A DNA stretch of 64,000 nucleotides. Source: Gaiella occulta (GTDB lineage Bacteria > Actinomycetota > Thermoleophilia > Gaiellales > Gaiellaceae). The translations under genes and the position numbers were made by a program. Location of the stretch: NCBI RefSeq assembly GCF_003351045.1, contig NZ_QQZY01000001.1, forward strand, positions 248,001 to 312,000, in the 5' to 3' direction. This document shows positions 1 to 64,000 of the stretch, in pieces; the stretch's first letter is position 1; every line of letters starts with the position of its first letter. The notes below the pieces were generated by a model, which searched no databases, was not told the DNA's origin, and saw only the letters and a program-made list of their open reading frames with translations.

Positions 1-1091
1 CGGCCTGGTACCGCGAGTACTACGAGCGGAACCTCACCGACGAGAGCCGGCCTTTCCCGATCGACCCGGCGGGCCCGCGCGTCGTCCTCGTCCCCGGGGT
101 CGGGATCGTGGCGAGCGGCGCCGACGCCGGCAGGGCACGGTTCTCGCGCGACCTCTACCAGCGGGCCGTCGTCGTCGAGGCCGCGGCCGAGGCGGCGGGC
201 GGCTTCCGCTCGCTGAGCGAGGCGGAGGCGTTCGCGGTCGAGTACTGGCCGCTCGAGCGCTACAAGCTTACGCAGGCGCCGCCGCGCGGCGAGCTCGCCG
301 GCAAGATAGCCCTCGTCACGGGCGGTGCAAGCGGGATCGGCCGCGCGGCGGCGCGGCGGCTCGCGGAGCTCGGCGCGCACGTCGTCGTGGCCGACCTGAA
401 CGTGGAGGGCGCTAGCGCGGTGGCGCAGGAGATCTGCGAGCGCCGGGGCGGGCGTCGCGCGCTCGCCGTCCCCGTCGACGTGACGAGCGAGGAGGCGGTC
501 GCCGAGATGGTGCGGCAGGCTGTGCTCTCCTACGGCGGCCTCGACATTCTCGTCTGCTCCGCCGGGATCTCCACGAGCGCGGCGATCACCGAGACGACCG
601 TGGCCGACTGGGAGCGGAACTACTCGATCCTCGTCCGCGGCTATTTCCTGGCCGCGCGCGAGGCCTTCCGCGTGCTCATCGAACAGGGCGCCGGCGGATC
701 GATCGTCTTCGTCGGGTCGAAGAACGCGCTCGTCGCTGGCAAGAACGCAGCCGCCTACTCGTCCGCCAAAGCGGCGACCCTGCACCTCGCGCGCTGTCTG
801 GCCGAGGAGGGCGGGTCGTGCGGGATCCGCGTCAACACGGTGAACCCCGACGCGGTGATCGAGGGCTCGAGCATCTGGTCCTCGGACTGGCAGGCCGCGC
901 GCGCGAGGACGTACGGCGTGAGCGAGGAGGAGCTGCCCGCGTTCTACCGCGCGCGGACGACGCTCGGCGTCAACGTCGACGCCGAGGACGTGGCCGAGGC
1001 GATCGTCTTCTTCGCCAGCAACCGCTCGTCGAAGTCGACGGGCAACGTCGTCAACGTGGATGGGGGGGTCGCCGCCGCCTACCCGCGCTGA
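1..1091 (+). CDS. rhaD: Bifunctional rhamnulose-1-phosphate aldolase/short-chain dehydrogenase, 3' part
   Basis: The reading frame is open from base 3 without a start, so the gene begins upstream of the window. The first ~95 residues are the end of the aldolase half. A complete short-chain dehydrogenase domain follows: a Rossmann glycine motif (VTGGASGIG) from about base 310, NNAG-like CSAG, and a YxxxK site (YSSAK) near base 757. Fusion of a class II aldolase to an SDR is characteristic of the actinobacterial/Bacillus RhaD/RhaE type that cleaves rhamnulose-1-phosphate and oxidises lactaldehyde. No other rhamnose genes are visible. Function is family-based; the fusion itself is inferred from the residues before the SDR domain. 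Confidence 0.8.
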   Translation, partial: AWYREYYERNLTDESRPFPIDPAGPRVVLVPGVGIVASGADAGRARFSRDLYQRAVVVEAAAEAAGGFRSLSEAEAFAVEYWPLERYKLTQAPPRGELAGKIALVTGGASGIGRAAARRLAELGAHVVVADLNVEGASAVAQEICERRGGRRALAVPVDVTSEEAVAEMVRQAVLSYGGLDILVCSAGISTSAAITETTVADWERNYSILVRGYFLAAREAFRVLIEQGAGGSIVFVGSKNALVAGKNAAAYSSAKAATLHLARCLAEEGGSCGIRVNTVNPDAVIEGSSIWSSDWQAARARTYGVSEEELPAFYRARTTLGVNVDAEDVAEAIVFFASNRSSKSTGNVVNVDGGVAAAYPR

Positions 1092-1417
1092 GCTCCGGCC
1101 TTGCCGAGGTCGATGTCGAGGAGTCCGGCCGGGCCCGACGACGACGTCCCGGGCGCGCGCGGTACTCGCCGAGCGCGACGCACTCCGGCGTCCAGACGAC
1201 GCCGCGAACCTCGCCTCCGGCGGGGCGGCGACGGCGACCGTCGCGAGCAGGAGGTCGAGCGGTCGGACCGGCTCCATCCGCACGATCCTGCGCCCGAGAG
1301 CCGGTGCGGGTGAAGCAGGGGTTGCCCCTCCGGTCGAGGCCGTCGGGACGAGCATGTGTGCTCCCTCATGCCCGAACCGGAAGCGCAGGCGGATCCGCGC
1401 GCCCGAGTCGGCACCCG
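1092..1417. other. Intergenic stretch between convergent rhaD and prk; no gene seen
   Basis: These 326 bases are GC-rich and lie between two convergent genes. Open frames exist on both strands, but their translations are dominated by Arg/Ser/Pro runs, as expected for out-of-frame GC-rich DNA. I see no ribosome-binding site, recognisable domain or clear T-tailed terminator. Confidence 0.5.
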
Positions 1418-2359
1418 TCAGGTGTGGACGGCCTCCGGAATCCCGGACGGCGCTCGAGTCCCGTCGCCGCCGAGTGCGAGGCTCGCCTTCGCGGTGATCA
1501 GGTGGTAGAGGATCAGCACCTGGATCACGGCGAGCGATTCCGAGCGATGGAGGTCGGTGCCGATCGTGAACTCCCCGAGCCGCTCCGAGCGGAGATGGCT
1601 CGCGAAATGCATCCGCTCCCAGATCGCCTCCTCGATCTCCGCGGCCGTCTCGGGCTCGACCGAGCCCGAGACACGGAGGATCACCTCGTCGCTGCGCTCG
1701 CTCAGGGTGATCCCGGCGTCGCCGTCGACGAGCCCGCTCAGATCGGGGTGACGCAGGCTCGAGCGGAGCACGAGCTCCGCGTCGAGGTGCTCCTGGTCGC
1801 GGTCGCCGCTCGGCAGGTAGCGCACGACGATGTCGGCGTACCGCTCCTGCGGCCGGATGAACGCCTCCGAGTCGGCCTCGCGCCGGTCGAGCTCGGCGAG
1901 CACCTGGTCGGTCGTATACCCGCGGCGCGAGCAGTCGCGCCGCACCTTCCAGGCGCGGCGCAGCTCCTCGGGCGGGGAGAGGAAGACGCGGACGTCGTAG
2001 ACCTGCCGCATCGCCTCCGTGTGGTAGCCGAGCAGACCCTCGACGACCGTGAAGCGGGCCGGCTTGACGTAGACCGGGGCCCCGAACGTCCCGTCGCTGT
2101 GCGTATAGATCGGCTTCAGGATCGGCTCTCCTGCACGCAGGTGACCGAGGTGCTGGGCGATCACGTCGACGTAGTTGCAGTCGGGGTGAAGGGGCGTGAG
2201 ATTTCTCTCGGCGCGCTGCTTGCGGTCGAAGCGGTGGTAGTCGTCGGTGCACACGTGGGTCACGTTTTCCTCGCCGAGCACGCGAACGAGGCCCCGGGTG
2301 AGGGTCGTCTTGCCTGCCGCCGAGTCGCCGACGACGCCGAGGATGATCGGTCGTGGCAT
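1418..2359 (-). CDS. prk: Phosphoribulokinase
   Basis: A 313-residue kinase that makes ribulose-1,5-bisphosphate from ribulose-5-phosphate and ATP, the step feeding RuBisCO. The N-terminus carries the P-loop GDSAAGKTT (about residues 11-19). This is followed by the PRK/uridine-kinase pattern CTDDYHRFDR and the HPDCNYVDVIAQHL substrate region. It is the last gene of the cbbL-cbbS-cbbX-prk run. Its ATG overlaps the cbbX stop (TGATG), so the two are translationally coupled. The length fits the cyanobacterial/actinobacterial-type PRK of about 310-330 residues. Confidence 0.93.
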   Translation of the reverse strand: MPRPIILGVVGDSAAGKTTLTRGLVRVLGEENVTHVCTDDYHRFDRKQRAERNLTPLHPDCNYVDVIAQHLGHLRAGEPILKPIYTHSDGTFGAPVYVKPARFTVVEGLLGYHTEAMRQVYDVRVFLSPPEELRRAWKVRRDCSRRGYTTDQVLAELDRREADSEAFIRPQERYADIVVRYLPSGDRDQEHLDAELVLRSSLRHPDLSGLVDGDAGITLSERSDEVILRVSGSVEPETAAEIEEAIWERMHFASHLRSERLGEFTIGTDLHRSESLAVIQVLILYHLITAKASLALGGDGTRAPSGIPEAVHT

Positions 2360-3285
2360 CAGGCGGCGCTCCGCGCGGGCCCGACGGGCTCCGGGACGTC
2401 GTTGCCGAACAGGCTGCTCTTGCGGATGTCTTCGGGCAGGATCGTCGTCAGCTCGTCGACGGAGAGCCGGCCGCCTTGCGCGAACAGCCGGTTCGCCTGC
2501 CGCAGCCGCGCGCGGTCGATCGCGTTGCGGACGCTGCGCGCGTGCGAGAACCGTGGCCGCCCGACTCGCAACTCGAGGTACTCGCGGAATGTCTCGCGCG
2601 CCTCCTCCGAGAACCGGTAGCTCTGCTGCTCGAGCATCAGCTCGGCGATCGCCATCAGCTCTTCGAGGTCGTAGTCGGGAAAGTCGATGTGGTGTGCGAC
2701 GCGCGAGCTCAGCCCCGGGTTCGAGCGGAAGAAGTCGTCCATCCGGTCGCGGTAGCCGGCGAGGACGACGACGAGCCGGTCGCGCTCGGCCTCCATCACC
2801 TGGAGCAGGATCTCGATCGCCTCCTGCCCGTAGTCACGCTCGTTCTCGGGGCGGTAGAGGTAGTAGGCCTCGTCGATGAAGAGGACACCCCCGAAGGCGC
2901 GCTTCAGCACCTCCTTCGTCTTCGGCGCGGTGTGGCCGACGTACTGACCGACGAGGTCGTCGCGCGTACAGGCGACGACCTGTGGCTTCTCGATGTAGCC
3001 GAGCCGGTGGAGAATGTCCGCGATCCGCAGCGCGACCGTGGTCTTGCCCGTGCCCGGGTTCCCCGTGAAGGACATGTGGAGCGACGGCCGCTCCGAGGCG
3101 AGCCCGACCTCGGTGCGGAGCCGGTCGACGACGAGCAGCGCGGCGATTTCGCGGATCCGCGTCTTCACCGGCTCGAGGCCGACGAGGTCGCGGTCGAGCT
3201 GGTTCAGCACCTCGACGACGCTCGTCTCGGCGAGCACGGCTCCCAGGTCGGCCTCGACGGGTGCGGGCCCGGCCACGGTGGTCAC
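2359..3285 (-). CDS. cbbX: CbbX, red-type RuBisCO activase (AAA+)
   Basis: A 308-residue AAA+ ATPase that remodels inhibited red-type RuBisCO. Walker A is GNPGTGKTT and Walker B is [12 protein letters not shown], with the pore-loop region just before it; sensor and arginine residues follow in the C-terminal half. I chose the GTG at 3285 because it overlaps the cbbS stop in a GTGA arrangement and the frame upstream runs antisense-like through cbbS. The prk gene follows with a 1-base overlap. Presence of CbbX agrees with the red-type character of the neighbouring large subunit. Confidence 0.93.
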
Positions 3286-3722
3286 GCATCCCCTTCGCCG
3301 TAGCGCCGCCCGGGCGGCTGCGCCGTCGCATAGGCGCGAAGACCGTAGCGAACGACGCGATCGTGCGCGTCCGTGCGGTCGAGGCGGAACCCCGGCTCGA
3401 CCGCGGGCCGGTTGACGATAAAGGCGAGTGCGGTCGTCTGGCGCGTGTACGACGCGTCGTATGCGGTCACCTTGACGTAATGCGAGGGAAACCCCTCGCG
3501 GCACGCGCGCACCTCGCGCATCGCCGATTCGACATCGTCGGGCGTCAGGTCGAACAGCGGCATGCCCCACATCTCCCAGTAGGCGTTCCGCGGGTGGGGA
3601 TCGTCGGTGTACTCGATCGAGATCGACCAGCCGTTGCCGAGCGCGTATCGCAGCTGCGCCTCGATCTGCTCGTCGGTCAGGTCGGGAAGGTACGAGAACG
3701 TGCCCTGGGTGAGTCGCATCAT
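3282..3722 (-). CDS. cbbS: RuBisCO small subunit, form I
   Basis: A 146-residue small subunit. The N-terminus [19 protein letters not shown] and the [11 protein letters not shown] core are typical of form I small subunits, and the C-terminal extension is of the longer red-type class that packs with CbbX-regulated enzymes. Start is at one of two consecutive ATGs, preceded by GAGAGG. It lies 7 bases after cbbL and overlaps cbbX by 4 bases. Confidence 0.94.
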
Positions 3723-3729
3723 GGTCCTC

Positions 3730-5309
<1,580 letters not shown>

Positions 5310-6221
5310 TCACCAGTCCACGTCCGCGAGCGCTGAGCGTGCGGCGGCGCTCGTGACGAATTCGAGGAAGCACTCGACAGCGGGACGGCGATGGCCGCCG
5401 GCGGTCGTCAGCGCATACCAGCTGCGCGAGGGGAGGCCGCGCAGCCGGGCGGTCGCAAGGAGACCGGTGCGAAGCTCGAGCTCGACCGCTACGCGTGACT
5501 GGAGGGAGATCCCGAGGCCCATCCGGACAGCCTGCTTGATCGCCCCGTTGGAGCCGAGCGTCAGCGTGGTCGGTTCGATCCCATGTCGCGCGAGCAGTCC
5601 CTCGACCATTGCCCTCGTCCCCGAGCCCTCCTCGCGGAGAAGCCAGGTTCGGCCCCCGAGGTCGGCGAAGCTCACCCTCTCGCGGCCGCCGAGCTCGTCT
5701 TCGAGCGGGACGATCAGGACGATCTCGTTCCGGAGGAACGGGTGGCCGGCGAGGCCGCCGCCGACGGGCGGCGAGCCGCCGATCGCGATGTCGACCAGGT
5801 GGTCGCGAACCCTCTGGAACACGCGCTCCCGGTTGCCGACCTCGAGCGTGAGCGATGTCCCTGGGTGGAGGTCGGCAAACCGCCGCAGGAGTGGCGGAAC
5901 CACGTACTCAGCCGCGGTGGTCACCGCGGCGATCCGCACCTCGCGGGCCTTGGTCGCGGCAGCCTCGTGCGAAGCGCGCCTGCCCTGGTCGAGGGCCCCG
6001 AGCACGTCGGCCGCGTAGGGGAGGAACGCCTCTCCGGCGGGAGTAAGACGCACCGTTCGCCCGACGCGTTCCGTGAGAGGGGTGCCGAACTCACGCGAGA
6101 GCGCGGCGAGAGCGGCGGAGACGGAGGGCTGTGTGACGAAAAGCTCCGCCGCCGCCGCCTTCACCGACCCGGTCCGGGCGACGGCGAGAAAGGTCGAGAG
6201 CTGGGTCAGCGTGACCGCCAT
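5310..6221 (-). CDS. cbbR: CbbR-type LysR transcriptional regulator
   Basis: A 303-residue LysR regulator. The N-terminal winged helix is present (TQLSTFLAVARTGSVKAAA...LFVTQPSVSAALAALSREFGT), followed by a two-lobe effector domain. It sits immediately upstream of cbbL but in the same direction. The classic arrangement is divergent, so the regulator could be transcribed through into the operon or from its own promoter. Its role as activator of the Calvin-cycle genes is inferred from family and position. Confidence 0.85.
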   Translation of the reverse strand: MAVTLTQLSTFLAVARTGSVKAAAAELFVTQPSVSAALAALSREFGTPLTERVGRTVRLTPAGEAFLPYAADVLGALDQGRRASHEAAATKAREVRIAAVTTAAEYVVPPLLRRFADLHPGTSLTLEVGNRERVFQRVRDHLVDIAIGGSPPVGGGLAGHPFLRNEIVLIVPLEDELGGRERVSFADLGGRTWLLREEGSGTRAMVEGLLARHGIEPTTLTLGSNGAIKQAVRMGLGISLQSRVAVELELRTGLLATARLRGLPSRSWYALTTAGGHRRPAVECFLEFVTSAAARSALADVDW

Positions 6222-6870
6222 ATCGGCAGCCGAATCATAAGGTCACTCCTATCGATGGCGCCGGAATCACGCTGGCAGACGTATGGAGCGTGCTGTCGTC
6301 CATTTCGTCGCGAACAACGTCGCGCGCACTGCGGACGAGCGGTGGGTGTCGCGTGCGGTCGACCACGAGGTGATCGCCGCTTTTCCGCGGGACGGGCGTG
6401 TCCGTAGCGCGGAGCTTCTCGGGCGCGCTCCGATCGACGCTGCCACGTCGTCTCTGGCTGTGCGTGCGATCGAGACGCTCGCGCTTCGGCTCGGTCACGG
6501 TGACGATGACCTGCTCGCATAGCCCGGGCATCCACGACGACGGGACATAGCCGGGGAGGCTGAAGGCACGACCCGTGGGAGCGCCGGGCAAGCACAGCTC
6601 TTCCCGGCATGCTGCGGCGTCGGAGCGGTCGACCAGGCGGCCTCCGGCGCCGACCCGTCACCCGCTCGCTACCACCCGTTCGGCATGCCGGTCGGATGCT
6701 CGGCGTGCGCACGCGGCGGGCTCTCGGTCGGTCCGTTCCGTCGCAGACGGGGCGGGCGCGTCAGTGGCTGCTCGACACCGGGCTCGACCGACCGCGCGCG
6801 TCCGGGTGCCCGCTAGATGCATCACGCATCTATTGCCCCCGCACCTGCCTGGCCCTAGCCTCGCTGGCAG
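6222..6870. other. Long intergenic region; weak small frame only
   Basis: About 650 bases between cbbR and the ABC transporter. One frame on the plus strand (6283-6522, 79 codons) gives a non-repetitive protein with a reasonable GC third-position bias, but it has no convincing ribosome-binding site or family. I do not call it a gene. The right end holds an inverted repeat listed separately, likely part of the transporter promoter. Confidence 0.4.
6814..6832. promoter_or_regulatory. Perfect inverted repeat upstream of ABC transporter operon
   Basis: TAGATGC-ATCAC-GCATCTA: a perfect 7-bp dyad with a 5-base spacer, in a locally AT-rich patch ending 38 bases before the first permease. Its outer halves (TAGATG...CATCTA, N7 between) resemble the sequence upstream of the hydrogenase small subunit (TAGATG-N7-CATAGA at 22283). 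A shared operator is possible; no regulator is proven. Confidence 0.4.
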
Positions 6871-7911
6871 ATGATGGGTTTCGGGGGGAACGTCCAGCTG
6901 GCGCGGGTGTCCCGATCACGTGGCGCAGCCTCCGTCGCGAACGTCGTGCGCGCATTGGCTTTCCACGTGCCGACTGCGTTCCTCGTCGTCACGCTGATCT
7001 TCCTCCTGCCCAGGATCATGCCCGGCGACCCGCTCCTCGCGCGCACCGATCCGGACAGCGGGCTCTATGTCTCCGATCCGCAAGCACGAGAGCGCTTCGA
7101 GGAGTACTACGGCCTGAACCGCTCGCTCGGAGCCCAGTACGTCCACTACGTCGGCGCCCTCGCTCGGGGCGAGCTGGGCTGGTCGATCGCGCGGAGCGCG
7201 CCGGTGGCGACGCTCATCGGGAAGAGCCTGCCGTGGACGCTCCTGCTCGTCGGCACGGCCATCCTCGTCTCCTCGCTCCTCGGCTTCATCGGAGGCGTCA
7301 CGGCCGCGTGGCGGCGGGGTCGTACTACCGACCGAGGCCTCGTCGTCGCGACCACGCTCATGCGTGCGTTGCCTGAGTACGTGTGGGCGGTGCTCCTGCT
7401 CGTGCTCTTCGCCGTGGTCGTCCCGATCTTCCCGCTCTACGGTGCCGAGACCCCGTTTGCCGAGTACGGGTCAGCGCTCGGCCAGGCGCTCGATGTGATC
7501 CGCCATCTCGTCTTGCCGGCGACCGCGCTCGCGTTCGGCCTGCTTGCCGGGAAGTTCCTCCTCGTCCGGAACACCGTCCTCTCGGCGCTCGGGCAGGACT
7601 ACATGCTGCTCGCCCGGGCCAAGGGCCTCCCCGAGCGCCGGATCAAGTACCGGCACGCCGGTCGGAACGCGCTGCTGCCGTTTCTCACCGCGGTCGGCAT
7701 CCAGGTCGGGTTCGCAGTCGGGGGGGCGGTCCTGGTCGAGTCCGTCTTCGCCTACCCGGGGATGGGATCGCTCATCCTTCGGGCTGTCAACGATCGCGAC
7801 TATCCCCTGCTCGAGGGCGCATTCCTCGTCCTCGCGCTGACCGTCATCGCCGCCAACGCGGTCGTCGATCTCGCCTATGCCCGACTCGACCCGAGAGCGG
7901 CGGCGCGATGA
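6871..7911 (+). CDS. ABC transporter permease, DppB/NikB family
   Basis: A 346-residue inner-membrane permease of the peptide/nickel (PepT) ABC class. It has an N-terminal transmembrane helix, the long extracytoplasmic DPDSGLYVSDPQARERF... segment typical of DppB/NikB, about five further helices, and the EAA cytoplasmic loop (ARAKGLPERRIKYRHAGRNALLP). First gene of a four-gene operon with 4-bp ATGA overlaps. Substrate cannot be read from the permease. Nickel is an attractive guess given the hydrogenase genes nearby, but peptides are equally compatible. Confidence 0.88.
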   Translation: MMGFGGNVQLARVSRSRGAASVANVVRALAFHVPTAFLVVTLIFLLPRIMPGDPLLARTDPDSGLYVSDPQARERFEEYYGLNRSLGAQYVHYVGALARGELGWSIARSAPVATLIGKSLPWTLLLVGTAILVSSLLGFIGGVTAAWRRGRTTDRGLVVATTLMRALPEYVWAVLLLVLFAVVVPIFPLYGAETPFAEYGSALGQALDVIRHLVLPATALAFGLLAGKFLLVRNTVLSALGQDYMLLARAKGLPERRIKYRHAGRNALLPFLTAVGIQVGFAVGGAVLVESVFAYPGMGSLILRAVNDRDYPLLEGAFLVLALTVIAANAVVDLAYARLDPRAAAR

Positions 7912-8792
7912 GCGCCGCTGCCGAGAGCACCCTGCCGGCGCCCGCGACGGGGAGTCGTGCAGTGGCGCCGATCGGGTGGATCGGTCTCCTCATCGTCGGC
8001 TGCGTAACCGTGGCCGCGGCGGCTGCTCCCTGGATCGCGCCCTACGGTGTCCATGAGCTCTCGGGTGCACCGCTCGAGCCGCCGAGCGGCGCCCATCCCC
8101 TCGGCACGAACGCGGTCGGCCAGGATCTGCTCAGTCAGCTCGTCGAGGGCGCTCGCAGCTCGCTCGTCGTCGCCGCGCTGGCGGGCGTCGGCACGCTCGT
8201 CGTCGGCGCCCTGATCGGGATGCTCTCGGGCTGGCTCGGCGGCCGCACCGACGCCGTCGCGATGCGTCTCGTCGACCTCTTCCTCGCCGTGCCCCGGCTG
8301 CCTCTCCTCATCATCGTCGCCGCGTACACCGGTAGGTCTCTGCTGGCGATCGCGGCCATCATCGTCGCCACCACCTGGCCGCCCGGAGCACGAGTGATCC
8401 GGGCGCAGGTGCTCTCGCTGAAACCGCGCGCCCACCTGCGAGCGGCGGTCGGCTTCGGTGCAGGCGCTCTCTATGTCCTGCGCCGCCACCTTGCCCGTGA
8501 GCTCGGCCTCATTCTCGTCGCCGGCCTCGTCGTCGCGGCCGAGAGGGCGGTCATGCTCGAGGCAGGACTCTCATTCCTCGGACTGGGCGATCCGCTGCGG
8601 AAGAGCTGGGGCTCGATCATCCGTGACGCGCTCGGATTCCAGAGCCTCTTCTTCACGGACGCCTGGACGTGGTGGCTGATGCCCCCGGTCGCGGCCCTCG
8701 CCGTGCTCCTCCTCGGGCTGACCTTCGTCGGTCTGTCCATCGAGGAGCGGGTCAACCCGCGGCTCGTGCGGCATGTTGGAGCAGCGCGATGA
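7908..8792 (+). CDS. ABC transporter permease, DppC/NikC family
   Basis: A 294-residue second permease. The N-terminus contains the DppC-type motif HPLGTNAVGQDLLSQLVEGARSSL. The EAA loop is atypical (AQVLSLKPRAHLRAAVGFGAGALYVLRRHLARELG), and about six membrane segments are predicted by hydrophobicity. Its ATG overlaps the previous stop (ATGA). It pairs with the DppB-like permease to form the membrane channel. Confidence 0.88.
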   Translation: MSAAAESTLPAPATGSRAVAPIGWIGLLIVGCVTVAAAAAPWIAPYGVHELSGAPLEPPSGAHPLGTNAVGQDLLSQLVEGARSSLVVAALAGVGTLVVGALIGMLSGWLGGRTDAVAMRLVDLFLAVPRLPLLIIVAAYTGRSLLAIAAIIVATTWPPGARVIRAQVLSLKPRAHLRAAVGFGAGALYVLRRHLARELGLILVAGLVVAAERAVMLEAGLSFLGLGDPLRKSWGSIIRDALGFQSLFFTDAWTWWLMPPVAALAVLLLGLTFVGLSIEERVNPRLVRHVGAAR

Positions 8793-10600
8793 GCGGGGCG
8801 CTCCTCGAACTGCGCGGCCTCCACGTCGTCTATCCCGGCGTTCCCGACGTTCACGCCGTCGACGGCCTCGACTTCGAGCTGCGACGAGGCGAGTGCGTCG
8901 GCCTGCTGGGTGAGTCCGGCTCTGGCAAGTCGAGCCTTGCCCGCGCCCTGCTCGGGCTGCTTCCCGAGGCTCGCGTCGACGGCACCATCCTCCTCGAGGG
9001 CCGCGACCTGAGCGGTCTCGACGAGACGGGTTGGCGTGCGCTCCGCTGGCGGCGGATCGCGCTCGGGTTTCAGTCCGCGACGGCGCTCAATCCCGTTCTG
9101 CGCGTGGTCGACCAGGTCGCCGAGCCGCTCTGCATCCACCTCGGAGCCGGACGTGCAGCGGCGCTCGAGCGTGCCGAGGCGGCGCTCGCGGCGATCGGTC
9201 TCGATCCGACGGCGGCGCGGCGGTTCCCCGGCGAGCTGTCAGGCGGGCAGCGGCGGCTCGCCTTGCTTGCCACGGCGGCGATCTGCGAGCCGGATGTCCT
9301 CGTGCTCGACGAGCCGACCACCGGCCTCGATCCAGCGACGCGCGAGCGGGTCGTCGACTTCCTGGCCTCGCTCATCCGCCGGGGCGAGTCGGCGATCGTC
9401 ATCCTCGGACACGACGTCGAGATCGTCTCCCACCTGGCAGATCGAGTCGCGATCCTGTACCGGGGTTGGCTCGCCGAGATAGGCCCAGCCGCGGCCGTCC
9501 TCGACGATCCGCGTCACCCGTATACGCGCGGGCTCCTCGGTGCTCGTCCGACGCTCGCCACGATCAAGGAGCTGCGCGGGATCCGCGGACGGCCACCGCT
9601 CCCGGGCGAGCGGGCGCCCGGATGTCCGTTCCAGCCACGATGCACGCAGGCGCTCCCGGAGTGCGAGGTCGGACGCCCGTCGCTCGTCGAGGCGTGGCCC
9701 CGGGAGACGCCGGAGCGGCGGGTCGGGTGCGTGCGGGGCGGTGTCGTCGAGCTGCTGCGTGCGCGCGGGCTGCGCAAGGAGTACCGGTCGCGCGGTGGTC
9801 TTCGCGTCCAGGCGGTCGACTCCGTGAGTCTCGACGTGGTCGAGAGCGAGGTCGTCGGGGTCGTCGGATCGACGGGGGCGGGCAAGTCGACGCTCGCGCT
9901 GCTGCTGACCGGTCTGCTGCGTCCCGACGCCGGCAGCGTGACGTTCGAGGGTCGCGACCTCTCGCGGCCGGACGCGCTCCGCGCCGCCCGTCGCCGCCTG
10001 CAGCTCGTCTTCCAGGACCCGTTCGACGCTCTCTCGCAGCGTCTCTCGATCGGAGACGTCGTTCGCGAGCCGCTGGACGTGCAAGGGCGCCTCGACAGCG
10101 CCGCGGCGAGAGACAGCGAAGTGCGGCGGGCCCTCGACGCGGTCCGGCTGCCGAGCGACGACGCGTTCCTCGGCCGCCGCACACACGAGCTGTCCGGAGG
10201 TGAGCTGCAGCGAGTGGCCCTTGCCCGCGCCCTCGTGCTCGAGCCCAAGCTGCTCGTCCTGGACGAGCCCGTGGCCATGCTCGATCCGAGCGAGCAGGCC
10301 GAGCTCCTGCATCTGCTCAAGGCACTCCAGGTCGACCGTGGGATGGCGATGGTGCTCATCTCCCACGACCTTGCGACGATCCTGCGCGTCTCGGATCGCG
10401 TCGTCGTGCTCGACCAGGGCCGTCTCGTCGAAGAGGCGAGCGGGACTGCGCTTCTCGTCACGCCGAGACACCCGGCGACGCGCGTGCTGCTCGCCGCGGC
10501 CGGCCGGGACGCGATCTTCCCCGATGCCGTTTCCGAGCCGACAGGGTCTCTTCGTGGGCCTGCGGTTCCCGACCCGTCACCCCAGGAGGTGGTTCGATGA
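8789..10600 (+). CDS. Fused double ABC ATPase (DppD-DppF/NikD-NikE type)
   Basis: A 603-residue protein with two nucleotide-binding domains in tandem, replacing the usual two genes. Domain 1 has Walker A GESGSGKSS, signature LSGGQ and Walker B VLVLDEPTTGLD. It ends with the cysteine-rich oligo/dipeptide C-terminal region (CPFQPRCTQALPEC), which in relatives binds an Fe-S cluster or shapes the linker. Domain 2 has GSTGAGKST, LSGGE and LLVLDEPVAMLD. ATGA overlaps join it to both neighbours. It energises the transporter encoded by this operon. Confidence 0.9.
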   Translation: MSGALLELRGLHVVYPGVPDVHAVDGLDFELRRGECVGLLGESGSGKSSLARALLGLLPEARVDGTILLEGRDLSGLDETGWRALRWRRIALGFQSATALNPVLRVVDQVAEPLCIHLGAGRAAALERAEAALAAIGLDPTAARRFPGELSGGQRRLALLATAAICEPDVLVLDEPTTGLDPATRERVVDFLASLIRRGESAIVILGHDVEIVSHLADRVAILYRGWLAEIGPAAAVLDDPRHPYTRGLLGARPTLATIKELRGIRGRPPLPGERAPGCPFQPRCTQALPECEVGRPSLVEAWPRETPERRVGCVRGGVVELLRARGLRKEYRSRGGLRVQAVDSVSLDVVESEVVGVVGSTGAGKSTLALLLTGLLRPDAGSVTFEGRDLSRPDALRAARRRLQLVFQDPFDALSQRLSIGDVVREPLDVQGRLDSAAARDSEVRRALDAVRLPSDDAFLGRRTHELSGGELQRVALARALVLEPKLLVLDEPVAMLDPSEQAELLHLLKALQVDRGMAMVLISHDLATILRVSDRVVVLDQGRLVEEASGTALLVTPRHPATRVLLAAAGRDAIFPDAVSEPTGSLRGPAVPDPSPQEVVR

Positions 10601-12240
10601 ATACCGTCAGACGCGCGCTCGCGCTCGTCCTCGCAGGGCTCGCCGCCGTTCTCGTCGTCACGACGAGCCTTGCCGCGAACGGGCGCCCGGCCCCGGTGCC
10701 CGTCCTGCGAGTGCCCGGCGGTACCGACTGGGGCTACCCGCAGCCGTTCGCATACAGCCGAGGGCCAGGTCTCAGGAACGTCCTCTTCGTCTTCGACACG
10801 TTGCTCTGGAAGGACTCGACCGGGAGCGTGATTCCGTGGCTCGCGCAGAAGTGGCGGCGCTCGCCGGACGGGTTCGAGTACGTCTTCCGTCTGAACCCGC
10901 GCGCGAAGTGGCAGGACGGAGAGGCGGTGACCTCTGCGGACGTCGCGTTCACCTTCAACTACCTCATCTCGGGGCCCGGCAGCAGGGCCACCGGCCTCGT
11001 GAACTCGCTCAACGTGATCAAGGCCATCGCCACCCCCGACGCGCAGACCGTCGTGTTCCGGCTCAACCAACGCTTCGCGCCCTTCCCGATCACGATCGCC
11101 GGCCGGGTACCGATCATCCCGCAGCACATCTGGAAGGACGTCAAGGATCCGGTCAGGTTCACGGGCCCGCAGTCGCTCGTCGGCTCCGGGCCGTACAGGC
11201 TCGACCGCTACGACTCGGCCACCGGCGCCTACCGGTTCGTCGCGAACCCGAGCTTCTACCTCGGAGTGCCGGTCGTGCGGGCGATCGAGTTCGTCCCGGA
11301 GTCGAACGACATGCTGGCGCTGCAGCAGGGCATCATCGACGCGGGCGCGAACCCCTTCGAGGCGGGTGCTCCCGCGAGCGCCCTCGACGCCTTCACGAAG
11401 AATCCGCGCTTCGGCGTCCTGCGCGGCGAGGGGGAGTGGAACAGGTCGCTCTACTTCAACATGACGAAGGGATTCCCGTTCGACAAGACGGCCTTCCGGC
11501 AGGCGGTCGCCTATGCGATCAATCGCCCCGACCTCGTCAAGCGCGTGCTGCTCGGACAGGGGACGCCCGGAAGCATGGGCATCATCGCTCCCGGGAGCCG
11601 GTGGTTTGCGAAGGGGCTGCCCACGTACTCGTTCTCGCCGGCCAAGGCGAAGAGCATGCTCACGGACGTGGGGCTCGTCGACCGCGACGGCGACGGGTGG
11701 CGCGACCTGCCCAGCGGGCAGCCCTTCAAGCCGCAGCTGATCACGAGCACGTTCCAGAACCCGGCCACGGCGGAGATCGTCACGGGACAACTCCGTGACG
11801 TCGGGTTGAACGTCCAGCTCGTCTCGCTCGATCGGGCATCGGCAGACGCGGCGACGGCAGCGGGCAACTACCAGATGGCGTTGCTCGGCTTCGGCGGTCT
11901 CGGCGGCGATCCCGACTTCGTCCGCCTCCAGCTCGCCTCGAACGTCCGCTCGAGGTCGTTCACCCGGGTGTTCGGCTACAACAACCCGCGCTTCGACGAG
12001 CTTGCGTCCGCGCAGCTGGTCACGGTTCGCGCGAGCACGCGGGCGAAGTTCGTCGACGAGATGCAGCGCATCCTCGCGCAGGACGTCCCCGTGATCCAGC
12101 TCTACACCATCGATCGGCTCTGGTTCTTCCGCAAGTCGGTCTTCAGCGGTTGGTACTACACCCCCGGCGGGATCTTCGGTGGCAATCCGGAGACGTACAA
12201 CAAGCAGGCGTTCGTCATGGGCGGCAAGGTCGGAGCCTGA
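10597..12240 (+). CDS. ABC transporter substrate-binding protein, family 5 (DppA/NikA/OppA)
   Basis: A 547-residue exported binding protein. The signal peptide covers residues 1-27 (hydrophobic LALVLAGLAAVLVV, ending near SLAAN); there is no lipobox Cys. The SBP_bac_5 core is present, including LNPRAKWQDGEAVTSADVAFTF and the C-terminal domain. Without an attached lipid it may be free or held by another component. Substrate is unknown: peptides, nickel chelates and sugars all use this fold. Confidence 0.88.
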   Translation: MNTVRRALALVLAGLAAVLVVTTSLAANGRPAPVPVLRVPGGTDWGYPQPFAYSRGPGLRNVLFVFDTLLWKDSTGSVIPWLAQKWRRSPDGFEYVFRLNPRAKWQDGEAVTSADVAFTFNYLISGPGSRATGLVNSLNVIKAIATPDAQTVVFRLNQRFAPFPITIAGRVPIIPQHIWKDVKDPVRFTGPQSLVGSGPYRLDRYDSATGAYRFVANPSFYLGVPVVRAIEFVPESNDMLALQQGIIDAGANPFEAGAPASALDAFTKNPRFGVLRGEGEWNRSLYFNMTKGFPFDKTAFRQAVAYAINRPDLVKRVLLGQGTPGSMGIIAPGSRWFAKGLPTYSFSPAKAKSMLTDVGLVDRDGDGWRDLPSGQPFKPQLITSTFQNPATAEIVTGQLRDVGLNVQLVSLDRASADAATAAGNYQMALLGFGGLGGDPDFVRLQLASNVRSRSFTRVFGYNNPRFDELASAQLVTVRASTRAKFVDEMQRILAQDVPVIQLYTIDRLWFFRKSVFSGWYYTPGGIFGGNPETYNKQAFVMGGKVGA

Positions 12241-12258
12241 CGCGCAAAGGAGGAGACG

Positions 12259-12891
12259 ATGATCGAGCAACACGAGGGAGCGAGGGCGCTCGACGACGAG
12301 ACGGTGGAGCGCGTCGTCGCCTTCCACGGGCATATGTGCCCGGGGCTCGCCATGGGAATCCAGGCATCGCTGATCGCGCTGCGCGAGATCGGAGCGCACG
12401 CGATGGACGAAGAGGTCGTGGCCGCCGTCGAGACCGACATGTGCGGCGTGGACGCGATCCAGTTCCTCACCGGGTGCACGTTCGGAAAGGGCAACCTCGT
12501 CCACCGGGACTACGGCAAGAACGCGTACACGTTCTGGCGGCGCTCCGACGGCAAGGCCATTCGCATCTCGGGGCGACCGGCGGCGTGGGGGCGCGACCCG
12601 GAGCACGAGGACCTGTTCAAGAAGGTGCGTCTCGGGGCAGCGTCCGACGACGAGCGCGAGCGGTTCCAGCAGCTCCACGTCGCCCGTGCGCGGGCGATCC
12701 TCGAGACGCCGCCCGAGGAGCTCTTCGAATGGCGCGAGGTGCGGGGCGCCCCGCCGCGGCGGGCGCGCATCCACTCGTCGGTCGTGTGCGCCGACTGCGG
12801 CGAGGGGACGATGGAAATCCGGATCCGCCGCTTCCAGGGTCGTGAGCTCTGCCCGGAATGCTTCGAGGAGGCGCTCGCGAGCGGCCTCTGA
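12259..12891 (+). CDS. FmdE-like protein with C-terminal zinc ribbon
   Basis: A 210-residue protein. The N-terminal FmdE domain has the signature VVAFHGHMCPGLAMG plus DMCGVDAIQFLTGCTFGKGNL, whose Cys/His residues bind metal. The C-terminal ribbon has C-x2-C...C-x2-C (CADCGEG...CPEC). A very strong ribosome-binding site, AAAGGAGG, lies 8 bases before the ATG. FmdE was named from formylmethanofuran dehydrogenase operons, but relatives occur widely beside metal transporters and molybdo- or nickel-enzymes, with no settled biochemistry. Its position after a nickel/peptide ABC operon and before the hydrogenase island suggests metal handling; that is inference. Confidence 0.82.
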   Translation: MIEQHEGARALDDETVERVVAFHGHMCPGLAMGIQASLIALREIGAHAMDEEVVAAVETDMCGVDAIQFLTGCTFGKGNLVHRDYGKNAYTFWRRSDGKAIRISGRPAAWGRDPEHEDLFKKVRLGAASDDERERFQQLHVARARAILETPPEELFEWREVRGAPPRRARIHSSVVCADCGEGTMEIRIRRFQGRELCPECFEEALASGL

Positions 12892-13045
12892 GCCGGTGCC
12901 GCGGTGCGGCGGCGACGACGCTCCGAGCCCCTCGGCTCTCGCGAGTGTCGCGGCGCCTCCGGACTCGTCGAGGCCCCATCCGAACCGTCGATCGTTCTTG
13001 CCGAGCGTCGCGAGCCCTACGCTCCGGCCGGCCTCTCCGGCTCGC

Positions 13046-13495
13046 TCACGGGGACGTGGCCTTCCCCTCCTCGACGGGACGCGCCTGCCCTGCCTCTTCG
13101 CAACAGCGGTACAGGAAGCCGTAGAGCCACTCGCGCTTGAGAGCGCGGTCGGCGAGCCCGGCCGCCTCGATCGAGGCAAGGGCGCCGTAGTGGCGGACAT
13201 GCCCACCCGGGCCGGGAACGGTCCAGGTGATCGTCCCCGGGTCGCCCGGGTCAGGGCGGCCGAGCGGCTCGGCGTCCGCCAGCTCGCGGGCGAGCTCGCC
13301 GGCCGTGATCGGATGCAGGCGCTCCGGAAGGCCAGGCGTGGGGGCCCGGGCGGCGGCGAACGTCTCCGTCTCGGCCACGCGCCAGAGGTAGCCGCGACGA
13401 GCGATCTCGCCCGCGTCGGCGACCGGAACGGGGACGTCTCCGGGATACAACTCGCCGACCCGGGCGAGGAGACGATCGACCACCTGCTCCAGCAC
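13046..13495 (-). CDS. Hypothetical protein at the end of the hydrogenase island
   Basis: About 149 residues, not recognised. It has an amphipathic N-terminal helix (EQVVDRLLARVGELY) and a CC pair near the C-terminus (YGFLYRCCEEAG). It is the last gene of the minus-strand run PadR, HTH, CooC-like, so it is probably co-transcribed with them. The GTG at 13495 is used here. The frame stays open upstream with natural-looking sequence (SEQPRIAVRTALV) to a CTG at 13534 that overlaps the PadR stop as CTGA, so a CTG start is possible. Confidence 0.55.
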   Translation of the reverse strand: MLEQVVDRLLARVGELYPGDVPVPVADAGEIARRGYLWRVAETETFAAARAPTPGLPERLHPITAGELARELADAEPLGRPDPGDPGTITWTVPGPGGHVRHYGALASIEAAGLADRALKREWLYGFLYRCCEEAGQARPVEEGKATSP

Positions 13496-13530
13496 GAGCG
13501 CGGTGCGAACGGCGATGCGCGGCTGCTCGC

Positions 13531-13917
13531 TCAGCGCCGGGGGATCGCGGCCAGCTCGTCCGGCGCGAGGCTCGCGAACTCGCCGTAGCGGCTCAGGAAG
13601 AGACCGATCACCCCACCAGACCGGGCCATCCCCTTCGCTGCGTCGTGGAGCTCCTCCATCCCGTGCCGGGTCAGCTCGTAAATCCGGCGATCAGGGCCTT
13701 CGCTGGAGCGCTCCCAGCTCGAGTGGACAAGCCCTTCACGCTCGAGCGCTCGCAACGTCCGGTACAGCCCACCCGGATCTGCCCTCGTGAAGCCGAGCAC
13801 CCCGAGGCGCTCCAGGAGCTCGTACCCGTGGGACGGCTGCTCGCGGAGCAGGAGCAGGACGCACGGGCGCAGGAAGCTCCGCGGCACCTGTGCGATCGAG
13901 GTCTCAGTGCGAGACAT
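13531..13917 (-). CDS. PadR-family transcriptional regulator
   Basis: A 128-residue winged-helix protein with the PadR pattern: LRPCVLLLLREQPSHGYELLERL, DPGGLYRTLRALEREGLV and RRIYELTRHG. A C-terminal helix provides dimerisation. It overlaps the preceding regulator gene by 14 bases and is part of the CooC-like ATPase operon. The ligand is unknown. It could control the hydrogenase island or the ABC operon; no site is demonstrated. Confidence 0.85.
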   Translation of the reverse strand: MSRTETSIAQVPRSFLRPCVLLLLREQPSHGYELLERLGVLGFTRADPGGLYRTLRALEREGLVHSSWERSSEGPDRRIYELTRHGMEELHDAAKGMARSGGVIGLFLSRYGEFASLAPDELAAIPRR

Positions 13918-14269
13918 GTGCTCCGGCCCGCTCTTCGAGGCAGCGTGCGGCAGCCTCGGGCGAGTCGTGACACCAGCAATCGTCGTCGCACTCGCCGTGG
14001 GTGGGGCGCGTCAGGTCGGCGAACTCCTCCGCGAAGCTGCGCTTGCCCGTCTCGATGCCCTTGTCGCTCAGTGCGTAGCGGCCGTCGGCAACACTGAGGT
14101 AGCCCTCGGTCGCGAATCGCTCGAGGTACGGGCCCAGCGTCCCGGATGGAACGGCCAGGAACCGCGCGAGCTCTAACGTCGATGACGATTCGGCGAGACC
14201 TTCCGCACGCATCCAGTACATGGCCTGCAGCACCTCCTCGCGCACCCGCAGGACGTCAAGCTCGCTCAT
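13904..14269 (-). CDS. Winged-helix protein with C-terminal Cys/His metal motif
   Basis: A 121-residue protein. The N-terminal ~75 residues form a DtxR/Rrf2-like winged helix (EEVLQAMYWMRAEG...STLELARFLAVPSGTLGPYLERFATEGYLSV...YALSDKG). The tail has an H-x2-C-x3-C-x-C-H cluster (HGECDDDCWCH) followed by another Cys and a terminal H-x2-H. Such a tail looks like a metal or Fe-S sensor site. It overlaps the CooC-like gene by 14 bases, so both are translationally coupled. A nickel- or redox-responsive regulator is inferred; I do not recognise a named family. Confidence 0.7.
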   Translation of the reverse strand: MSELDVLRVREEVLQAMYWMRAEGLAESSSTLELARFLAVPSGTLGPYLERFATEGYLSVADGRYALSDKGIETGKRSFAEEFADLTRPTHGECDDDCWCHDSPEAAARCLEERAGAHVSH

Positions 14270-15032
14270 CGGCGTTCCTTCCCCCGAGGAGCCGGTCGGC
14301 GAGCTGCCCGATCGCGACGACGGCGTTCGACTCGGGGGCGAAGTCGATCGGAGCGGCGCTCGCCCGCTCGGCGCCCGGCATAGCCTCGTCGAACGGCACC
14401 ACTCCGGCCAGCTCGAGCTCGTGCTGCTCCGCGAACTCGCGGACGGCCTCGAGATCGTGGTCGTCGCGGATCTTGTTCGCCACGAGCGCGACTCGGGGCA
14501 GGCCGAGGTCGCGGCCGAGCGCCGCCATGCGGCGCCCCGTCTCGAGCGACTTGAAGTAGGGCTCGACGACGGCGAACATCACGTCGGCGTGGCGGGCCGT
14601 GCCGCGAGACAGGTGCTCCGGGGAGGCCTCCGTGTCGAGGATGCAGACGTCCTCGGCGCTCTCCGACGCCGCTCCGATAACGCTACGCACGGTAGCGTGC
14701 ATGCCGCACAGTCAGCCGGTGCCCGCATGCTGCGGATGCGCCATCACGAGCAGCGTCACCCCGTCCGGGCCGGTCGCCGAGTGGGTCGCGCAGATCTCGT
14801 CCAGTGTCTTCTTGAGGCGATCCTCGCCCGCAGTCCGGTCGAGGAGGTCGCGCGTCAAGGTCGGCAGGCTCCCCATCTGCTCGGCCGGGATCCCGAGCGT
14901 CAGAGCGAGATTCGGGTTCGAGTCGCCGTCGATGGCGAGCACGGTGTGGCCGTGCCGGGCGAGGTGCCGGCACATCGTCCCGGAGATCGAGGTCTTTCCC
15001 GACCCGCCCTTCCCTGCGATCACCAGCTTCAT
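14256..15032 (-). CDS. cooC: CooC-like nickel-insertion ATPase, selenoprotein with in-frame TGA (UxC)
   Basis: A 258-residue P-loop ATPase of the MinD/CooC class. The deviant Walker A is GKGGSGKTS (residues 7-15) and the switch motif is AIDGDSNPN; ILDTEASPEHLSRG and the C-terminal VANKI are also present. The frame contains a TGA at 14714-14712 (codon 107) between HAGTG and LCGMHA. CooC proteins have a conserved CxC here (Cys112/Cys114 in Carboxydothermus CooC1) that binds Ni/Zn at the dimer interface. Here it reads U-L-C. Coding similarity continues unbroken on both sides in the same frame, and a 7-bp perfect stem with loop CGTGC follows 13 bases downstream. With selA, selB and tRNA-Sec in this window, selenocysteine is the best reading. 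The alternative is a nonsense mutation. Confidence 0.82.
14680..14698 (-). promoter_or_regulatory. Candidate bacterial SECIS hairpin of the CooC-like gene
   Basis: Read on the minus strand, ACGCTAC-CGTGC-GTAGCGT forms a perfect 7-bp stem with a 5-base loop. The loop starts 21 bases after the TGA, within the spacing bacterial SelB needs, and has a G at loop position 2, as bSECIS elements usually do. The loop core CGTG(C) recurs in the other two candidate selenoprotein genes of this window. Confidence 0.7.
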
Positions 15033-15210
15033 GCGCGAAGTCTACGCGCCAGACACCCAGCAGCGGAAGTGCCGTCGATCTCACCCCGCCGCTCCCGAGC
15101 ACGATCGGCGCGATCGTGATCCTCTTCGGAGTGCTCACGGCGCTCCTCTGGCGGCCCCGCGGTGTGCTCTCCCGCCTCGCGTGGAGTGCCGGACGCGAAC
15201 CGCCGGCCGG

Positions 15211-16467
15211 CTAGCGAGCGCGCTGCCTGCGGGCCGGCCGTCCCGACCCCACCCTGCCGAGCAACCGTGCGAGCGCAGCGACCGCGCATGGGTCGTGTCC
15301 GGCAACGTAGTCGTCGACGAACGGGAGCGCGGTCTGCATCCCGATCGCGAGCGGTTGCCGTCCGAGGTCCGACGGTCTCGGGTTGAGCCAGACGATCCGG
15401 CGGCACTGGAGCCGAAGCGCCGCGAGCTCGTCGGCGAGCAGATCCGGGTCGCCACGGTCCCATCCGTCGCTCGCGATCACGACGATCGCGCCGCGGGCGA
15501 GACCGAGCCCGCCGTAGCGGCGGCGGAGGTCCTCGAGGGCGTGACCGATACGTGTTCCCCCGGACCAGTCCGGCACGGCCGCCTTGGCATCCTCGAGTGC
15601 CCGGGCGACGTCGTGGCCCGTGAGCGAGCCCGTCAGGCGCGTGAGTCTCGTCGCGAAGACGAACGCCTCGGTCTTGCCGCCGGCACGGACGGCGCCCTGG
15701 AGCGACGTGAGCAGGGCGCGCGAATAGCGCTCCATCGAACCCGAGACGTCGCAGAGGAACAAGAGGCGCCGTGGCTTCGGCCTGCGCGTGACGTACACGG
15801 GGCGTAGTGGCTCTCCTTCGCACGCCAGAGAGCGCTTGACCGTGCTGCGGATGTCGAGGCGGCCGCGGCGGAGATCGCCGGACGAGAGCCGTCGCGAGAG
15901 ACGCTTGGGAGTCGCGTGGCGAAGCTCCTCGGCGAGGCGGCGAGCGGCTGCGACCTCGTCGTCGCCGACCTCGAGTGGGACGTGCTCCGTCAGCACCTCG
16001 TTCGGGCTGTAGGCCGCGAGAAGACCGCGGCGGGCCTCCCGGCCTTGCTCCTCGCTCGGCGCCGTCGGGATCTCGAGCGGGCTCGCCGTCCGTGCGCCTT
16101 CCGCGTCGAGCAGCTGCGTGTGGCCTGGATCGGAGCGGAACTGGGGCAGCGATGACCCGCCGTGCTGCGGGCCCGCGACCCGGGGGTCGGTCTCGCCGTG
16201 CTCCGCGACCAGATCACCAGGGCTGTCGAGACGGGCGCCCGCCCAGAACCGCTCGAACAGCCGCTCGAACGCCGGGAGCTGCTCGCGGTTGCGGACGAAT
16301 GTCGCGCGAGTGGCCCAGTAGACGTGCTCGCGTCGCCGGAGGTCGAGCTCTGCGAGCGCGCGGGCGAGCACGAGCTCCTGGTCGACGCCGGAGGCGATCC
16401 CTTCCTCGCGAAGCGCCCGGCCGAACGCGACGACCGCGTCGGCGACGACCGCGTCAGCCGGGCGCAT
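15211..16467 (-). CDS. CoxE-like protein with von Willebrand factor A domain
   Basis: A 418-residue protein. The C-terminal VWA domain begins at LLFLCDVSGSMERYSRALL, a MIDAS DxSxS site; GGTRIGHAL and ASDGWDRGD complete the metal site. The N-terminal half is the variable CoxE-type helical region. It overlaps the AAA+ gene that precedes it by 14 bases. CoxD (MoxR-like AAA+) and CoxE (VWA) work together in maturing the Mo/Cu site of aerobic CO dehydrogenase; no CO dehydrogenase gene is in this window. Here the pair sits within hydrogenase genes and probably acts on that enzyme or a partner (inference). Confidence 0.87.
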   Translation of the reverse strand: MRPADAVVADAVVAFGRALREEGIASGVDQELVLARALAELDLRRREHVYWATRATFVRNREQLPAFERLFERFWAGARLDSPGDLVAEHGETDPRVAGPQHGGSSLPQFRSDPGHTQLLDAEGARTASPLEIPTAPSEEQGREARRGLLAAYSPNEVLTEHVPLEVGDDEVAAARRLAEELRHATPKRLSRRLSSGDLRRGRLDIRSTVKRSLACEGEPLRPVYVTRRPKPRRLLFLCDVSGSMERYSRALLTSLQGAVRAGGKTEAFVFATRLTRLTGSLTGHDVARALEDAKAAVPDWSGGTRIGHALEDLRRRYGGLGLARGAIVVIASDGWDRGDPDLLADELAALRLQCRRIVWLNPRPSDLGRQPLAIGMQTALPFVDDYVAGHDPCAVAALARLLGRVGSGRPARRQRAR

Positions 16468-17317
16468 CGCGCACGCGTGCGACGCGCTCTTCGAGGCCGT
16501 CCGCGCGGAGACGCTCGATGTCGTCTCGGGACTTGAGCAGCGCGCCGAGCGTCCGGTCCGTGGCCACGGTGTCGATCTCCTCGCGTCCGAGAGCAGCGAG
16601 CGACTGGGCCCAGTCGAGGGTCTCGCCGACGCCGGGAAGGCGATAGAGGTCGAGCCAGCGCAGCTCGTGGACGAAGCCGCACACCTGGCGCACGAGCGAC
16701 TCGGGCAGCTCGGGGAGGCGGACGCGCAGGATCTGCGTCTCGCGCTCGAGATCCGGGTGGTCGATCCAGTGGTAGAGGCAACGTCGCTTGAGCGCCTCGT
16801 GGAGGTCGCGGGTGCGGTTCGACGTGATGATCACGGCCGGCGGCCGCTCGGCGCTGACGACACCGATCTCGGGGATGGTGACCTGGAAGTCCGAGAGAAA
16901 CTCGAGCAGGAATGCCTCGAACTCGTCGTCTGCACGGTCGAGCTCGTCGATCAGCAGCACGCCTCCCGACCCATCGAGCGCCTCGAGCAGCGGCCGCCGG
17001 AGCAGGAACTCCTCGGCGTAGAGCTGGCCGCTGCCGCCGGCCCTGAGATGGAGAAGCTGCCGCGGGTAGTCCCAGTCGTAGAGAGCGTGGTGGACGTCGA
17101 TGCCCTCGTAGCACTGGAGACGGTGCAAGGGCGCACCCGCTGCGGCGGCGAGCGCCTTCGCGAGCTCGGTCTTGCCCACGCCGGGCTCGCCTTCGACGAG
17201 CAGGGGCTTGCCGAGCCGGAGCGCGAGGAAGAGAACCGTCGCGAGGCCCTCGTCGACGAGGTAGTGCTGGGCGCGCAGGGCGTCCTCGAGCGCTTCGATC
17301 GACTCAAAGCCACGCAT
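16454..17317 (-). CDS. CoxD-like MoxR-family AAA+ ATPase
   Basis: A 287-residue MoxR ATPase. Walker A is EGEPGVGKTE (about residues 42-51), Walker B is GGVLLIDELDRADDEFEAF, sensor 1 is ITSNRTRDLHEALKRR, and an arginine-finger region follows. The CYEGIDVHHALYDWDYPRQLL segment is typical of the CoxD branch of MoxR proteins. It overlaps the protease gene upstream by 14 bases and the VWA gene downstream by 14. It likely forms a chaperone pair with the VWA protein. Confidence 0.88.
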   Translation of the reverse strand: MRGFESIEALEDALRAQHYLVDEGLATVLFLALRLGKPLLVEGEPGVGKTELAKALAAAAGAPLHRLQCYEGIDVHHALYDWDYPRQLLHLRAGGSGQLYAEEFLLRRPLLEALDGSGGVLLIDELDRADDEFEAFLLEFLSDFQVTIPEIGVVSAERPPAVIITSNRTRDLHEALKRRCLYHWIDHPDLERETQILRVRLPELPESLVRQVCGFVHELRWLDLYRLPGVGETLDWAQSLAALGREEIDTVATDRTLGALLKSRDDIERLRADGLEERVARVRDAPG

Positions 17318-17756
17318 CGACGGTCTCCCGTACCCTGCGGGCCGCGAGATCGACAGCGCGTTCGACCGCCGGGGAGAGGCCTTCGCCGAGCTCGTCGACC
17401 TCGGCCGGCTGGCAGCCGACGATCACGACCCGCCGGGGCAGGATCCCGAGCCCCTTCGCCATCGAGAGCACACGCCGCGGGTTCGCGAGGTGGATGTCCG
17501 AGACGTGCTCGGGCTCGCCGATCTCGGGCTCGATCACGAAGACCGTCCCGGGCTCGGCACCCTGATCGACGGCATCGACGATCACGAGGCCCTCGTACCC
17601 ACCGAGAAGCTCCTGGACGAGGGCGATCCCGCCGATCCCCGTCTCGACGACGTCGGCGCCCTCCGGGAGCGGGCCGAGTCGCGAGACGACGACCGGCCCG
17701 AAACCGTCGTCGCGCCTGAGGATGTTCCCGACCCCGGCGACGAGGACACGTCTCAA
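17304..17756 (-). CDS. [NiFe]-hydrogenase maturation protease (HyaD/HupD family)
   Basis: About 150 residues with the peptidase M52 signature: LVAGVGNILRRDDGFGP (nickel-sensing Asp after GN), then VVETGIGGIALVQELLGGYEGLVIVDAVD, and a downstream HLANPRRV histidine. This enzyme would clip the 26-residue tail after DPCMPCTTH of the large subunit once nickel is in place. The start is a TTG at 17756 that overlaps the stop of the NifU-Rieske gene (TTGA); no closer ATG or GTG exists. Confidence 0.88.
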   Translation of the reverse strand: MRRVLVAGVGNILRRDDGFGPVVVSRLGPLPEGADVVETGIGGIALVQELLGGYEGLVIVDAVDQGAEPGTVFVIEPEIGEPEHVSDIHLANPRRVLSMAKGLGILPRRVVIVGCQPAEVDELGEGLSPAVERAVDLAARRVRETVDAWL

Positions 17757-18523
17757 GCGACGTTCACTGCGACGCGGACAACGCCGTCCTCGATCGCGAC
17801 CGGCACGACCGCGAGCCCGGGCTCGCTCTGGTCGTCCACGCGCTTGCCGGTACGCGCGTCGAACGCGCAGTTGTGCCACGGGCAGACGAGAACGGCTTCC
17901 GTGAGGCGACCCCCTTCGAGCGGGAGGCCGTCGACCGGACAACCGTTGCGAAATGCGTAGATCTCGCCCTGAACGTTGGCCAGCAGGATCGCCAGGCCGT
18001 CCAGCGACAGCGGCCGGAGCTCTCCCGGAGCGAGATCCTCCGCGGCACCGGCCTCGACGAAGACCGGCCGTCGCAGCGACGCTATCTGGAGCAGCTGTCC
18101 GTCGGGCTCGTGCGCGACGATCTCCCGGAACGACGGATAGTGCTCGCGGAGAACCTCCTCGACCCCGCGTCTGAGCGTCATCGCGGAGCCGGAGCACCCG
18201 TGACAGGCCCCGGTGAGCCGCAGGTGGACGACGCCGTCCTCCACGTCGAGCAACTCCAGTTCGCCGTCGTGTGAGTGGATATACGGCCGCACGAGGTCGA
18301 GGGCCTCTTCCACCTGGAGCCGCTCGTCGAGTGCGGCGAGGTCGTACATGGCGAGCAGCGCGCGGGCAACCGGGTGCTCCAGGTCGCCCGCGACGATCAG
18401 CTCGAGCCCAGGTCGATGGATTGCGTCGATCAGCTGCAGCAGGTGGAGCGCCCGCTCGTCACCCTCGCGCTCGAGGGTTTCGACGAGGGTGTCGAGCTCG
18501 GCTATGGCGCAGTCGAAGTCCAT
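17753..18523 (-). CDS. NifU C-terminal-domain/Rieske-like fusion protein
   Basis: A 256-residue protein. Residues ~1-75 form a helical region. Residues ~78-130 are a NifU-type domain with the Fe-S scaffold motif GACHGCSGSAMTL. The C-terminal ~100 residues form a Rieske-type fold with CPWHNCAFD as second ligand pair. The first ligand box reads NGCPVDGLPLEGG, where the usual C-x-H has Val at the His position, so one canonical [2Fe-2S] ligand is absent. Fusions of this type accompany actinobacterial group-1h hydrogenases. A role in Fe-S supply or electron transfer from the small subunit is inferred. Confidence 0.82.
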   Translation of the reverse strand: MDFDCAIAELDTLVETLEREGDERALHLLQLIDAIHRPGLELIVAGDLEHPVARALLAMYDLAALDERLQVEEALDLVRPYIHSHDGELELLDVEDGVVHLRLTGACHGCSGSAMTLRRGVEEVLREHYPSFREIVAHEPDGQLLQIASLRRPVFVEAGAAEDLAPGELRPLSLDGLAILLANVQGEIYAFRNGCPVDGLPLEGGRLTEAVLVCPWHNCAFDARTGKRVDDQSEPGLAVVPVAIEDGVVRVAVNVA

Positions 18524-18978
18524 ACGGCCTCCACGATCTCCGGCAGCTTCGCCTCCAGCTCTGCGCTGAACCCGTCGCCCCAGCCCTCCGGCTCGACCGG
18601 CTCGACCTCGACCACCCGGACGTCGTCGGGGAGGCCGCCGAGCACCCCGCAGACGACCAGGAGGTTGTCCAACGAGATCACGCCCGTCACGGCCTCGCCG
18701 ACCCGTGCCTGGATCTCGGTCGTGTCGGGGAGGACGCCGTTCCAGCGATAGCGCTCGATGGTGCCCGGGGCACGACCACGGCGGACCGACGCCACGAGGA
18801 CGAGACGGTCGTACGGCGGCCGTTCGTGCAGGTTGTGCGAGAGCGCGACGGGGCCGTACGAGAGATCCTCGATCTCGATGCCGTCCCGGGTCTCCGGCGC
18901 GAGTGTGTCCGCGAGGTAGGGCCCGAGGGACTCGTCCCGCAGAAATCGATATCCCACACCTCCGACGAGTATGCGCAT
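18502..18978 (-). CDS. Hydrogenase maturation protease-like protein (second paralogue)
   Basis: A 158-residue protein beginning MRILVGGVGYRFLRDESLGP, which matches the M52 protease N-terminal strand and loop. It continues with IEDLSYGPVAL...YDRLVLVASV and a central ISLDNLLVVCGVLGG strand. The usual GN-x5-D nickel-sensing pattern is altered (GY instead of GN), so it may be a non-proteolytic homologue. It directly follows the large-subunit gene and overlaps the NifU-Rieske gene by 22 bases. Confidence 0.72.
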   Translation of the reverse strand: MRILVGGVGYRFLRDESLGPYLADTLAPETRDGIEIEDLSYGPVALSHNLHERPPYDRLVLVASVRRGRAPGTIERYRWNGVLPDTTEIQARVGEAVTGVISLDNLLVVCGVLGGLPDDVRVVEVEPVEPEGWGDGFSAELEAKLPEIVEAVWTSTAP

Positions 18979-19015
18979 CGGCGGGTCCTCGCGTCCTCGA
19001 CTACGCCGGGAAACG

Positions 19016-20935
19016 CTAGTGGTCGTGGCCGTCGTCGTCCACCCCGCAGGCGCAGGTGACCACGTCTCTCGTGATCACCCTGCCCCCTGTGTTGATGTGT
19101 GTCGTGCAGGGCATGCACGGGTCGAAGCTGCGGATAGCCCGGAGGATGTCGATGCCCTTGTAGTCCTCCGGCTTCTCGTAGTTCTCGAGGAGCGGCGTCG
19201 CGCTGACGGCCTCCTCGTAGGGTCCGGGGTTGCCCCACGGGTCCTTGGGCGAGGCCATCCAGGTCGACGGCGTCAGGATCTGGTAGTTCTCGATCACGCC
19301 GCCGTCGATGACCGCGTGGTGGGTGAGGTAGCCGCGCCCGGCGCCCCAGAAGCCCGCTCCGATGCGGAAGTCCTTCGGAACGGTGTGCTTGACGGACGTT
19401 GCGGTCTGGTTCTTGCGCATCAGGTCGAGACCGATCAGGACGTTCTCGTAGGCGATCAGAGCCGTGTAGAGGATCGCGTACGCTCGCCCGCGGTTACGCT
19501 CGAAGGCGCCCCATTTCTCCGGCACGTGCCATTCGCGGACGCCTCCGGGGAGCGCGGCCTTCGGCACCGCGAGCTTGAGGCTGTGCCCCGTCGGCTCGAT
19601 GAAGGTGGTGCGCGTGAAGTCCGGCGCGAGCGCGGTCGCCCACAGGCGCGAATACGCCCCGGTCTCCATAGCCAGTCGATCCCAGCGGGGGGCGGTCGAC
19701 CACGAGTACTTCTCTTTCCAGTTCGTGCCACCGGGCTTCGGAATCGTCTGCTTGTTCCAGGGGTGGTACGGCGAGAGAGGGTTGCCGGCCGGGTCGGTCT
19801 TGAACTGGTAGGCGCCGTTGCCCTTGCCTTCGTCGGCCCAGTCCTCGTAGAAAGAGTGTTCGACGAACTCCTCGACGCCGATGTTGAGCGCTTGCATGCT
19901 CGTCGTCACGAGCTCACCGTCGACGATCACGGCCGGGGGTGCCCACCGGTCGCGCGCCCAGGTGTCGACGTTCTCGTACGTTCCGTCGTAGGAGTACGGA
20001 TCGTCCCACTGACCGGGCTCGATCAGGTTCTTCGGCCGCTTGCCGATGTCCGCGTAGCGGGGGTTCGCGTCGTAGAAGAACTCGATCAGGTCGTCCCAGA
20101 TCGCGACGACCTTCTGTCCGTAGTCGAAGAACTTGACGATCCGCAGCATCACCTCGTTCATGTCGGACGTGTCGATCGTGGCGCTGACGCCACCGGGAAC
20201 GATGGTCTGCGGGTGCGGGTACTTGCCGCCGATGATGACATACGCCTCGCGGGCGACGCGAGTCATGTGGAGCGCCTCCGCGTAGAGCTTGCCGGTGAGC
20301 GGCGTCATCGCGGTCATGATCTCGCCGATCGTCGCGAAGCCGTGCGTCTCCTTGCCGGCCGCCGACGTGCGCTCGGCGCGATCCCAGAGCTCCGGGTTGG
20401 TCTCGCGGATCGCCGGTTCCGACATGTCCGGCCCGGCGAGGAGGAACAGATGCAACGGGTGGTCGTACAGGTACTCGACCGAGAGCAGGAGGTTGCGCGC
20501 AACGACCCCCATCGGTGGAGGGTGGATGCCGAAGGCCATTTCGAGCGCGAGCGCCGAGGCGGTGGCGTGCACCCCGCCGCAGACGCCGCAGGCGCGGCTC
20601 GAGATGAAGATCGCATCGCGGGGGTCGCGACCCTTGAGGATGATCTCGTACCCTCGGAAGAGGGTCGCCATCGAATCCGTTTCGAGCACCTCGCGGTTCT
20701 CGAGGTCGACGATCGCGTGGAACGCGAGGGCGCCGGCCACGCGCGTGACGGGGTCGAAGTCGACCTGGCGGATGTGCCCGTTCCGGGCCAGCAGCTTCTG
20801 CAGCTTTTCCGCTCCTTCGGGACTCCCGAGCGGCGCTAGCTCGGCTACCTGGTAGCCGTACGGGTCGGCCAGGCCGTCCCTGAGACGCGCGTTGCCGTGC
20901 TCGTCGAACTCGATCGGGAGGTTCTTGAAGCACAT
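19016..20935 (-). CDS. hhyL: [NiFe]-hydrogenase large subunit, group 1h-like
   Basis: A 639-residue catalytic subunit. The L1 nickel-binding motif RACGVCGG is at residues 114-121 and the L2 motif DPCMPCTTH at 605-613. All four nickel ligands are Cys, so this is not a NiFeSe enzyme. The 26-residue tail after His613 is what the maturation protease would remove. The tail's CACG and the long mid-region insertions (EFFYDANPRYADIGKRP, HPWNKQTIPKPGGTNW) agree with the actinobacterial high-affinity type used to oxidise trace H2. The ATG overlaps the small-subunit stop (TGATG). Confidence 0.95.
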   Translation of the reverse strand: MCFKNLPIEFDEHGNARLRDGLADPYGYQVAELAPLGSPEGAEKLQKLLARNGHIRQVDFDPVTRVAGALAFHAIVDLENREVLETDSMATLFRGYEIILKGRDPRDAIFISSRACGVCGGVHATASALALEMAFGIHPPPMGVVARNLLLSVEYLYDHPLHLFLLAGPDMSEPAIRETNPELWDRAERTSAAGKETHGFATIGEIMTAMTPLTGKLYAEALHMTRVAREAYVIIGGKYPHPQTIVPGGVSATIDTSDMNEVMLRIVKFFDYGQKVVAIWDDLIEFFYDANPRYADIGKRPKNLIEPGQWDDPYSYDGTYENVDTWARDRWAPPAVIVDGELVTTSMQALNIGVEEFVEHSFYEDWADEGKGNGAYQFKTDPAGNPLSPYHPWNKQTIPKPGGTNWKEKYSWSTAPRWDRLAMETGAYSRLWATALAPDFTRTTFIEPTGHSLKLAVPKAALPGGVREWHVPEKWGAFERNRGRAYAILYTALIAYENVLIGLDLMRKNQTATSVKHTVPKDFRIGAGFWGAGRGYLTHHAVIDGGVIENYQILTPSTWMASPKDPWGNPGPYEEAVSATPLLENYEKPEDYKGIDILRAIRSFDPCMPCTTHINTGGRVITRDVVTCACGVDDDGHDH

Positions 20936-22236
20936 CAGGTTTGCTCCTCGTTCGTGCTGCGGTCGGTCCTCTGGAGGACGTTCATCGTCTCGGGCACGGG
21001 CAGCTTGCCGGCGCGCTTCGCCTGGTCGACCGAGCCGCTGTACTGGAGACGCTTGTAGAAGAACCCGACCGCCCTCGCGGCCGTCGTCGGCTTCGCGTGC
21101 TCGAGCGCCCATCCGGACGGGACCTCGCCCGTCCTGTCCCAGAGCGACTCGCGGTTGGCGGAGCGCATCGACATCCGCCTCAGGCGGCGGATCCCCGCGC
21201 CGTAGGTGCGGGCGATCCCACCTGAGATCAGCGACCCGGGTGGCGACTTGTAGAACGGCGAGAACTTGTCGGGGAACCCCGGCATCGTGCAGCCGATGCA
21301 GGGGCCGCCCGCGACCATGCAGCCACCCATGTGGTTGATCGCCCCCCGCTCGGTGATGTTGCACTGCACGATTGGCCCCCAGCAGCCCAGGTCGACGAGG
21401 CATTCCTGATCGCCGTAGTCGTCGGCGAACACGCCTTCCTCGTAGTACCCGGCGCGGACGCAATGCCGGTGCACCGTCTCTCCGAAGAGCCAGGCGGGGC
21501 GACCGAGCTCGTCGAACTCCGGGAGGGGGCCGACGCCCTGGAGGAAGAGGAGTACCGCCGCGACCGTCTCGGTGAAGTTGTCTCCGATGGGGGAGCAGCC
21601 GGGAACGTTGATGACCGGGACGCCGAGCGCGGAGCGGTAGTCCTTGCCGAGGAAGTCCATCAGGCTCATCGAGCCGGTGACGTTGCCGGCGGCCGCAGGG
21701 ATCCCGCCCCACGTCGCACAGGTTCCGATCGCGATCGCGGCCGCCGCGCCGGGAGCCATCGCCTTCACCCAGTCGGTGACGCGCAGCGGCTGGCCTGGAG
21801 CGCGTGGCGAGGTCAGGGACTCGGGCCAGTCCTCGCCGACCCCGAAACCCGAGAAATAGCCCTCGCGCTCGAACCGCTGGTCGTCGGGGATCGAGCCCTC
21901 GAGCACGATCACGTACGGCGCTCCCAACGTGCCGTCGACGGCCTTCGCGAACGGGCGGATGAACCCGTGCCCGGCGTCGACCGAGAGCACCGGGTGGTGG
22001 AGCACGACGCGAGGCAACCCGGGGATCGACCCCATGAGCAGCTCCTCGACCGAAGGCGACGTCGCGCCCGTGACGGCGACGGAGCAGCCGTCACAGCTCA
22101 TCCCGGCGATCCAGAAGACGTGGAGCAGCGAGAGGGGCCCGGTCTCCGTTCCGCCGAGGCCACCGACGCCCATGGCGGCGTCCTCGCCAAAGACCTTGCC
22201 CGCGTGTGGAGCCTTCTGGATCGCACCGACGCTCAC
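20935..22236 (-). CDS. hhyS: [NiFe]-hydrogenase small subunit, group 1h-like
   Basis: A 433-residue electron-transfer subunit. The proximal cluster motif GMSCDGCSVAVTG is at about residues 45-57, and further ligands include GTCATWGGIPAA, NVPGCSPIGDNF and the distal/medial Cys pairs (CLVDLGCWGPIVQCN, GGPCIGCTMPGFPDKF). There is no Tat signal, so the enzyme stays cytosolic or on the inner membrane face. I chose the GTG at 22236 because GGAGGA lies 7 bases upstream; the ATG 28 codons earlier gives a low-complexity Arg/Tyr leader. It is the first gene of the minus-strand hydrogenase run. Confidence 0.94.
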   Translation of the reverse strand: MSVGAIQKAPHAGKVFGEDAAMGVGGLGGTETGPLSLLHVFWIAGMSCDGCSVAVTGATSPSVEELLMGSIPGLPRVVLHHPVLSVDAGHGFIRPFAKAVDGTLGAPYVIVLEGSIPDDQRFEREGYFSGFGVGEDWPESLTSPRAPGQPLRVTDWVKAMAPGAAAAIAIGTCATWGGIPAAAGNVTGSMSLMDFLGKDYRSALGVPVINVPGCSPIGDNFTETVAAVLLFLQGVGPLPEFDELGRPAWLFGETVHRHCVRAGYYEEGVFADDYGDQECLVDLGCWGPIVQCNITERGAINHMGGCMVAGGPCIGCTMPGFPDKFSPFYKSPPGSLISGGIARTYGAGIRRLRRMSMRSANRESLWDRTGEVPSGWALEHAKPTTAARAVGFFYKRLQYSGSVDQAKRAGKLPVPETMNVLQRTDRSTNEEQT

Positions 22237-22340
22237 GCCCTGGTCCTCCGATCGTCGTCGACGGGAGTTGCACACCACGTGGTAGATGTAGACTACATAG
22301 ACCCGTTTGTCACGTGCCACCCATCGACGAAGGAAGCGAC
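22237..22340. promoter_or_regulatory. Divergent promoter region between hhyS and the DUF1059-like gene, with two adjacent dyads
   Basis: This 104-base divergent spacer is locally AT-rich. It holds ACCACGTGGT, a perfect 10-bp palindrome (22274-22283), and directly after it ATGTAG-A-CTACAT, a perfect 6-bp dyad (22286-22298). The pattern TAGATG-N7-CATAGA overlaps the second and resembles the dyad before the ABC operon. It probably carries the main hydrogenase control sites; the regulator is unknown. Confidence 0.55.
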
Positions 22341-22529
22341 ATGTCAGGCCGCTACAGCTTTCAGTGACACCACGGGGGCGTCGCGTGCGGCGCCAAGATC
22401 ACCGGTGAAAGCGAGGGCGAGGTGCTAGCGAAGGCCGTCGAGCACGCGAAAGCCAAGCACGGCGTCGACCTGACGCACTCGAAGACGCTGACGCGATACG
22501 CGCAGGGTCTGATCCGGGAGGAGACCTGA
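22341..22529 (+). CDS. DUF1059-like small selenoprotein, in-frame TGA at codon 9
   Basis: A 62-residue protein starting at ATG 22341, with AAGGAAG 4 bases upstream. Codon 9 (22365-22367) is TGA, in the context YSFQ-U-HHGGVACGAKITGE. DUF1059 proteins carry C-x6-C at this place; here it is U-x6-C (U9, C16). The remaining sequence (GESEGEVLAKAVEHAKAKHGV) matches the family's core with its conserved EHAK-x2-HG, and the frame ends naturally at TGA 22527. A 6-bp hairpin follows the TGA. The gene lies between hydrogenase and hyp genes, 4 bases before the small membrane genes, so it is probably the first gene of the plus-strand operon. Function of DUF1059 is unknown. Confidence 0.82.
22377..22394 (+). 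promoter_or_regulatory. Candidate bacterial SECIS hairpin of the DUF1059-like gene
   Basis: GGCGTC-GCGTGC-GGCGCC pairs over 6 bp (one G-U), with a loop starting 16 bases after the TGA. The loop contains CGTGC, as in the other two candidate SECIS elements here. The closing G-C pair may extend the stem to 7 bp with loop CGTG. Confidence 0.6.
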
Positions 22530-22533
22530 GGCG

Positions 22534-22794
22534 ATGCTGGCAGTTTCGACAACGGGCTGGTGGGTTTTCGGCTCTCTCGTGGCGACCGCGGTCGTCCTCA
22601 TCGCGGCGCTCCTCCTCTTCGCGATCATCGCTTTCGCGCGGACGATCACGCGTCAGGCCGGTGAGATCGTCGAGGCGCTCGACGGAGCTCGCGCGAACAC
22701 CGACGCGCTGTACGACGTGACCCGGACGAATCTCGCCCTGGACCAGATCACGCGGCATCTGCGGACGTTGCGCGAAGGGCTGGAAACCGTATGA
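22534..22794 (+). CDS. Small single-helix membrane protein 1 of the hydrogenase island
   Basis: An 86-residue protein: one transmembrane helix (about residues 9-34, VFGSLVATAVVLIAALLLFA), then a charged amphipathic tail (RQAGEIVEALDGARANTDALYDVTRTNLALDQITRHLRTLREGL). It lies 4 bases after the DUF1059-like gene and overlaps the next gene by ATGA. No named family recognised. Position suggests membrane attachment or an electron-transfer link for the cytosolic hydrogenase. Confidence 0.75.
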   Translation: MLAVSTTGWWVFGSLVATAVVLIAALLLFAIIAFARTITRQAGEIVEALDGARANTDALYDVTRTNLALDQITRHLRTLREGLETV

Positions 22795-23048
22795 GCACGG
22801 TCACGAGCGTCCTCGCCCTGCTCGGTCTCGCGCTCGGTCTCGTCGTCGCGGTCGCAGTCGTCGCGCTCTTCAACCGGGTCATCGGGCCTGCCCGCGAGAT
22901 CGAGCGCTATGCGGATCACATCCTCACGGCCGGCGTGGGCATCGCACGGAACCTCGACGGCGTCGACGAAGCCTTGCGCACGCGTGAGCTCGCCACGGCA
23001 GTTCCCGGGCTCGCCGTCGCCTATCTCAGGAAGCTGGGTGCGTCGTGA
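22791..23048 (+). CDS. Small single-helix membrane protein 2 of the hydrogenase island
   Basis: An 85-residue protein with an N-terminal transmembrane helix (VLALLGLALGLVVAVAVVAL). A soluble tail of ~55 residues follows (GPAREIERYADHILTAGVGIARNLDGVDEALRTRELATAVPGLAVAYLRKLG). It overlaps both neighbours (ATGA and TGATG). Same architecture as the other three small membrane proteins; function unknown. Confidence 0.75.
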   Translation: MSTVTSVLALLGLALGLVVAVAVVALFNRVIGPAREIERYADHILTAGVGIARNLDGVDEALRTRELATAVPGLAVAYLRKLGAS

Positions 23049-23326
23049 TGGCCCCCCTCGCGCTCTCGGCCGGGGTGACCGCCGCCTGGTGGGTCGCTCT
23101 CGGCGTCCTCCTCGTGGTCGCACTGGTCGTCTGGGCGCTCCTCGAGGTGCTTCGGCGCGCGGTGCTCGACGTCGATGAGAGCGTCACCGCGGTCTGGACG
23201 ATGGGGAAGCGTGTGGCGCAGAACACCCAGACGACGTATCTGTTCGGGACGACGAAGGCCCGCGGTGTCGACCTGCTGGAGGAGCTGCAGCGCCACGCTG
23301 CGCTCCGGGAGAGGAGTGGAGCATGA
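23048..23326 (+). CDS. Small single-helix membrane protein 3 of the hydrogenase island
   Basis: About 92 residues. The N-terminal helix is WWVALGVLLVVALVVWALLEVL, followed by DVDESVTAVWTMGKRVAQNTQTTYLF, which is a rather conserved-looking polar segment, then a charged end. I use the ATG at 23048 in a TGATG overlap; a GTG one codon earlier (23045) is also possible. It overlaps the next gene by ATGA. Confidence 0.75.
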   Translation: MAPLALSAGVTAAWWVALGVLLVVALVVWALLEVLRRAVLDVDESVTAVWTMGKRVAQNTQTTYLFGTTKARGVDLLEELQRHAALRERSGA

Positions 23327-23577
23327 AGACGACTCTCATCGTGGTTACCCTGATCGAGGTTGCGCTGCTCGTGGCAGTGCTCGCGGGGTATCTGATCGCG
23401 ATCGCCGCGACGCTGCGGAGGGTCTCCGCGACCCTCGGTCTCATCACGTTCGGGGTGCGCGCGATCGAGAAGCAGACCGAGCCGATCGGGCCTGTCCTGA
23501 CCGACATCAACGGCGCCCTCGAACAGGTCGCCGGCGCGCTCGAGCAGGTCGCCCGACCGCAGATGCCGACGGTCTGA
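23323..23577 (+). CDS. Small single-helix membrane protein 4 of the hydrogenase island
   Basis: An 84-residue protein with one helix (LIEVALLVAVLAGYLIAIAATL). Its tail contains EKQTEPIGPVLTDINGALEQVAGALEQVA, a likely coiled-coil or amphipathic helix. Last of four consecutive small membrane genes; hypC follows 21 bases later. The tandem set may form one hetero-oligomeric stalk or anchor. Confidence 0.75.
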   Translation: MKTTLIVVTLIEVALLVAVLAGYLIAIAATLRRVSATLGLITFGVRAIEKQTEPIGPVLTDINGALEQVAGALEQVARPQMPTV

Positions 23578-23598
23578 CGGCGAGCCCGGAGAGCCGCG

Positions 23599-23877
23599 AT
23601 GTGCCTCGGGATTCCCGGCAGGATCGTCGAGATCGTCGACACGCAGCATCACATCGCCAAGGTCGACGTCTCGGGTGTCCGTCGGAACGTCAACGTCGGT
23701 CTCCTCGTGAACGGTCCCGACGCCGTCGCTGTCGGCGACTGGGTGCTGATCCACGTCGGCTTCGCGATGTCGAAGATCGACGAGGAGGAAGCGCAGTCGA
23801 CACGGGAGTTCCTCGAACGGCTCGGTGATCCCTACAGGCAGGAGCTCGCCGAGCTCGAAGCGAGCGGCATCGAATGA
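23599..23877 (+). CDS. hypC: Hydrogenase assembly chaperone HypC
   Basis: A 92-residue chaperone. The diagnostic N-terminus MCLGIPGRIVEI holds Cys2, which with HypD carries the Fe(CN)2CO unit to the large subunit. The VGDWVLIHVGFAMSKIDEEEA segment is the typical OB-like end of HypC, and about 20 extra residues follow. It overlaps the SIS-HypC gene by ATGA. Confidence 0.93.
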   Translation: MCLGIPGRIVEIVDTQHHIAKVDVSGVRRNVNVGLLVNGPDAVAVGDWVLIHVGFAMSKIDEEEAQSTREFLERLGDPYRQELAELEASGIE

Positions 23878-24587
23878 GAGCGCGGCTCGAGGCGCTCGTC
23901 AGCGAGAGGGAGCGGGTTCTCCGACAGTTCCTCGAAAGCGAGCAACGCCGCATCGCCCTGTCCTGTCACTCGCTCGCCCGCGCGTTCTCGCGCGGAGCGA
24001 CCCTGTACGCGTTCGGGACAGGCGCGGCGGCAACCGATGCCGCCCACGTCGCCGTGGAGTTCATGCATCCGGTGATCGTCGGAAAGAGAGCGCTCCCCGC
24101 CGTCGCTCTGACGAACGACCCGACCGGGCAGTCCACCACGCTTCGCCTCGCGCGCGCCTCCGACATCGCGCTCGGGATCGTCCACGGTGGTGAGGATCCG
24201 GCCGTCACGTCGTTCCTCGAAGACGCGACGCGTCAGGGTCTCCAGACGATCGCGCTCGTCGGTCCCGGCAGCGCGGTGCGTGCCGACGAGCTCTTCGTCG
24301 TACCGAGCGAAGACCCGCGCGTCGTCCAGGAGGTGCAGGAGACGGTCTATCACGTGCTCTGGGAGCTCGTCCACGTCTTCTTCGAGCAGCCAGGACTTCT
24401 CGCCGACACGTGCGTCACCTGCGGCGACGTCGCGGTGGAAGCACGGGTGGTCGAGGTCGACCGGCTGACGGCGATCGTCGAACGGGGTGGGCAGCGCGAG
24501 GAGGTCGCCATCGAGCTCCTCGAGGCTGTCGGGGTCGGGGATCGTGTTCTGTGCCACGCCGGAGTCGCGCTGGAGAAGCTTGCGTGA
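23874..24587 (+). CDS. SIS-domain/HypC-domain fusion protein
   Basis: A 237-residue protein. Residues ~30-175 are a sugar-isomerase (SIS, GmhA-like) domain: LYAFGTGAAATDAAHVAVEFMHPV and IALGIVHGGEDPAVTSFLEDATRQGLQTIALVG. Residues ~180-237 resemble HypC/HupF (CVTCGDVAVEARVVEVD...VGVGDRVLCHAGVALEKL), but the Cys is internal rather than at position 2. SIS-HypC fusions are found in actinobacterial hydrogenase clusters; their role is not established. It is coupled to both hypC and the next SIS gene by overlaps. Confidence 0.83.
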   Translation: MRARLEALVSERERVLRQFLESEQRRIALSCHSLARAFSRGATLYAFGTGAAATDAAHVAVEFMHPVIVGKRALPAVALTNDPTGQSTTLRLARASDIALGIVHGGEDPAVTSFLEDATRQGLQTIALVGPGSAVRADELFVVPSEDPRVVQEVQETVYHVLWELVHVFFEQPGLLADTCVTCGDVAVEARVVEVDRLTAIVERGGQREEVAIELLEAVGVGDRVLCHAGVALEKLA

Positions 24588-25192
24588 CCGATTTCCTCTA
24601 CCCGTTCCTCGGTGGCAGCGAGCGCGGCCTCGAGGCCACGCTCGAGCACGTCGCGGCGTCGACGCTCGACAAGGGCAATGATGTCGCCGAGTTGCGCCGC
24701 GGCATCGACCTCGAGGCAGTAACCGCATGCGGCCTTGCGATCCGGGATCGCCTCCACCGCGGTGGACGGCTGCTCGCCTTCGGCAACGGAGGCTCGTCGA
24801 CGGACGCCCAGGATGCGGCAGGCGACTTCCTCGCCGCCGGCTGGGGCGCGATCGCGCTCACGAACGACGCCGCGACGATCACCGGGGTAGCCAACGACGT
24901 CGGGTACGACAACGTCTTCTCTCGTCAGCTGATCGCTCTCGCTCGAGCCGACGATGTCGCACTTGCGTTCTCGACGAGCGGCTCCTCCCGGAACGTGGTG
25001 GCCGGTCTCGAGGAGGCCCACCGGCGACTCCTCCTGACCTGCGCCGTCACCGGGTACGGCGGCGGCACGCTCCGCGAGCTTCCGTGGCTCGACCACCTCT
25101 TCGTCGCAGCGGGCGACTATATCCCCCGGCTCCAGGAGGCACACGCAACCGTCGTGCACCTCCTTCTCGAGGTCGTCGGCGAGCGCTCGTGA
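24584..25192 (+). CDS. SIS-domain protein (GmhA/phosphoheptose isomerase-like)
   Basis: A 202-residue SIS protein with GRLLAFGNGGSSTDAQDAAGDFL and DDVALAFSTSGSSRNVVAGLEEA, the two phosphosugar-binding loops of GmhA-type isomerases. The GTG start overlaps the preceding stop (GTGA), and its own stop overlaps hypD's GTG. It stands among hyp genes rather than heptose genes. It probably acts with the SIS-HypC fusion in hydrogenase assembly or its regulation rather than in LPS synthesis (inference). Confidence 0.82.
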   Translation: MTDFLYPFLGGSERGLEATLEHVAASTLDKGNDVAELRRGIDLEAVTACGLAIRDRLHRGGRLLAFGNGGSSTDAQDAAGDFLAAGWGAIALTNDAATITGVANDVGYDNVFSRQLIALARADDVALAFSTSGSSRNVVAGLEEAHRRLLLTCAVTGYGGGTLRELPWLDHLFVAAGDYIPRLQEAHATVVHLLLEVVGERS

Positions 25193-26310
25193 GATACGTC
25201 GACGAGTACAGGTCGGGGAAGATCGCGCTGGATCTCTCGCAGCGCATCGAATCGGTGCTCGAGCCGGGTCGGAAGTACAAGCTGATGGAGGTGTGCGGAG
25301 GCCATACGCACACGATCTACAAGCACGGGATCGAGAACCTGCTTCCGCCCGCCGTCGACCTGATCCACGGCCCCGGCTGCCCGGTCTGCGTGATCCCGAT
25401 GGGCCGCATCGACGATGCGATCGCGATCGCCGAACGGCCGAACGTGATCTTCACGACCTTCGGCGACATGATGCGCGTACCGGGTGGAAACGGCTCGCTC
25501 CTCGAGGCCAAGGCCCGCGGAGCGGACGTGCGGATGGTGTACTCGCCGCTCGACGCTCTTCGCATCGCACGCGAGAATCCCGAGCGGGAGACGGTCTTCT
25601 TCGCGATCGGGTTCGAGACGACGACTCCGTCGACGGCGCTCACACTGCTGCGTGCCCGCAGCGAGGGGATCCGCAACTTCTTCGTCTTCGCGAATCACGT
25701 CACGATCATCCCGGCGATCCGGGCGATCCTCGGCTCCCCGGATCTCCGTCTGGACGGCTTCATCGGGCCCGGCCACGTCTCGACCGTGATCGGGACGGTG
25801 CCGTACCGCTTCATCGCTGAGAGCTACGGGAAGCCGCTCGTCGTCGCGGGCTTCGAGCCTCTCGACGTGCTCCAGGCGGCCTACATGGTTTTGCTTCAGC
25901 TGGCGGAAGGGCGTTGCGAGGTCGAGAACCAGTACACGCGCGTCGTTCGGGAAGCCGGAAACCCGCGTGCGCTCGAGGCGATCGCCGAGACGATGGAGCT
26001 CCGCACGACGTTCGAATGGCGCGGCCTCGGCTTCATCTCCCAGAGCGCCCTGGCCCTCCGGGTCGAGTTTGCCGACTGGGACGCCGAGCGTCGCTACGAC
26101 GTCCCGGGCGTCCGCGTCGCGGATCCGAAGGCGTGTCAGTGCGGTGAGGTACTGAAGGGCGTGATCAAGCCGTGGGAGTGCAAGGTCTTCGGCACGGCGT
26201 GCACGCCTGAGCGCCCGATCGGGACCTGCATGGTGTCGAGCGAAGGCGCGTGCGCCGCCTACTACAACTACGGGCGGTTCACGCGGCGGCTCGAGACCGT
26301 GGCAACGTGA
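25189..26310 (+). CDS. hypD: Hydrogenase maturation factor HypD
   Basis: A 373-residue Fe-S scaffold protein for the Fe(CN)2CO group. Key motifs: MEVCGGHTHTIYKHG (Cys for iron binding), IHGPGCPVCV, FETTTPSTA, GPGHVSTVIG, and C-terminal cysteines (CQCGEVLKG, CKVFGTAC, CMVSSEGAC) for the [4Fe-4S] cluster. The GTG at 25189 overlaps the SIS stop (GTGA); hypE starts in the same way at the end. Confidence 0.95.
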   Translation: MRYVDEYRSGKIALDLSQRIESVLEPGRKYKLMEVCGGHTHTIYKHGIENLLPPAVDLIHGPGCPVCVIPMGRIDDAIAIAERPNVIFTTFGDMMRVPGGNGSLLEAKARGADVRMVYSPLDALRIARENPERETVFFAIGFETTTPSTALTLLRARSEGIRNFFVFANHVTIIPAIRAILGSPDLRLDGFIGPGHVSTVIGTVPYRFIAESYGKPLVVAGFEPLDVLQAAYMVLLQLAEGRCEVENQYTRVVREAGNPRALEAIAETMELRTTFEWRGLGFISQSALALRVEFADWDAERRYDVPGVRVADPKACQCGEVLKGVIKPWECKVFGTACTPERPIGTCMVSSEGACAAYYNYGRFTRRLETVAT

Positions 26311-27380
26311 CGGGTCGCGAACAGGAGGTACTCGAGGCGATCGAACGGCGACGCCGGCGGCGACCACGCCTGAAGGACGAAGTCGTCACCCTCGCGCACG
26401 GGGCCGGAGGGAAGGCGACGCGCACGCTCATCGAGGCGCTCTTCCTCGAGGAGTTCGGCAACCCGCGGCTGGCCCCGCTCGCCGATGCCGCGCTGTTCGA
26501 CGTCGCTGGAGCGCGGTTCGCCTTCACGACCGACTCGTACGTCGTCAAGCCGCTCTTCTTCCCCGGCGGGGACATCGGCGAGCTCGCGGTCAACGGCACG
26601 GTCAACGATCTCGCGGTGGCAGGCGCCCGACCGCTTTTCCTCACCGCGGGATTCATCGTCGAGGAAGGGTTTCCAACGGCCGATCTCCGCCGCGTGGCTG
26701 CTTCCGTCGGCAGGGCGGCGCGGGCGGCGGGCGTTGAGGTCGTCGCGGGCGACACGAAGGTCGTCGAGCGCGGGAAGGGTGACGGGGTCTATATCAACAC
26801 CTCCGGAATCGGCGTCCTCGAGCACGAGCACGACCTGTCGCCCGCGAGCGTCAGACCGGGCGACAAGGTGCTCGTGTCGGGCACCCTCGGTGATCACGGA
26901 ATCGCTGTGATGGTGGCCCGCGGCAGCCTCGAGCTCGAGGTGGATCTCGATAGCGACACGGCGCCGTTGACGGAGCTCGTCCACGGCCTTCTGTCGGCGA
27001 CGCCCGGGGTGCGTTGCCTACGCGACTTGACGCGCGGCGGCCTGGCCACTGCGCTGAACGAGATCGCCGATGCCGCGAACGTCTCCATCGTGATCGACGA
27101 GGCCGCGTTGCCGATTCGCCCCGAGGTCAACGGCGCCTGCGAGATTCTCGGGATCGATCCTCTCTACGTCGCGAACGAGGGGAAGCTCGTCGCAATCGTG
27201 GCGCCGGAGGCCCTCGCGGCCGCGTACTCGGCGCTCGGGTCGTCGCCGCTCGGAATCGACACCGAGATCGTCGGCGAGGTGCGGGCGGATGCGGAAGGGA
27301 TGGTGTTCCTGGACACGGCGTTCGGTGGACGGCGTGTCGTCGACGTCCTCGTCGGCGATCCTCTCCCGCGGATCTGCTGA
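26307..27380 (+). CDS. hypE: Hydrogenase maturation factor HypE
   Basis: A 357-residue PurM/SelD-fold enzyme that dehydrates carbamoyl-thiol to thiocyanate. The invariant C-terminal PRIC carries the reactive Cys. The N-terminal HGAGGKATRTLIEALF and DSYVVKPLFFPGGDIGELAVNGTVNDLA are classic HypE. The long Arg-rich leader before LKDEVVTLAHG is unusual but begins at a GTG overlapping the hypD stop. It is not SelD: the SelD N-terminal Cys/Sec loop is missing. The gene ends one base from the convergent hypF. Confidence 0.95.
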   Translation: MTGREQEVLEAIERRRRRRPRLKDEVVTLAHGAGGKATRTLIEALFLEEFGNPRLAPLADAALFDVAGARFAFTTDSYVVKPLFFPGGDIGELAVNGTVNDLAVAGARPLFLTAGFIVEEGFPTADLRRVAASVGRAARAAGVEVVAGDTKVVERGKGDGVYINTSGIGVLEHEHDLSPASVRPGDKVLVSGTLGDHGIAVMVARGSLELEVDLDSDTAPLTELVHGLLSATPGVRCLRDLTRGGLATALNEIADAANVSIVIDEAALPIRPEVNGACEILGIDPLYVANEGKLVAIVAPEALAAAYSALGSSPLGIDTEIVGEVRADAEGMVFLDTAFGGRRVVDVLVGDPLPRIC

Positions 27381-27381
27381 G

Positions 27382-29547
27382 TCACCCCGTGCTCTGTCGC
27401 GTGGTGCGTGCGCGCGCGGGAAGCGTCGCCGCGGCGACGACGGCCTGTCCGTAGCTGATCCCCGCGTCGTTCGGCGGTACGCGCGCGTGGGTGAGCACCC
27501 GGAAGCCGAGCGACTCGAGCCGCCGTGCCGTCGATTCGAGCAGGCGGAGATTCTGGAACGTGCCGCCCGTCAGCGCCACGGTGCGGAGTTCGGCCGACTC
27601 GGCGCATGCGGTCGCGGCGGCGGCGGCGATCGTCTCGTGGAAGGCTGCGGCGATCTCCGGGCGCGGTCGGCGCGCCGCGAGATCGTCGTAGACGTGACGG
27701 ACGAGCGCAGGCCCGTCGCCGAAGACCCACGGGTAGGGAGGCGCGGCGGTCGTCCCCGCGAGCCGCTCGAGCTCGATCGCCGCCTGGCCCTCGTAGGTCA
27801 CCACCTCCCGGACGCCGAGCAGCGCGGCGACCGCGTCGAAGAGCCTCCCCATCCCGGACGAGAGCGGGGCGTTGACCTTCAGGCTTTCGCGCACGAGCCG
27901 CCAGCGTGGGTAGGGAACGGGCAGGGCTGCGGCCTCGAGGTAGGACGCGGCCATCCGCCACGGCTCCCGGATCGCTGCTTCTCCTCCGGGCAGCGGCACC
28001 GGCTCGAGGTGCGCCAGCCGCTCGAACGTCACGAGGTCGCACCGCAGCAGCTCGCCACCCCAGAGCGTCCCGTCCGTGCCGTACCCGGTGCCGTCGAAGA
28101 CGAGCGCGAGGGCAGGGCCTCGCTCACCGTGCTCGCCGAGGCATGCCGCGGCGTGGGCATGGTGGTGCTGGATGCCGACCGTCTCGAGATCCTGGTCGAG
28201 AGCCCACTTCGTCGAGAGGTACTCGGGGTGGAGATCGTGCGCGATCCGCTCCGGCACCACGCCGAGCATGGAGGTGTAGAGGTCGAGGTCGGTGAGGAAG
28301 GCGCGGTAGGCGAGCTCGCTGTCGAGGTCGCCGAGGTGCGGCGACATGAACGCGTCGGCTCCGCGGGCGACGCAGAAGGTGCTCTTCAGCTCGGCTCCCA
28401 CGGCGATCAGCGGGCGCGCCGTCGCCACGGGGAGCGGCAGGGCGCTCGGGGTGTACCCACGAGAGCGGCGGATCGGGAAGGCGACCCGCACGACCGAGTC
28501 CTCGCAGCGGCGGTGGATGGGGCGATCGTGCGCGAGGAAGGCGTCCGCGATCCCGGCGAGACGCTCGCGCGCTTCGTCGTCGGCGACGGCGATCGGCTCG
28601 TCCGACCGGTTGCCGCTCGTCATCACGAGCGGGCGGCCGACGTCGGCGATGAGGAGATGGTGGAGGGGGGTGTAGGGGAGCATCACGCCGAGCTCCGGCA
28701 CCCCCGGCGCCACCGACTCCGCGATCGCGGCATGCGGGCGTCGCGGCAAGAGCACGATCGGCCGCTCGCGCGAGCGGAGCAGCTCGGCTGCGGCCGCCGT
28801 CAGCTCGACGATCGCCTCCGGCGCCGCCGTCATCAGCGCGAACGGCTTTTCCTCCCGATGCTTCCGCGCCCGCAGCCGTGCCACCGTCTCCTCGTTCGCC
28901 GCGTCGCAGGCGAGGTGGTAGCCGCCGAGGCCCTTGACGGCAAGGATCGCGCCGTCGCGCAGCAGCCCGACCGCTTCCTCGAGCGGAAGCGAGAGCCGGG
29001 GGCCGCACACCGGGCAGGCGATCGGCTCGGCGTGGAAGCGGCGGTCGGTCGGGTCCTCGTACTCGCGCAGGCAGTCGTCGCAGAGCGGGAATCCCGCCAT
29101 CGTCGTATTCGGCCGGTCGTAGGGGACGCGGAGGACGATCGTGAACCGCGGCCCGCACCGGGTGCAGTTGACGAAGGGGTACCGATGGCGCCGGTCCGTA
29201 GGGTCGAACAGCTCACGGAGGCAGTCGTCGCAGGTCGCGACGTCCGGTGGGATCAGCGCGCTCCTCCCGTGTGCCGTGCTCGCGAGGATCGAGAACGCGG
29301 CCTCTCCGCGGGTCGGGGCGTGCGTGACCTCGAGCGAGTCGATCCGCGCGAGCGGCGGCGCGTCCACTCGCAGGCGAGCGAGGAACCCGTCGAGCGCGGC
29401 GGCCTCTCCCTCCACCTCGATCACGACGCCGGCTCCGTCGTTCAGGACGAAGCCGGCCAGCCCCTCCCGCCGGGCGAGGCCGTAGACGAACGGCCGGAAC
29501 CCGACACCCTGGACGACGCCTCGCACCCGGATCCGCCGACGTGTCAC
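27382..29547 (-). CDS. hypF: Carbamoyltransferase HypF
   Basis: A 721-residue multidomain enzyme supplying carbamoyl groups for cyanide ligands. In order: acylphosphatase domain (RGVVQGVGFRPFVYGLA), two zinc-finger-like CxxC pairs (CDDCLRELF...CTRCGPRF; CDDCLREYE...CPVCGPR), YrdC-like domain (KGLGGYHLACDA, TSGNRSDEPI), and Kae1-like carbamoyltransferase domain (HHHAHAAACLGEH, VFDGTGYGTDGTLWGGE). The GTG start lacks a strong ribosome-binding site. Convergent to hypE and separately transcribed. Confidence 0.95.
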   Translation of the reverse strand: MTRRRIRVRGVVQGVGFRPFVYGLARREGLAGFVLNDGAGVVIEVEGEAAALDGFLARLRVDAPPLARIDSLEVTHAPTRGEAAFSILASTAHGRSALIPPDVATCDDCLRELFDPTDRRHRYPFVNCTRCGPRFTIVLRVPYDRPNTTMAGFPLCDDCLREYEDPTDRRFHAEPIACPVCGPRLSLPLEEAVGLLRDGAILAVKGLGGYHLACDAANEETVARLRARKHREEKPFALMTAAPEAIVELTAAAAELLRSRERPIVLLPRRPHAAIAESVAPGVPELGVMLPYTPLHHLLIADVGRPLVMTSGNRSDEPIAVADDEARERLAGIADAFLAHDRPIHRRCEDSVVRVAFPIRRSRGYTPSALPLPVATARPLIAVGAELKSTFCVARGADAFMSPHLGDLDSELAYRAFLTDLDLYTSMLGVVPERIAHDLHPEYLSTKWALDQDLETVGIQHHHAHAAACLGEHGERGPALALVFDGTGYGTDGTLWGGELLRCDLVTFERLAHLEPVPLPGGEAAIREPWRMAASYLEAAALPVPYPRWRLVRESLKVNAPLSSGMGRLFDAVAALLGVREVVTYEGQAAIELERLAGTTAAPPYPWVFGDGPALVRHVYDDLAARRPRPEIAAAFHETIAAAAATACAESAELRTVALTGGTFQNLRLLESTARRLESLGFRVLTHARVPPNDAGISYGQAVVAAATLPARARTTRQSTG

Positions 29548-29570
29548 GAGGAGGATCTTGCCCGAGAACC

Positions 29571-29586
29571 GCCGCCGGCCGGCGGC
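29571..29586. terminator. 16-bp GC palindrome between lmbU-like gene and hypF
   Basis: GCCGCCGGCCGGCGGC is a perfect palindrome in the 78-base gap downstream of the LmbU-like gene and upstream of hypF (both minus). No T-run follows, so if it is a terminator it would be a GC-hairpin type. It could also be a control site of hypF. Confidence 0.35.
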
Positions 29587-29625
29587 CGCAGCAGGCGCTT
29601 GCCGTAGGCGACGCGATCCGGCGGT

Positions 29626-30312
29626 CTACCGGAAGGTGGCGGCCTCCCGGCTCGTCTCGGTGTCTAGAGAGACAACGAGCGCGGCCTGGTCGAGCGTCGC
29701 CGCAATCCAGGTTGCGAGATCATCTCCCGCCGCCGCCTCGAGCCAGCGCCGGTAGCGGTCGAGCTCGACCCGGAGCAACACCGTGACGCGTGGGCCGGGC
29801 GGATCAGGCCCTGAGGTGGACCTGTCCGAGCGGATCCTGCGGCGCAGCTCGTTGCGCGACCATCCGAAGACGGCGGCCCGTGTGAGCCATGTCTCCTGGT
29901 CGAGCTCGTCGAGCGCGGCGACCTCCGCGTGGTGGTGGAAGCTGAGTGTGTCCCGCCGGCGGGACACGGGGAAACGCGAGACGACCCACGCGTAGTTCCG
30001 CAGGGTCTGATAGTCGAGTCCCGTGATCGCGGTGGCCTCGTTGTACCGTTTGCCATACGCCGCCTCGCCGTAGTTGAGCCAGTCGCCTATCCACCAGGCC
30101 GACGACTTCTGGACGATCGAGATGCGGCTCCCGATCCTCTTCCACGACTCGAACGGAAGCTCGGGCGCGAGGTGGAGCGCCGTCTGGATCGTTCGCATCT
30201 CCTTACCGGAGGGAACGGAGTCGTCGACCGTGCCGGTCAGTCCGCCGGACGGGTGCATCTGCGCGGCCGCTTCGTGCCCGTTGTACCTCTGCTCTGACGT
30301 CGTCGCCTTCAT
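29626..30312 (-). CDS. LmbU-family transcriptional regulator
   Basis: A 228-residue protein with the LmbU hallmark core. PFESWKRIGSRISIVQKSSAWWIGDWLNYGE is followed by RYNEATAITGLDYQTLRNYAWV and SRRRDTLSFHHHAEVAALD, then a WSRNELRRRIR DNA-contact segment. LmbU proteins regulate actinobacterial secondary metabolism, with relatives of unknown targets. The ATG overlaps the glpX stop (ATGA), so it is co-expressed with a Calvin-cycle/gluconeogenic enzyme. A regulator of carbon fixation or hydrogen metabolism is an inference from position. Confidence 0.85.
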   Translation of the reverse strand: MKATTSEQRYNGHEAAAQMHPSGGLTGTVDDSVPSGKEMRTIQTALHLAPELPFESWKRIGSRISIVQKSSAWWIGDWLNYGEAAYGKRYNEATAITGLDYQTLRNYAWVVSRFPVSRRRDTLSFHHHAEVAALDELDQETWLTRAAVFGWSRNELRRRIRSDRSTSGPDPPGPRVTVLLRVELDRYRRWLEAAAGDDLATWIAATLDQAALVVSLDTETSREAATFR

Positions 30313-31304
30313 CGCCGGCTCCAGCACACGTCGCTCTCGACGATACGGCGCGCCGTTCCCCCGCTGACGACGATCGACTCGGTGCACCGCCCGCCGGGCT
30401 CCTCCCAAGGGCCACGCAGGAGCGACCCGCTCGTGACGCCGGTGACCGCGAGGAGACAGCGGTCGCTCGACGCCAACTCGTCGAGCGACAGCGGCCGGTC
30501 CACCTCGATTCCTTCTCGTGCGAGAGCCGCTGCCTCGGCCCCGCCTTGCGGCGCGCGCCGCCCTTGCATGCCCCCTCCGAGCGCCCGCGCCGCGCACGCG
30601 GTCATCACGCCCTCCGGGGTCCCACCGATGCCGAGGAGGAGATCCGCCCCGCCGGCGGGTAGGAGCACCGCGAGCGAGCCGGCGACGTCGCCCGCGGACG
30701 GCGTCGACACCGAAGCCCCGGCCGCGAGCACCCGGGCGATCAGCTCGACGTGGCGTGGCTTGTCCAGCACGACGACCCGGAGCTCCGAGATCGACTTCCC
30801 GAGCGCCTCGGCGACACGCGCCAGATTCCGCTCCGGGGTATCGGTGATGTCGATGGCGTCTCGTGCCGGCGCGGGCGCGACGATCTTGTCCATGTAGAAG
30901 CTCGCTCCCGGCGACCAGAGCGAGGCCGGCTCCGCGAACGCGATCGTCGCGAGGGCTCCCGGGATGCCCCGGGCGAGGTAGTCGGTGCACTCGAGCGGGT
31001 CTACCGCGATGTCGAACGGCTCGCCTCCGCGGCCCAGCTGCTCGCCCTGGTACAGCATCGGCGCATCGTCCTTCTCACCCTCGCCGATGACCACGGTGCC
31101 CAGCCCGGGAGCTTCCTCGAGCGCGCGGCGCATGGCGTCGGTCGCAGCGGCGTCGGCAGCCTTGCCGTCCCCTCTGCCGAGAAAGGGCTGGCACGCGAGC
31201 GCGGAGGCCGTGGTCGCGTGCAGGGCCGCTGCGATCAGGTTCTCGGCGTCGAACTTCCGCTCGATGTCCGAGCGCCGCCTCCGCTCGGGTGGTGCTCTCA
31301 GCAT
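30309..31304 (-). CDS. glpX: Class II fructose-1,6-bisphosphatase (GlpX)
   Basis: A 331-residue GlpX-type FBPase/SBPase, which regenerates RuBP precursors and serves gluconeogenesis. The motifs GRGDGKAADAAATDAM, VVIGEGEKDDAPMLYQGE and FYMDKIV are intact. The metal/phosphate motif normally DP-[IL]-[ED]-G-T reads DPLECTD, with Cys where Gly is near-invariant. Near the cbb and hydrogenase genes it fits as the cycle's bisphosphatase. An AT-rich promoter lies upstream. Confidence 0.92.
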   Translation of the reverse strand: MLRAPPERRRRSDIERKFDAENLIAAALHATTASALACQPFLGRGDGKAADAAATDAMRRALEEAPGLGTVVIGEGEKDDAPMLYQGEQLGRGGEPFDIAVDPLECTDYLARGIPGALATIAFAEPASLWSPGASFYMDKIVAPAPARDAIDITDTPERNLARVAEALGKSISELRVVVLDKPRHVELIARVLAAGASVSTPSAGDVAGSLAVLLPAGGADLLLGIGGTPEGVMTACAARALGGGMQGRRAPQGGAEAAALAREGIEVDRPLSLDELASSDRCLLAVTGVTSGSLLRGPWEEPGGRCTESIVVSGGTARRIVESDVCWSRR

Positions 31305-31354
31305 GCGCCCTCGACGGCGCGTTCCGTTGGCAGCGGAGCCGACACACGGTCAGG

Positions 31355-31374
31355 CTATCGAGATTTCTCTATAG
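31355..31374. promoter_or_regulatory. Inverted repeat in the glpX promoter
   Basis: CTATCGAGA-TT-TCTCTATAG matches in 8 of 9 positions around a 2-base centre. It is 50 bases before glpX in an AT-rich patch (31350-31430) that is the most AT-rich of this area. Likely an operator for glpX and the LmbU-like gene. Confidence 0.5.
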
Positions 31375-31510
31375 ATTCCAATAAGACATATGAGCAAAAA
31401 GATAAGCGTATGACTATGTAGATGGTGGTGCCTCGCGTTCGGGCGGAACGTCGCTCGATCCCCACCCGCGATCCGCGCCGGTGGCCGCTTCGTCGCCGCT
31501 GCGAACGAGC

Positions 31511-32185
31511 TCATGGCTCGCGGAGCGAGTACCCGACGCCGCGGACGTTGTGGATCAGCGGGCGAGAACCGGCGTCGTCGAGCTTGCGACGCAGATAGCG
31601 GATGTAGACGCGGAGCGCGTTCGAGTCCGGCGCGAAGTCGTAGCCCCAGACGCGGTCGTAGATCAGGCTGTGCGGAAGCACCCGCCGCGGATTGCGCATC
31701 AACAGCTCGAGCAGCTGATATTCGGTGCGCGTCAGCTCGACGAACGTGCCGTGGACGCTCACGCCGTGGCGGGCGCTGTCGAGCAGCAGCTCCCCGAACG
31801 ACAGCGCGTCGGGGTCGCCCTCACCGCCGACGCGACGCAGCAGCGCTCGGAGCCGCGCCTTCACCTCCTCGACGTCGAACGGCTTGACGAGGTAGTCGTC
31901 GGCGCCCGCGTCCAGCCCGTCGATGCGGTCGGCTACAGCAGCGCGAGCCGTCAACATCAAGATCGGCACCCGGTTGCCGGTACGGCGCAGGCGCCGGCAG
32001 ACCTCGAGCCCGTCGATGCCGGGCATGCCGACGTCGAGCACGATGGCGTCCGGGGCGCTTGCCGCCACCTGCGTGAGGGCCTGTTGCCCGCCCTCGGCGC
32101 ACTGAACCTCGTAGCCGGCGAGCGTCAGCGCATCGTGCAGTGCGTCTCGTACCGAGCGGTCGTCGTCCACGACGAGGATCCTCAT
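31511..32185 (-). CDS. OmpR/PhoB-family response regulator (orphan)
   Basis: A 224-residue two-domain regulator. The receiver has the acidic pair DDD (residues 7-9), phospho-acceptor Asp in VLDVGMPGIDG, Thr/Ala switch (LMLTARA) and KPFDVEEV. The winged-helix effector ends with VWGYDFAPDSNALRVYIRYLRRKLDD. No histidine kinase gene adjoins, so the partner is elsewhere. Confidence 0.92.
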   Translation of the reverse strand: MRILVVDDDRSVRDALHDALTLAGYEVQCAEGGQQALTQVAASAPDAIVLDVGMPGIDGLEVCRRLRRTGNRVPILMLTARAAVADRIDGLDAGADDYLVKPFDVEEVKARLRALLRRVGGEGDPDALSFGELLLDSARHGVSVHGTFVELTRTEYQLLELLMRNPRRVLPHSLIYDRVWGYDFAPDSNALRVYIRYLRRKLDDAGSRPLIHNVRGVGYSLREP

Positions 32186-32293
32186 GACCCCATTGTTGCG
32201 CCGCGACTCCTACGCCGCTCTAACGCGGCTCCTACTTATCGCTAACGGACCGGTCGGATCATCACCGCTGACGCATGAGAGGAGCAGCAGAAG

Positions 32294-33091
32294 ATGAACA
32301 CCCACCCCGTTCCCGATTGCCCGCCGAGCCCTCGCGAACCGCTCCGGCGGATCCTCCTCGTTGCCACCGAGGTCCCGGGCGATCTCGCCTTCCGCGCCCG
32401 TGCGTACGGCCTCGCCGACGGGCGGGCGAGCGAGGTTCTCGTGCTCTGTCCACCGCTCGTCCGCTTCCTGCAGCGGTGGACCTCCGACGTCCTGCCAGCC
32501 CGCGCGGCGGCGACGCGAACACTCGAACGCACGCTGGCTGCTGTGCGCGAACTCGGCCTGGACGCCCACGGACGCATCGGCGACGACGACCCCCGCCAGG
32601 CGCTGGACGACGCGCTGCGGGAGTTCGCTGCGGACGAGCTGGTGCTCGTCACCGGATCCGATCCGCGGCACCGCCGCCTCGAGCAGCGGCTCGTGCGCTT
32701 CGCGTACCGCCGAGTCGCTCTTCCGATCACCCACATCCGGTACCGCGCACGAACCGACGCCGATCGCGATTCCGGGTCGAAACGCCCTCCCGGTCACGAC
32801 CAAGCCGTGATTGACCGCCGAGTCGGCACCGGTCGTGCCCCGTCGGAGGAGCCAAGCCGCGCGCTCGTTGCTGCCCGTCCGCATTCCTCGGACGAAGACC
32901 GGCTTGTCGCTCGCGTGGCCTGGGAGCACGCACGTGGGCGCTCGCTCGCGGAGATCCTCGGAGATCCTGTCATCCGCGCGCGCTGCACCGACAGGAATTG
33001 TTTCGCACTGCTCGAGCGGCCTGACCTCATTCGCGCTCTAGCGCGGTCGCACGGCTCCCGGCGGGCCAACCCGAGCCACGATTCATGCTAG
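32294..33091 (+). CDS. Universal-stress-like/hypothetical protein
   Basis: A 265-residue protein. Residues ~18-145 alternate strands and helices in a Usp-like pattern (RRILLVATEVPG...VLVLCPPLVRF...DELVLVTGSDPRHRRLEQRLVRFAYRRVALPITHI). The C-terminal 100 residues are charged and unrecognised. GAGGAGCAGCAG precedes the ATG. It overlaps the next gene by 7 bases. Function not assigned. Confidence 0.6.
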   Translation: MNTHPVPDCPPSPREPLRRILLVATEVPGDLAFRARAYGLADGRASEVLVLCPPLVRFLQRWTSDVLPARAAATRTLERTLAAVRELGLDAHGRIGDDDPRQALDDALREFAADELVLVTGSDPRHRRLEQRLVRFAYRRVALPITHIRYRARTDADRDSGSKRPPGHDQAVIDRRVGTGRAPSEEPSRALVAARPHSSDEDRLVARVAWEHARGRSLAEILGDPVIRARCTDRNCFALLERPDLIRALARSHGSRRANPSHDSC

Positions 33092-33951
33092 ACGGCTTGA
33101 ACGCCGGCCCGACGGCCCGGGGACAGGTGAGCCGCCGCAGCGGAGCTGCTCTGGCTGTGATCGGTACCAAAGGAGCACCTGGAACGAGCGAGTGTGCGGC
33201 CTCGCTCGCAGAGCGCTGGCCCGCTGTGCTCGTCGAACTCGACGCGCTCGGTGGAGCACTCGATCTGCGATTCGCGGGTGGCCCGCGACGAGGAGGGCTG
33301 CTCGAGCTCGTCCGCGCAGCCGGTTCCGCAGATGGCGTCGTTGGCGAGCTGCTCGAACGATGGCTCGCAGACGCGGACGGGTGGCCGCCGGTCCTCCTTG
33401 GCCCGCCCGAGTTCGAGCGCGATCTCTCGGAGCTTGCCCACCCAGGCGCGGTCTCGAACGCCCTCGCCGCCCTTCGATCGCACTTCCCCCTGATCATCTG
33501 CGACCTGGGCTTTCTCCTGGCGGAGGGGATGCACACGGGTCCTGCCGCGTGCATCCACCGCGAGGCGCTCCTGTCGGCTGATGCCGTTGTCCTTGTCATC
33601 GGCGCTCGCGGGCAACAGATCGGTCACGGTATCGCCCAACTCGGCCTACTGCTCGGACCCCTTGCCCTTCCGCCCGAGCGAGTGTTTGTCGTCGTGAACG
33701 GCTGCGGGGGTCCCGCGTCGGTGTCGCGGCAATCCCTCGAGCTGACGTTCGCGGCAGCTCTCGCGGAAGGCGGCCTCGCCGTGAACGCCTGGTTGCCCTG
33801 GGATAAACGGGCGCTCGCGAGGACGGCAAGGCGTGGGTACCCGCTTGCCCGCGCACACCTTCGCGGGCCGTACGCTCGCGCCCTCACAGGTCTTCTCGAC
33901 CAGCTGCGATCTGCGGTGCCGGGGATCGCGCGGGCGGAGGCGTCGTTCTGA
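33085..33951 (+). CDS. CpaE/MinD-like P-loop ATPase homologue
   Basis: A 288-residue protein resembling the ParA/MinD superfamily as found in Flp/Tad pilus loci (CpaE). It has VIGTKGAPGTSECAASLAERWPAVLVELD (deviant Walker A region), PLIICDLGFLL (switch II), VVLVIGARGQQIGHGIAQLGLL and VFVVVNGCGGPASV. The Walker A is atypical (KGAPGTSE, no GKT), so nucleotide hydrolysis is doubtful. No other pilus genes are next to it. A strong GC hairpin follows the stop. Confidence 0.65.
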   Translation: MLDGLNAGPTARGQVSRRSGAALAVIGTKGAPGTSECAASLAERWPAVLVELDALGGALDLRFAGGPRRGGLLELVRAAGSADGVVGELLERWLADADGWPPVLLGPPEFERDLSELAHPGAVSNALAALRSHFPLIICDLGFLLAEGMHTGPAACIHREALLSADAVVLVIGARGQQIGHGIAQLGLLLGPLALPPERVFVVVNGCGGPASVSRQSLELTFAAALAEGGLAVNAWLPWDKRALARTARRGYPLARAHLRGPYARALTGLLDQLRSAVPGIARAEASF

Positions 33952-34071
33952 GCCGAGGCGGCGCAGCCGCTCGGGCAGAAGAAGGCGGATATGTACCTGC
34001 TCGGCTCGTTCGTGGGCCGGCAGTTCAAGGGGGCCGTGTGCAACGACCCCGACTTCTCCGCGTGACCTGTC

Positions 34072-34620
34072 GCGACCACCGATGCTCCCACCGTGGTGAG
34101 CCTCCCGGACCACGCGCACCTCGAGCTCGGCGGCGAAGGATCGGGCTCGACCCTCGATCACGAGCTGTGAATCGGTGCCGATCACCTCACACAGGTCGAC
34201 GACCGGCTGATACCGACGGGTCTCCTGGTGGCCGTGGCGGGAACGCCGTTCGACTTCACCGTGCCGGCGATGGTCGGCGCACGAATCGACGAGCCGTATC
34301 ACCTTCTGCTGTGCGCCGGTGGCGACGACCACGGCTTCGTCGTCGGGGGCGCGGCCGGGGGCGCGCTGCGCCGTGTTGCGACGCTTCGCGATCCCGCCTC
34401 GGGGCGCGTGCTCGAGGTGCGCACGATCCAGCACGGATTCCCGAGCGCGGTGCTCCGGTCCGGAGAGGAGTACCGTGCGGTCAGCGGCCACAGCTTCCGG
34501 AGGGCTCGACACGACGGGTATGTCCTTCGCGCCGGGCCTTGTGGCCTCTCGCCGCAGGGTGCGAGGGCCGGGCGGTGCGGATCCCCGACGCCTGGACGTC
34601 CTGGCGGCAGCCTCGCGTAG
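34072..34620 (+). pseudogene. galM: Decayed aldose 1-epimerase (galM) remnant
   Basis: The sequence carries galM-like stretches in one frame: LPDHAHLELGGEGSGSTLDHEL, then a TGA near 34168, then IGADHLTQVDDRLIPTG, VAGTPFDFTVPAMVGARID, and LRDPASGRVLEVRT followed directly by QHGFPSAVLRSGEEYR. The N-terminal half is absent, an in-frame stop interrupts it, and the region between EVRT and the final motif is deleted. The TGA falls at a position not conserved as Cys and no CGTGC hairpin follows, so it is not read as selenocysteine. An unidentified in-frame fragment (KKADMYLLGSFVGRQF) precedes it at about 33990-34065. Confidence 0.75.
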
Positions 34621-34629
34621 GCTGCGCCG

Positions 34630-36672
34630 GTGCGCGATCTCCGGCCGCTCTTCGACCCACGCTCGGTCGCGGTTCTCGGCGCGTCGAACGACCCGTCGAA
34701 GTGGGGCCAGTGGATCGCGGCGGGGGCGCTGCGCGGCGCCCACCGGCGCGACGTGTGGCTCGTCAACCGCAAGGGTGGCGAGATCCTCGGCCGGCAGGCG
34801 TTGCGCTCGCTCGACGAGCTCCCCGAGGCGCCCGAGCTCGTCGTCGTCGCGCTCGCTGCCGCCGCCTTCGAGGATGCGATCGACGCCTCCCTCGCGGCGG
34901 GCGCGCGCGCGATCGTCGCCATCACCGCCGGCCTCGGCGAGGTCGGCGCTGAGGGGAAGGCGCGCGAGCTCGCGGTCGTCGAGCGGGTGCGCGCGGCGGG
35001 AGCCGTCATGCTCGGCCCGAACTGCCTCGGCGTCTACGACGCCTCGGCCGAGCTCGATCTCGGCTCGAACGAGTTCTCGCCCGGGTCGATGGGGATCATC
35101 TCGCAGAGCGGCAACCTCGCGCTCGAGCTGAGCCTGCTGGCCGCCCAGTACGGCGTCGGCGTCTCCCGCTTCGCGTCGCTCGGCAACCAGGCCGACATCG
35201 AGGCGGCCGAGCTCGTCGAGGCGTTCGCCGCCGACGAGGCGACGCGCGTGATCGGCGTCTACTGCGAGGACTTCCGCGACGGGCGCGCGTTCGCGCGGGC
35301 GGGCGCCGCGGCTCTCGCGGCCGGCAAGCAGGTCGTGCTGCTGGCGGCCGGCGGCAGCGAAGCCGGCGCCCGCGCCGCCGCCTCTCACACCGGCGCCCTC
35401 GCGAGCGACTCGGCGGCGGTCGACGCGGCCTGCCGCGCCGCCGGCATCCAGCGCGTCACGACTCCGAAGGAGCTCGTCGACGTCGCGCTGGCATGCCTGG
35501 CGCCGCACCGGCCGCGCGGTCGCCGCCTGGCGGTCGTCGGCGACGGCGGCGGCACCGGGGTGGTCTCGGCCGACCTGGCAACGGCGGCCGGGCTGGAGCT
35601 GCCGCACCTCTCGGAGGAGCTGAGCGCGAAGCTGACCGCGATCGCGCCGACGATCGTCGCCACGAACCCCGTCGACCTCGCCGGCGCGGGTGAGCAGGAC
35701 TTCTGGAACTTCGAGCGCGTGACCGAGGCGGTGCTCGCCTCGGGCGAGGTCGACGCGGTGGTCCTCACGGGGTACTTCGGCGGCTACAGCCAGATGAACG
35801 AGGACTTCCGTGAGCGCGAGACCGAGGTCGCCCGTGCGATCGCGGCGGCGGCCGGCCGGGCGGGGCGGCCGCTGCTGGTCCAGGCCATGTTCTGGGACTC
35901 CGGGCCGGCCCGGGCGCTGCGCGAGGGCGGGGTTCCCGTCTACCGCGACATCGAGGCCGTGATCGCGACGTTGGCCGCGCTCGTCGAGCAGGAGCTTCGC
36001 CCGGCGGCGGGGGTGGCCGAGGTGGGAGCGGCCGCGCCGCCCGTGTGCGGCGGCGGCTACTTCGAGGCGCGCGAGCTGCTCGCAGCGGGCGGAGTGCCGT
36101 TCACTCCCGCGCGCCGCGCGACGACGGCCGCCGGGGCGCGCGAGGCGGCTGCCGCGGTCGGCTACCCCGTGGCACTCAAGGCGCTCGGGCTGCTGCACAA
36201 GTCCGACGCGGGCGGGGTCGCGCTCGGGCTCGGCGACGAGCATGCGCTCGAGGACGCTCTGTCCGACATGGCTGCCCGCCTCGCGCCGGAGGGCTACTCG
36301 GTCGAGGCGATGGCCGACACGTCCGCGGGGGTGGAGCTGATCGCCGGCTGCAGACGCGACCCGCGCTTCGGCCCGCTCGTGCTGGTCGGCCTCGGCGGCG
36401 TCTACGCCGAGCTTATGAACGACGTCGCCGTCGCCCTCGCCCCCGCCGGCGTGGACGAGCTGGAGCAGCTGCTGCTGTCGCTGCGCGGAGCCGGTGTGCT
36501 CACAGGCGCCCGCGGCCGCGCGCCGCTCGACGTGCGGGCGGCGGCCGCGGCGGCGGCCGCCCTCTCCCGCGTGGCGGCCGCGCACCCCGAGATCGCGGAG
36601 ATCGAGGTCAACCCGCTGCTCGTCACGCCGGCGGGGTCGGTCGGCCTCGACGCGCGCATCGTGCTCGCGTAG
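34630..36672 (+). CDS. ADP-forming acetyl/acyl-CoA synthetase (fused alpha-beta)
   Basis: A 680-residue protein of the NDP-forming acyl-CoA synthetase family. The N-terminal CoA-binding domain is FDPRSVAVLGASNDPSKWG. The succinyl-CoA synthetase-like domain contains GIISQSGNLA and the phospho-His loop region AASHTGALASDSAAVDAA. The C-terminal ATP-grasp is YFEARELLAAGGVPF...GYPVALKALGLLHKSDAGGVALGL. The start is GTG. It interconverts acyl-CoA, ADP and Pi with acid, CoA and ATP; substrate range is not readable. Confidence 0.9.
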   Translation: MRDLRPLFDPRSVAVLGASNDPSKWGQWIAAGALRGAHRRDVWLVNRKGGEILGRQALRSLDELPEAPELVVVALAAAAFEDAIDASLAAGARAIVAITAGLGEVGAEGKARELAVVERVRAAGAVMLGPNCLGVYDASAELDLGSNEFSPGSMGIISQSGNLALELSLLAAQYGVGVSRFASLGNQADIEAAELVEAFAADEATRVIGVYCEDFRDGRAFARAGAAALAAGKQVVLLAAGGSEAGARAAASHTGALASDSAAVDAACRAAGIQRVTTPKELVDVALACLAPHRPRGRRLAVVGDGGGTGVVSADLATAAGLELPHLSEELSAKLTAIAPTIVATNPVDLAGAGEQDFWNFERVTEAVLASGEVDAVVLTGYFGGYSQMNEDFRERETEVARAIAAAAGRAGRPLLVQAMFWDSGPARALREGGVPVYRDIEAVIATLAALVEQELRPAAGVAEVGAAAPPVCGGGYFEARELLAAGGVPFTPARRATTAAGAREAAAAVGYPVALKALGLLHKSDAGGVALGLGDEHALEDALSDMAARLAPEGYSVEAMADTSAGVELIAGCRRDPRFGPLVLVGLGGVYAELMNDVAVALAPAGVDELEQLLLSLRGAGVLTGARGRAPLDVRAAAAAAAALSRVAAAHPEIAEIEVNPLLVTPAGSVGLDARIVLA

Positions 36673-37235
36673 AGACCTGACGTGAAGCTCGCGACGCATG
36701 GTCGGTGCGTGCCCTTTCCGACACGCACCCGACCCTCAGGTCGGGCCGGCCGCCGGGCCGAGCCGGCTCCCCTCGCCCGCGCCGACCACGCGATACGAGC
36801 CGAGACCTGGCCGGGGCGTAACCCGCGCCTTGCCCCGGTCGCCGTAGCGTGCTGCAGGAGCACGCGGCGCGTCGCTGCGCCGCGCGACCCCGGACGCCCA
36901 GGCGAGAGAGGAGCAGGATGAACATCGACCCGTTGCTGCGGCGCACGTGCTCGGGCACGTGTTGCGCGTGCCCGAGCTGGCTGCGGCCGACTACCCGCGC
37001 GGCCACGCGCGCGACCCGCGGTCGCTCGCCCGCCAGGCGTTCGTCGCGCTGGCGCTGGCAGGCCGGGCTCGTGCTCGCAGTCGCGACCGTCCAGTACGCG
37101 GCGCCGTGGCACGCCGTCCTCGGCTGGACCTGCCGCCGGTCGTCTGCCGCCCCTGCGGGCCGCGCGTCTACTTCCACCCGAGGTGCACGGTGTGAAAGCA
37201 GCCGAGAGCCTCGCCGCCGCGCACGAGCACGTCCC
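36673..37235. other. Intergenic region with a probable decayed small gene
   Basis: No intact gene is seen. Near 36918 an ATG with GAGAGGAGCAGG upstream opens MNIDPLLRR. The natural-looking continuation (HVLRVPELAAADYPRGHARDP...ARQAFVALALAG) is in another frame, and a later piece (VQYAAPWHAVLGW) is back in the first. This suggests one or more frameshifts in a short hypothetical gene (about 36918-37195). I cannot name the family. Confidence 0.35.
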
Positions 37236-37832
37236 TCACCTTCCCGCGAGCTCCCGTTCGATGCTTCCGTGCATCAGCGCGCGGGCCCCGTCGCGGTCGA
37301 CGAGGCCGAGATAGAGGAGGGAGTCGAGCCCGTCCGCGACGGCTGCGAGCCGCCAGCCCGCCTGCGTCGCGTCGACGTCGGCGGGCACGGAGCCGTCCCC
37401 CTGCCCCTCCTCGATCAACGTGACGATGCGATCGAGCCAGGCGCGATACGAGCGCTCGACGAGCGGACGCAGCTCGTCGTCGCTGCGCAGGCTGCTCCAC
37501 ACCTCGTTCCAGAGCGCTCGCTGCTCGCTGAAGGGCATCTCGGGCTCCACGCTGACGAGCAGCGCCCGCGTGACCCGCGCCGAGCCCGCCGCCACCCCGA
37601 TCAGCTCGGCGCTCACGGCCGCATGCCAGCGCTCCTCGGAGTAGGCGAACGCATGGCGCAGCAACTCCTGCCGGGTGGAGAAGTAGTAGTGCACGAGCGC
37701 CTTCGAGACGCCGGCCTCTTCGGCCACCCTCGCCATCCGCAGGCCGTGTGCGCCCTCGCGCACGATCACGCGGCACGCCGCTTCGAGGATGCCGGTGATG
37801 CGCTCGTTCTGCGGTTGCGTCGCTGTCGTCAT
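37236..37832 (-). CDS. TetR-family transcriptional regulator
   Basis: A 198-residue repressor. The N-terminal helix-turn-helix is ITGILEAACRVIVREGAHGLRMARVAEEAGVSKALVHYYFSTRQELLRHAFAY. The C-terminal half is a helical ligand domain. The ATG at 37832 is chosen by the family's N-terminal length. A perfect dyad lies 45 bases upstream, probably its own operator, and the divergent gene is now only a remnant of a ring-hydroxylating oxygenase. Confidence 0.88.
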   Translation of the reverse strand: MTTATQPQNERITGILEAACRVIVREGAHGLRMARVAEEAGVSKALVHYYFSTRQELLRHAFAYSEERWHAAVSAELIGVAAGSARVTRALLVSVEPEMPFSEQRALWNEVWSSLRSDDELRPLVERSYRAWLDRIVTLIEEGQGDGSVPADVDATQAGWRLAAVADGLDSLLYLGLVDRDGARALMHGSIERELAGR

Positions 37833-37876
37833 ATCGCCGTATCTTGACTCAGCGAGACGATGGAGCCTGTCCTGAC

Positions 37877-37890
37877 TGACTGAACAGTCA
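37877..37890. promoter_or_regulatory. Probable TetR operator
   Basis: TGACTG-AA-CAGTCA is a perfect 6-bp inverted repeat with a 2-base centre, in the divergent spacer of the TetR gene. TetR proteins commonly bind TGACTG/CAGTCA-type dyads that overlap their own promoter. Confidence 0.7.
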
Positions 37891-37897
37891 AACAAGC

Positions 37898-37943
37898 TCG
37901 AGCAGAGAGGGAGATCTCTCTCGAGCAGAGAGGGAGATCTCTG
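37898..37943. repeat. Tandem 23-bp duplication
   Basis: Two adjacent copies of a 23-base unit beginning TCGAGCAGAGAGGGAGATCT (the second starts at 37921; they differ only at the last base). The unit includes the palindrome GAGATCTC. It lies just downstream of the TetR operator and before the oxygenase remnant; likely a replication-slippage duplication in decaying DNA. Confidence 0.85.
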
Positions 37944-38036
37944 GCATGACGGCGTCGGGTACCGGAGCCCTGACCAGGATCCCGGCCATCGACAACCTGC
38001 TCGGCGCTGTCGCCATCGCCGACGGCCTCGAGCCGG

Positions 38037-38243
38037 ATCGACCCCGCCCGTGCCTCGTCCCTCGCCGCCGGCGGCAGCGCGCCGCACGTCCCCGAGGGCG
38101 ACGTGACGCAGTCGCAGTACCACCTCCTGTGCCCGAATACGACGATCGACATCGCGCCCGGGCCGCAGAACATCCCGCTCGAGCGCTGGGTTCGCGACGG
38201 CGTCGGCCGCACGGTCGAGGGGAAGGAACGTCCCGCCCCGTGA
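38037..38243 (+). pseudogene. Remnant of a ring-hydroxylating oxygenase alpha subunit
   Basis: A 69-codon open piece with no start. It contains [26 protein letters not shown] and [13 protein letters not shown], the pattern around the C-terminal catalytic domain of Rieske non-haem oxygenases. The N-terminal Rieske domain and most of the catalytic domain are missing. The TetR gene opposite may once have controlled it. Confidence 0.6.
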
Positions 38244-38350
38244 AGAGGAGCGCTGCCGGGGCGGCCCCGTGGTCGGCCTCGTCAGGGACCTTCGCGGCAG
38301 AGGAACTTCGCGAGGAGATCCCCCGTCTTGCGGCAAGATACTGTGCGCGC

Positions 38351-39586
38351 ATGAGCGCGTCACGGGTGTTCGCGATCGTGCTGGCGGGCGGCGAGGGCAA
38401 GCGACTGGCGCCGCTGACCGCCGATCGCGCCAAGCCCGCGGTGCCGTTCGCCGGCAACTACCGGCTCGTCGACTTCGCGCTCTCGAACCTCGTCAACGCC
38501 GGCATGTTGCGCATCGCGGTGCTGACGCAGTACAAGAGCCACAGCCTCGACCGCCACGTGACGACCACCTGGCGGCTGTCGCCGCTGCTCGGCAACTACG
38601 TGACGCCGGTGCCGGCGCAGATGCGACGCGGCCCGCACTGGTTCGCGGGCTCGGCCGACGCCATCTACCAGAACCTCAACCTCATCGCGGACGAGCGCCC
38701 CCGCACCATATGCGTCTTCGGGGCCGACCACATCTACCGCATGGACCCGCGACAGATGATCGAGCAGCACATCGCCCTCGGCGCCGGCGTCACGGTCGCC
38801 GGCATCCGCGTGCCGATCGAGAGCGCGGGCGCGTTCGGGGTGATCGAGACCGAGCCCGACGGCCGCATGATCCGTGCCTTCCGCGAGAAGCCGTCCGATC
38901 CCGAGCCGATGCCGGGCGAGCCGACCATGGTGCTCGCGTCGATGGGCAACTACGTGTTCGACGCCGGCGTGCTCATCGACGCCGTCACGCGCGACGCGCA
39001 GGACCCGCGCTCGGCGCACGACCTCGGCGGCAACATCATCCCCATGCTCGTCGAGCAGGGAAAGGCGCACGTGTGGGACTTCGCGAGCAGCGACGTGCCG
39101 GGCACGAGCGACCGCGACCGCGCCTACTGGCGCGACGTCGGGACCCTCGACGCGTACTACGACGCGCACATGGACCTGATCTCCGTCGACCCCGTGTTCA
39201 ACCTCTACAACGAGGAGTGGCCGATCCTGACCGCGCCGGAGCCTCTGCCGCCCGCCAAGTTCGTCTTCGACGAGGGAGACCGCGTGGGTGTCGCCACCAA
39301 CTCGATGGTGTGCGCCGGCGTCGTGGTCTCGGGCGGCACGGTGCGGCGCTCGATCCTCTCGCCGGGCGTTCACGTGCACTCCTTCGCCGAGGTCGAGGGG
39401 TCGGTGCTCATGCACGATGTCGACGTGGGCCGCGGCGCGATCGTGCGCAACGCGATCGTCGACAAGAACGTCCGCATCGCCGCGGGCGCGCGGGTCGGCG
39501 TCGACGCCGAAGCCGACCGCGCGCGCTTCCCGACGTCGCGCAACGGCATCGTCGTCATCGGCAAGGGGCAGACGGTCGAGGCATGA
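38351..39586 (+). CDS. glgC: Glucose-1-phosphate adenylyltransferase
   Basis: A 411-residue enzyme making ADP-glucose for glycogen. The nucleotidyltransferase domain has [51 protein letters not shown] and AFREKPSDP. The C-terminal left-handed beta-helix is present ([40 protein letters not shown]). It overlaps glgA by ATGA and forms a two-gene glycogen operon. Confidence 0.95.
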
Positions 39587-40791
39587 AGGTCGCGCTGCTC
39601 ACGCGCGAGTACCCGCCGGACGTCTACGGCGGTGCCGGCGTGCACGCCGAGTACATGGCCCGCGCGCTCGCCCGCCACGTCGAGGTCACGGTGCACTGCT
39701 GGGGCGCGGAGCGCCCCGCGGGAGGACCGGGCGAGCCGGTCGTCGTCGCGCACCGGCCGTGCGAGGCGCTCGCGGGCGACCGGCCCTACGACGCCGCCCT
39801 GCAGGCGTTCTCGATCGACCTCGCGATGGCAGGCGCGGCGGCGGGAGCGGATGTCGTCCACAGCCACACCTGGTACGCGAACCTCGGCGGCCATCTCGCG
39901 AAGCTCGTGCACGAGGTGCCGCACGTCGCCACCGTGCACAGCCTCGAGCCGATGCGGCCGTGGAAGCGCGAGCAGCTCGGCGGCGGCTATGCCCTGTCGA
40001 GCTTCGCCGAGCGCACCGCGCTCGAGGGTGCGGACGCGATCGTGGCCGTGTCGCGCGCGCACCTGCGCGAGATCCTCGCCTGCTACCCGGCGATCGACGA
40101 GGCGCGCACGAGCGTGATCTACAACGGCATCGACACGGACGAGTACCGGCCGGACGGCGGCATCGACGCGCTCGAGCGCCACGGCATCGACCCCGCCCTG
40201 CCGGCGGTCGTCTTCGTCGGGCGCATCACGCGCCAGAAGGGGCTCGCGCACCTGCTCGACGCGGCGCCCGCGATCGACCCGGCAGCACAGCTCGTGCTGT
40301 GCGCCGGAGCGCCGGACACGCCGGAGATCGCCGCGGAGATCGAGGAGAAGATGGAGCGCGTGCGGGCCGAGCGCGGCAACGTCGTGTGGATCGAGGAGAT
40401 GCTGCCGAAGGCGGAGGTGAAGCAGATTCTCAGCCACGCGACCGTGTTCGTGTGCCCGTCGATCTACGAGCCGATGGGCATCGTCAACCTCGAGGCGATG
40501 GCGTGCGAGGCGGCCGTCGTGGCGACGGCGGTCGGCGGCATCCCCGAGGTCGTCGAGGACGGTGTCAGCGGTGTGCTCGTCCCGTACGAGGCCGTGCCGG
40601 ACGGAACAGGCACCCCCGTCGACCCGGCCGGCCTGGCGGCCGACTTCGCCGCACGCGTGAACGAGCTCCTGGCCGACCCGGCGCGCGCGGAGGCGATGGG
40701 GAAGGCCGGGCGCGCACGCGCGGTCGAGCGCTTCGGCTGGGACGCCGCCGCCGCGGAGACGCTGCGGCTGTACGAGCGCCTGCTCGGGTAG
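39583..40791 (+). CDS. glgA: Glycogen synthase, actinobacterial GlgA/GlgM type
   Basis: A 402-residue GT4-type glucosyltransferase. The N-terminal [22 protein letters not shown] is the glycogen synthase glycine-rich loop; [22 protein letters not shown] begins the C-terminal domain, and [25 protein letters not shown] is the E-x7-E motif. It follows glgC with an ATGA overlap. In mycobacteria this subfamily makes maltose-1-phosphate from ADP-glucose (GlgM), so either product is possible. Confidence 0.92.
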
Positions 40792-40906
40792 GGCCGTCCG
40801 CGCGGCTTCGCTGCCGTCTCCACGTTCGCGGCGAGCGGCGACCGGGGCACGTCTCCGGGGACGGTCGCGCCGCGCCGCGGCGGCCGGATCCGGCATAGTC
40901 GACACG

Positions 40907-41941
40907 GTGACCTACGTCCCCGCACGCGAGCGCTACGACCGCATGGCCTACCGCCGCTGCGGGCGTAGCGGCCTGCTCTTGCCGGCGATCTCGCTCGGCC
41001 TCTGGCACAACTTCGGCCACGACCGCCCGCTCGACACGAGCCGCGCCATCGTGCGTCGCGCCTTCGACCTCGGCATCACGCACTTCGACCTCGCGAACAA
41101 CTACGGGCCGCCGTACGGGTCGGCGGAGAAGAACTTCGGCCGCTTGCTGCGCCGGGATCTGGGCCCGTACCGCGACGAGCTCGTGATCTCGACCAAGGCG
41201 GGCTACGACATGTGGCCGGGCCCCTACGGCGACCACGGCTCGCGCAAGTACCTGCTCGCGAGCCTCGACCAGAGCCTGCTGCGCATGGGCCTCGACTACG
41301 TCGACATCTTCTACTCGCATCGCGCCGACCCGGACACGCCGCTCGAGGAGACGATGGGCGCCCTCGCGAGCGCGGTGCAGCAGGGCAAGGCGCTGTACGT
41401 CGGCATCTCCTCGTACGCGCCCGACCGCACCGCCGCGGCTGCGGCGCTGCTGCGCGATCTCGGCACACCGCTCCTCATCCACCAGCCGTCCTACTCGCTG
41501 CTGAACCGCTGGATCGAGGATGGCTTGCTCGACGTGCTCGAGGCGGAGGGGGTCGGCTGCATCGGCTTCTCCCCGCTCGCGCAGGGCCTCCTCAGCGACC
41601 GCTACCTCGCCGGCGTGCCGGAGGGGTCGCGCGCGAGCAGGGGCACGTCGCTCGAGCCCGCGCATCTGTCGGAGGAGAACCTCGCCCGCATTCGCGGGCT
41701 GAACGAGATCGCGGCGGGGCGCGGCCAGTCCCTCGCCCAGATGGCTCTGGCGTGGACGCTGCGCGATGCGCGCGTGACCTCGACGCTGGTCGGGGCGAGC
41801 AGCGTCGCGCAGCTGGAGGCGAACGTGGCCTCGCTCGACCGCCTCGACTTCGGCGCCGACGAGCTGGCGGCGATCGACCGCTACGCGGTCGAGGGGGGCG
41901 TCAACCTGTGGGCGCCGTCGTCGGCCGTCGCCGCTCCATGA
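40907..41941 (+). CDS. Aldo/keto reductase, L-glyceraldehyde-3-phosphate reductase (YghZ) type
   Basis: A 344-residue AKR14-like NADPH oxidoreductase. It contains YRRCGRSGLLLPAISLGLWHNFG, the catalytic Asp/Tyr segment FDLANNYGPPYGSAE, Lys (STKAGYDMWPGPYGDHGSRK) and His (DIFYSHRADP). A GTG start is used. It probably detoxifies small aldehydes such as methylglyoxal. No operon partner. Confidence 0.88.
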   Translation: MTYVPARERYDRMAYRRCGRSGLLLPAISLGLWHNFGHDRPLDTSRAIVRRAFDLGITHFDLANNYGPPYGSAEKNFGRLLRRDLGPYRDELVISTKAGYDMWPGPYGDHGSRKYLLASLDQSLLRMGLDYVDIFYSHRADPDTPLEETMGALASAVQQGKALYVGISSYAPDRTAAAAALLRDLGTPLLIHQPSYSLLNRWIEDGLLDVLEAEGVGCIGFSPLAQGLLSDRYLAGVPEGSRASRGTSLEPAHLSEENLARIRGLNEIAAGRGQSLAQMALAWTLRDARVTSTLVGASSVAQLEANVASLDRLDFGADELAAIDRYAVEGGVNLWAPSSAVAAP

Positions 41942-42030
41942 CTCTTTCGGGTGAGTTTCGTCCCCTGATCTAGCGAGATCGCGGCACCCTCACTAGGGTG
42001 CGGTGTGGGATGAGGGGCTGGGGGGCGGAC

Positions 42031-42396
42031 ATGGGGATGCCGGAGAGTTGCGACTGCTGCGGTCGCGACGCGGAGGACTGCGGCATGGCCGAGTCCGGCT
42101 GGCTCACGCGCGACGAGAGCGCCGAGCTCGCCGGCACCTACTGCCTCGCGTGCGCGGCGCTGCTGCGGCTCGTGCTGTGGTCGGAGGTGTGCTTCCACTG
42201 CGGCGTCGCCGCCGCGAGCGAGACGGAGGCCGAGCGGGACGGCTGGCGCTACTTCGCCGACGGCTGGGGTGAGCTCGTGCCCTTCTGTGCCGTCTGCGTC
42301 GCCTCCGAGTTCGGCATCGCGCCGCCGCGGGCGGACGGTGACGGGATCCGCGCCGGCTCCGAGCCCGACGGCAAGGAGAACGGCGCGGAGCTGTAG
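42031..42396 (+). CDS. Cysteine-rich hypothetical protein
   Basis: A ~121-residue protein with several zinc-ribbon-like Cys pairs: CDCCGRDAEDC, YCLACAAL, CFHCGVAA and FCAVC. The start at 42031 follows GGGGGGCGG; an ATG two codons later and an upstream GTG are also possible. It likely binds zinc. No family recognised. Confidence 0.6.
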   Translation: MGMPESCDCCGRDAEDCGMAESGWLTRDESAELAGTYCLACAALLRLVLWSEVCFHCGVAAASETEAERDGWRYFADGWGELVPFCAVCVASEFGIAPPRADGDGIRAGSEPDGKENGAEL

Positions 42397-42492
42397 AGCT
42401 CCCCGCCGGCGCCCCTCACGGCACGCCCCCGCGGCCCTCTTCGCGCGCTGCGGGAGCGACGGCGGGCCCGGATCGGCGATAGTGGCGCTGGC

Positions 42493-43524
42493 ATGTTGGC
42501 GCTCGTCAAGGAACGTCCAGGGGAGGGACTGACGCTGTCCGAGGTGCCGGAGCCGGCGCCCGGCATCAACGACGTGCTCATCCGTGTGCGCAAGGCGGGG
42601 ATCTGCGGCACCGACCTGCACATCTACGCGTGGGACGACTGGGCCGCGCGGACGATCCCGACGCCGATGGCGATCGGGCACGAGTTCGTGGGCGAGATCG
42701 TCGCCGTCGGCTCGAACGTGAGCGACTTCCATCCCGGCGACCTCGTCAGCGGCGAGGGGCACGTCGTCTGCGGCCGCTGCCGCAACTGCATGGCGGGGAG
42801 GCGGCACCTGTGCGCGCACACGATCGGCCTGGGCGTGAACCGGCCGGGTGCGTTCGCCGAGCTCGTCGTGCTGCCGATGACGAACATCTGGCATCACTGG
42901 GACGGCATCGACGAGGACGTGGCGGCGATCTTCGACCCGTTCGGCAACGCGACCCACACGGCGCTCTCGTTCCCGGTGCTCGGGGAGGACGTCCTCATCA
43001 CCGGGGCCGGCCCGATCGGCTGCATGGCGGCGGCGATCGTGCGCCACGCGGGCGCGCGTCACGTGGTCGTGACCGACCTCAACCCCTTCCGCCGCGACCT
43101 CGCGGCCGCCATGGGGGCGACGGTCGTCGTCGACCCGCGGGAGCGGGAGCTGCGGGACGTGCAGGGCGAGCTCGGCATGACGGAGGGCTTCGACGTTGCG
43201 CTCGAGATGTCGGGAAGCCCTGCCGCGCTCGACGCGATCGTGCAGAACATGGCGCACGGCGGGCGGGTGGCGGTGCTCGGGATCCCGTCCGACGCGGTCT
43301 CGCTCGACCTCGAGCGGGTCGTCTTCGACATGCTCACGATCAAGGGCATCTACGGCCGCGAGATGTACGAGACCTGGTACCAGATGACGGTGATGCTGCA
43401 GTCGGGGCTCGACATCTCGCCGGTCATCACGCACCGCTTCTCGCACGGGGACTTCGAGGAGGCGTTCGCCGTCGCCCGCTCGGGTGCGTCCGGCAAGGTG
43501 ATCCTCGACTGGACCGACGTGTAG
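42493..43524 (+). CDS. tdh: L-threonine 3-dehydrogenase
   Basis: A 343-residue medium-chain zinc dehydrogenase. Catalytic Zn ligands lie in [16 protein letters not shown] and IGHEFVGEI, structural Zn in [15 protein letters not shown], and NAD binding in [15 protein letters not shown]. It oxidises threonine to 2-amino-3-ketobutyrate, which the next gene cleaves. It forms a two-gene operon with kbl. Confidence 0.93.
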
Positions 43525-43542
43525 GCGGAGAGGACGGACACC

Positions 43543-44745
43543 GTGTACGAAGCGTTTCGGGACGAGCTGAGGGCGCGGCTGCGGGAGGCGCGCGAAGCCG
43601 GCGTCTACAAGTCGGAGCTGCTCATCACGACGCCGCAGTCGGCGCACGTCGGCGTCGAGGGCCGGGGCGAGCTGCTGAACATGTGTGCGAACAACTATCT
43701 CGGGCTTGCGAACCATCCCGAGGTCGTCGCGGCCGCGCGGGAGGCGCTCGACCGCTGGGGCTTCGGAATGGCGTCGGTGCGCTTCATCTGCGGCACCCAG
43801 GCGCAGCACCGGGAGCTGGAGCGTCGCCTCGCCGCGTTCCTCGGCAGCGACGACGCGATTCTGTTCGGCTCCTGCTTCGATGCCAACGGGGGCCTGTTCG
43901 AGGCGCTGCTCGGGCCGGAGGACGCGGTCATCTCGGATGCGCTCAACCACGCGTCGATCATCGACGGCATCCGGCTGTGCAAGGCCCGGCGGCTGCGGTA
44001 CGCGAACAGCGACATGGACGAGCTGGAGCGAGCGCTGACGGAGTGCGCCGACGCGCGCTACCGGCTGATCGCGACGGACGGAGTATTCTCGATGGACGGG
44101 TACGTGGCCCGGCTCGACGCCATCTGCGAGCTGGCCGAGCGCCACGACGCCCTCGTGATGGTCGACGACTCGCACGCGGTCGGCTTCGTGGGCCCGAGCG
44201 GCCGCGGCACGCACGAGCTGCACGGCGTCGTCGAGCGGGTCGACATCCTCACCGGCACGCTCGGCAAGGCGATGGGCGGCGCGAGCGGCGGCTACGTGGC
44301 GGGGCGTGCCGAGATCGTCGAGCTGCTGCGTCAGCGTGCACGCCCCTACCTGTTCTCGAACAGCGTCGCGCCGCCTGTCGTGGCGGCGAGCCAGAGGGCG
44401 CTCGAGCTGATCGAGGGCTCCGACGACCTGCGCGCGCGGCTGCGCGAGAACACGGCGGCGTTCCGCGCAGGGATGGCCGAGCTCGGCTTCGACGTGCTGC
44501 CGGGCGACCACCCGATCGTGCCGGTGATGATCGGCGACGAGATCGCCGCCGCGCGCCTGTCGCGGGCGCTGATCGACCTCGGCGTCTACGCCGTCAGCTT
44601 CTCCTTCCCGGTCGTGCCGCGCGGCACCGCCCGCATCCGCACGCAGATGTCGGCCGCGCACACCCGTGCCGACATCGAGTTCGCCCTCGACGCGTTCCGC
44701 CGCGCGCGGGAGGCGGTCGGCATGGGGCAGGCGCGCGACGGGTGA
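43543..44745 (+). CDS. kbl: 2-amino-3-ketobutyrate CoA ligase
   Basis: A 400-residue PLP enzyme of the alpha-oxoamine synthase family. It has [16 protein letters not shown], the SGTQ-like substrate region [31 protein letters not shown] and the PLP lysine in [17 protein letters not shown]. It converts 2-amino-3-ketobutyrate and CoA to glycine and acetyl-CoA. GTG start, preceded by GGAGAGGA; 18 bases after tdh. Confidence 0.94.
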
Positions 44746-45074
44746 TCGTGCGAAGAATGACCTCCTGAGCGGCTCATGGGCTTCGCCTACCCGCGAGCGA
44801 TGTAAACGGAGTGCGGTCGGGGCGTGGAGAGGGTGCGTATGCTCGGGGTGCGCCGAGGTGTCGGTCGTCGGTCCTGCTCTGATCTTTCGCGGTCGCCCTG
44901 AGCGTGACGCCGAAGCTTGCGGTACCCCGATCTGTGCCATGAGCACGCCGAGCAGACCTCGATCTCCAGGCTCCCCTCCGCGGCGCTTCGGCGCTGTCGA
45001 GTGAAAGTGAGCCGATGCTGGGGATGGGCATGGTCGACGGGCCGCTCAGACGTGGGGCGGTGCAGCGCTGAACC
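44746..45074. other. Intergenic region upstream of the sigma-factor operon; no gene seen
   Basis: 329 bases of GC-rich sequence. Short frames here translate to Arg/Ser-rich or broken proteins without start signals. It should contain the promoter of the sigma/anti-sigma operon, but I cannot point to confident -35/-10 elements. Confidence 0.4.
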
Positions 45075-45623
45075 GTGAAGCGCTCGCACCCGTACTCTCG
45101 GGTAGTGGCCGTTGCAACTCCCGACTCCGATCTGCGGACCCTCTACGACGCGCACGCAGGCGAGCTGTTCGCTTTCGCCCTGCGAACACTGGGTGAGCGC
45201 GGGGCGGCGGAGGATCTCGTGCAGGACGTGTTCCTGCGTGCCTGGCTGCGGGCGGAGACGTACCGGCCGGAGCGCGGCCCCGCGAGAGGATGGCTGTTCG
45301 CGATCGCGCGGAACCTTGCCATCGATACGGCACGGGCTCGCTCGGCGCGACCGCAGCTCGCGGCAGAGAGGGTCGATGAGACGGGCTCGCGCGACAGCGA
45401 GTTCGAGCAGATCGAGCAGCGGATCGTGCTCGCCGAGGCGCTTGGACGGCTCACACCCGATCATCGACGTGCGCTCGTCGAGGTCGCGATCCGGGAGCGG
45501 ACAGTGAGCGAGGCGGCAGCAGTGCTGGGCGTGCCCCCGGGAACGGTGAAGAGCAGGGTTTTCTATGCGTTGAAGGCGCTACGGCTCGGGCTGGAAGAAC
45601 TAGGTTTCGGAGCAGAGGAATGA
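45075..45623 (+). CDS. ECF RNA polymerase sigma factor (SigK/SigL-like)
   Basis: A ~182-residue ECF sigma factor. Region 2 is LYDAHAGELFAFALRTLGERGAAEDLVQDVFLRAW and region 4 is RLTPDHRRALVEVAIRERTVSEAAAVLGVPPGTVKSRVFYALKAL. The start could be GTG 45075 or GTG 45105, which gives the usual N-terminal length. It overlaps the anti-sigma gene by ATGA, so the pair is stoichiometrically produced. Confidence 0.92.
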   Translation: MKRSHPYSRVVAVATPDSDLRTLYDAHAGELFAFALRTLGERGAAEDLVQDVFLRAWLRAETYRPERGPARGWLFAIARNLAIDTARARSARPQLAAERVDETGSRDSEFEQIEQRIVLAEALGRLTPDHRRALVEVAIRERTVSEAAAVLGVPPGTVKSRVFYALKALRLGLEELGFGAEE

Positions 45624-46306
45624 CGGGTTGCGACGAGATCCGGGTCGAACTCGGCGCCTATGCGCTGGGCGCGCTCGAGCCGGAGGACGCGCAGAGGGTT
45701 GAGGCGCATCTCGAGGGCTGCGATCGCTGCCGGGCCGAGTTGGAGCAGCTCTCCTTCGCATCGGACCTGCTGCGGATGCCGGCCGCGTTGGCTTTCGCGG
45801 CTGATCCCGAGGCGGATCCGGCTCCGGTCGAGAAGGCGCTCGCGGCGCTTTCTGCTGCGAGGATCGGCGAGGCTCGGCGCGTTCGCCGGCTCCGACTCGG
45901 CGCCCTGACGGCGAGCGCTGGGCTCATGGTCGCCATCGGGGTCGTGTTCACGCTCGGCACGAGGCCGGCCGATCATTTCGCTCCGACCGGCCGCGCGATG
46001 GCGTTGCAGGCGGGGAACGGCTTCGCCGCGTTGGCGAGCGTACGGCTCAGCGCCCGGCCCTGGGGCACCCAGGTCGATCTTCGAACCGAGCGGATGCCCC
46101 CGCTTCCGCAGGGTGCCTATTACGAGGTCTGGCTCGTGCGCACGGACGGGACACGCGTCGCGGCGGGGACCTTCCGGCCGAGCTCACCCGGCGGACGCGC
46201 GCGCGTCCGGCTCGCCGCGGGGATTCCACGGCCGTTGGTTGCCCGGGTCGGCATCACCCGCGAGGGCTTCGGCCCGAGCGTGCGAGTGCTCGGCGCCGCT
46301 GCCTGA
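45620..46306 (+). CDS. Anti-sigma factor with zinc-binding HC2 domain (RskA-like)
   Basis: A 228-residue membrane anti-sigma factor. The N-terminal zf-HC2/ZAS motif is H-x3-C-x2-C (HLEGCDRC, residues 30-37) with an earlier Cys4. A single transmembrane helix (LTASAGLMVAIGVVFTLG) and an extracellular RskA-type sandwich domain follow (YYEVWLVRTDGTRVAAGTF). It would hold the adjacent sigma factor until a signal triggers proteolysis; a redox or envelope signal is typical. Confidence 0.9.
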   Translation: MTGCDEIRVELGAYALGALEPEDAQRVEAHLEGCDRCRAELEQLSFASDLLRMPAALAFAADPEADPAPVEKALAALSAARIGEARRVRRLRLGALTASAGLMVAIGVVFTLGTRPADHFAPTGRAMALQAGNGFAALASVRLSARPWGTQVDLRTERMPPLPQGAYYEVWLVRTDGTRVAAGTFRPSSPGGRARVRLAAGIPRPLVARVGITREGFGPSVRVLGAAA

Positions 46307-46382
46307 ACGAGCGATCTGAACGAAACCGAGCTCGGCTCCGTATCTCCCGGTGACCATCCACCGACTGAAGGAGTCGCCCACC

Positions 46383-47015
46383 ATGATTCGCCGCCTGCTC
46401 GTCCCCGTCGCTGTTCTCTCTGCCGTTGTGTTCCTCGCAGCCGCCGCGGCCGCCGCGCCCGGCAAGACCGGCAGGCGCGCCGCCGAGCCGGTCAAGGTGA
46501 CCGTGTTCGCGCCAAGTGCCGGTGACGCCGCCGGCAAGGCGAGCAAGGGGTTCTTCGTCGACCTCGCGATCACGTACCCGAGCGCGGCCTCGAGCGGCGC
46601 CGACTTTCAGCTTACCGGCCCGAAGGCCCACCAGAACCTTCCGCCCTTCCCAGGCGCGTTCGGCCTCGGCGCGGACGAGAAGCTGCCCGGCCTGATCGTG
46701 CTGCTCTCGACGACGACGGTCGGGGCCAGGAACGGCCAGAACCTCGCGGGGCTGTTCAATCTGACGGGTTTCACGGACCAGAAATCGAACGAGATCTGGG
46801 ACACCTGGATCGCGGGTGACTCCCTCTTCGGCCGCAACGTCCGTTCCGTGCTCCGCGTCGCCGTCGCCGCGGACAAGAACGGCGACGGAATCTACAACGA
46901 TGCGCCGGCCTCAATCCCCGACGCGAACCGCGACGGACGCATCAACGCCGCCGACCTGAAGGCGTTCGGCGTTGCCTCGAACATCGTCACCGTCCCGTTC
47001 GAGATCCGCGACTGA
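46383..47015 (+). CDS. Secreted protein with dockerin/EF-hand-like calcium loops
   Basis: A 210-residue exported protein. The signal peptide is at residues 1-25 (LLVPVAVLSAVVFLAAAAAAAPG). Near the C-terminus two Asp-rich loops (DKNGDGIYND, DANRDGRINAAD) resemble EF-hand or dockerin calcium sites. The ATG at 46383 follows AAGGAG by 9 bases and gives a clean signal peptide. It follows the sigma/anti-sigma operon and could be one of its targets, as in mycobacterial SigK or SigL loci. Confidence 0.8.
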   Translation: MIRRLLVPVAVLSAVVFLAAAAAAAPGKTGRRAAEPVKVTVFAPSAGDAAGKASKGFFVDLAITYPSAASSGADFQLTGPKAHQNLPPFPGAFGLGADEKLPGLIVLLSTTTVGARNGQNLAGLFNLTGFTDQKSNEIWDTWIAGDSLFGRNVRSVLRVAVAADKNGDGIYNDAPASIPDANRDGRINAADLKAFGVASNIVTVPFEIRD

Positions 47016-47056
47016 AGCATCCGGGGCGGCTATCGCCCGGTACCGGATTCGATCTA

Positions 47057-47290
47057 GTGAAAGACACCTATCCCGACGTCAAGACCCGAGGGCTCGCCGC
47101 ACTGCTCGCCCGGCGAGTCGACGCCACCGAGGGACGGCGCGTTTATGAGCTCCGTCTCGATGGCTGCGATCTCGATCGAATTCCGGCGCGGTTTCTGCGC
47201 GCCACGATCACTCCGACCGAGGTCTCCTCTGTAGCCAATCACGGATCGGCGCGCGCGACGCCGGCATCGTTGCGAGGGCAGGCGGGCTGA
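47057..47290 (+). CDS. Small hypothetical protein
   Basis: A 77-codon frame from a GTG: VKDTYPDVKTRGLAALLARRVDA...YELRLDGCDLDRIP. Composition is plausible, but no family or strong ribosome-binding site is seen. It could be a real small protein or an open frame by chance. Confidence 0.35.
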   Translation: MKDTYPDVKTRGLAALLARRVDATEGRRVYELRLDGCDLDRIPARFLRATITPTEVSSVANHGSARATPASLRGQAG

Positions 47291-47358
47291 GAAACGGCGT
47301 TCGCTACCTGACCGGCGTGGGCGGCGAGACGCCCCCGATCCCGAGCTGATGAAGCCCG

Positions 47359-48282
47359 TCACCCGATCGGCGGGAGCAGGGCGGTGCCGATCCGGTCGTC
47401 GGCCCCCGGGCGACGAAGCAGCGCGAGGAGTCTGAGCGCCGGCTCGGGCGCGCGCGCGCCGGGCTTCGTGATCGCACCGAGCGGCCGCGGTGGGCAGGCG
47501 ACGGCCATTCGGAGCTCGGCCAGCGAGCCGGCCGCAAGCTCGCGTTCGACCGCCCGGCGGGAAAGCAGCGCGAACCCGGCTCCCGCCTCGACTGCGCCTT
47601 TGACGGCGCCTGTGCTCGAAAGCGCGAGCTCCTGCGCCGGTTCGGCTCCGAGCCGGGCGAGCCAGCGCGCTCCGGCCTCGCGGGTACCCGAGCCCTGCTC
47701 CCGCGTGACGAAGGTGGCTGCTGCGAGCGAGGAGGCGTCCACGACGTCGAGGTGCGCGAGATCGCTCGCCGGGGCCACCACCGCGACGAGCTCGTCGCTG
47801 CCGACTTCGAGGTAGTCGACGCCCGCCGGCGGCTCGGGCGTCTCGACGAAGCCGAGGTCGACGTCGCTCGCGAGCACGCGGGCGACGACCTCTGCCGAGT
47901 TCCCCACCCGGGCGTCCACGAGCAGCTCCGGCCGGTCGAGACGCAGCGCTGCAAGCCAGATCGGCAGCAGCGTCTCCCCGATCGTGTAGCTGGCCGCGAC
48001 CCGAAGCATCCGCCGCTCGTGTCGCGCGAGATCGGCCATCGCCGCGTCGGCGCGCTCGAGCCCACCGAGGATCTGGCGCGCCTCGGCGTAGAGGATGCGT
48101 CCCGCCTCGGTCGGGCGCACACCACCCTTCCAGCGCTCGAGCAACGCCAGCCCATAGCGTCGCTCGAGCAGCGCCACTCGCTTCGATACCGCCGGCTGGG
48201 TCAAGTGCGCCGCCCCCGCGGCCTTCGTGAGGGAACCCAGCTCGATCGCCGCCACGAGCAGCGCCAGGTCGCGAACGAGAAT
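47359..48282 (-). CDS. LysR-family regulator divergent from yeiH-like gene
   Basis: A ~307-residue LysR protein. The helix-turn-helix is RDLALLVAAIELGSLTKAAGAAHLTQPAVSKRVALLERRYG, followed by the two-lobe effector domain. No ATG, GTG or TTG lies in frame at the expected N-terminus. The nearest plausible initiator is an ATT at 48282 directly after GAGGGG; otherwise the start is an error or lies upstream. The gene is divergent from the YeiH-type transporter, which such regulators (YeiE-like) usually control. Confidence 0.82.
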   Translation of the reverse strand: MLVRDLALLVAAIELGSLTKAAGAAHLTQPAVSKRVALLERRYGLALLERWKGGVRPTEAGRILYAEARQILGGLERADAAMADLARHERRMLRVAASYTIGETLLPIWLAALRLDRPELLVDARVGNSAEVVARVLASDVDLGFVETPEPPAGVDYLEVGSDELVAVVAPASDLAHLDVVDASSLAAATFVTREQGSGTREAGARWLARLGAEPAQELALSSTGAVKGAVEAGAGFALLSRRAVERELAAGSLAELRMAVACPPRPLGAITKPGARAPEPALRLLALLRRPGADDRIGTALLPPIG

Positions 48283-48334
48283 CCCCTCACTCGCGAGCCA
48301 TTCCCTACGGTTAGATGAAGATGCGCGATCCGAC

Positions 48335-48346
48335 GTGTTCGAACAC
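48335..48346. promoter_or_regulatory. Palindromic operator between LysR gene and yeiH
   Basis: GTGTTCGAACAC is a perfect 12-bp palindrome 25 bases before the yeiH-like ATG, in the AT-richer divergent spacer. It is likely the LysR binding site; it does not match the CGAAC-N4-GTTCG SOS consensus. Confidence 0.55.
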
Positions 48347-48370
48347 CATTTACATGGGTAGCTTGGTTGC

Positions 48371-49351
48371 ATGAGCGTACCCAAGGTCTTCCCGGGAATC
48401 ATGCTTGTCGCCGGGCTGAGCGCCGCCGCGTACACGCTGATGCTGCTCGTCCCGACGACCAGCAGCCTGATCTGGGCGCTGCTGCTCGGCGCCGTCACCG
48501 TCAACCTGATCGGACCGCGCCCACGACTGCATCCGGGAATCGCCTTCGCCGCCAAGCCGCTGCTCCGGCTCGGCGTCGCGCTGCTCGGCATCCGCATGAG
48601 CGTCTCCCTGTTCCTGAGCATCGGCTGGCGCGGCCTCCTGATCGTCCCGGTGAGTCTCGCTGCCACGCTCCTCCTCACGGTCGCGCTCGGAAAGCGCCTC
48701 GGACTCCCGCCCGCGCTCGCGCTTCTGATCGGCACCGGAAGCTCGATCTGCGGAGCCTCTGCGATCGCCGCGATGGAATCCGTTTCCGACGCCAAGGAAG
48801 AAGAGACCGCCTTCGCCGTCGCCACCGTGACGCTCTTCGGCAGCGCGGCCATGCTCGGCCTGCCGTTGGTCGGTGAGAACCTGCTCGGTCTCTCCCCCTC
48901 GGTCTACGGGGTCTGGGCCGGCGCCTCCGTGCACGAGGTGGCCCAGGTCGTCGGGGCGACCGCCGGTGTCTCCGCGGTCGCGCTCAAGGTCGGCACCGTC
49001 GTCAAGCTCGCACGCGTCACCCTCCTCGCGCCCTCGGTCGCTGTCGTCGGCAGCCTGCGCAACCGCCAAGCCGCCTCGACCGGCGCCGGCCGCGCCTTGC
49101 CCGTCCCGACTTTCGTGCTTGCCTTCCTCGGCCTGGTCGCTTTGCGCAGCACAGGCTGGGTTCCCGACGTGGTTGTCCGCGGCACCACCACGCTCGACAC
49201 GCTCCTCCTCACCGCCGCTCTCGCAGGGCTCGGCCTCGGTGTCGACGTACGCCGCCTGCGCCGACTCGGACTCCGCCCCATCGTGCTCGGATTCGCCTCC
49301 TGGCTCCTGATCGCCGGCATCAGCCTCGTCCTCATCCTCGCTCTCTACTGA
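48371..49351 (+). CDS. YeiH/UPF0324-family putative sulfate exporter
   Basis: A 326-residue integral membrane protein with about ten helices. Family motifs include HPGIAFAAKPLLRLGVALLGIRMS, LIGTGSSICGASAIAA and VYGVWAGASVHEVAQVVGA. The divergent LysR regulator supports control by a sulfur compound; relatives are linked to sulfite/sulfate export. Its 3' end overlaps the convergent RES remnant by a few bases. Confidence 0.88.
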   Translation: MSVPKVFPGIMLVAGLSAAAYTLMLLVPTTSSLIWALLLGAVTVNLIGPRPRLHPGIAFAAKPLLRLGVALLGIRMSVSLFLSIGWRGLLIVPVSLAATLLLTVALGKRLGLPPALALLIGTGSSICGASAIAAMESVSDAKEEETAFAVATVTLFGSAAMLGLPLVGENLLGLSPSVYGVWAGASVHEVAQVVGATAGVSAVALKVGTVVKLARVTLLAPSVAVVGSLRNRQAASTGAGRALPVPTFVLAFLGLVALRSTGWVPDVVVRGTTTLDTLLLTAALAGLGLGVDVRRLRRLGLRPIVLGFASWLLIAGISLVLILALY

Positions 49352-49631
49352 GACTGCTTCGTGAACGCACGCGGCGCTCGCAAACGGATCGTCGCCGCGT
49401 CGATCTCGTCGAGCCCGTGACGGATCGCGCTTGCCGCGAGCGCCGTCCGGAGTGTGGCGAGTGAAGTCGAATCTCCGACATCGACGAACCGTCCCGCGAC
49501 TCTCGCTTCGCCGAGCAGGCGGTTGTCGAGCCAGGAGCGCGGCACGGCTGGCGGCGGCTCGTCATCGCCTTCGATCCGATCGAGTTCCGCGAGCACCTCG
49601 AGGTCAGGACGGACGCGAGCCCGATCGTCAT
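49345..49631 (-). pseudogene. Truncated RES-domain toxin
   Basis: About 95 codons match only the C-terminal half of RES toxins: RPDLEVLAELDRIEGDDEPPPA, PRSWLDNRLLGEARVAGRFVDVG and LATLRTALAASAIRHGLDEIDAATIRL. The N-terminal catalytic Arg region that starts a RES protein is missing. The fragment follows the antitoxin stop directly, so a deletion has removed the toxin's first ~90 residues. It is probably inactive as an NAD-degrading toxin. Confidence 0.65.
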
Positions 49632-50020
49632 CCGCCGACGAGGAACGCCCGCTCGGCGCCGATGACCTCCGGGCCTACCTCGTCGAGGTCGCCTTCACGG
49701 AGCAGGCGGGCGGGCGAGCGGTCACCGAGTTGAGGGTTCAGCCCCTGGAACCACGCGCGCGCGATCTCCGCACTGTCGACCTCTGCGATCGCCCCGGCGA
49801 CTTGGAGCGCAAGCCTGAGCCGCCGCTGCACTGCCTCGCTCGGCTCGCGGACACCGTCTGCCCACTCGTTCACGGCGCGCGTCTCCCTCACGGAGCCCAG
49901 GTACGCGCAGAGCTTCAGGCCGAGGATCTCGCGCAGCGCGATCACGACTTCCGGGAAGCTGGAGCGAACTGCGCGGATATGGGCCGCGTAGTCGGGCCGG
50001 GCGACCGAGCTGACTGTCAT
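49628..50020 (-). CDS. Xre/MbcA/ParS-type antitoxin of a RES toxin system
   Basis: A 130-residue protein. An N-terminal helical DNA-binding segment is followed by a DUF2384-like toxin-binding domain (LGLKLCAYLGSVRETRAVNEWADGVREPSEAVQRRLRLALQVAGAI). ATG 50020 is preceded by GAGGAG at 10 bases. An intact antitoxin next to a truncated toxin suggests a decaying toxin-antitoxin module; the AT-rich stretch 50040-50100 is its likely promoter. Confidence 0.75.
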   Translation of the reverse strand: MTVSSVARPDYAAHIRAVRSSFPEVVIALREILGLKLCAYLGSVRETRAVNEWADGVREPSEAVQRRLRLALQVAGAIAEVDSAEIARAWFQGLNPQLGDRSPARLLREGDLDEVGPEVIGAERAFLVGG

Positions 50021-50267
50021 CAGCACATCTCCTCATCCAGGATCTTGCCACACGCTCTATCCAGCTGTCAATCACACGTTAAATCACAAGCCATACCCAG
50101 CTCCTGAGCGTGACCGACGCGGTTGCTTTCCTCACCAGTGCGGGGCGGAGCGACGCCGACAGGTCGAAGCGCGACCGTCGGGCGCCCGCGCCGAGCGGTT
50201 CCAGAGAGACCGCCGAGAGGCTGCCAGACCGAAAACCGCGACGAGTCCGTAGCGAAAGGTCACAATA

Positions 50268-50297
50268 GAAAAAGCCCCGAGTTACCAGGGCTTTTTC
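50268..50297 (-). terminator. Intrinsic terminator of rnpB
   Basis: On the minus strand GAAAAAGCCC-N10-GGGCTTTTTC forms a 10-bp stem ending in a T-run. It lies just after the 3' end of RNase P RNA, in the right orientation. Confidence 0.85.
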
Positions 50298-50299
50298 CG

Positions 50300-50646
<347 letters not shown>

Positions 50647-50733
50647 GTCGAAGTGTACGTCGCCCGCGGCCGCGGAGATGGACAGCCGTGCGCGCGACGC
50701 GGACAATGCCGCCACCGACCGAAGGGGGTTCGC

Positions 50734-51207
50734 ATGAAGGCTCTGGCTCTCGTCGCCATCGCCGCCGCCGGCGCGCTTGTGCTCGTCGCCACCGCAACGG
50801 GCAAGGAGGCACCGCCCCCGCGGGGCGAGATCACGATCCACGTGGTCGAGCACGCCACGACCGACGCCGTCACGGACACGGGCGCGAAGGGCGACTCGGC
50901 GGGCGACGTGCTCACGTTCGCCAACGAGCTGTTCGACCGCACGAACACCCGCCACAGCGGGCACGACCAGGGCTTCTGCGTGCGCACCGTCGCCGGCGCG
51001 GCGTGGGAGTGCTGGTGGACGGCCTTCCTCGCCGGCGGCCAGATCACCGTCGAAGGCCCCTTCTACGACGCGCGTAACAGCCGCCTGGCCGTGACCGGCG
51101 GCACGGGCGTCTACGCGAAGGCTCGGGGCTGGATGCAGCTGCGCTCTCGCGCCGCGGGCACCCAGTTCGACTTCATCTATCACCTGACGCTGATGCCGTC
51201 CCGGTGA
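50734..51207 (+). CDS. Secreted allene-oxide-cyclase/dirigent-like barrel protein
   Basis: A 157-residue exported protein. The signal peptide covers residues 1-23 (LALVAIAAAGALVLVATATG). The core resembles actinobacterial AOC-barrel proteins: GDVLTFANELFDR, GHDQGFCVRT, WECWWTAFLAGGQITVEGPFYD and AVTGGTGVYAKARGWM. GAAGGGGG precedes the ATG. Two cysteines may form a disulfide. Biochemical role unknown. Its 3' end overlaps a convergent small gene by 35 bases. Confidence 0.8.
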   Translation: MKALALVAIAAAGALVLVATATGKEAPPPRGEITIHVVEHATTDAVTDTGAKGDSAGDVLTFANELFDRTNTRHSGHDQGFCVRTVAGAAWECWWTAFLAGGQITVEGPFYDARNSRLAVTGGTGVYAKARGWMQLRSRAAGTQFDFIYHLTLMPSR

Positions 51208-51391
51208 TCGTGCGTGGAGCGGGCTCTGCGGTCGCCTCGACGCAGAGCCCGCTGCCGCACTCCGGGCAGAAGATCCCGCCGGCAGGCAGGTGCATGACGA
51301 ACTCGCCGCACACCGGGCACTCGAGGCTCACCCCGCGCACGAGCGCGACGAGCTCGTGGTCGAGCGTCCGGGCGAGAGGCGTCACGTTCAT
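51173..51391 (-). CDS. Small zinc-ribbon protein downstream of lexA
   Basis: A 72-residue protein with one zinc ribbon, C-x2-C (CPVCGEF) and C-x2-C (CPECGSG). Its ATG overlaps the lexA stop (ATGA), so it belongs to the lexA transcript and is probably SOS-induced. No function known. Confidence 0.65.
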   Translation of the reverse strand: MNVTPLARTLDHELVALVRGVSLECPVCGEFVMHLPAGGIFCPECGSGLCVEATAEPAPRTITGTASASGDR

Positions 51392-52023
51392 CGCAGGCTC
51401 CTGAACACCCCCACGACCTTCCCGAGCACCCGCACGTGGTCGGCGTAGATCGGTTCCAGCGCGCTGTTCTCCGGCTGCAGGCGTATGCGGCCCGGCTCGC
51501 GGTAGAAGGTCTTCACGGTCGCCTCGTTCGCGCTCTCGTCGTCGCCGACGAGGGCCACGACGATGTCGCCGTTGACCGCGTCCTCCTGCCTGCGCACGAC
51601 GAGGGTGTCGCCGTCGAGGATGCCCGCCTCGATCATCGAGTCGCCCCGGACGGTGAGCAGGAAGTCGGCTCCGCGGCCAAGCGGCTCCGGCACCGCGATG
51701 CGGTCGTCGACGTTCTCCTCGGCGAGCAGCGGCGAGCCGGCGGCGATCTGGCCGAGCAGCGGCAGGCGGGGAAGCTCCTCCGCGGGCGGGGGCGCAGGCG
51801 CGGCCTCGACGCGGCGGTGGCCGACGAGGTCGAGAGCCCGGGGCTTCGACGGGTCGCGCTTCAGCAGGCCCGCGCGCTCGAGGTTGGCGAGGTGGGCGTG
51901 CACCGTCGACGGAGAGGCGAGCCCGACTGCCTCGCCGATCTCGCGCACGGTCGGCGGGTAGCCGTGCCCATCCGTGTACGCGACGAGGAACTGCCAGATC
52001 TCCTGCTGTCGTGCCGTGAGCAT
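51388..52023 (-). CDS. lexA: LexA repressor
   Basis: A 211-residue SOS repressor. The N-terminal wing is LTARQQEIWQFLVAYTDGHGYPPTVREIGEAVGLASPSTVHAHLANLE. The self-cleavage site is GQIAAGSPL; catalytic Ser is in VRGDSMIEAGILDGD and Lys in DESANEATVKTFY. I choose ATG 52023 because GGAGG sits 5 bases upstream and the SOS box would otherwise lie inside the coding region of the longer GTG form. Confidence 0.95.
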   Translation of the reverse strand: MLTARQQEIWQFLVAYTDGHGYPPTVREIGEAVGLASPSTVHAHLANLERAGLLKRDPSKPRALDLVGHRRVEAAPAPPPAEELPRLPLLGQIAAGSPLLAEENVDDRIAVPEPLGRGADFLLTVRGDSMIEAGILDGDTLVVRRQEDAVNGDIVVALVGDDESANEATVKTFYREPGRIRLQPENSALEPIYADHVRVLGKVVGVFRSLR

Positions 52024-52044
52024 GCCGCCTCCGGGGTCGGGTGT

Positions 52045-52058
52045 CGAACGTGTGTTCG
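52045..52058. promoter_or_regulatory. LexA SOS box
   Basis: CGAACGTGTGTTCG fits the Gram-positive/actinobacterial SOS consensus CGAAC-N4-GTTCG. It sits 22 bases before lexA, so the gene is autoregulated. Confidence 0.9.
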
Positions 52059-52148
52059 TCACACAGCGTACGGCTCCTGCCGGACGGCGTCAAACGGGTG
52101 GCGCGCGCGCGGAGCAGGCGATCGTGCCGCTGATACCATCCGGCCCCG

Positions 52149-52370
52149 ATGACGTCGGTCTTCGCAGTCCTGCAGGTGCTCGTCTCGGCAGCGCTGCTGG
52201 CCCTCGTGCTGATGCACTCCGGCCGCGACGCCGGGTTCGGCGGCATCGGCTTCACGCCGCAGTCGCAGGGAGGCACCCACATCGTCGAGCGCAACCTCAC
52301 GCGCCTGACGACGATCGTCGCGGTGCTGTTCTTCGTCAACACCGTGATCCTGTATCGCCTGCTCGCGTAG
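52149..52370 (+). CDS. secG: Protein translocase subunit SecG
   Basis: A 73-residue, two-helix membrane protein: VFAVLQVLVSAALLALVLMHSG, the SecG glycine loop (GFGGIGFTPQSQGG), then IVAVLFFVNTVILYRLL. Part of the SecYEG channel. tRNA-Leu follows 23 bases downstream. Confidence 0.92.
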   Translation: MTSVFAVLQVLVSAALLALVLMHSGRDAGFGGIGFTPQSQGGTHIVERNLTRLTTIVAVLFFVNTVILYRLLA

Positions 52371-52393
52371 CCCGCGGGTACACTGAGCGCCGC

Positions 52394-52477
<84 letters not shown>

Positions 52478-52541
52478 TGGACAACGGGGCCCCGAGAGGG
52501 GCCCCGCCCTGTTGCCGTGCCGCGGGCAGTACGCTTGCGCC

Positions 52542-52775
52542 ATGGCCGCGGGAGACGAAGCGCGTGCGACGATCCAGCGACTGCTCGTGACGGGCGACAA
52601 CCGGCTCAAGCAGGGGGTCGACCCGGCGAAGGCACGCGAGAGCTACGAGCAGGCGCTCGCCGTCGCGCGCGCGGCGGGTATCGAGGACGCCGTGCGGCCC
52701 CTCGTCGAGCTCAGGCTCGCCGATCTCGCGCGGCTCGCAGCAGGATCTCCTCCACCCGCTCCGCCTGCCGCCTGA
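52542..52775 (+). CDS. Small helical hypothetical protein
   Basis: A 77-residue protein, largely helical and TPR-like in pattern (ARATIQRLLVTGDNRLKQGVDPAKARESYEQALAVARAAGIEDAV), with a Pro-rich end. The last 65 bases overlap the convergent glycosyltransferase. Probably real, function unknown. Confidence 0.55.
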   Translation: MAAGDEARATIQRLLVTGDNRLKQGVDPAKARESYEQALAVARAAGIEDAVRPLVELRLADLARLAAGSPPPAPPAA

Positions 52776-53730
52776 CGTCGTGCGCCTCGGCGGCCGTGCG
52801 CGCCGCCGCGTTCGGTCGAGGCAGCGCGGCCGCCTCGGTCAGCGCCGCCGCGAGCGCGTCGCCGTCTTCCGGGTCGACGAGCACGCCCGCGCCGGGAGCG
52901 ACGAACGCCGGCGGCCCGCCGACCTTCGTGGCGACGACGGCGCGGCCGCAGGCCATCGCCTCGAGCGTCGCCAGGCCGAACGGCTCGACCAGGCTCGGCT
53001 GGCAGACGACGTCGCTGGCGGCGATCCACACCGGAACCTCGTCGTGGGGAACCGGGCCCGCGAGGCGGATGCGCGACCGTCCCGCGAGCGCCGGCCGCAG
53101 CGGCCCGTCGCCGACGAACGCGAGCTCGCCTTCGCCCCTGTGCTCGAAGGCGCGCGCGAGGCGGAGCACGTTCTTGCGCTCCGACAGCGAGCCGATGCAG
53201 AGAAACGCCGTGCCTGCGGGGTCCCAGCCCACGGCGGCCCGCGCCGCGTCCTGGGAGCGGGGGGCGAAGCGCGCCAGATCGACGCCGCAGTCGACGACCT
53301 CGATCTTCGCCGCCGCCGAGGGGACGGCCTCGACGAGCCGGTCGCGCAGCCACGCCGAGACGGCGATCACGGCACGGGCACGGTGCACGGCGAGGCGCGT
53401 CGCCTCCCGGACGGCGCGGCTCGTGTGCGCGTTCGCGACGTCCTGGCCGTGCGCCGTGACGACGAGCGGCGCCCTCCCGGCGAGCGCTGCCAGCAGGCCG
53501 GCCGGGACGAGGAAGTGGGCATAGACGACATCGGGCCGGAACGAACGTGCCGTCCGCGCGACGTCGCGGGCGAGCATGACGTGCCTGCCGCGCCCGCCGC
53601 GTCGTGACACCACCGCCCGCGCGATCTCGTGCCCGCGCCCCTCGAGCTCGCGCTCCAGGCCGGCGACGAACGTCCCGAGGTCGGGCGCGTCGGGCCCGGG
53701 GTACATCTGCGAGACGAGCAGGATCCGCAC
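52711..53730 (-). CDS. Glycosyltransferase family 4
   Basis: A 339-residue GT-B enzyme. The N-terminal Rossmann domain is present (RILLVSQMYPGPDAPDLGTFVAGLERELEGRGH). The C-terminal domain has TAFLCIGSLSERKNVLRLARAFEH and the E-x7-E motif (PSLVEPFGLATLEAMACGRAVVATKVGG). The acceptor is unknown; there are no linked polysaccharide genes. Confidence 0.9.
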   Translation of the reverse strand: MRILLVSQMYPGPDAPDLGTFVAGLERELEGRGHEIARAVVSRRGGRGRHVMLARDVARTARSFRPDVVYAHFLVPAGLLAALAGRAPLVVTAHGQDVANAHTSRAVREATRLAVHRARAVIAVSAWLRDRLVEAVPSAAAKIEVVDCGVDLARFAPRSQDAARAAVGWDPAGTAFLCIGSLSERKNVLRLARAFEHRGEGELAFVGDGPLRPALAGRSRIRLAGPVPHDEVPVWIAASDVVCQPSLVEPFGLATLEAMACGRAVVATKVGGPPAFVAPGAGVLVDPEDGDALAAALTEAAALPRPNAAARTAAEAHDVRRQAERVEEILLRAARDRRA

Positions 53731-53791
53731 GCGCGCAGCGTACTCCTCGCGCTGGCGGCCCTACCCGTGGGCAAACGCGCCGTCTCCGCGC

Positions 53792-55366
53792 TCAGCGCTT
53801 GTCGTACGTTCCCCAGAGCTCGCGCAGGACGCCGCAGATCTCGCCGATCGTGCAGTGCGCGCGGAGTGCCTCGCGCATCGGGTGCAGCAGGTTGCCCTCG
53901 CCCACGGCGCAGCTGCGCACGTCGGCGAGGGCGGCGGCGGCGGCCTGCGCGTTGCGCTCTGCGCGCACGCGTGCGGTGCGCTCGCGCTGGCGCTGCTCCG
54001 CCGCCGCCTCGACGCGGTGCAGCTCCACGCGCTCGTCGCTCTCCTGCACGAAGCGGTTGACGCCCACGATCACGATCTCGCCCGCCTCGATCCGCGTCTG
54101 CGTGCGGTAGGCCGCCTCCTCGATCTCGCTCTGCACGAAGCCGGACTCGATCGCGGCGACGGCGCCGCCGAGCTCGTCGACGCGCTCGATCAGCTCACGC
54201 GCGCGCTGTTCGAGCTCCGCGGTCAGCGACTCGATGTAGTGCGAGCCGCCGAGCGGGTCGGCGGTGTCGGTCGTGCCCGCTTCGTGCATCAGCACCTGCT
54301 GGGTGCGCAGCGCGATCGTGGCGGCGTGCTCGGTCGGGAGCGCGAGCGCCTCGTCGAAGGAGTTCGTGTGCAGCGACTGCGCGCCGCCGCACACTGCCGC
54401 AAGCGCCTGCACGGCGACGCGCACGACGTTGTTCTCCGGCTGCTGCGCCGTCAGCGTCGACCCGCCTGTCTGCGCGTGGAAGCGCAACGCCTGCGCCTTC
54501 GGGTTCGCGGCGCCGAAGCGGTCGCGCATGATCGACGCCCACAGCCGGCGCGCCGCGCGGAACTTCGCCACCTCCTGGAAGAAGTTGTTGTGCGCGTTGA
54601 AGAAGAACGAGAGGCGCGCGCCGAAGTCGTCGGGCGAGAGGCCGGCGGCGATCGCAGCCTCGCAGTAGGCGATCCCGTTGGCGAGCGTGAACGCCAGCTC
54701 CTGCACCGCAGTCGAGCCCGCCTCGCGGATGTGGTAGCCCGAGATCGAGATCGTGTTCCACTGCGGGATCCGCTGCTGGCAATAGGCGAACAGGTCGGTG
54801 GTGAGCCGCATCGACGGGCGCGGCGGGAAGATGTAGTTCCCGCGCGCCACGTACTCCTTGAGGATGTCGTTCTGCACCGTCCCGCGCAGGGCCGTGCCCG
54901 GGACGCCCTGCGCCTCCGCCACGAGCTCGTAGAGCAGCAGCAGCAGCGAGGCGGGCGCGTTGATCGTCATCGACGTCGACACCTCGCCGAGCGGGATGCC
55001 GTCGAGCAGCAGCTTCATGTCGGCGAGCGAGTCGATCGCGACGCCGGTGCGGCCGACCTCGCCCTCGGCAGCAGGGTCGTCGGAGTCGTACCCGAGCTGC
55101 GTCGGCAGGTCGAACGCGACCGAGATCCCGGTCTGCCCGTGCTCGAGCAGGTAGCGGTAGCGGGCGTTCGACTCCTCCGCCGAGGCGAAGCCCGCGTACT
55201 GACGGATCGTCCACGGCCGCTCGCGGTACATGCCCGGGTACGGACCGCGGGTGAACGGAAACGTGCCGGGCGGCTCGAGCTCGCGCTCCGGCGCGTCGGC
55301 GGGCCCGTACACGGGGCGCACCTCGATGCCCGATTCCAGCAGCCGGCGGTCGGGAGTGATCGCCAC
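53792..55366 (-). CDS. Methylmalonyl-CoA mutase-family large subunit (no B12 domain)
   Basis: A 524-residue acyl-CoA mutase TIM barrel. Substrate residues occur in [27 protein letters not shown], and [10 protein letters not shown] and [15 protein letters not shown] are typical. The C-terminal cobalamin-binding domain is lacking, so it needs a separate small B12 subunit, not found in this window. The active-site Tyr of the methylmalonyl type (GMY) is retained, which favours methylmalonyl-CoA over isobutyryl-type substrates. Confidence 0.88.
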
Positions 55367-55445
55367 GGGTCAATCCTACGTCGTGCCCGCTGCGCCCACC
55401 CGGCTGTCCGGGCCGGCGGCGCGCGGGAGCCGCTCGCCGCCGCTG

Positions 55446-56102
55446 CTAGAGCACGCCGCCGGCGCGCTCGATCGCCTCCAGCGCGATCTGTGTGCCTGAC
55501 CGGATGTGCGTGCGGATCGCCGCGTGGGCGGCGGCCAGGTCGCAGGCGTCGAACGCGTCGACGATGGCGCGGTGCTCGCGGGCGAGGTACTCGCCGCCCT
55601 CGAGCCGCCCGCCGCGGATCACCTGCATCATCAGGTTGACGGAGAGCTCCCGGTAGAACCTGGAGAGCATGGCGTTGCCGGCCATGTCGACCTGGAACTC
55701 GTGGAAGGCGGCGTTGGCGGCGTCCCACTCCTCCTGCGAGATCGCCTCTTCCGATCTCTCCATCAGCGCGCGGAAGCGGGCGAGCTGCGCGGCGTCGCTG
55801 CGGCCGACCGTCCGCTCGGCCGCGTGCAGCTCGAGCGCCAGCCGCACCTCGTAGCCGTCGCTGACGGTGGCGGCCGAGACGGGCGTGATGTAGTAGCCGC
55901 GGCGCGCCTTCACCGTGAGCAGGCCCTCCGACACGAGCCGGGTGAGCGCATGGTGCACCGGGCTGCGCGAGACGCCGAGCTCGCTTGCGAGCTCGTGCAG
56001 GCTGAGCTTCGCGCCGGGCCCCGGGTCGCGTCGCAGCACGCGCTGGCGCAGCGTCTCGTACACCTGCTCGTTGAGGTTCGCGCGGGGGAGCAGCGTCGCC
56101 AT
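55446..56102 (-). CDS. GntR-family regulator, FadR/FCD subfamily
   Basis: A 218-residue repressor. The N-terminal winged helix is NEQVYETLRQRVLRRDPGPGAKLSLHELASELGVSRSPVHHALTRLVSEGLL. The FCD effector domain (ALELHAAERTVG...FHEFQVDMAGNAMLSRFYREL...EHRAIVDAFDACDLAAAHAAIRTHI) carries metal-binding His and Asp residues. Target unknown; it lies beside the acyl-CoA mutase gene. Confidence 0.9.
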   Translation of the reverse strand: MATLLPRANLNEQVYETLRQRVLRRDPGPGAKLSLHELASELGVSRSPVHHALTRLVSEGLLTVKARRGYYITPVSAATVSDGYEVRLALELHAAERTVGRSDAAQLARFRALMERSEEAISQEEWDAANAAFHEFQVDMAGNAMLSRFYRELSVNLMMQVIRGGRLEGGEYLAREHRAIVDAFDACDLAAAHAAIRTHIRSGTQIALEAIERAGGVL

Positions 56103-56162
56103 ATCGCAGATGTAACATGACACCCCCCGCGGAGGGCAACCCCCCGGATACGCTGCATCGCG

Positions 56163-56801
56163 ATGAAGGTCGTCGTTCGTCTCTTCGCAGGGCTTCGTGA
56201 GCGGGCCGGCATGCGCGCGCTCGAGGTCGAGCTGCCCGACGGGGCGTCGCTCGCCGACGTGTGGCCCGCGCTCGCCCTCGGCGACGAGCCGCCGGGCCTG
56301 CTGCTCGCCGTCAACCACGCCTACGCCGATCGTGACGCCCCTCTCGCCGACGGGGACGAGGTGGCGCTGATCCCTCCCGTCTCGGGCGGCGCCTTCCGGC
56401 TCTCGGACGAGCCGCTCTCCCTCGACGCGGCCGTGCGCGAGGTCGCCTCCGACGAGGCGGGGGCGATCGCGACCTTCGTCGGCACGACGAGAGCGCACGC
56501 GCGCGGGCGCGAGGTGGTGCGGCTCGAGTACGAGGCGTACGCGGGCATGGCGGAGGCCGAGATGCGGCGCATCGCGACCGAGCTGAAGCAGCGCTACGAC
56601 CTCGTGGAGGTGGCGATCCACCATCGCGTCGGCGTCGTCGCGATCGGCGAGACGAGCGTCGTCGTCGCCGTCTCGGCCGCGCATCGGGGCGACGCGCTCG
56701 CGGCGTGCAAGGACGCGATCGACACGCTCAAGCAGACGGTGCCGCTGTGGAAGAAGGAGGTCTACGTCGGCGGGGAGGAATGGGTGGGGCAGGGCTCGTG
56801 A
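56163..56801 (+). CDS. MoaD-MoaE fusion, molybdopterin synthase
   Basis: A 212-residue fusion of both molybdopterin synthase subunits. Residues 1-76 are MoaD, ending in the sulfur-carrier GG (IPPVSGG). Residues ~85-212 are MoaE (GAIATFVGTTRAHARG, EYEAYAGMAE, HHRVGVVAIGETSV, KKEVY). The MoaD C-terminal Gly must be free to carry sulfur, so the fusion needs cleavage; in Deinococcus a JAMM protease does this. No molybdoenzyme adjoins. Confidence 0.92.
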   Translation: MKVVVRLFAGLRERAGMRALEVELPDGASLADVWPALALGDEPPGLLLAVNHAYADRDAPLADGDEVALIPPVSGGAFRLSDEPLSLDAAVREVASDEAGAIATFVGTTRAHARGREVVRLEYEAYAGMAEAEMRRIATELKQRYDLVEVAIHHRVGVVAIGETSVVVAVSAAHRGDALAACKDAIDTLKQTVPLWKKEVYVGGEEWVGQGS

Positions 56802-56826
56802 CGTCCGGCGCCGGGAACGAGGTCTC

Positions 56827-57489
56827 GTGAACGACCTGCCGCGGCTGCCGGCCGAGCCCGCCGGGCGGTACCGGCGCGCCCGTGGGATCGGCCGTCTGAT
56901 CGCGTCGCTCGCCGTCGCCGGCGGCGTGCTGCTCAAGCTCGCCGCTTCGCTCAAGTTCCTCGGCATCTTCGTCTCGGTCGGCGGGTATGCGCTCATCTGG
57001 GGCTGGCGCTTCGCGGTGGGTTTCGTCGCCCTCATCCTCGTGCACGAGCTCGGCCACTACGTCGAGGCCCGTCGGCAGGGCCTCAACCCCCAGTTGCCCG
57101 TTTTCCTTCCCTTCCTGGGCGCCTACGTCGCGCTGCGCAACCAGCCGTTCGACCCGTGGCGCAACGCGTTGGTGTCGGCGGCCGGGCCGCTGGCCGGCGG
57201 CCTCGGGGCGCTCGCGTGCCTGCTCTGGGGCCTCGCCGTGGGATCCGATCTGGCGCGTGCGCTCGCCTACGTCGGCTTCTTCCTCAACCTCGTCAACCTG
57301 GTGCCGGTCGGCTTCCTCGACGGAGGGCACCTGCTGCGCTCATGGCGCGTGCTGCGCCACGGCGGCGGCCATGCGAGCCCGGCGCAGGCGCGCCGGCTGG
57401 GGGGGATCGTGGCGACGGCCTCGATCGCGCTTGCCGCCGCGCTCGCGCTCGGGATGCTGGCGGCGCACGTCCCCCAGGGTCGCCTGTGA
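56827..57489 (+). CDS. Site-2 protease-family (M50) membrane metalloprotease
   Basis: A 220-residue membrane protein with the zinc motif HELGH (VLHELGHYVEA region) and the third ligand in NLVNLVPVGFLDGGH. Five to six helices. A GTG start; the stop overlaps the LOG gene (GTGA). Substrate unknown; it lacks a PDZ domain. Confidence 0.87.
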   Translation: MNDLPRLPAEPAGRYRRARGIGRLIASLAVAGGVLLKLAASLKFLGIFVSVGGYALIWGWRFAVGFVALILVHELGHYVEARRQGLNPQLPVFLPFLGAYVALRNQPFDPWRNALVSAAGPLAGGLGALACLLWGLAVGSDLARALAYVGFFLNLVNLVPVGFLDGGHLLRSWRVLRHGGGHASPAQARRLGGIVATASIALAAALALGMLAAHVPQGRL

Positions 57490-58175
57490 GCAACGGCGGC
57501 GAGCTCGACCGCCGGCTGCTGCGCCGGCGGCACGAGGCCCTCGCGAACGACGTCTCGCTGATCGCGTCCGAGTTCCTCGCCGGGTTCCAGAAGGTGCGGG
57601 AGATCGACCGGCCCGCCGTCTCGATCTTCGGCTCGGCCCGCGTGCTGGAGGGCTCGGCCGTCTACGAGCGGGCGCGCGAGACGGCCGCCGTGTTCGCCCG
57701 CGCCGGCTTCGCCGTCGTCACCGGCGGCGGCCCGGGCGTGATGGAGGCGGCGAACCGCGGCTGCCGGGAGGCGGGCGGGCTCTCGGTCGGGTTCAACATC
57801 GAGCTGCCGCACGAGCAGGGGCTCAACCCCTACTGCGACCTCTCGCTCACGTTCAAGCACTTCTACGCGCGCAAGACGATGTTCGTGAAGGCCGCCGAGG
57901 GCTTCGTCATCTTCCCCGGCGGATTCGGAACGCTCGACGAGCTGTTCGAGGCGCTGACGCTGATCCAGACCGGGAAGATCGGCTCCTTCCCGGTCGTCCT
58001 CTTCGACCGGGGATACTGGGCGCCGATGCTCGAGTGGATCCGCGCGCGCATGCTCGAGGAAGGCCTCGTCTCCGCCGTGGACATCGAGTTGCTCCACGTC
58101 ACCGACGACCCGGCCGAGGCCGCGGACTGCGTCGTCTCGCGCTACGAGGACCGCCTCGACGAGGGCTCGGCGTGA
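57486..58175 (+). CDS. LOG-family protein (TIGR00730)
   Basis: A 229-residue Rossmann-like protein with the LOG signatures VVTGGGPGVMEAANRG and VIFPGGFGTLDELFEALTLIQ. The family includes cytokinin-activating nucleoside 5'-monophosphate phosphoribohydrolases. It is coupled to pnp by a GTGA overlap, which fits a purine nucleotide role. Confidence 0.9.
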   Translation: MSNGGELDRRLLRRRHEALANDVSLIASEFLAGFQKVREIDRPAVSIFGSARVLEGSAVYERARETAAVFARAGFAVVTGGGPGVMEAANRGCREAGGLSVGFNIELPHEQGLNPYCDLSLTFKHFYARKTMFVKAAEGFVIFPGGFGTLDELFEALTLIQTGKIGSFPVVLFDRGYWAPMLEWIRARMLEEGLVSAVDIELLHVTDDPAEAADCVVSRYEDRLDEGSA

Positions 58176-58981
58176 TCGACGAGGCCGTCGCGGCGATCCG
58201 TGCGCGTTCGAGCGCGGCGCCGATCGTCGCCGTCGTGCTCGGGTCGGGGCTGGGCGGGTTCGCAGAGCGCATCGAGGACGCCGTCGAGATCCCCTACGGC
58301 GACATCCCCGGATGGCCGCCGTCGACGGCGCTGGGGCATGCGGGCACGCTCGTGCTGGGGTCGTTCGCGGGGGTCCCGCTTGCGGTCATGCGCGGCCGCG
58401 CGCACCTGTACGAGGGGCACGCGCCCGAGAAGGTGGTGTTCGGCGTGCGTGTGCTCGGGCGGCTCGGCGTGCGCACCCTCGTGCTCACGAACGCGTGCGG
58501 CGGCATCCGCTCCGACCTCGAGCCGGGCGACCTCGTGCTCGTCTCCGACCACATCAACCTGCAGGGGGTCTCGCCTCTCGTGGGGCCGAACGACGACTCC
58601 CTCGGGCCGCGCTTTCCCGACATGTCGAACGCCTACGATCCCGAGCTGCGCAGGCTGGCGCATGCCGCGGCCGCACGCCTCGGGCAGGCGCTCGCGGAAG
58701 GGGTCTACGCCGCCTGGATCGGCCCCGCGTTCGAGACCCCGGCGGAGATCCGCATGATCCGCGTGCTCGGCGGCGATCTCGTCGGCATGTCGACCGCACC
58801 GGAGGTTCTCGCCGCGCGGCACATGGGGCTCCGCTGCCTCGCCATCTCGTGCGTCACGAACATGGCGGCGGGGATCCTCCCCGAGCCCATCGACGCGGAG
58901 CACGTGCTCGCGGTGGGTGCGGCGGCAGAGGGCCGGCTGACGGCGCTGCTCGGCGAGCTGCTCCCCGCGCTCGGCAGCTGA
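58172..58981 (+). CDS. Purine nucleoside phosphorylase
   Basis: A 269-residue trimeric-type PNP. It has VVLGSGLGGFAERIED, RGRAHLYEGHAPEKVVFGVRVL, LTNACGGIRSDLEPGDLVLVSDHINLQG and FETPAEIRMIRVLGGDLVGMST. It phosphorolyses guanosine/inosine. GTG start; last of three coupled genes. Confidence 0.92.
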   Translation: MIDEAVAAIRARSSAAPIVAVVLGSGLGGFAERIEDAVEIPYGDIPGWPPSTALGHAGTLVLGSFAGVPLAVMRGRAHLYEGHAPEKVVFGVRVLGRLGVRTLVLTNACGGIRSDLEPGDLVLVSDHINLQGVSPLVGPNDDSLGPRFPDMSNAYDPELRRLAHAAAARLGQALAEGVYAAWIGPAFETPAEIRMIRVLGGDLVGMSTAPEVLAARHMGLRCLAISCVTNMAAGILPEPIDAEHVLAVGAAAEGRLTALLGELLPALGS

Positions 58982-59006
58982 GCGCTCCCGGCCTACACTC
59001 AGACGG

Positions 59007-60320
59007 ATGACGCCGTCGCTGCGCAGCCTTCCGTCGGTCGACCGGATGCTCGCCGACCCGCGGCTGGCCGCCGAACCGCGCCCGCTCGCGCTCGCCGCCG
59101 CACGGGTCGCGCTCGAACGCGCCCGCGAGGCGATCCGCGCCGGCATCGATCCCGGCGACCCGCTGGAGCTGGCCCTTGCCGAGCTCGCTGCCTGCCGGCG
59201 CCCCTCGCTGCGCCGCGTGCTGAACGCGACCGGCGTGCTCGTGCACACGAACCTCGGTCGCGCGCCGCTCGCGCCGCTCGCGCTCGAGCGCGTCGCCGAG
59301 ATCGGCGGCGGCTATTCGAACCTCGAGTACGACCTCGACGCGGGGGCGCGCGGCTCGCGCCAGGACCACCTCGCGGGTCTCGTGCGGCGCGTCACCGGCG
59401 CCGAGGGCGCGCTCGTCGTCAACAACAACGCCGCCGCAGTGATGCTCGCGCTTGCGGCCCTCGCGGAAGGGCGCGAGGTGCTCGTCTCGCGCGGCGAGCT
59501 GATCGAGATCGGCGACGGCTTCCGCATTCCCGACGTGCTCACGCGCTCCGGCGCGCGGCTCGTCGAGGTGGGGACGACGAACCGCACGCGCATCGCCGAC
59601 TACGAGCGTGCGATCGGGCCGGAGACCGCCCTGCTGCTGCGCGTGCACCAGTCGAACTTCCGCGTCGTCGGCTTCGCCGAGCAGCCGCGCCTCGCCGACC
59701 TCGCCGAGGCGGCGCACCGGCACGGGCTGCCTCTCGTCGACGACCTCGGCTCCGGCGCGCTCTCCGACCTCGGCGACGAGCCCACGGCTGCATCGAGCCT
59801 TGCGGCGGGCGCCGACCTCGTGTGCTTCTCCGGCGACAAGCTCCTCGGCGGGCCGCAGGCCGGGATCGTCGCGGGGCGGGCCGAGCTCGTCGAGCGGTTG
59901 CGCCGCCATCCGCTGCAGCGAGCGCTGCGCGCGGACAAGCTGACGCTCGCTGCGCTCGAGGGGACGCTGGCGCTCGCGCTCGACCCGGAGCGCGCCCGGC
60001 GCGAGATCCCGGTCCTGCGCATGCTCGACGAGGCCCCCGCCGCGGTGCGCGCGCGCGCAGACCGGCTCGCCGCGCTGACGGGGGGCGAGGTGGAGGAGAC
60101 CGTGGCGCGGGTCGGCGGCGGCGCGCTCCCGCTCGCGGAGCTGGCGAGCTTCGCCTGCGCGCTCGAGGAGGAGCTCTCCGCCCTGTTGCGGACAGGCGAG
60201 CCGCCGGTCGTCGGCATCGTGCGCGACGGGCGCCTGCTGCTCGACGTGCGCGCGCTGCGCGAGGACGAGATCGACGAGGTCGCGGCGGCGGTCGCCGCCG
60301 CCCGTGCGCGAGACGCATGA
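59007..60320 (+). CDS. selA: L-seryl-tRNA(Sec) selenium transferase
   Basis: A 437-residue PLP enzyme converting Ser-tRNA-Sec to Sec-tRNA-Sec. It has the family core NATGVLVHTNLGRAPL, YSNLEYDLDAGARGSRQDH, VVNNNAAAVMLAL and PLVDDLGSGAL. The PLP lysine is in CFSGDKLLGGPQAG (K278). Selenophosphate synthetase (selD) is not in the window. A long hairpin overlaps its stop; selB begins 49 bases after. Confidence 0.95.
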   Translation: MTPSLRSLPSVDRMLADPRLAAEPRPLALAAARVALERAREAIRAGIDPGDPLELALAELAACRRPSLRRVLNATGVLVHTNLGRAPLAPLALERVAEIGGGYSNLEYDLDAGARGSRQDHLAGLVRRVTGAEGALVVNNNAAAVMLALAALAEGREVLVSRGELIEIGDGFRIPDVLTRSGARLVEVGTTNRTRIADYERAIGPETALLLRVHQSNFRVVGFAEQPRLADLAEAAHRHGLPLVDDLGSGALSDLGDEPTAASSLAAGADLVCFSGDKLLGGPQAGIVAGRAELVERLRRHPLQRALRADKLTLAALEGTLALALDPERARREIPVLRMLDEAPAAVRARADRLAALTGGEVEETVARVGGGALPLAELASFACALEEELSALLRTGEPPVVGIVRDGRLLLDVRALREDEIDEVAAAVAAARARDA

Positions 60321-60351
60321 GCCTTGTGACAAACTGTCACAAGGCTCATGC
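60315..60351. repeat. Perfect 17-bp inverted repeat between selA and selB
   Basis: GCATGAGCCTTGTGACA-AAC-TGTCACAAGGCTCATGC: 17 paired bases and a 3-base centre, covering the selA stop. No T-run follows, and selB starts 18 bases later. It contains TTGTGACAA, which recurs as TTGTCACAA at 63071. It could control selB expression by attenuation or regulator binding. Confidence 0.85.
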
Positions 60352-60369
60352 GGGCGCGAGGGGTGGGGC

Positions 60370-62106
60370 GTGGCGCTGACCGTCGGCACAGCCGGACACA
60401 TCGACCATGGCAAGACGTGGCTGGTGCGGGCGCTGACCGGGAAGGACACGGACCGGCTGCCCGAGGAGCGGCGCCGCGGCATCTCGATCGACCTCGGCTA
60501 TGCGCCGCTCGAGCTTCCCGACGGCCGCCGCCTCTCGCTCGTCGACGTTCCCGGGCACGAGCGCTTCGTGCGCACGATGGTGGCGGGCGCGACCGGGATC
60601 GACCTTTTCCTGCTCGTCGTCGACGCCGCCGAAGGCGCGCGGCCGCAGACCTTCGAGCACCTCGCGATCCTGCGCCTGCTCGGCGTCTCGGCGGGAGTCG
60701 TCGCCGTCACGAAAGCCGACGCCGTGGACGAGGAGACGCTCGAGCTCGCGCTCGACGAGGCGCGCGAGCTCGTGCCCGAGGCGGAGGCGGTGGCGGTCAG
60801 CGCCAAGACGGGCGCAGGCCTCGACGAGCTGCGCGCCGCGCTCGGCCGCGCCGCGGACGGCGTGCGCGGCCGCGTCTCTTCGGGGCCTGCCCGGCTGTTC
60901 GTCGACCGCGTGTTCAGCCTGCGTGGCATCGGCACCGTGGCGACGGGAACGCTGTGGTCGGGAACGCTCGGCGAGGGAGACGTCCTCCGTGTCGAGCCCG
61001 GCGGCGCGGAGGTGCGCGTGCGCAGCGTGCAGGTGCACGACCTGCCGGTCGAGCGCGCGGAAGCCGGGCAGCGGGTCGCCGTCAGCCTGCCCGGTGTCGA
61101 GCGCCGCGACCTGCGGCGCGGAGACGCGCTCGTCGTCCCCGGTGCCTTCCCGTCCTCCTACCGGCTCGACGTGACGCTCGAGGAGCTGCGGGAGATCGAG
61201 GACGGGGCGCGGCTGTCGGTGCATCACGGCACGAGTCGGATTCCCGCGCGCGTCGTCCGGGCCGGGGGGCGCGCGGCGCAGCTCCGTCTCGCGACTGCGG
61301 TCGTGGCGGTGCGCGGAGACCGCGTGGTGCTGCGCGGGGAGACGACGCTCGGAGGCGCGACCGTGCTCGACCCGGCGCCGCCGCGCCGCCTCGACCCGGA
61401 GCGGCTGGCGTTGCTCGAGCGCGGCGATCCCGCCTCCATCGTCGCGGCGGTCGTGCACGCACCGGTCTCCGTCTCGGAGCTCGCGGCCCGGGGCCTGCTC
61501 TCTCCCGCGGAGCTCGAGCAGGGCCTACGGGCGGTGCGCCGCGCGGGCGACTGGGCCTTCTCGGAGGCGTGGCTCGCGGAGACGGCCGCGCACGTCGAGG
61601 AGCGCCTGCGCAGGCGGGCGGAGGCGTCGCCGCTCGACCCGGGGCTCGCGCTCGCCGAGCTGCTGCCGGCGCAGCCGTGGGCGCCGGCGATCCTGCCGCT
61701 GCTGCCGGTCGAGCGCCGCGGCGGCGTCGCCTCGCTTCCGGGCGCGACCGCGTCGCTCGGCGCGCGCGCCGAGGCGGCGGCGGCGCTCGAGGCGGAGCTC
61801 GCCGCGGCGGGAGTCGCGGCGGCGAAGGTCGACGATGCGGAGCTCGCGCGCTTCCTCGAGGCGCAAGGGCGGCTCGTGCGTCTCGGCGACGGGTTCGCCG
61901 TCGGCGCGGGAGGCTACGAGGTCGCGCGCGACCTGCTCGTGCAGGAGTGCCGCGCCGCGGGCGAGATCACGCTCGCCCGCTTCCGCGATCTCGCCGGCGT
62001 CGGCCGCCGCGACGCGCAGCTCCTGCTGGAGCGCTTCGACCAGGACGGGCTCACCCGCCGCATCGGCGACCGGCGCGTGCTGCGCCGCGCGGCGCGCGAG
62101 GGCTGA
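60370..62106 (+). CDS. selB: Selenocysteine-specific elongation factor SelB
   Basis: A 578-residue EF-Tu-like GTPase that delivers Sec-tRNA-Sec to UGA/SECIS sites. G-motifs: [23 protein letters not shown] and TKAD. Translation-factor beta barrels follow, then C-terminal winged helices that read the SECIS loop ([39 protein letters not shown]). GTG 60370 is preceded by GAGGGGTG. It is the reader for the three in-frame TGA genes proposed here. Confidence 0.95.
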
Positions 62107-62226
62107 CGCACCCGACTTCGTGGCTCGGAGCCACGAGGTTGTGCGGCGCTGTCGGGCCCGGGGGCGGCGATCTCGTCGGCGGGCGGGCAGTCGGCCGGGC
62201 CGGCCGGGGTAGCGCACGCGCGGAGG

Positions 62227-62787
62227 CTATTCCCTCGCCGCCCGGTCGGCCCATTCGGGCTCGTCCTCGATCCCGACGGCGTCCGCGACCCGGTTGATGT
62301 AGTTGAAGTACGCGATCACCTGGATCGCGTCGTGGATGGCGGCGTCGTCCCAGCCGTGGCCGCGCAGGGCCTCGACGTCGGACGGCTCGATCGACGCGGG
62401 AGCGAGCGTGAGCTTCTCGGCGAAGTCGCACAGGGCGCGCACGCGCCGCTCGAGCGGCGCCTGCCGGTAGTCGTGGGCGGCGTGGTGGACGATCTCTTCG
62501 TCTGCGCCCTCGGCACGGAGGTCGTCGGCGTGCGCGCGCGTTCAGTAGTGGCAGCCGTTCGTGCGCGACACGACGGTGGCGAGCAGCTCGCGCTCCCGGC
62601 GGCCGAGACCGGAGGGGCCGAACATGATGCCCTTGTAGAGCTCCATCGAGCGCCGCAGCACGCCGGGCCGCAGGCTCATCGCCTTGACGATGTTGAACAC
62701 CTTGCCGGCACGGCCGACCGCCGCGTCGTACTCGTCCTTCAGCGGGCCGGTCGCCTCGTCGGGCTCGATCAAGCGGATGTGCGCCAC
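62227..62787 (-). CDS. AhpD-like carboxymuconolactone-fold peroxidase-related selenoprotein (CxxU)
   Basis: A 186-residue protein. The TGA at 62544-62542 (codon 82) lies in SRTNGCHY-U-TRAHADDLR. AhpD-like proteins have C-x2-C-x3-H here; this one reads C-H-Y-U-T-R-A-H, with the second, attacking cysteine replaced. Family sequence flanks it on both sides in one frame (HIRLIEPDEATGPLKDEYDAA; GLGRRERELLATVVS; HGWDDAAIHDAIQVIAYFNYINRVADAVGI). A hairpin with loop CGTGCC follows. GTG 62787 is chosen by family N-terminus; GTG 62805 is possible. It faces selB tail to tail. Likely a thiol/selenol peroxidase or reductase. Confidence 0.85.
62508..62521 (-). promoter_or_regulatory. Candidate bacterial SECIS hairpin of the AhpD-like gene
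   Basis: On the minus strand CCTC-CGTGCC-GAGG gives a 4-bp upper stem, which may extend below across a bulge. The loop begins 25 bases after the TGA and has G at position 2. The loop shares CGTGC with the other two. Confidence 0.5.
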
Positions 62788-62924
62788 GAGGAGATCGTCC
62801 CACACCCGGCCGGTAGGGGGCTAGGTGGGCGTGTTCGGATGGGGGCACGTCGAGGGCGAAGTAGATGGCGCCGCTGATCCACGTCGCGGGCACGACAGAT
62901 CGTCTGGGCGGGTGGCACGGTGCT

Positions 62925-62987
62925 TGAGGTTCCCCCGCTTCTCCGGACATTGCTGCTGCTGCTGTCCACCGAAGCGGGGGAACCTCA
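62925..62987. repeat. Long imperfect palindrome resembling paired IS3-type terminal repeats
   Basis: Two 25-base arms (62925-62949 and 62963-62987) surround 13 bases (TTGCTGCTGCTGC). The first 17 bases, TGAGGTTCCCCCGCTTC, and the inner GGACA/TGTCC pair perfectly; three positions between mismatch. TGA...GGACA ends with a C-run resemble IS3-family inverted repeats, but no transposase lies between. Could be a miniature element, a REP-like unit or a bidirectional terminator. Confidence 0.6.
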
Positions 62988-63066
62988 GAGTTGCTTCTCG
63001 CCCGCGTCCCGCGCAGAGCACGATCGATCGGCTCCCACAGCTCGTCGGAAGCGCGCCCGCAAGTAA

Positions 63067-63084
63067 CACCTTGTCACAAGGGTG
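63067..63084. repeat. Short dyad CACCTTGT-C-ACAAGGGTG
   Basis: An imperfect inverted repeat with one bulged G. Its centre TTGTCACAA matches the centre of the selA/selB inverted repeat. Possible second copy of the same regulatory element. Confidence 0.4.
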
Positions 63085-63105
63085 ATTCACAGGGCGTACG
63101 GCGCG

Positions 63106-63547
63106 AGTGTGCTATCCGGACAGAGGTTCCGGCAAGGCTGCGGTGGGAGCAACAGCACCGCGAGTACTCCTGGGCATCCTCCGGAGGAAACGTCGGCCGG
63201 GTGAAGGGACGCTACGACGCCAACGCCACCGGCCGCCTCACGATCGCGCTCACCAACGACGCTCGCGAGGGCCGTGCTGCCTCCTGGTCAGATCGGAGCG
63301 CCTGGACGTTGGATGACAAGCTGCCCGCGCTCCTGCAGGAACTGGAGGTGCGGGCCGCCGAGGACGACCACGCCAAGCTAGAAGCCGAACGCGCCAAGAC
63401 GAGATAGCGAACACGCAGAAGCGGTGGAATGCCTCCTCGCCCGGCGGAGGGATCCTCGCATTGTCTCCGGACGAGCAGAAGCAACGAGTCGACGACTATC
63501 GCGAGGCCCGAGCAGCGAGTCAGAATCCCGTGCCGCCGGAGACATAG
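63106..63547 (+). pseudogene. Frameshifted hypothetical gene upstream of tRNA-Sec
   Basis: Coding-like sequence runs EVPARLRWEQQHREYSWAS, YDANATGRLTIALTN, WTLDDKLPALLQELEVRAAEDDHAKLEAERAK, then stops at 63405. A second piece in another frame (NTQKRWNASS, ILALSPDEQKQRVDDYREARAASQNPVPPE) runs to 63547. No start codon opens the first part. I read it as a truncated, frameshifted gene of an actinobacterial hypothetical family; the name is not known to me. Confidence 0.45.
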
Positions 63548-63645
63548 AGACTCTGCGCAGGCCAGGCTCTGCCCCGCCCAGGCACACGAACGGGGCTTCT
63601 CCCCGGCCCGCCCACCTAGCCCACCCGGCCGGTAGGCTCAATCCC

Positions 63646-63738
63646 GGAGCGGCACGGGCCCGGTGGCCCAGCAGGTCTTCAAAACCTGTGCGGTGTGGCA
63701 ACCCCACGCTCGGTCGGTTCGACTCCGGCGCCGCTCCG
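63646..63738 (+). tRNA. selC: tRNA-Sec (TCA)
   Basis: An 8-bp acceptor GGAGCGGC/GCCGCTCC, one longer than normal tRNAs; an extended D-stem (GGGCC...GGCCC); anticodon stem-loop CAGGT-CTTCAAA-ACCTG with anticodon TCA; a long variable arm (GCGGTGTGG-CAA-CCCCACGC); T-loop TTCGACT. These features together identify a bacterial selenocysteine tRNA. Confidence 0.96.
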
Positions 63739-64000
63739 TCGTGCTGTTTGCGGCTTGTTGATGGTATTTGTGCGACGCTGCCCTCGAGAGAGGGCAGCTC
63801 GGGCTCGACGGCGACCAGGAGATGCTCATTTCGGAGACACTCCCGGCCTCCCTGGCCCTGAGCGAAGGGATGGACATGCTGCGCGGGAGCCTCAAGGGGG
63901 CGAGAAGCTGGATCCGGTGCGGCAGCCAAGAGCCGAGTCCGCCTCGCGGAGAGCTACGACCCCGAACGCACCGAGCCCAACGCCGTGCAGCGTCTCCGAC
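63739..64000. other. Downstream of tRNA-Sec; no gene resolved at window edge
   Basis: A short frame (GDQEMLISETLPASLALSEG...) and, in another frame, a natural-looking piece running off the end (SRVRLAESYDPERTEPNAVQRLRD) are seen. Neither can be tied to a family. A gene may begin here and continue past the window. Confidence 0.35.
63777..63798 (+). terminator. Hairpin downstream of tRNA-Sec
   Basis: GCTGCCCTC-GAGA-GAGGGCAGC: a perfect 9-bp stem with a 4-base loop, 39 bases after tRNA-Sec. No T-run follows, so termination efficiency is uncertain. Confidence 0.5.

Follow-up and report, generated by a model that had tools for sequence, protein, structure and literature searches.

A CooC-like ATPase gene with an in-frame TGA at its metal-binding motif in Gaiella occulta: a predicted selenoprotein and candidate nickel inserter for an adjacent [NiFe]-hydrogenase

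The window, a stretch of 64,000 nucleotides of the Gaiella occulta genome, carries on its minus strand a gene for a CooC-like ATPase. Upstream of it on the same strand lie genes for a [NiFe]-hydrogenase, a maturation protease, a NifU-Rieske fusion, a MoxR-type ATPase and a CoxE-like protein. Genes for the maturation factors HypC-F are nearby, and genes for selenocysteine (Sec) decoding are found elsewhere in the window:

12259..12891, plus strand: FmdE-domain protein with a dksA/traR-type zinc finger, a member of the neighbourhood in several relatives
13531..13917, minus strand: PadR-family regulator, conserved next gene
13904..14269, minus strand: 121-aa protein with a weak DtxR-type winged helix (seen in a relative)
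14256..15032, minus strand: CooC-like P-loop ATPase, predicted selenoprotein of 258 aa with Sec at 107
14680..14698, minus strand: predicted bacterial-type SECIS hairpin ACGCUAC-CGUGC-GUAGCGU, apical loop 20 nt after the UGA
14712..14714, minus strand: TGA (predicted Sec) codon 107, first position of the UxC motif; TGC or TGT in Cys orthologues
14991..15014, minus strand: deviant Walker A motif GKGGSGKT, residues 7-14
15211..16467, minus strand: CoxE-like VWA protein
16454..17317, minus strand: MoxR-type AAA ATPase (MadB-like)
17304..17760, minus strand: putative hydrogenase maturation protease, recognised by inspection of the sequence alone (no family match; start uncertain)
17753..18523, minus strand: NifU-Rieske fusion protein
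18502..18978, minus strand: hydrogenase maturation protease (TIGR00072)
19016..20890, minus strand: [NiFe] hydrogenase large subunit, CooC-linked clade
20935..22230, minus strand: [NiFe] hydrogenase small subunit
23874..24587, plus strand: SIS domain-HypC fusion, with HypC joined to the C-terminus of the SIS domain
25192..26310, plus strand: HypD
26307..27380, plus strand: HypE
27382..29547, minus strand: HypF
59007..60320, plus strand: selA, selenocysteine synthase
60304..62106, plus strand: selB, Sec-specific elongation factor
63646..63738, plus strand: tRNA-Sec, anticodon UCA

The initial annotation had read positions 14256-15032 of the minus strand as one frame interrupted by a TGA, and this proved correct: the only internal stop is the TGA at codon 107, in the context HAGTG-U-LCGMHATVR. 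As had also been anticipated, a standard gene caller breaks the gene in two, the open reading frames listed under table 11 being of 106 and 148 aa, so that the gene is likely to be misannotated in soil actinobacterial genomes. It is present in a single copy in its own genome. Among 24 relatives recovered by tblastn, 17 carry TGA and seven TGC at exactly the same codon, and the orthologue loci added from Thermoleophilia genomes show TGA, TGC or TGT there and nothing else; the search for Cys or TGA that had been proposed for this codon thus recovered only these. All rows of our alignment A2 have Cys or Sec at position 107. Decay of the downstream half, which would have spoken against a functional gene, was looked for through dN/dS. 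Purifying selection on the TGA forms was found to be equal on the two sides, with medians of 0.213 before and 0.232 after the TGA (171 pairs). A frameshifted copy of the orthologue occurs in one genome (G298).

Downstream of the TGA lies a hairpin that fits the published bSECIS model, which calls for a loop of 3-9 nt with a G in its first two positions, a stem of at least 4 bp, a distance of 16-37 nt from the UGA and an energy of -7.5 kcal/mol or lower (PMC13188914). The model is satisfied by all 20 distinct TGA forms and by none of the ten Cys forms. Every TGA form shares the strand ACGCUAC, a short loop with a G in the first two positions and the strand GUAGCGU, with the loop 20-21 nt after the UGA. 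The codons beneath the hairpin, GCT113, CGT116 and AGC117, do not vary among the 20 TGA forms, while elsewhere in the same genes they make up only 6.5, 9.5 and 11% of the codons for their amino acids; the Cys forms use different codons at these positions. Chance alone satisfies the model in about 10% of synonymous recodings of the window gene, so a single sequence would be unconvincing by itself, and comparison of folding energy with shuffled sequences did not separate the hairpin (z about +1). The case for a SECIS element accordingly rests on the contrast between TGA and Cys forms and on the fixation of rare codons.

The organism has the means to read such a codon, with selA, selB, selD (outside the window, at G000:C1:188930) and tRNA-Sec all present in its genome. 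Across the 16 TGA-form genomes surveyed, nine give a tRNA-Sec match of at least 62 bits; in the other seven the tRNA matches have E values of 1e-6 to 1e-10, and other tRNAs are not excluded. Strong tRNA-Sec matches occur in several Cys-form genomes too, and the presence of tRNA-Sec alone fails to separate Sec from Cys genomes. Together, a codon that alternates only between TGA and Cys, the SECIS hairpin and the selABCD machinery support Sec decoding. UGA 107 would be decoded by SelB and tRNA-Sec through the adjacent downstream hairpin, and we regard Sec incorporation at this codon as near certain, although the selenium in the protein is inferred from comparative sequence and not from protein data. 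That the TGA might be a true stop, reflecting a pseudogene, two split genes or a sequencing error, is suggested by the two reading frames of the standard caller, but this is hardly tenable given that an identical TGA is found in about 20 distinct sequences drawn from many assemblies, that selection is equal on either side of it, that the hairpin sits on conserved rare codons and that the sole alternatives at the site are Cys codons. Nor is a restart conserved, the potential start of a second gene (ATG, codon 111) being a CTN leucine codon in 6/20 TGA forms. Split genes and pseudogene were thus both rejected on conservation and selection evidence. Recoding of TGA throughout the genome was rejected as well: the terminal stop of the ATPase gene is itself TGA, so the reading of UGA must be position-specific.

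In the phylogeny, a single clade (support 100/98) unites 21 Sec rows with 13 Cys rows. The Sec label changes four times on the tree as drawn; well-supported branches force just one change. Exchange between predicted Sec and Cys has probably happened more than once among the orthologues. In three of them (L061, L062 and L113) the TGA is kept and the second Cys is replaced by Gly, giving U-x-G. One TGA form (L009:646-1425) sits in a metagenome-assembled genome labelled Chloroflexi, by transfer or misbinning.

Kinship with CooC, already proposed from inspection, holds by both sequence and fold. The best solved relative is CooC1 (PDB 3kje, E 6.7e-28), which is also the top PDB match of the AlphaFold model (mean pLDDT 87; low in the block 101-110 that contains the motif). 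The protein has the deviant Walker A motif and MinD/BioD fold and matches Pfam CbiA; it passed no NCBIfam model, and in that search it gave no match to TIGR00073 (hypB). The CooC-type CxC motif is present as U-x-C, and U-L-C aligns with the C-Y-C of CooC1, which places the TGA at the first Cys of the pair, as the initial annotation had it. The metal binding that it ascribed to this site in CooC1 agrees with the literature, in which Cys112 and Cys114 bind Zn/Ni at the dimer interface (PMC6006190). Not all of these proteins retain a strict four-ligand CxC site, as seen in the U-x-G orthologues and in some Cys paralogues with C-x-G. No cooS or other CO dehydrogenase gene was recognised near the ATPase gene in the stretches read, which cover the neighbourhood only.

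In a second family of CooC-like paralogues (L083:16391-17104, L112:1032-1745, L086:16470-17177, L111:1411-2124, L110:964-1671), the Cys cluster contains one or two in-frame TGA codons, read as UTUC or CPUC. PG-U-T-U-C-G, with two predicted Sec, is found in G075 and G235, and C-P-U-C in G298 and G306; the Cys forms have PGCxCCG. The TGA forms again have a conserved downstream hairpin, whose loop, AGUU, follows the last UGA by about 19 nt. Sec would thus stand at the presumed metal site in two paralogue families.

The hydrogenase genes adjoin the ATPase gene in the window and in many relatives. The large subunit of this linked hydrogenase has as its nearest solved structure the Cupriavidus enzyme 5aa5 (490 bits), against 956 bits for a HypAB-linked enzyme of the same class, and a 100/100 branch splits the CooC-linked from the HypAB-linked large subunits. 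We take 5aa5 to represent group 1h; clustering with the HypAB-linked Hhy enzymes near it, as would be expected of that group, is not met by the linked hydrogenase. Hydrogenases of groups 1l and 1m have been described from desert soils (PMC9561532); the passages found of the papers on these groups do not describe maturation genes. Some loci have second large subunits (L076:5261-6919, L100:6411-8108, L101:9923-11560) that stop close to the last Cys motif, seem to lack a C-terminal extension and in some cases have the motif altered (FNPSMSCATH, FDLCMYCATH); these are possibly non-catalytic. Large subunits with one in-frame TGA were also seen in families f6, f7 and f9 (G094:C12, G004:C1, G030:C14 and others), apparently NiFeSe enzymes outside sulfate reducers and methanogens. 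At L079:10930-13911, a RuBisCO large subunit and a CbbX-like AAA protein are encoded within about 8 kb of a Sec-CooC gene, as would fit carbon fixation driven by hydrogen in soil.

Maturation of [NiFe]-hydrogenases is described as dependent on HypA and HypB for nickel (PMC12134894), and HypB and CooC share an overall architecture with nucleotide-coupled metal sites (PMC9164220); from these two points comes the hypothesis that the ATPase replaces the pair. HypA and HypB were not detected in the G. occulta genome (98% complete), where the single TIGR00073 match is selB, at 20 bits. We surveyed 379 genomes of Thermoleophilia, counting as hydrogenase genomes those with a hydrogenase large subunit among the matches listed for families f1, f5, f10 and f11 at about 114 bits or above. 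Among the matches listed, HypB and HypA each occur in 27/27 hydrogenase genomes without the ATPase orthologue, against 9/20 (HypB) and 8/20 (HypA) of those with it (Fisher tests, p 9.6e-6 for HypB and 2.4e-6 for HypA, ignoring shared ancestry). HypA is missing as well from the 11 ATPase genomes without HypB (G. occulta and ten others). Nine ATPase genomes have HypB; in seven of them the gene for HypB or HypA shares a contig with a hydrogenase that is not the ATPase-linked one, and placement could not be determined for the remaining two (G330 and G374). Most surveyed genomes are incomplete metagenome assemblies, which makes single absences weak.

The best overall explanation, to which we give a probability of roughly 0.6 in the absence of protein, metal-binding or genetic data, is that the ATPase is a Sec-containing nickel inserter. 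Homology to CooC1 suggests that two protomers would come together through their U107-x-C109 motifs, forming a selenolate/thiolate site at the dimer interface that would bind Ni(II) and release it on an ATP-driven rearrangement. That the selenolate binds nickel and alters its affinity or redox behaviour remains an inference. HypC-F would build the Fe(CN)2CO unit of the adjacent hydrogenase, the proposed client, while the ATPase would replace HypA/HypB at the nickel step, as gene order and the absence of HypA/HypB suggest. It may be assisted by the 121-aa neighbour, a possible metal sensor or nickel partner whose Cys-rich tail, HGECDxxCWC...C, is near-invariant and whose gene is almost always directly 3' of the CooC-like gene. 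Sec could offer a ligand that is softer, more nucleophilic and easier to re-reduce, presumably useful in an aerobic soil organism. Insertion of nickel into this particular hydrogenase is likely but unproven. We hold more tentatively, at slightly less than even odds, that a soil Thermoleophilia hydrogenase clade has dispensed with HypA/HypB and obtains its nickel from a set of CooC-like ATPases that depend on selenium, Sec having entered two paralogue families separately (UxC in one; CxUC or UxUC in the other).

Because the ATPase gene stands next to two regulators, a regulatory role is possible. The UxC pair might form a selenenylsulfide redox switch in a MinD-like O2 or redox sensor that, with the DtxR-like and PadR proteins, controls hydrogenase expression or maturation and carries no nickel. 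Conservation of the triple of ATPase, 121-aa winged-helix protein and PadR regulator in most relatives fits such a sensor, as does the fact that known selenoproteins are mostly redox proteins (PMC13188914), but the UxC position is the metal site of CooC1, the U-x-G orthologues cannot form an intramolecular selenenylsulfide at the pair, and the absence of HypA/HypB would leave the nickel step otherwise unassigned; we consider it unlikely, if worth keeping in mind. Less probable still is service to another nickel enzyme, for instance a CO dehydrogenase whose gene lies elsewhere, with the adjacency to the hydrogenase incidental: the ATPase clade is sister to CooC proteins, presumably of CODH type, from other families in the class, yet its linkage to one hydrogenase clade is repeated in several families, and it is associated with the absence of HypA/HypB.

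If nickel insertion by a Sec-containing CooC-like ATPase is correct, this would be a new selenoprotein family in which Sec is probably a metal-carrier ligand instead of a catalytic residue. It would also mean that the nickel step in [NiFe]-hydrogenase maturation has an alternative to HypA/HypB, one that makes nickel delivery for H2 oxidation selenium-dependent. The natural pairs of Sec and Cys orthologues make the value of selenolate against thiolate in a nickel chaperone directly testable. The view that no selenoprotein of the CooC family had been described is upheld by a catalogue from 2026 that covers 119 selenoprotein families or subfamilies and has no CooC or MinD-class member (PMC13188914), and by our search for CooC and selenoprotein together, limited to openly licensed papers, which returned no relevant paper.

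Among known systems, the closest is CooC1 of Carboxydothermus hydrogenoformans (PDB 3kje-3kji), the ATPase of CODH nickel insertion, which shares with the window ATPase the fold, the deviant Walker A motif GKGGxGKT and a metal-binding CxC at the equivalent alignment position; the window protein differs in having Sec, as predicted, for the first Cys and in its link to a [NiFe]-hydrogenase cluster. Nearest in kind among selenoproteins is the CobW-related (COG0523) NF041053, with UxxC (PMC13188914) in a family whose motif is CxCC (PMC9164220). It too is a P-loop NTPase of a metallochaperone family with a predicted Sec in a Cys motif, but it is a G3E GTPase and not a MinD/BioD-class ATPase, so that motif and family both differ. 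The HypA/HypB pair performs the step proposed for the window ATPase, but HypB is a GTPase of another family, without Sec. The proposed client, finally, has its nearest solved counterpart among the high-affinity Hhy-type [NiFe]-hydrogenases, but forms a clade separate from the HypAB-linked enzymes of its class.
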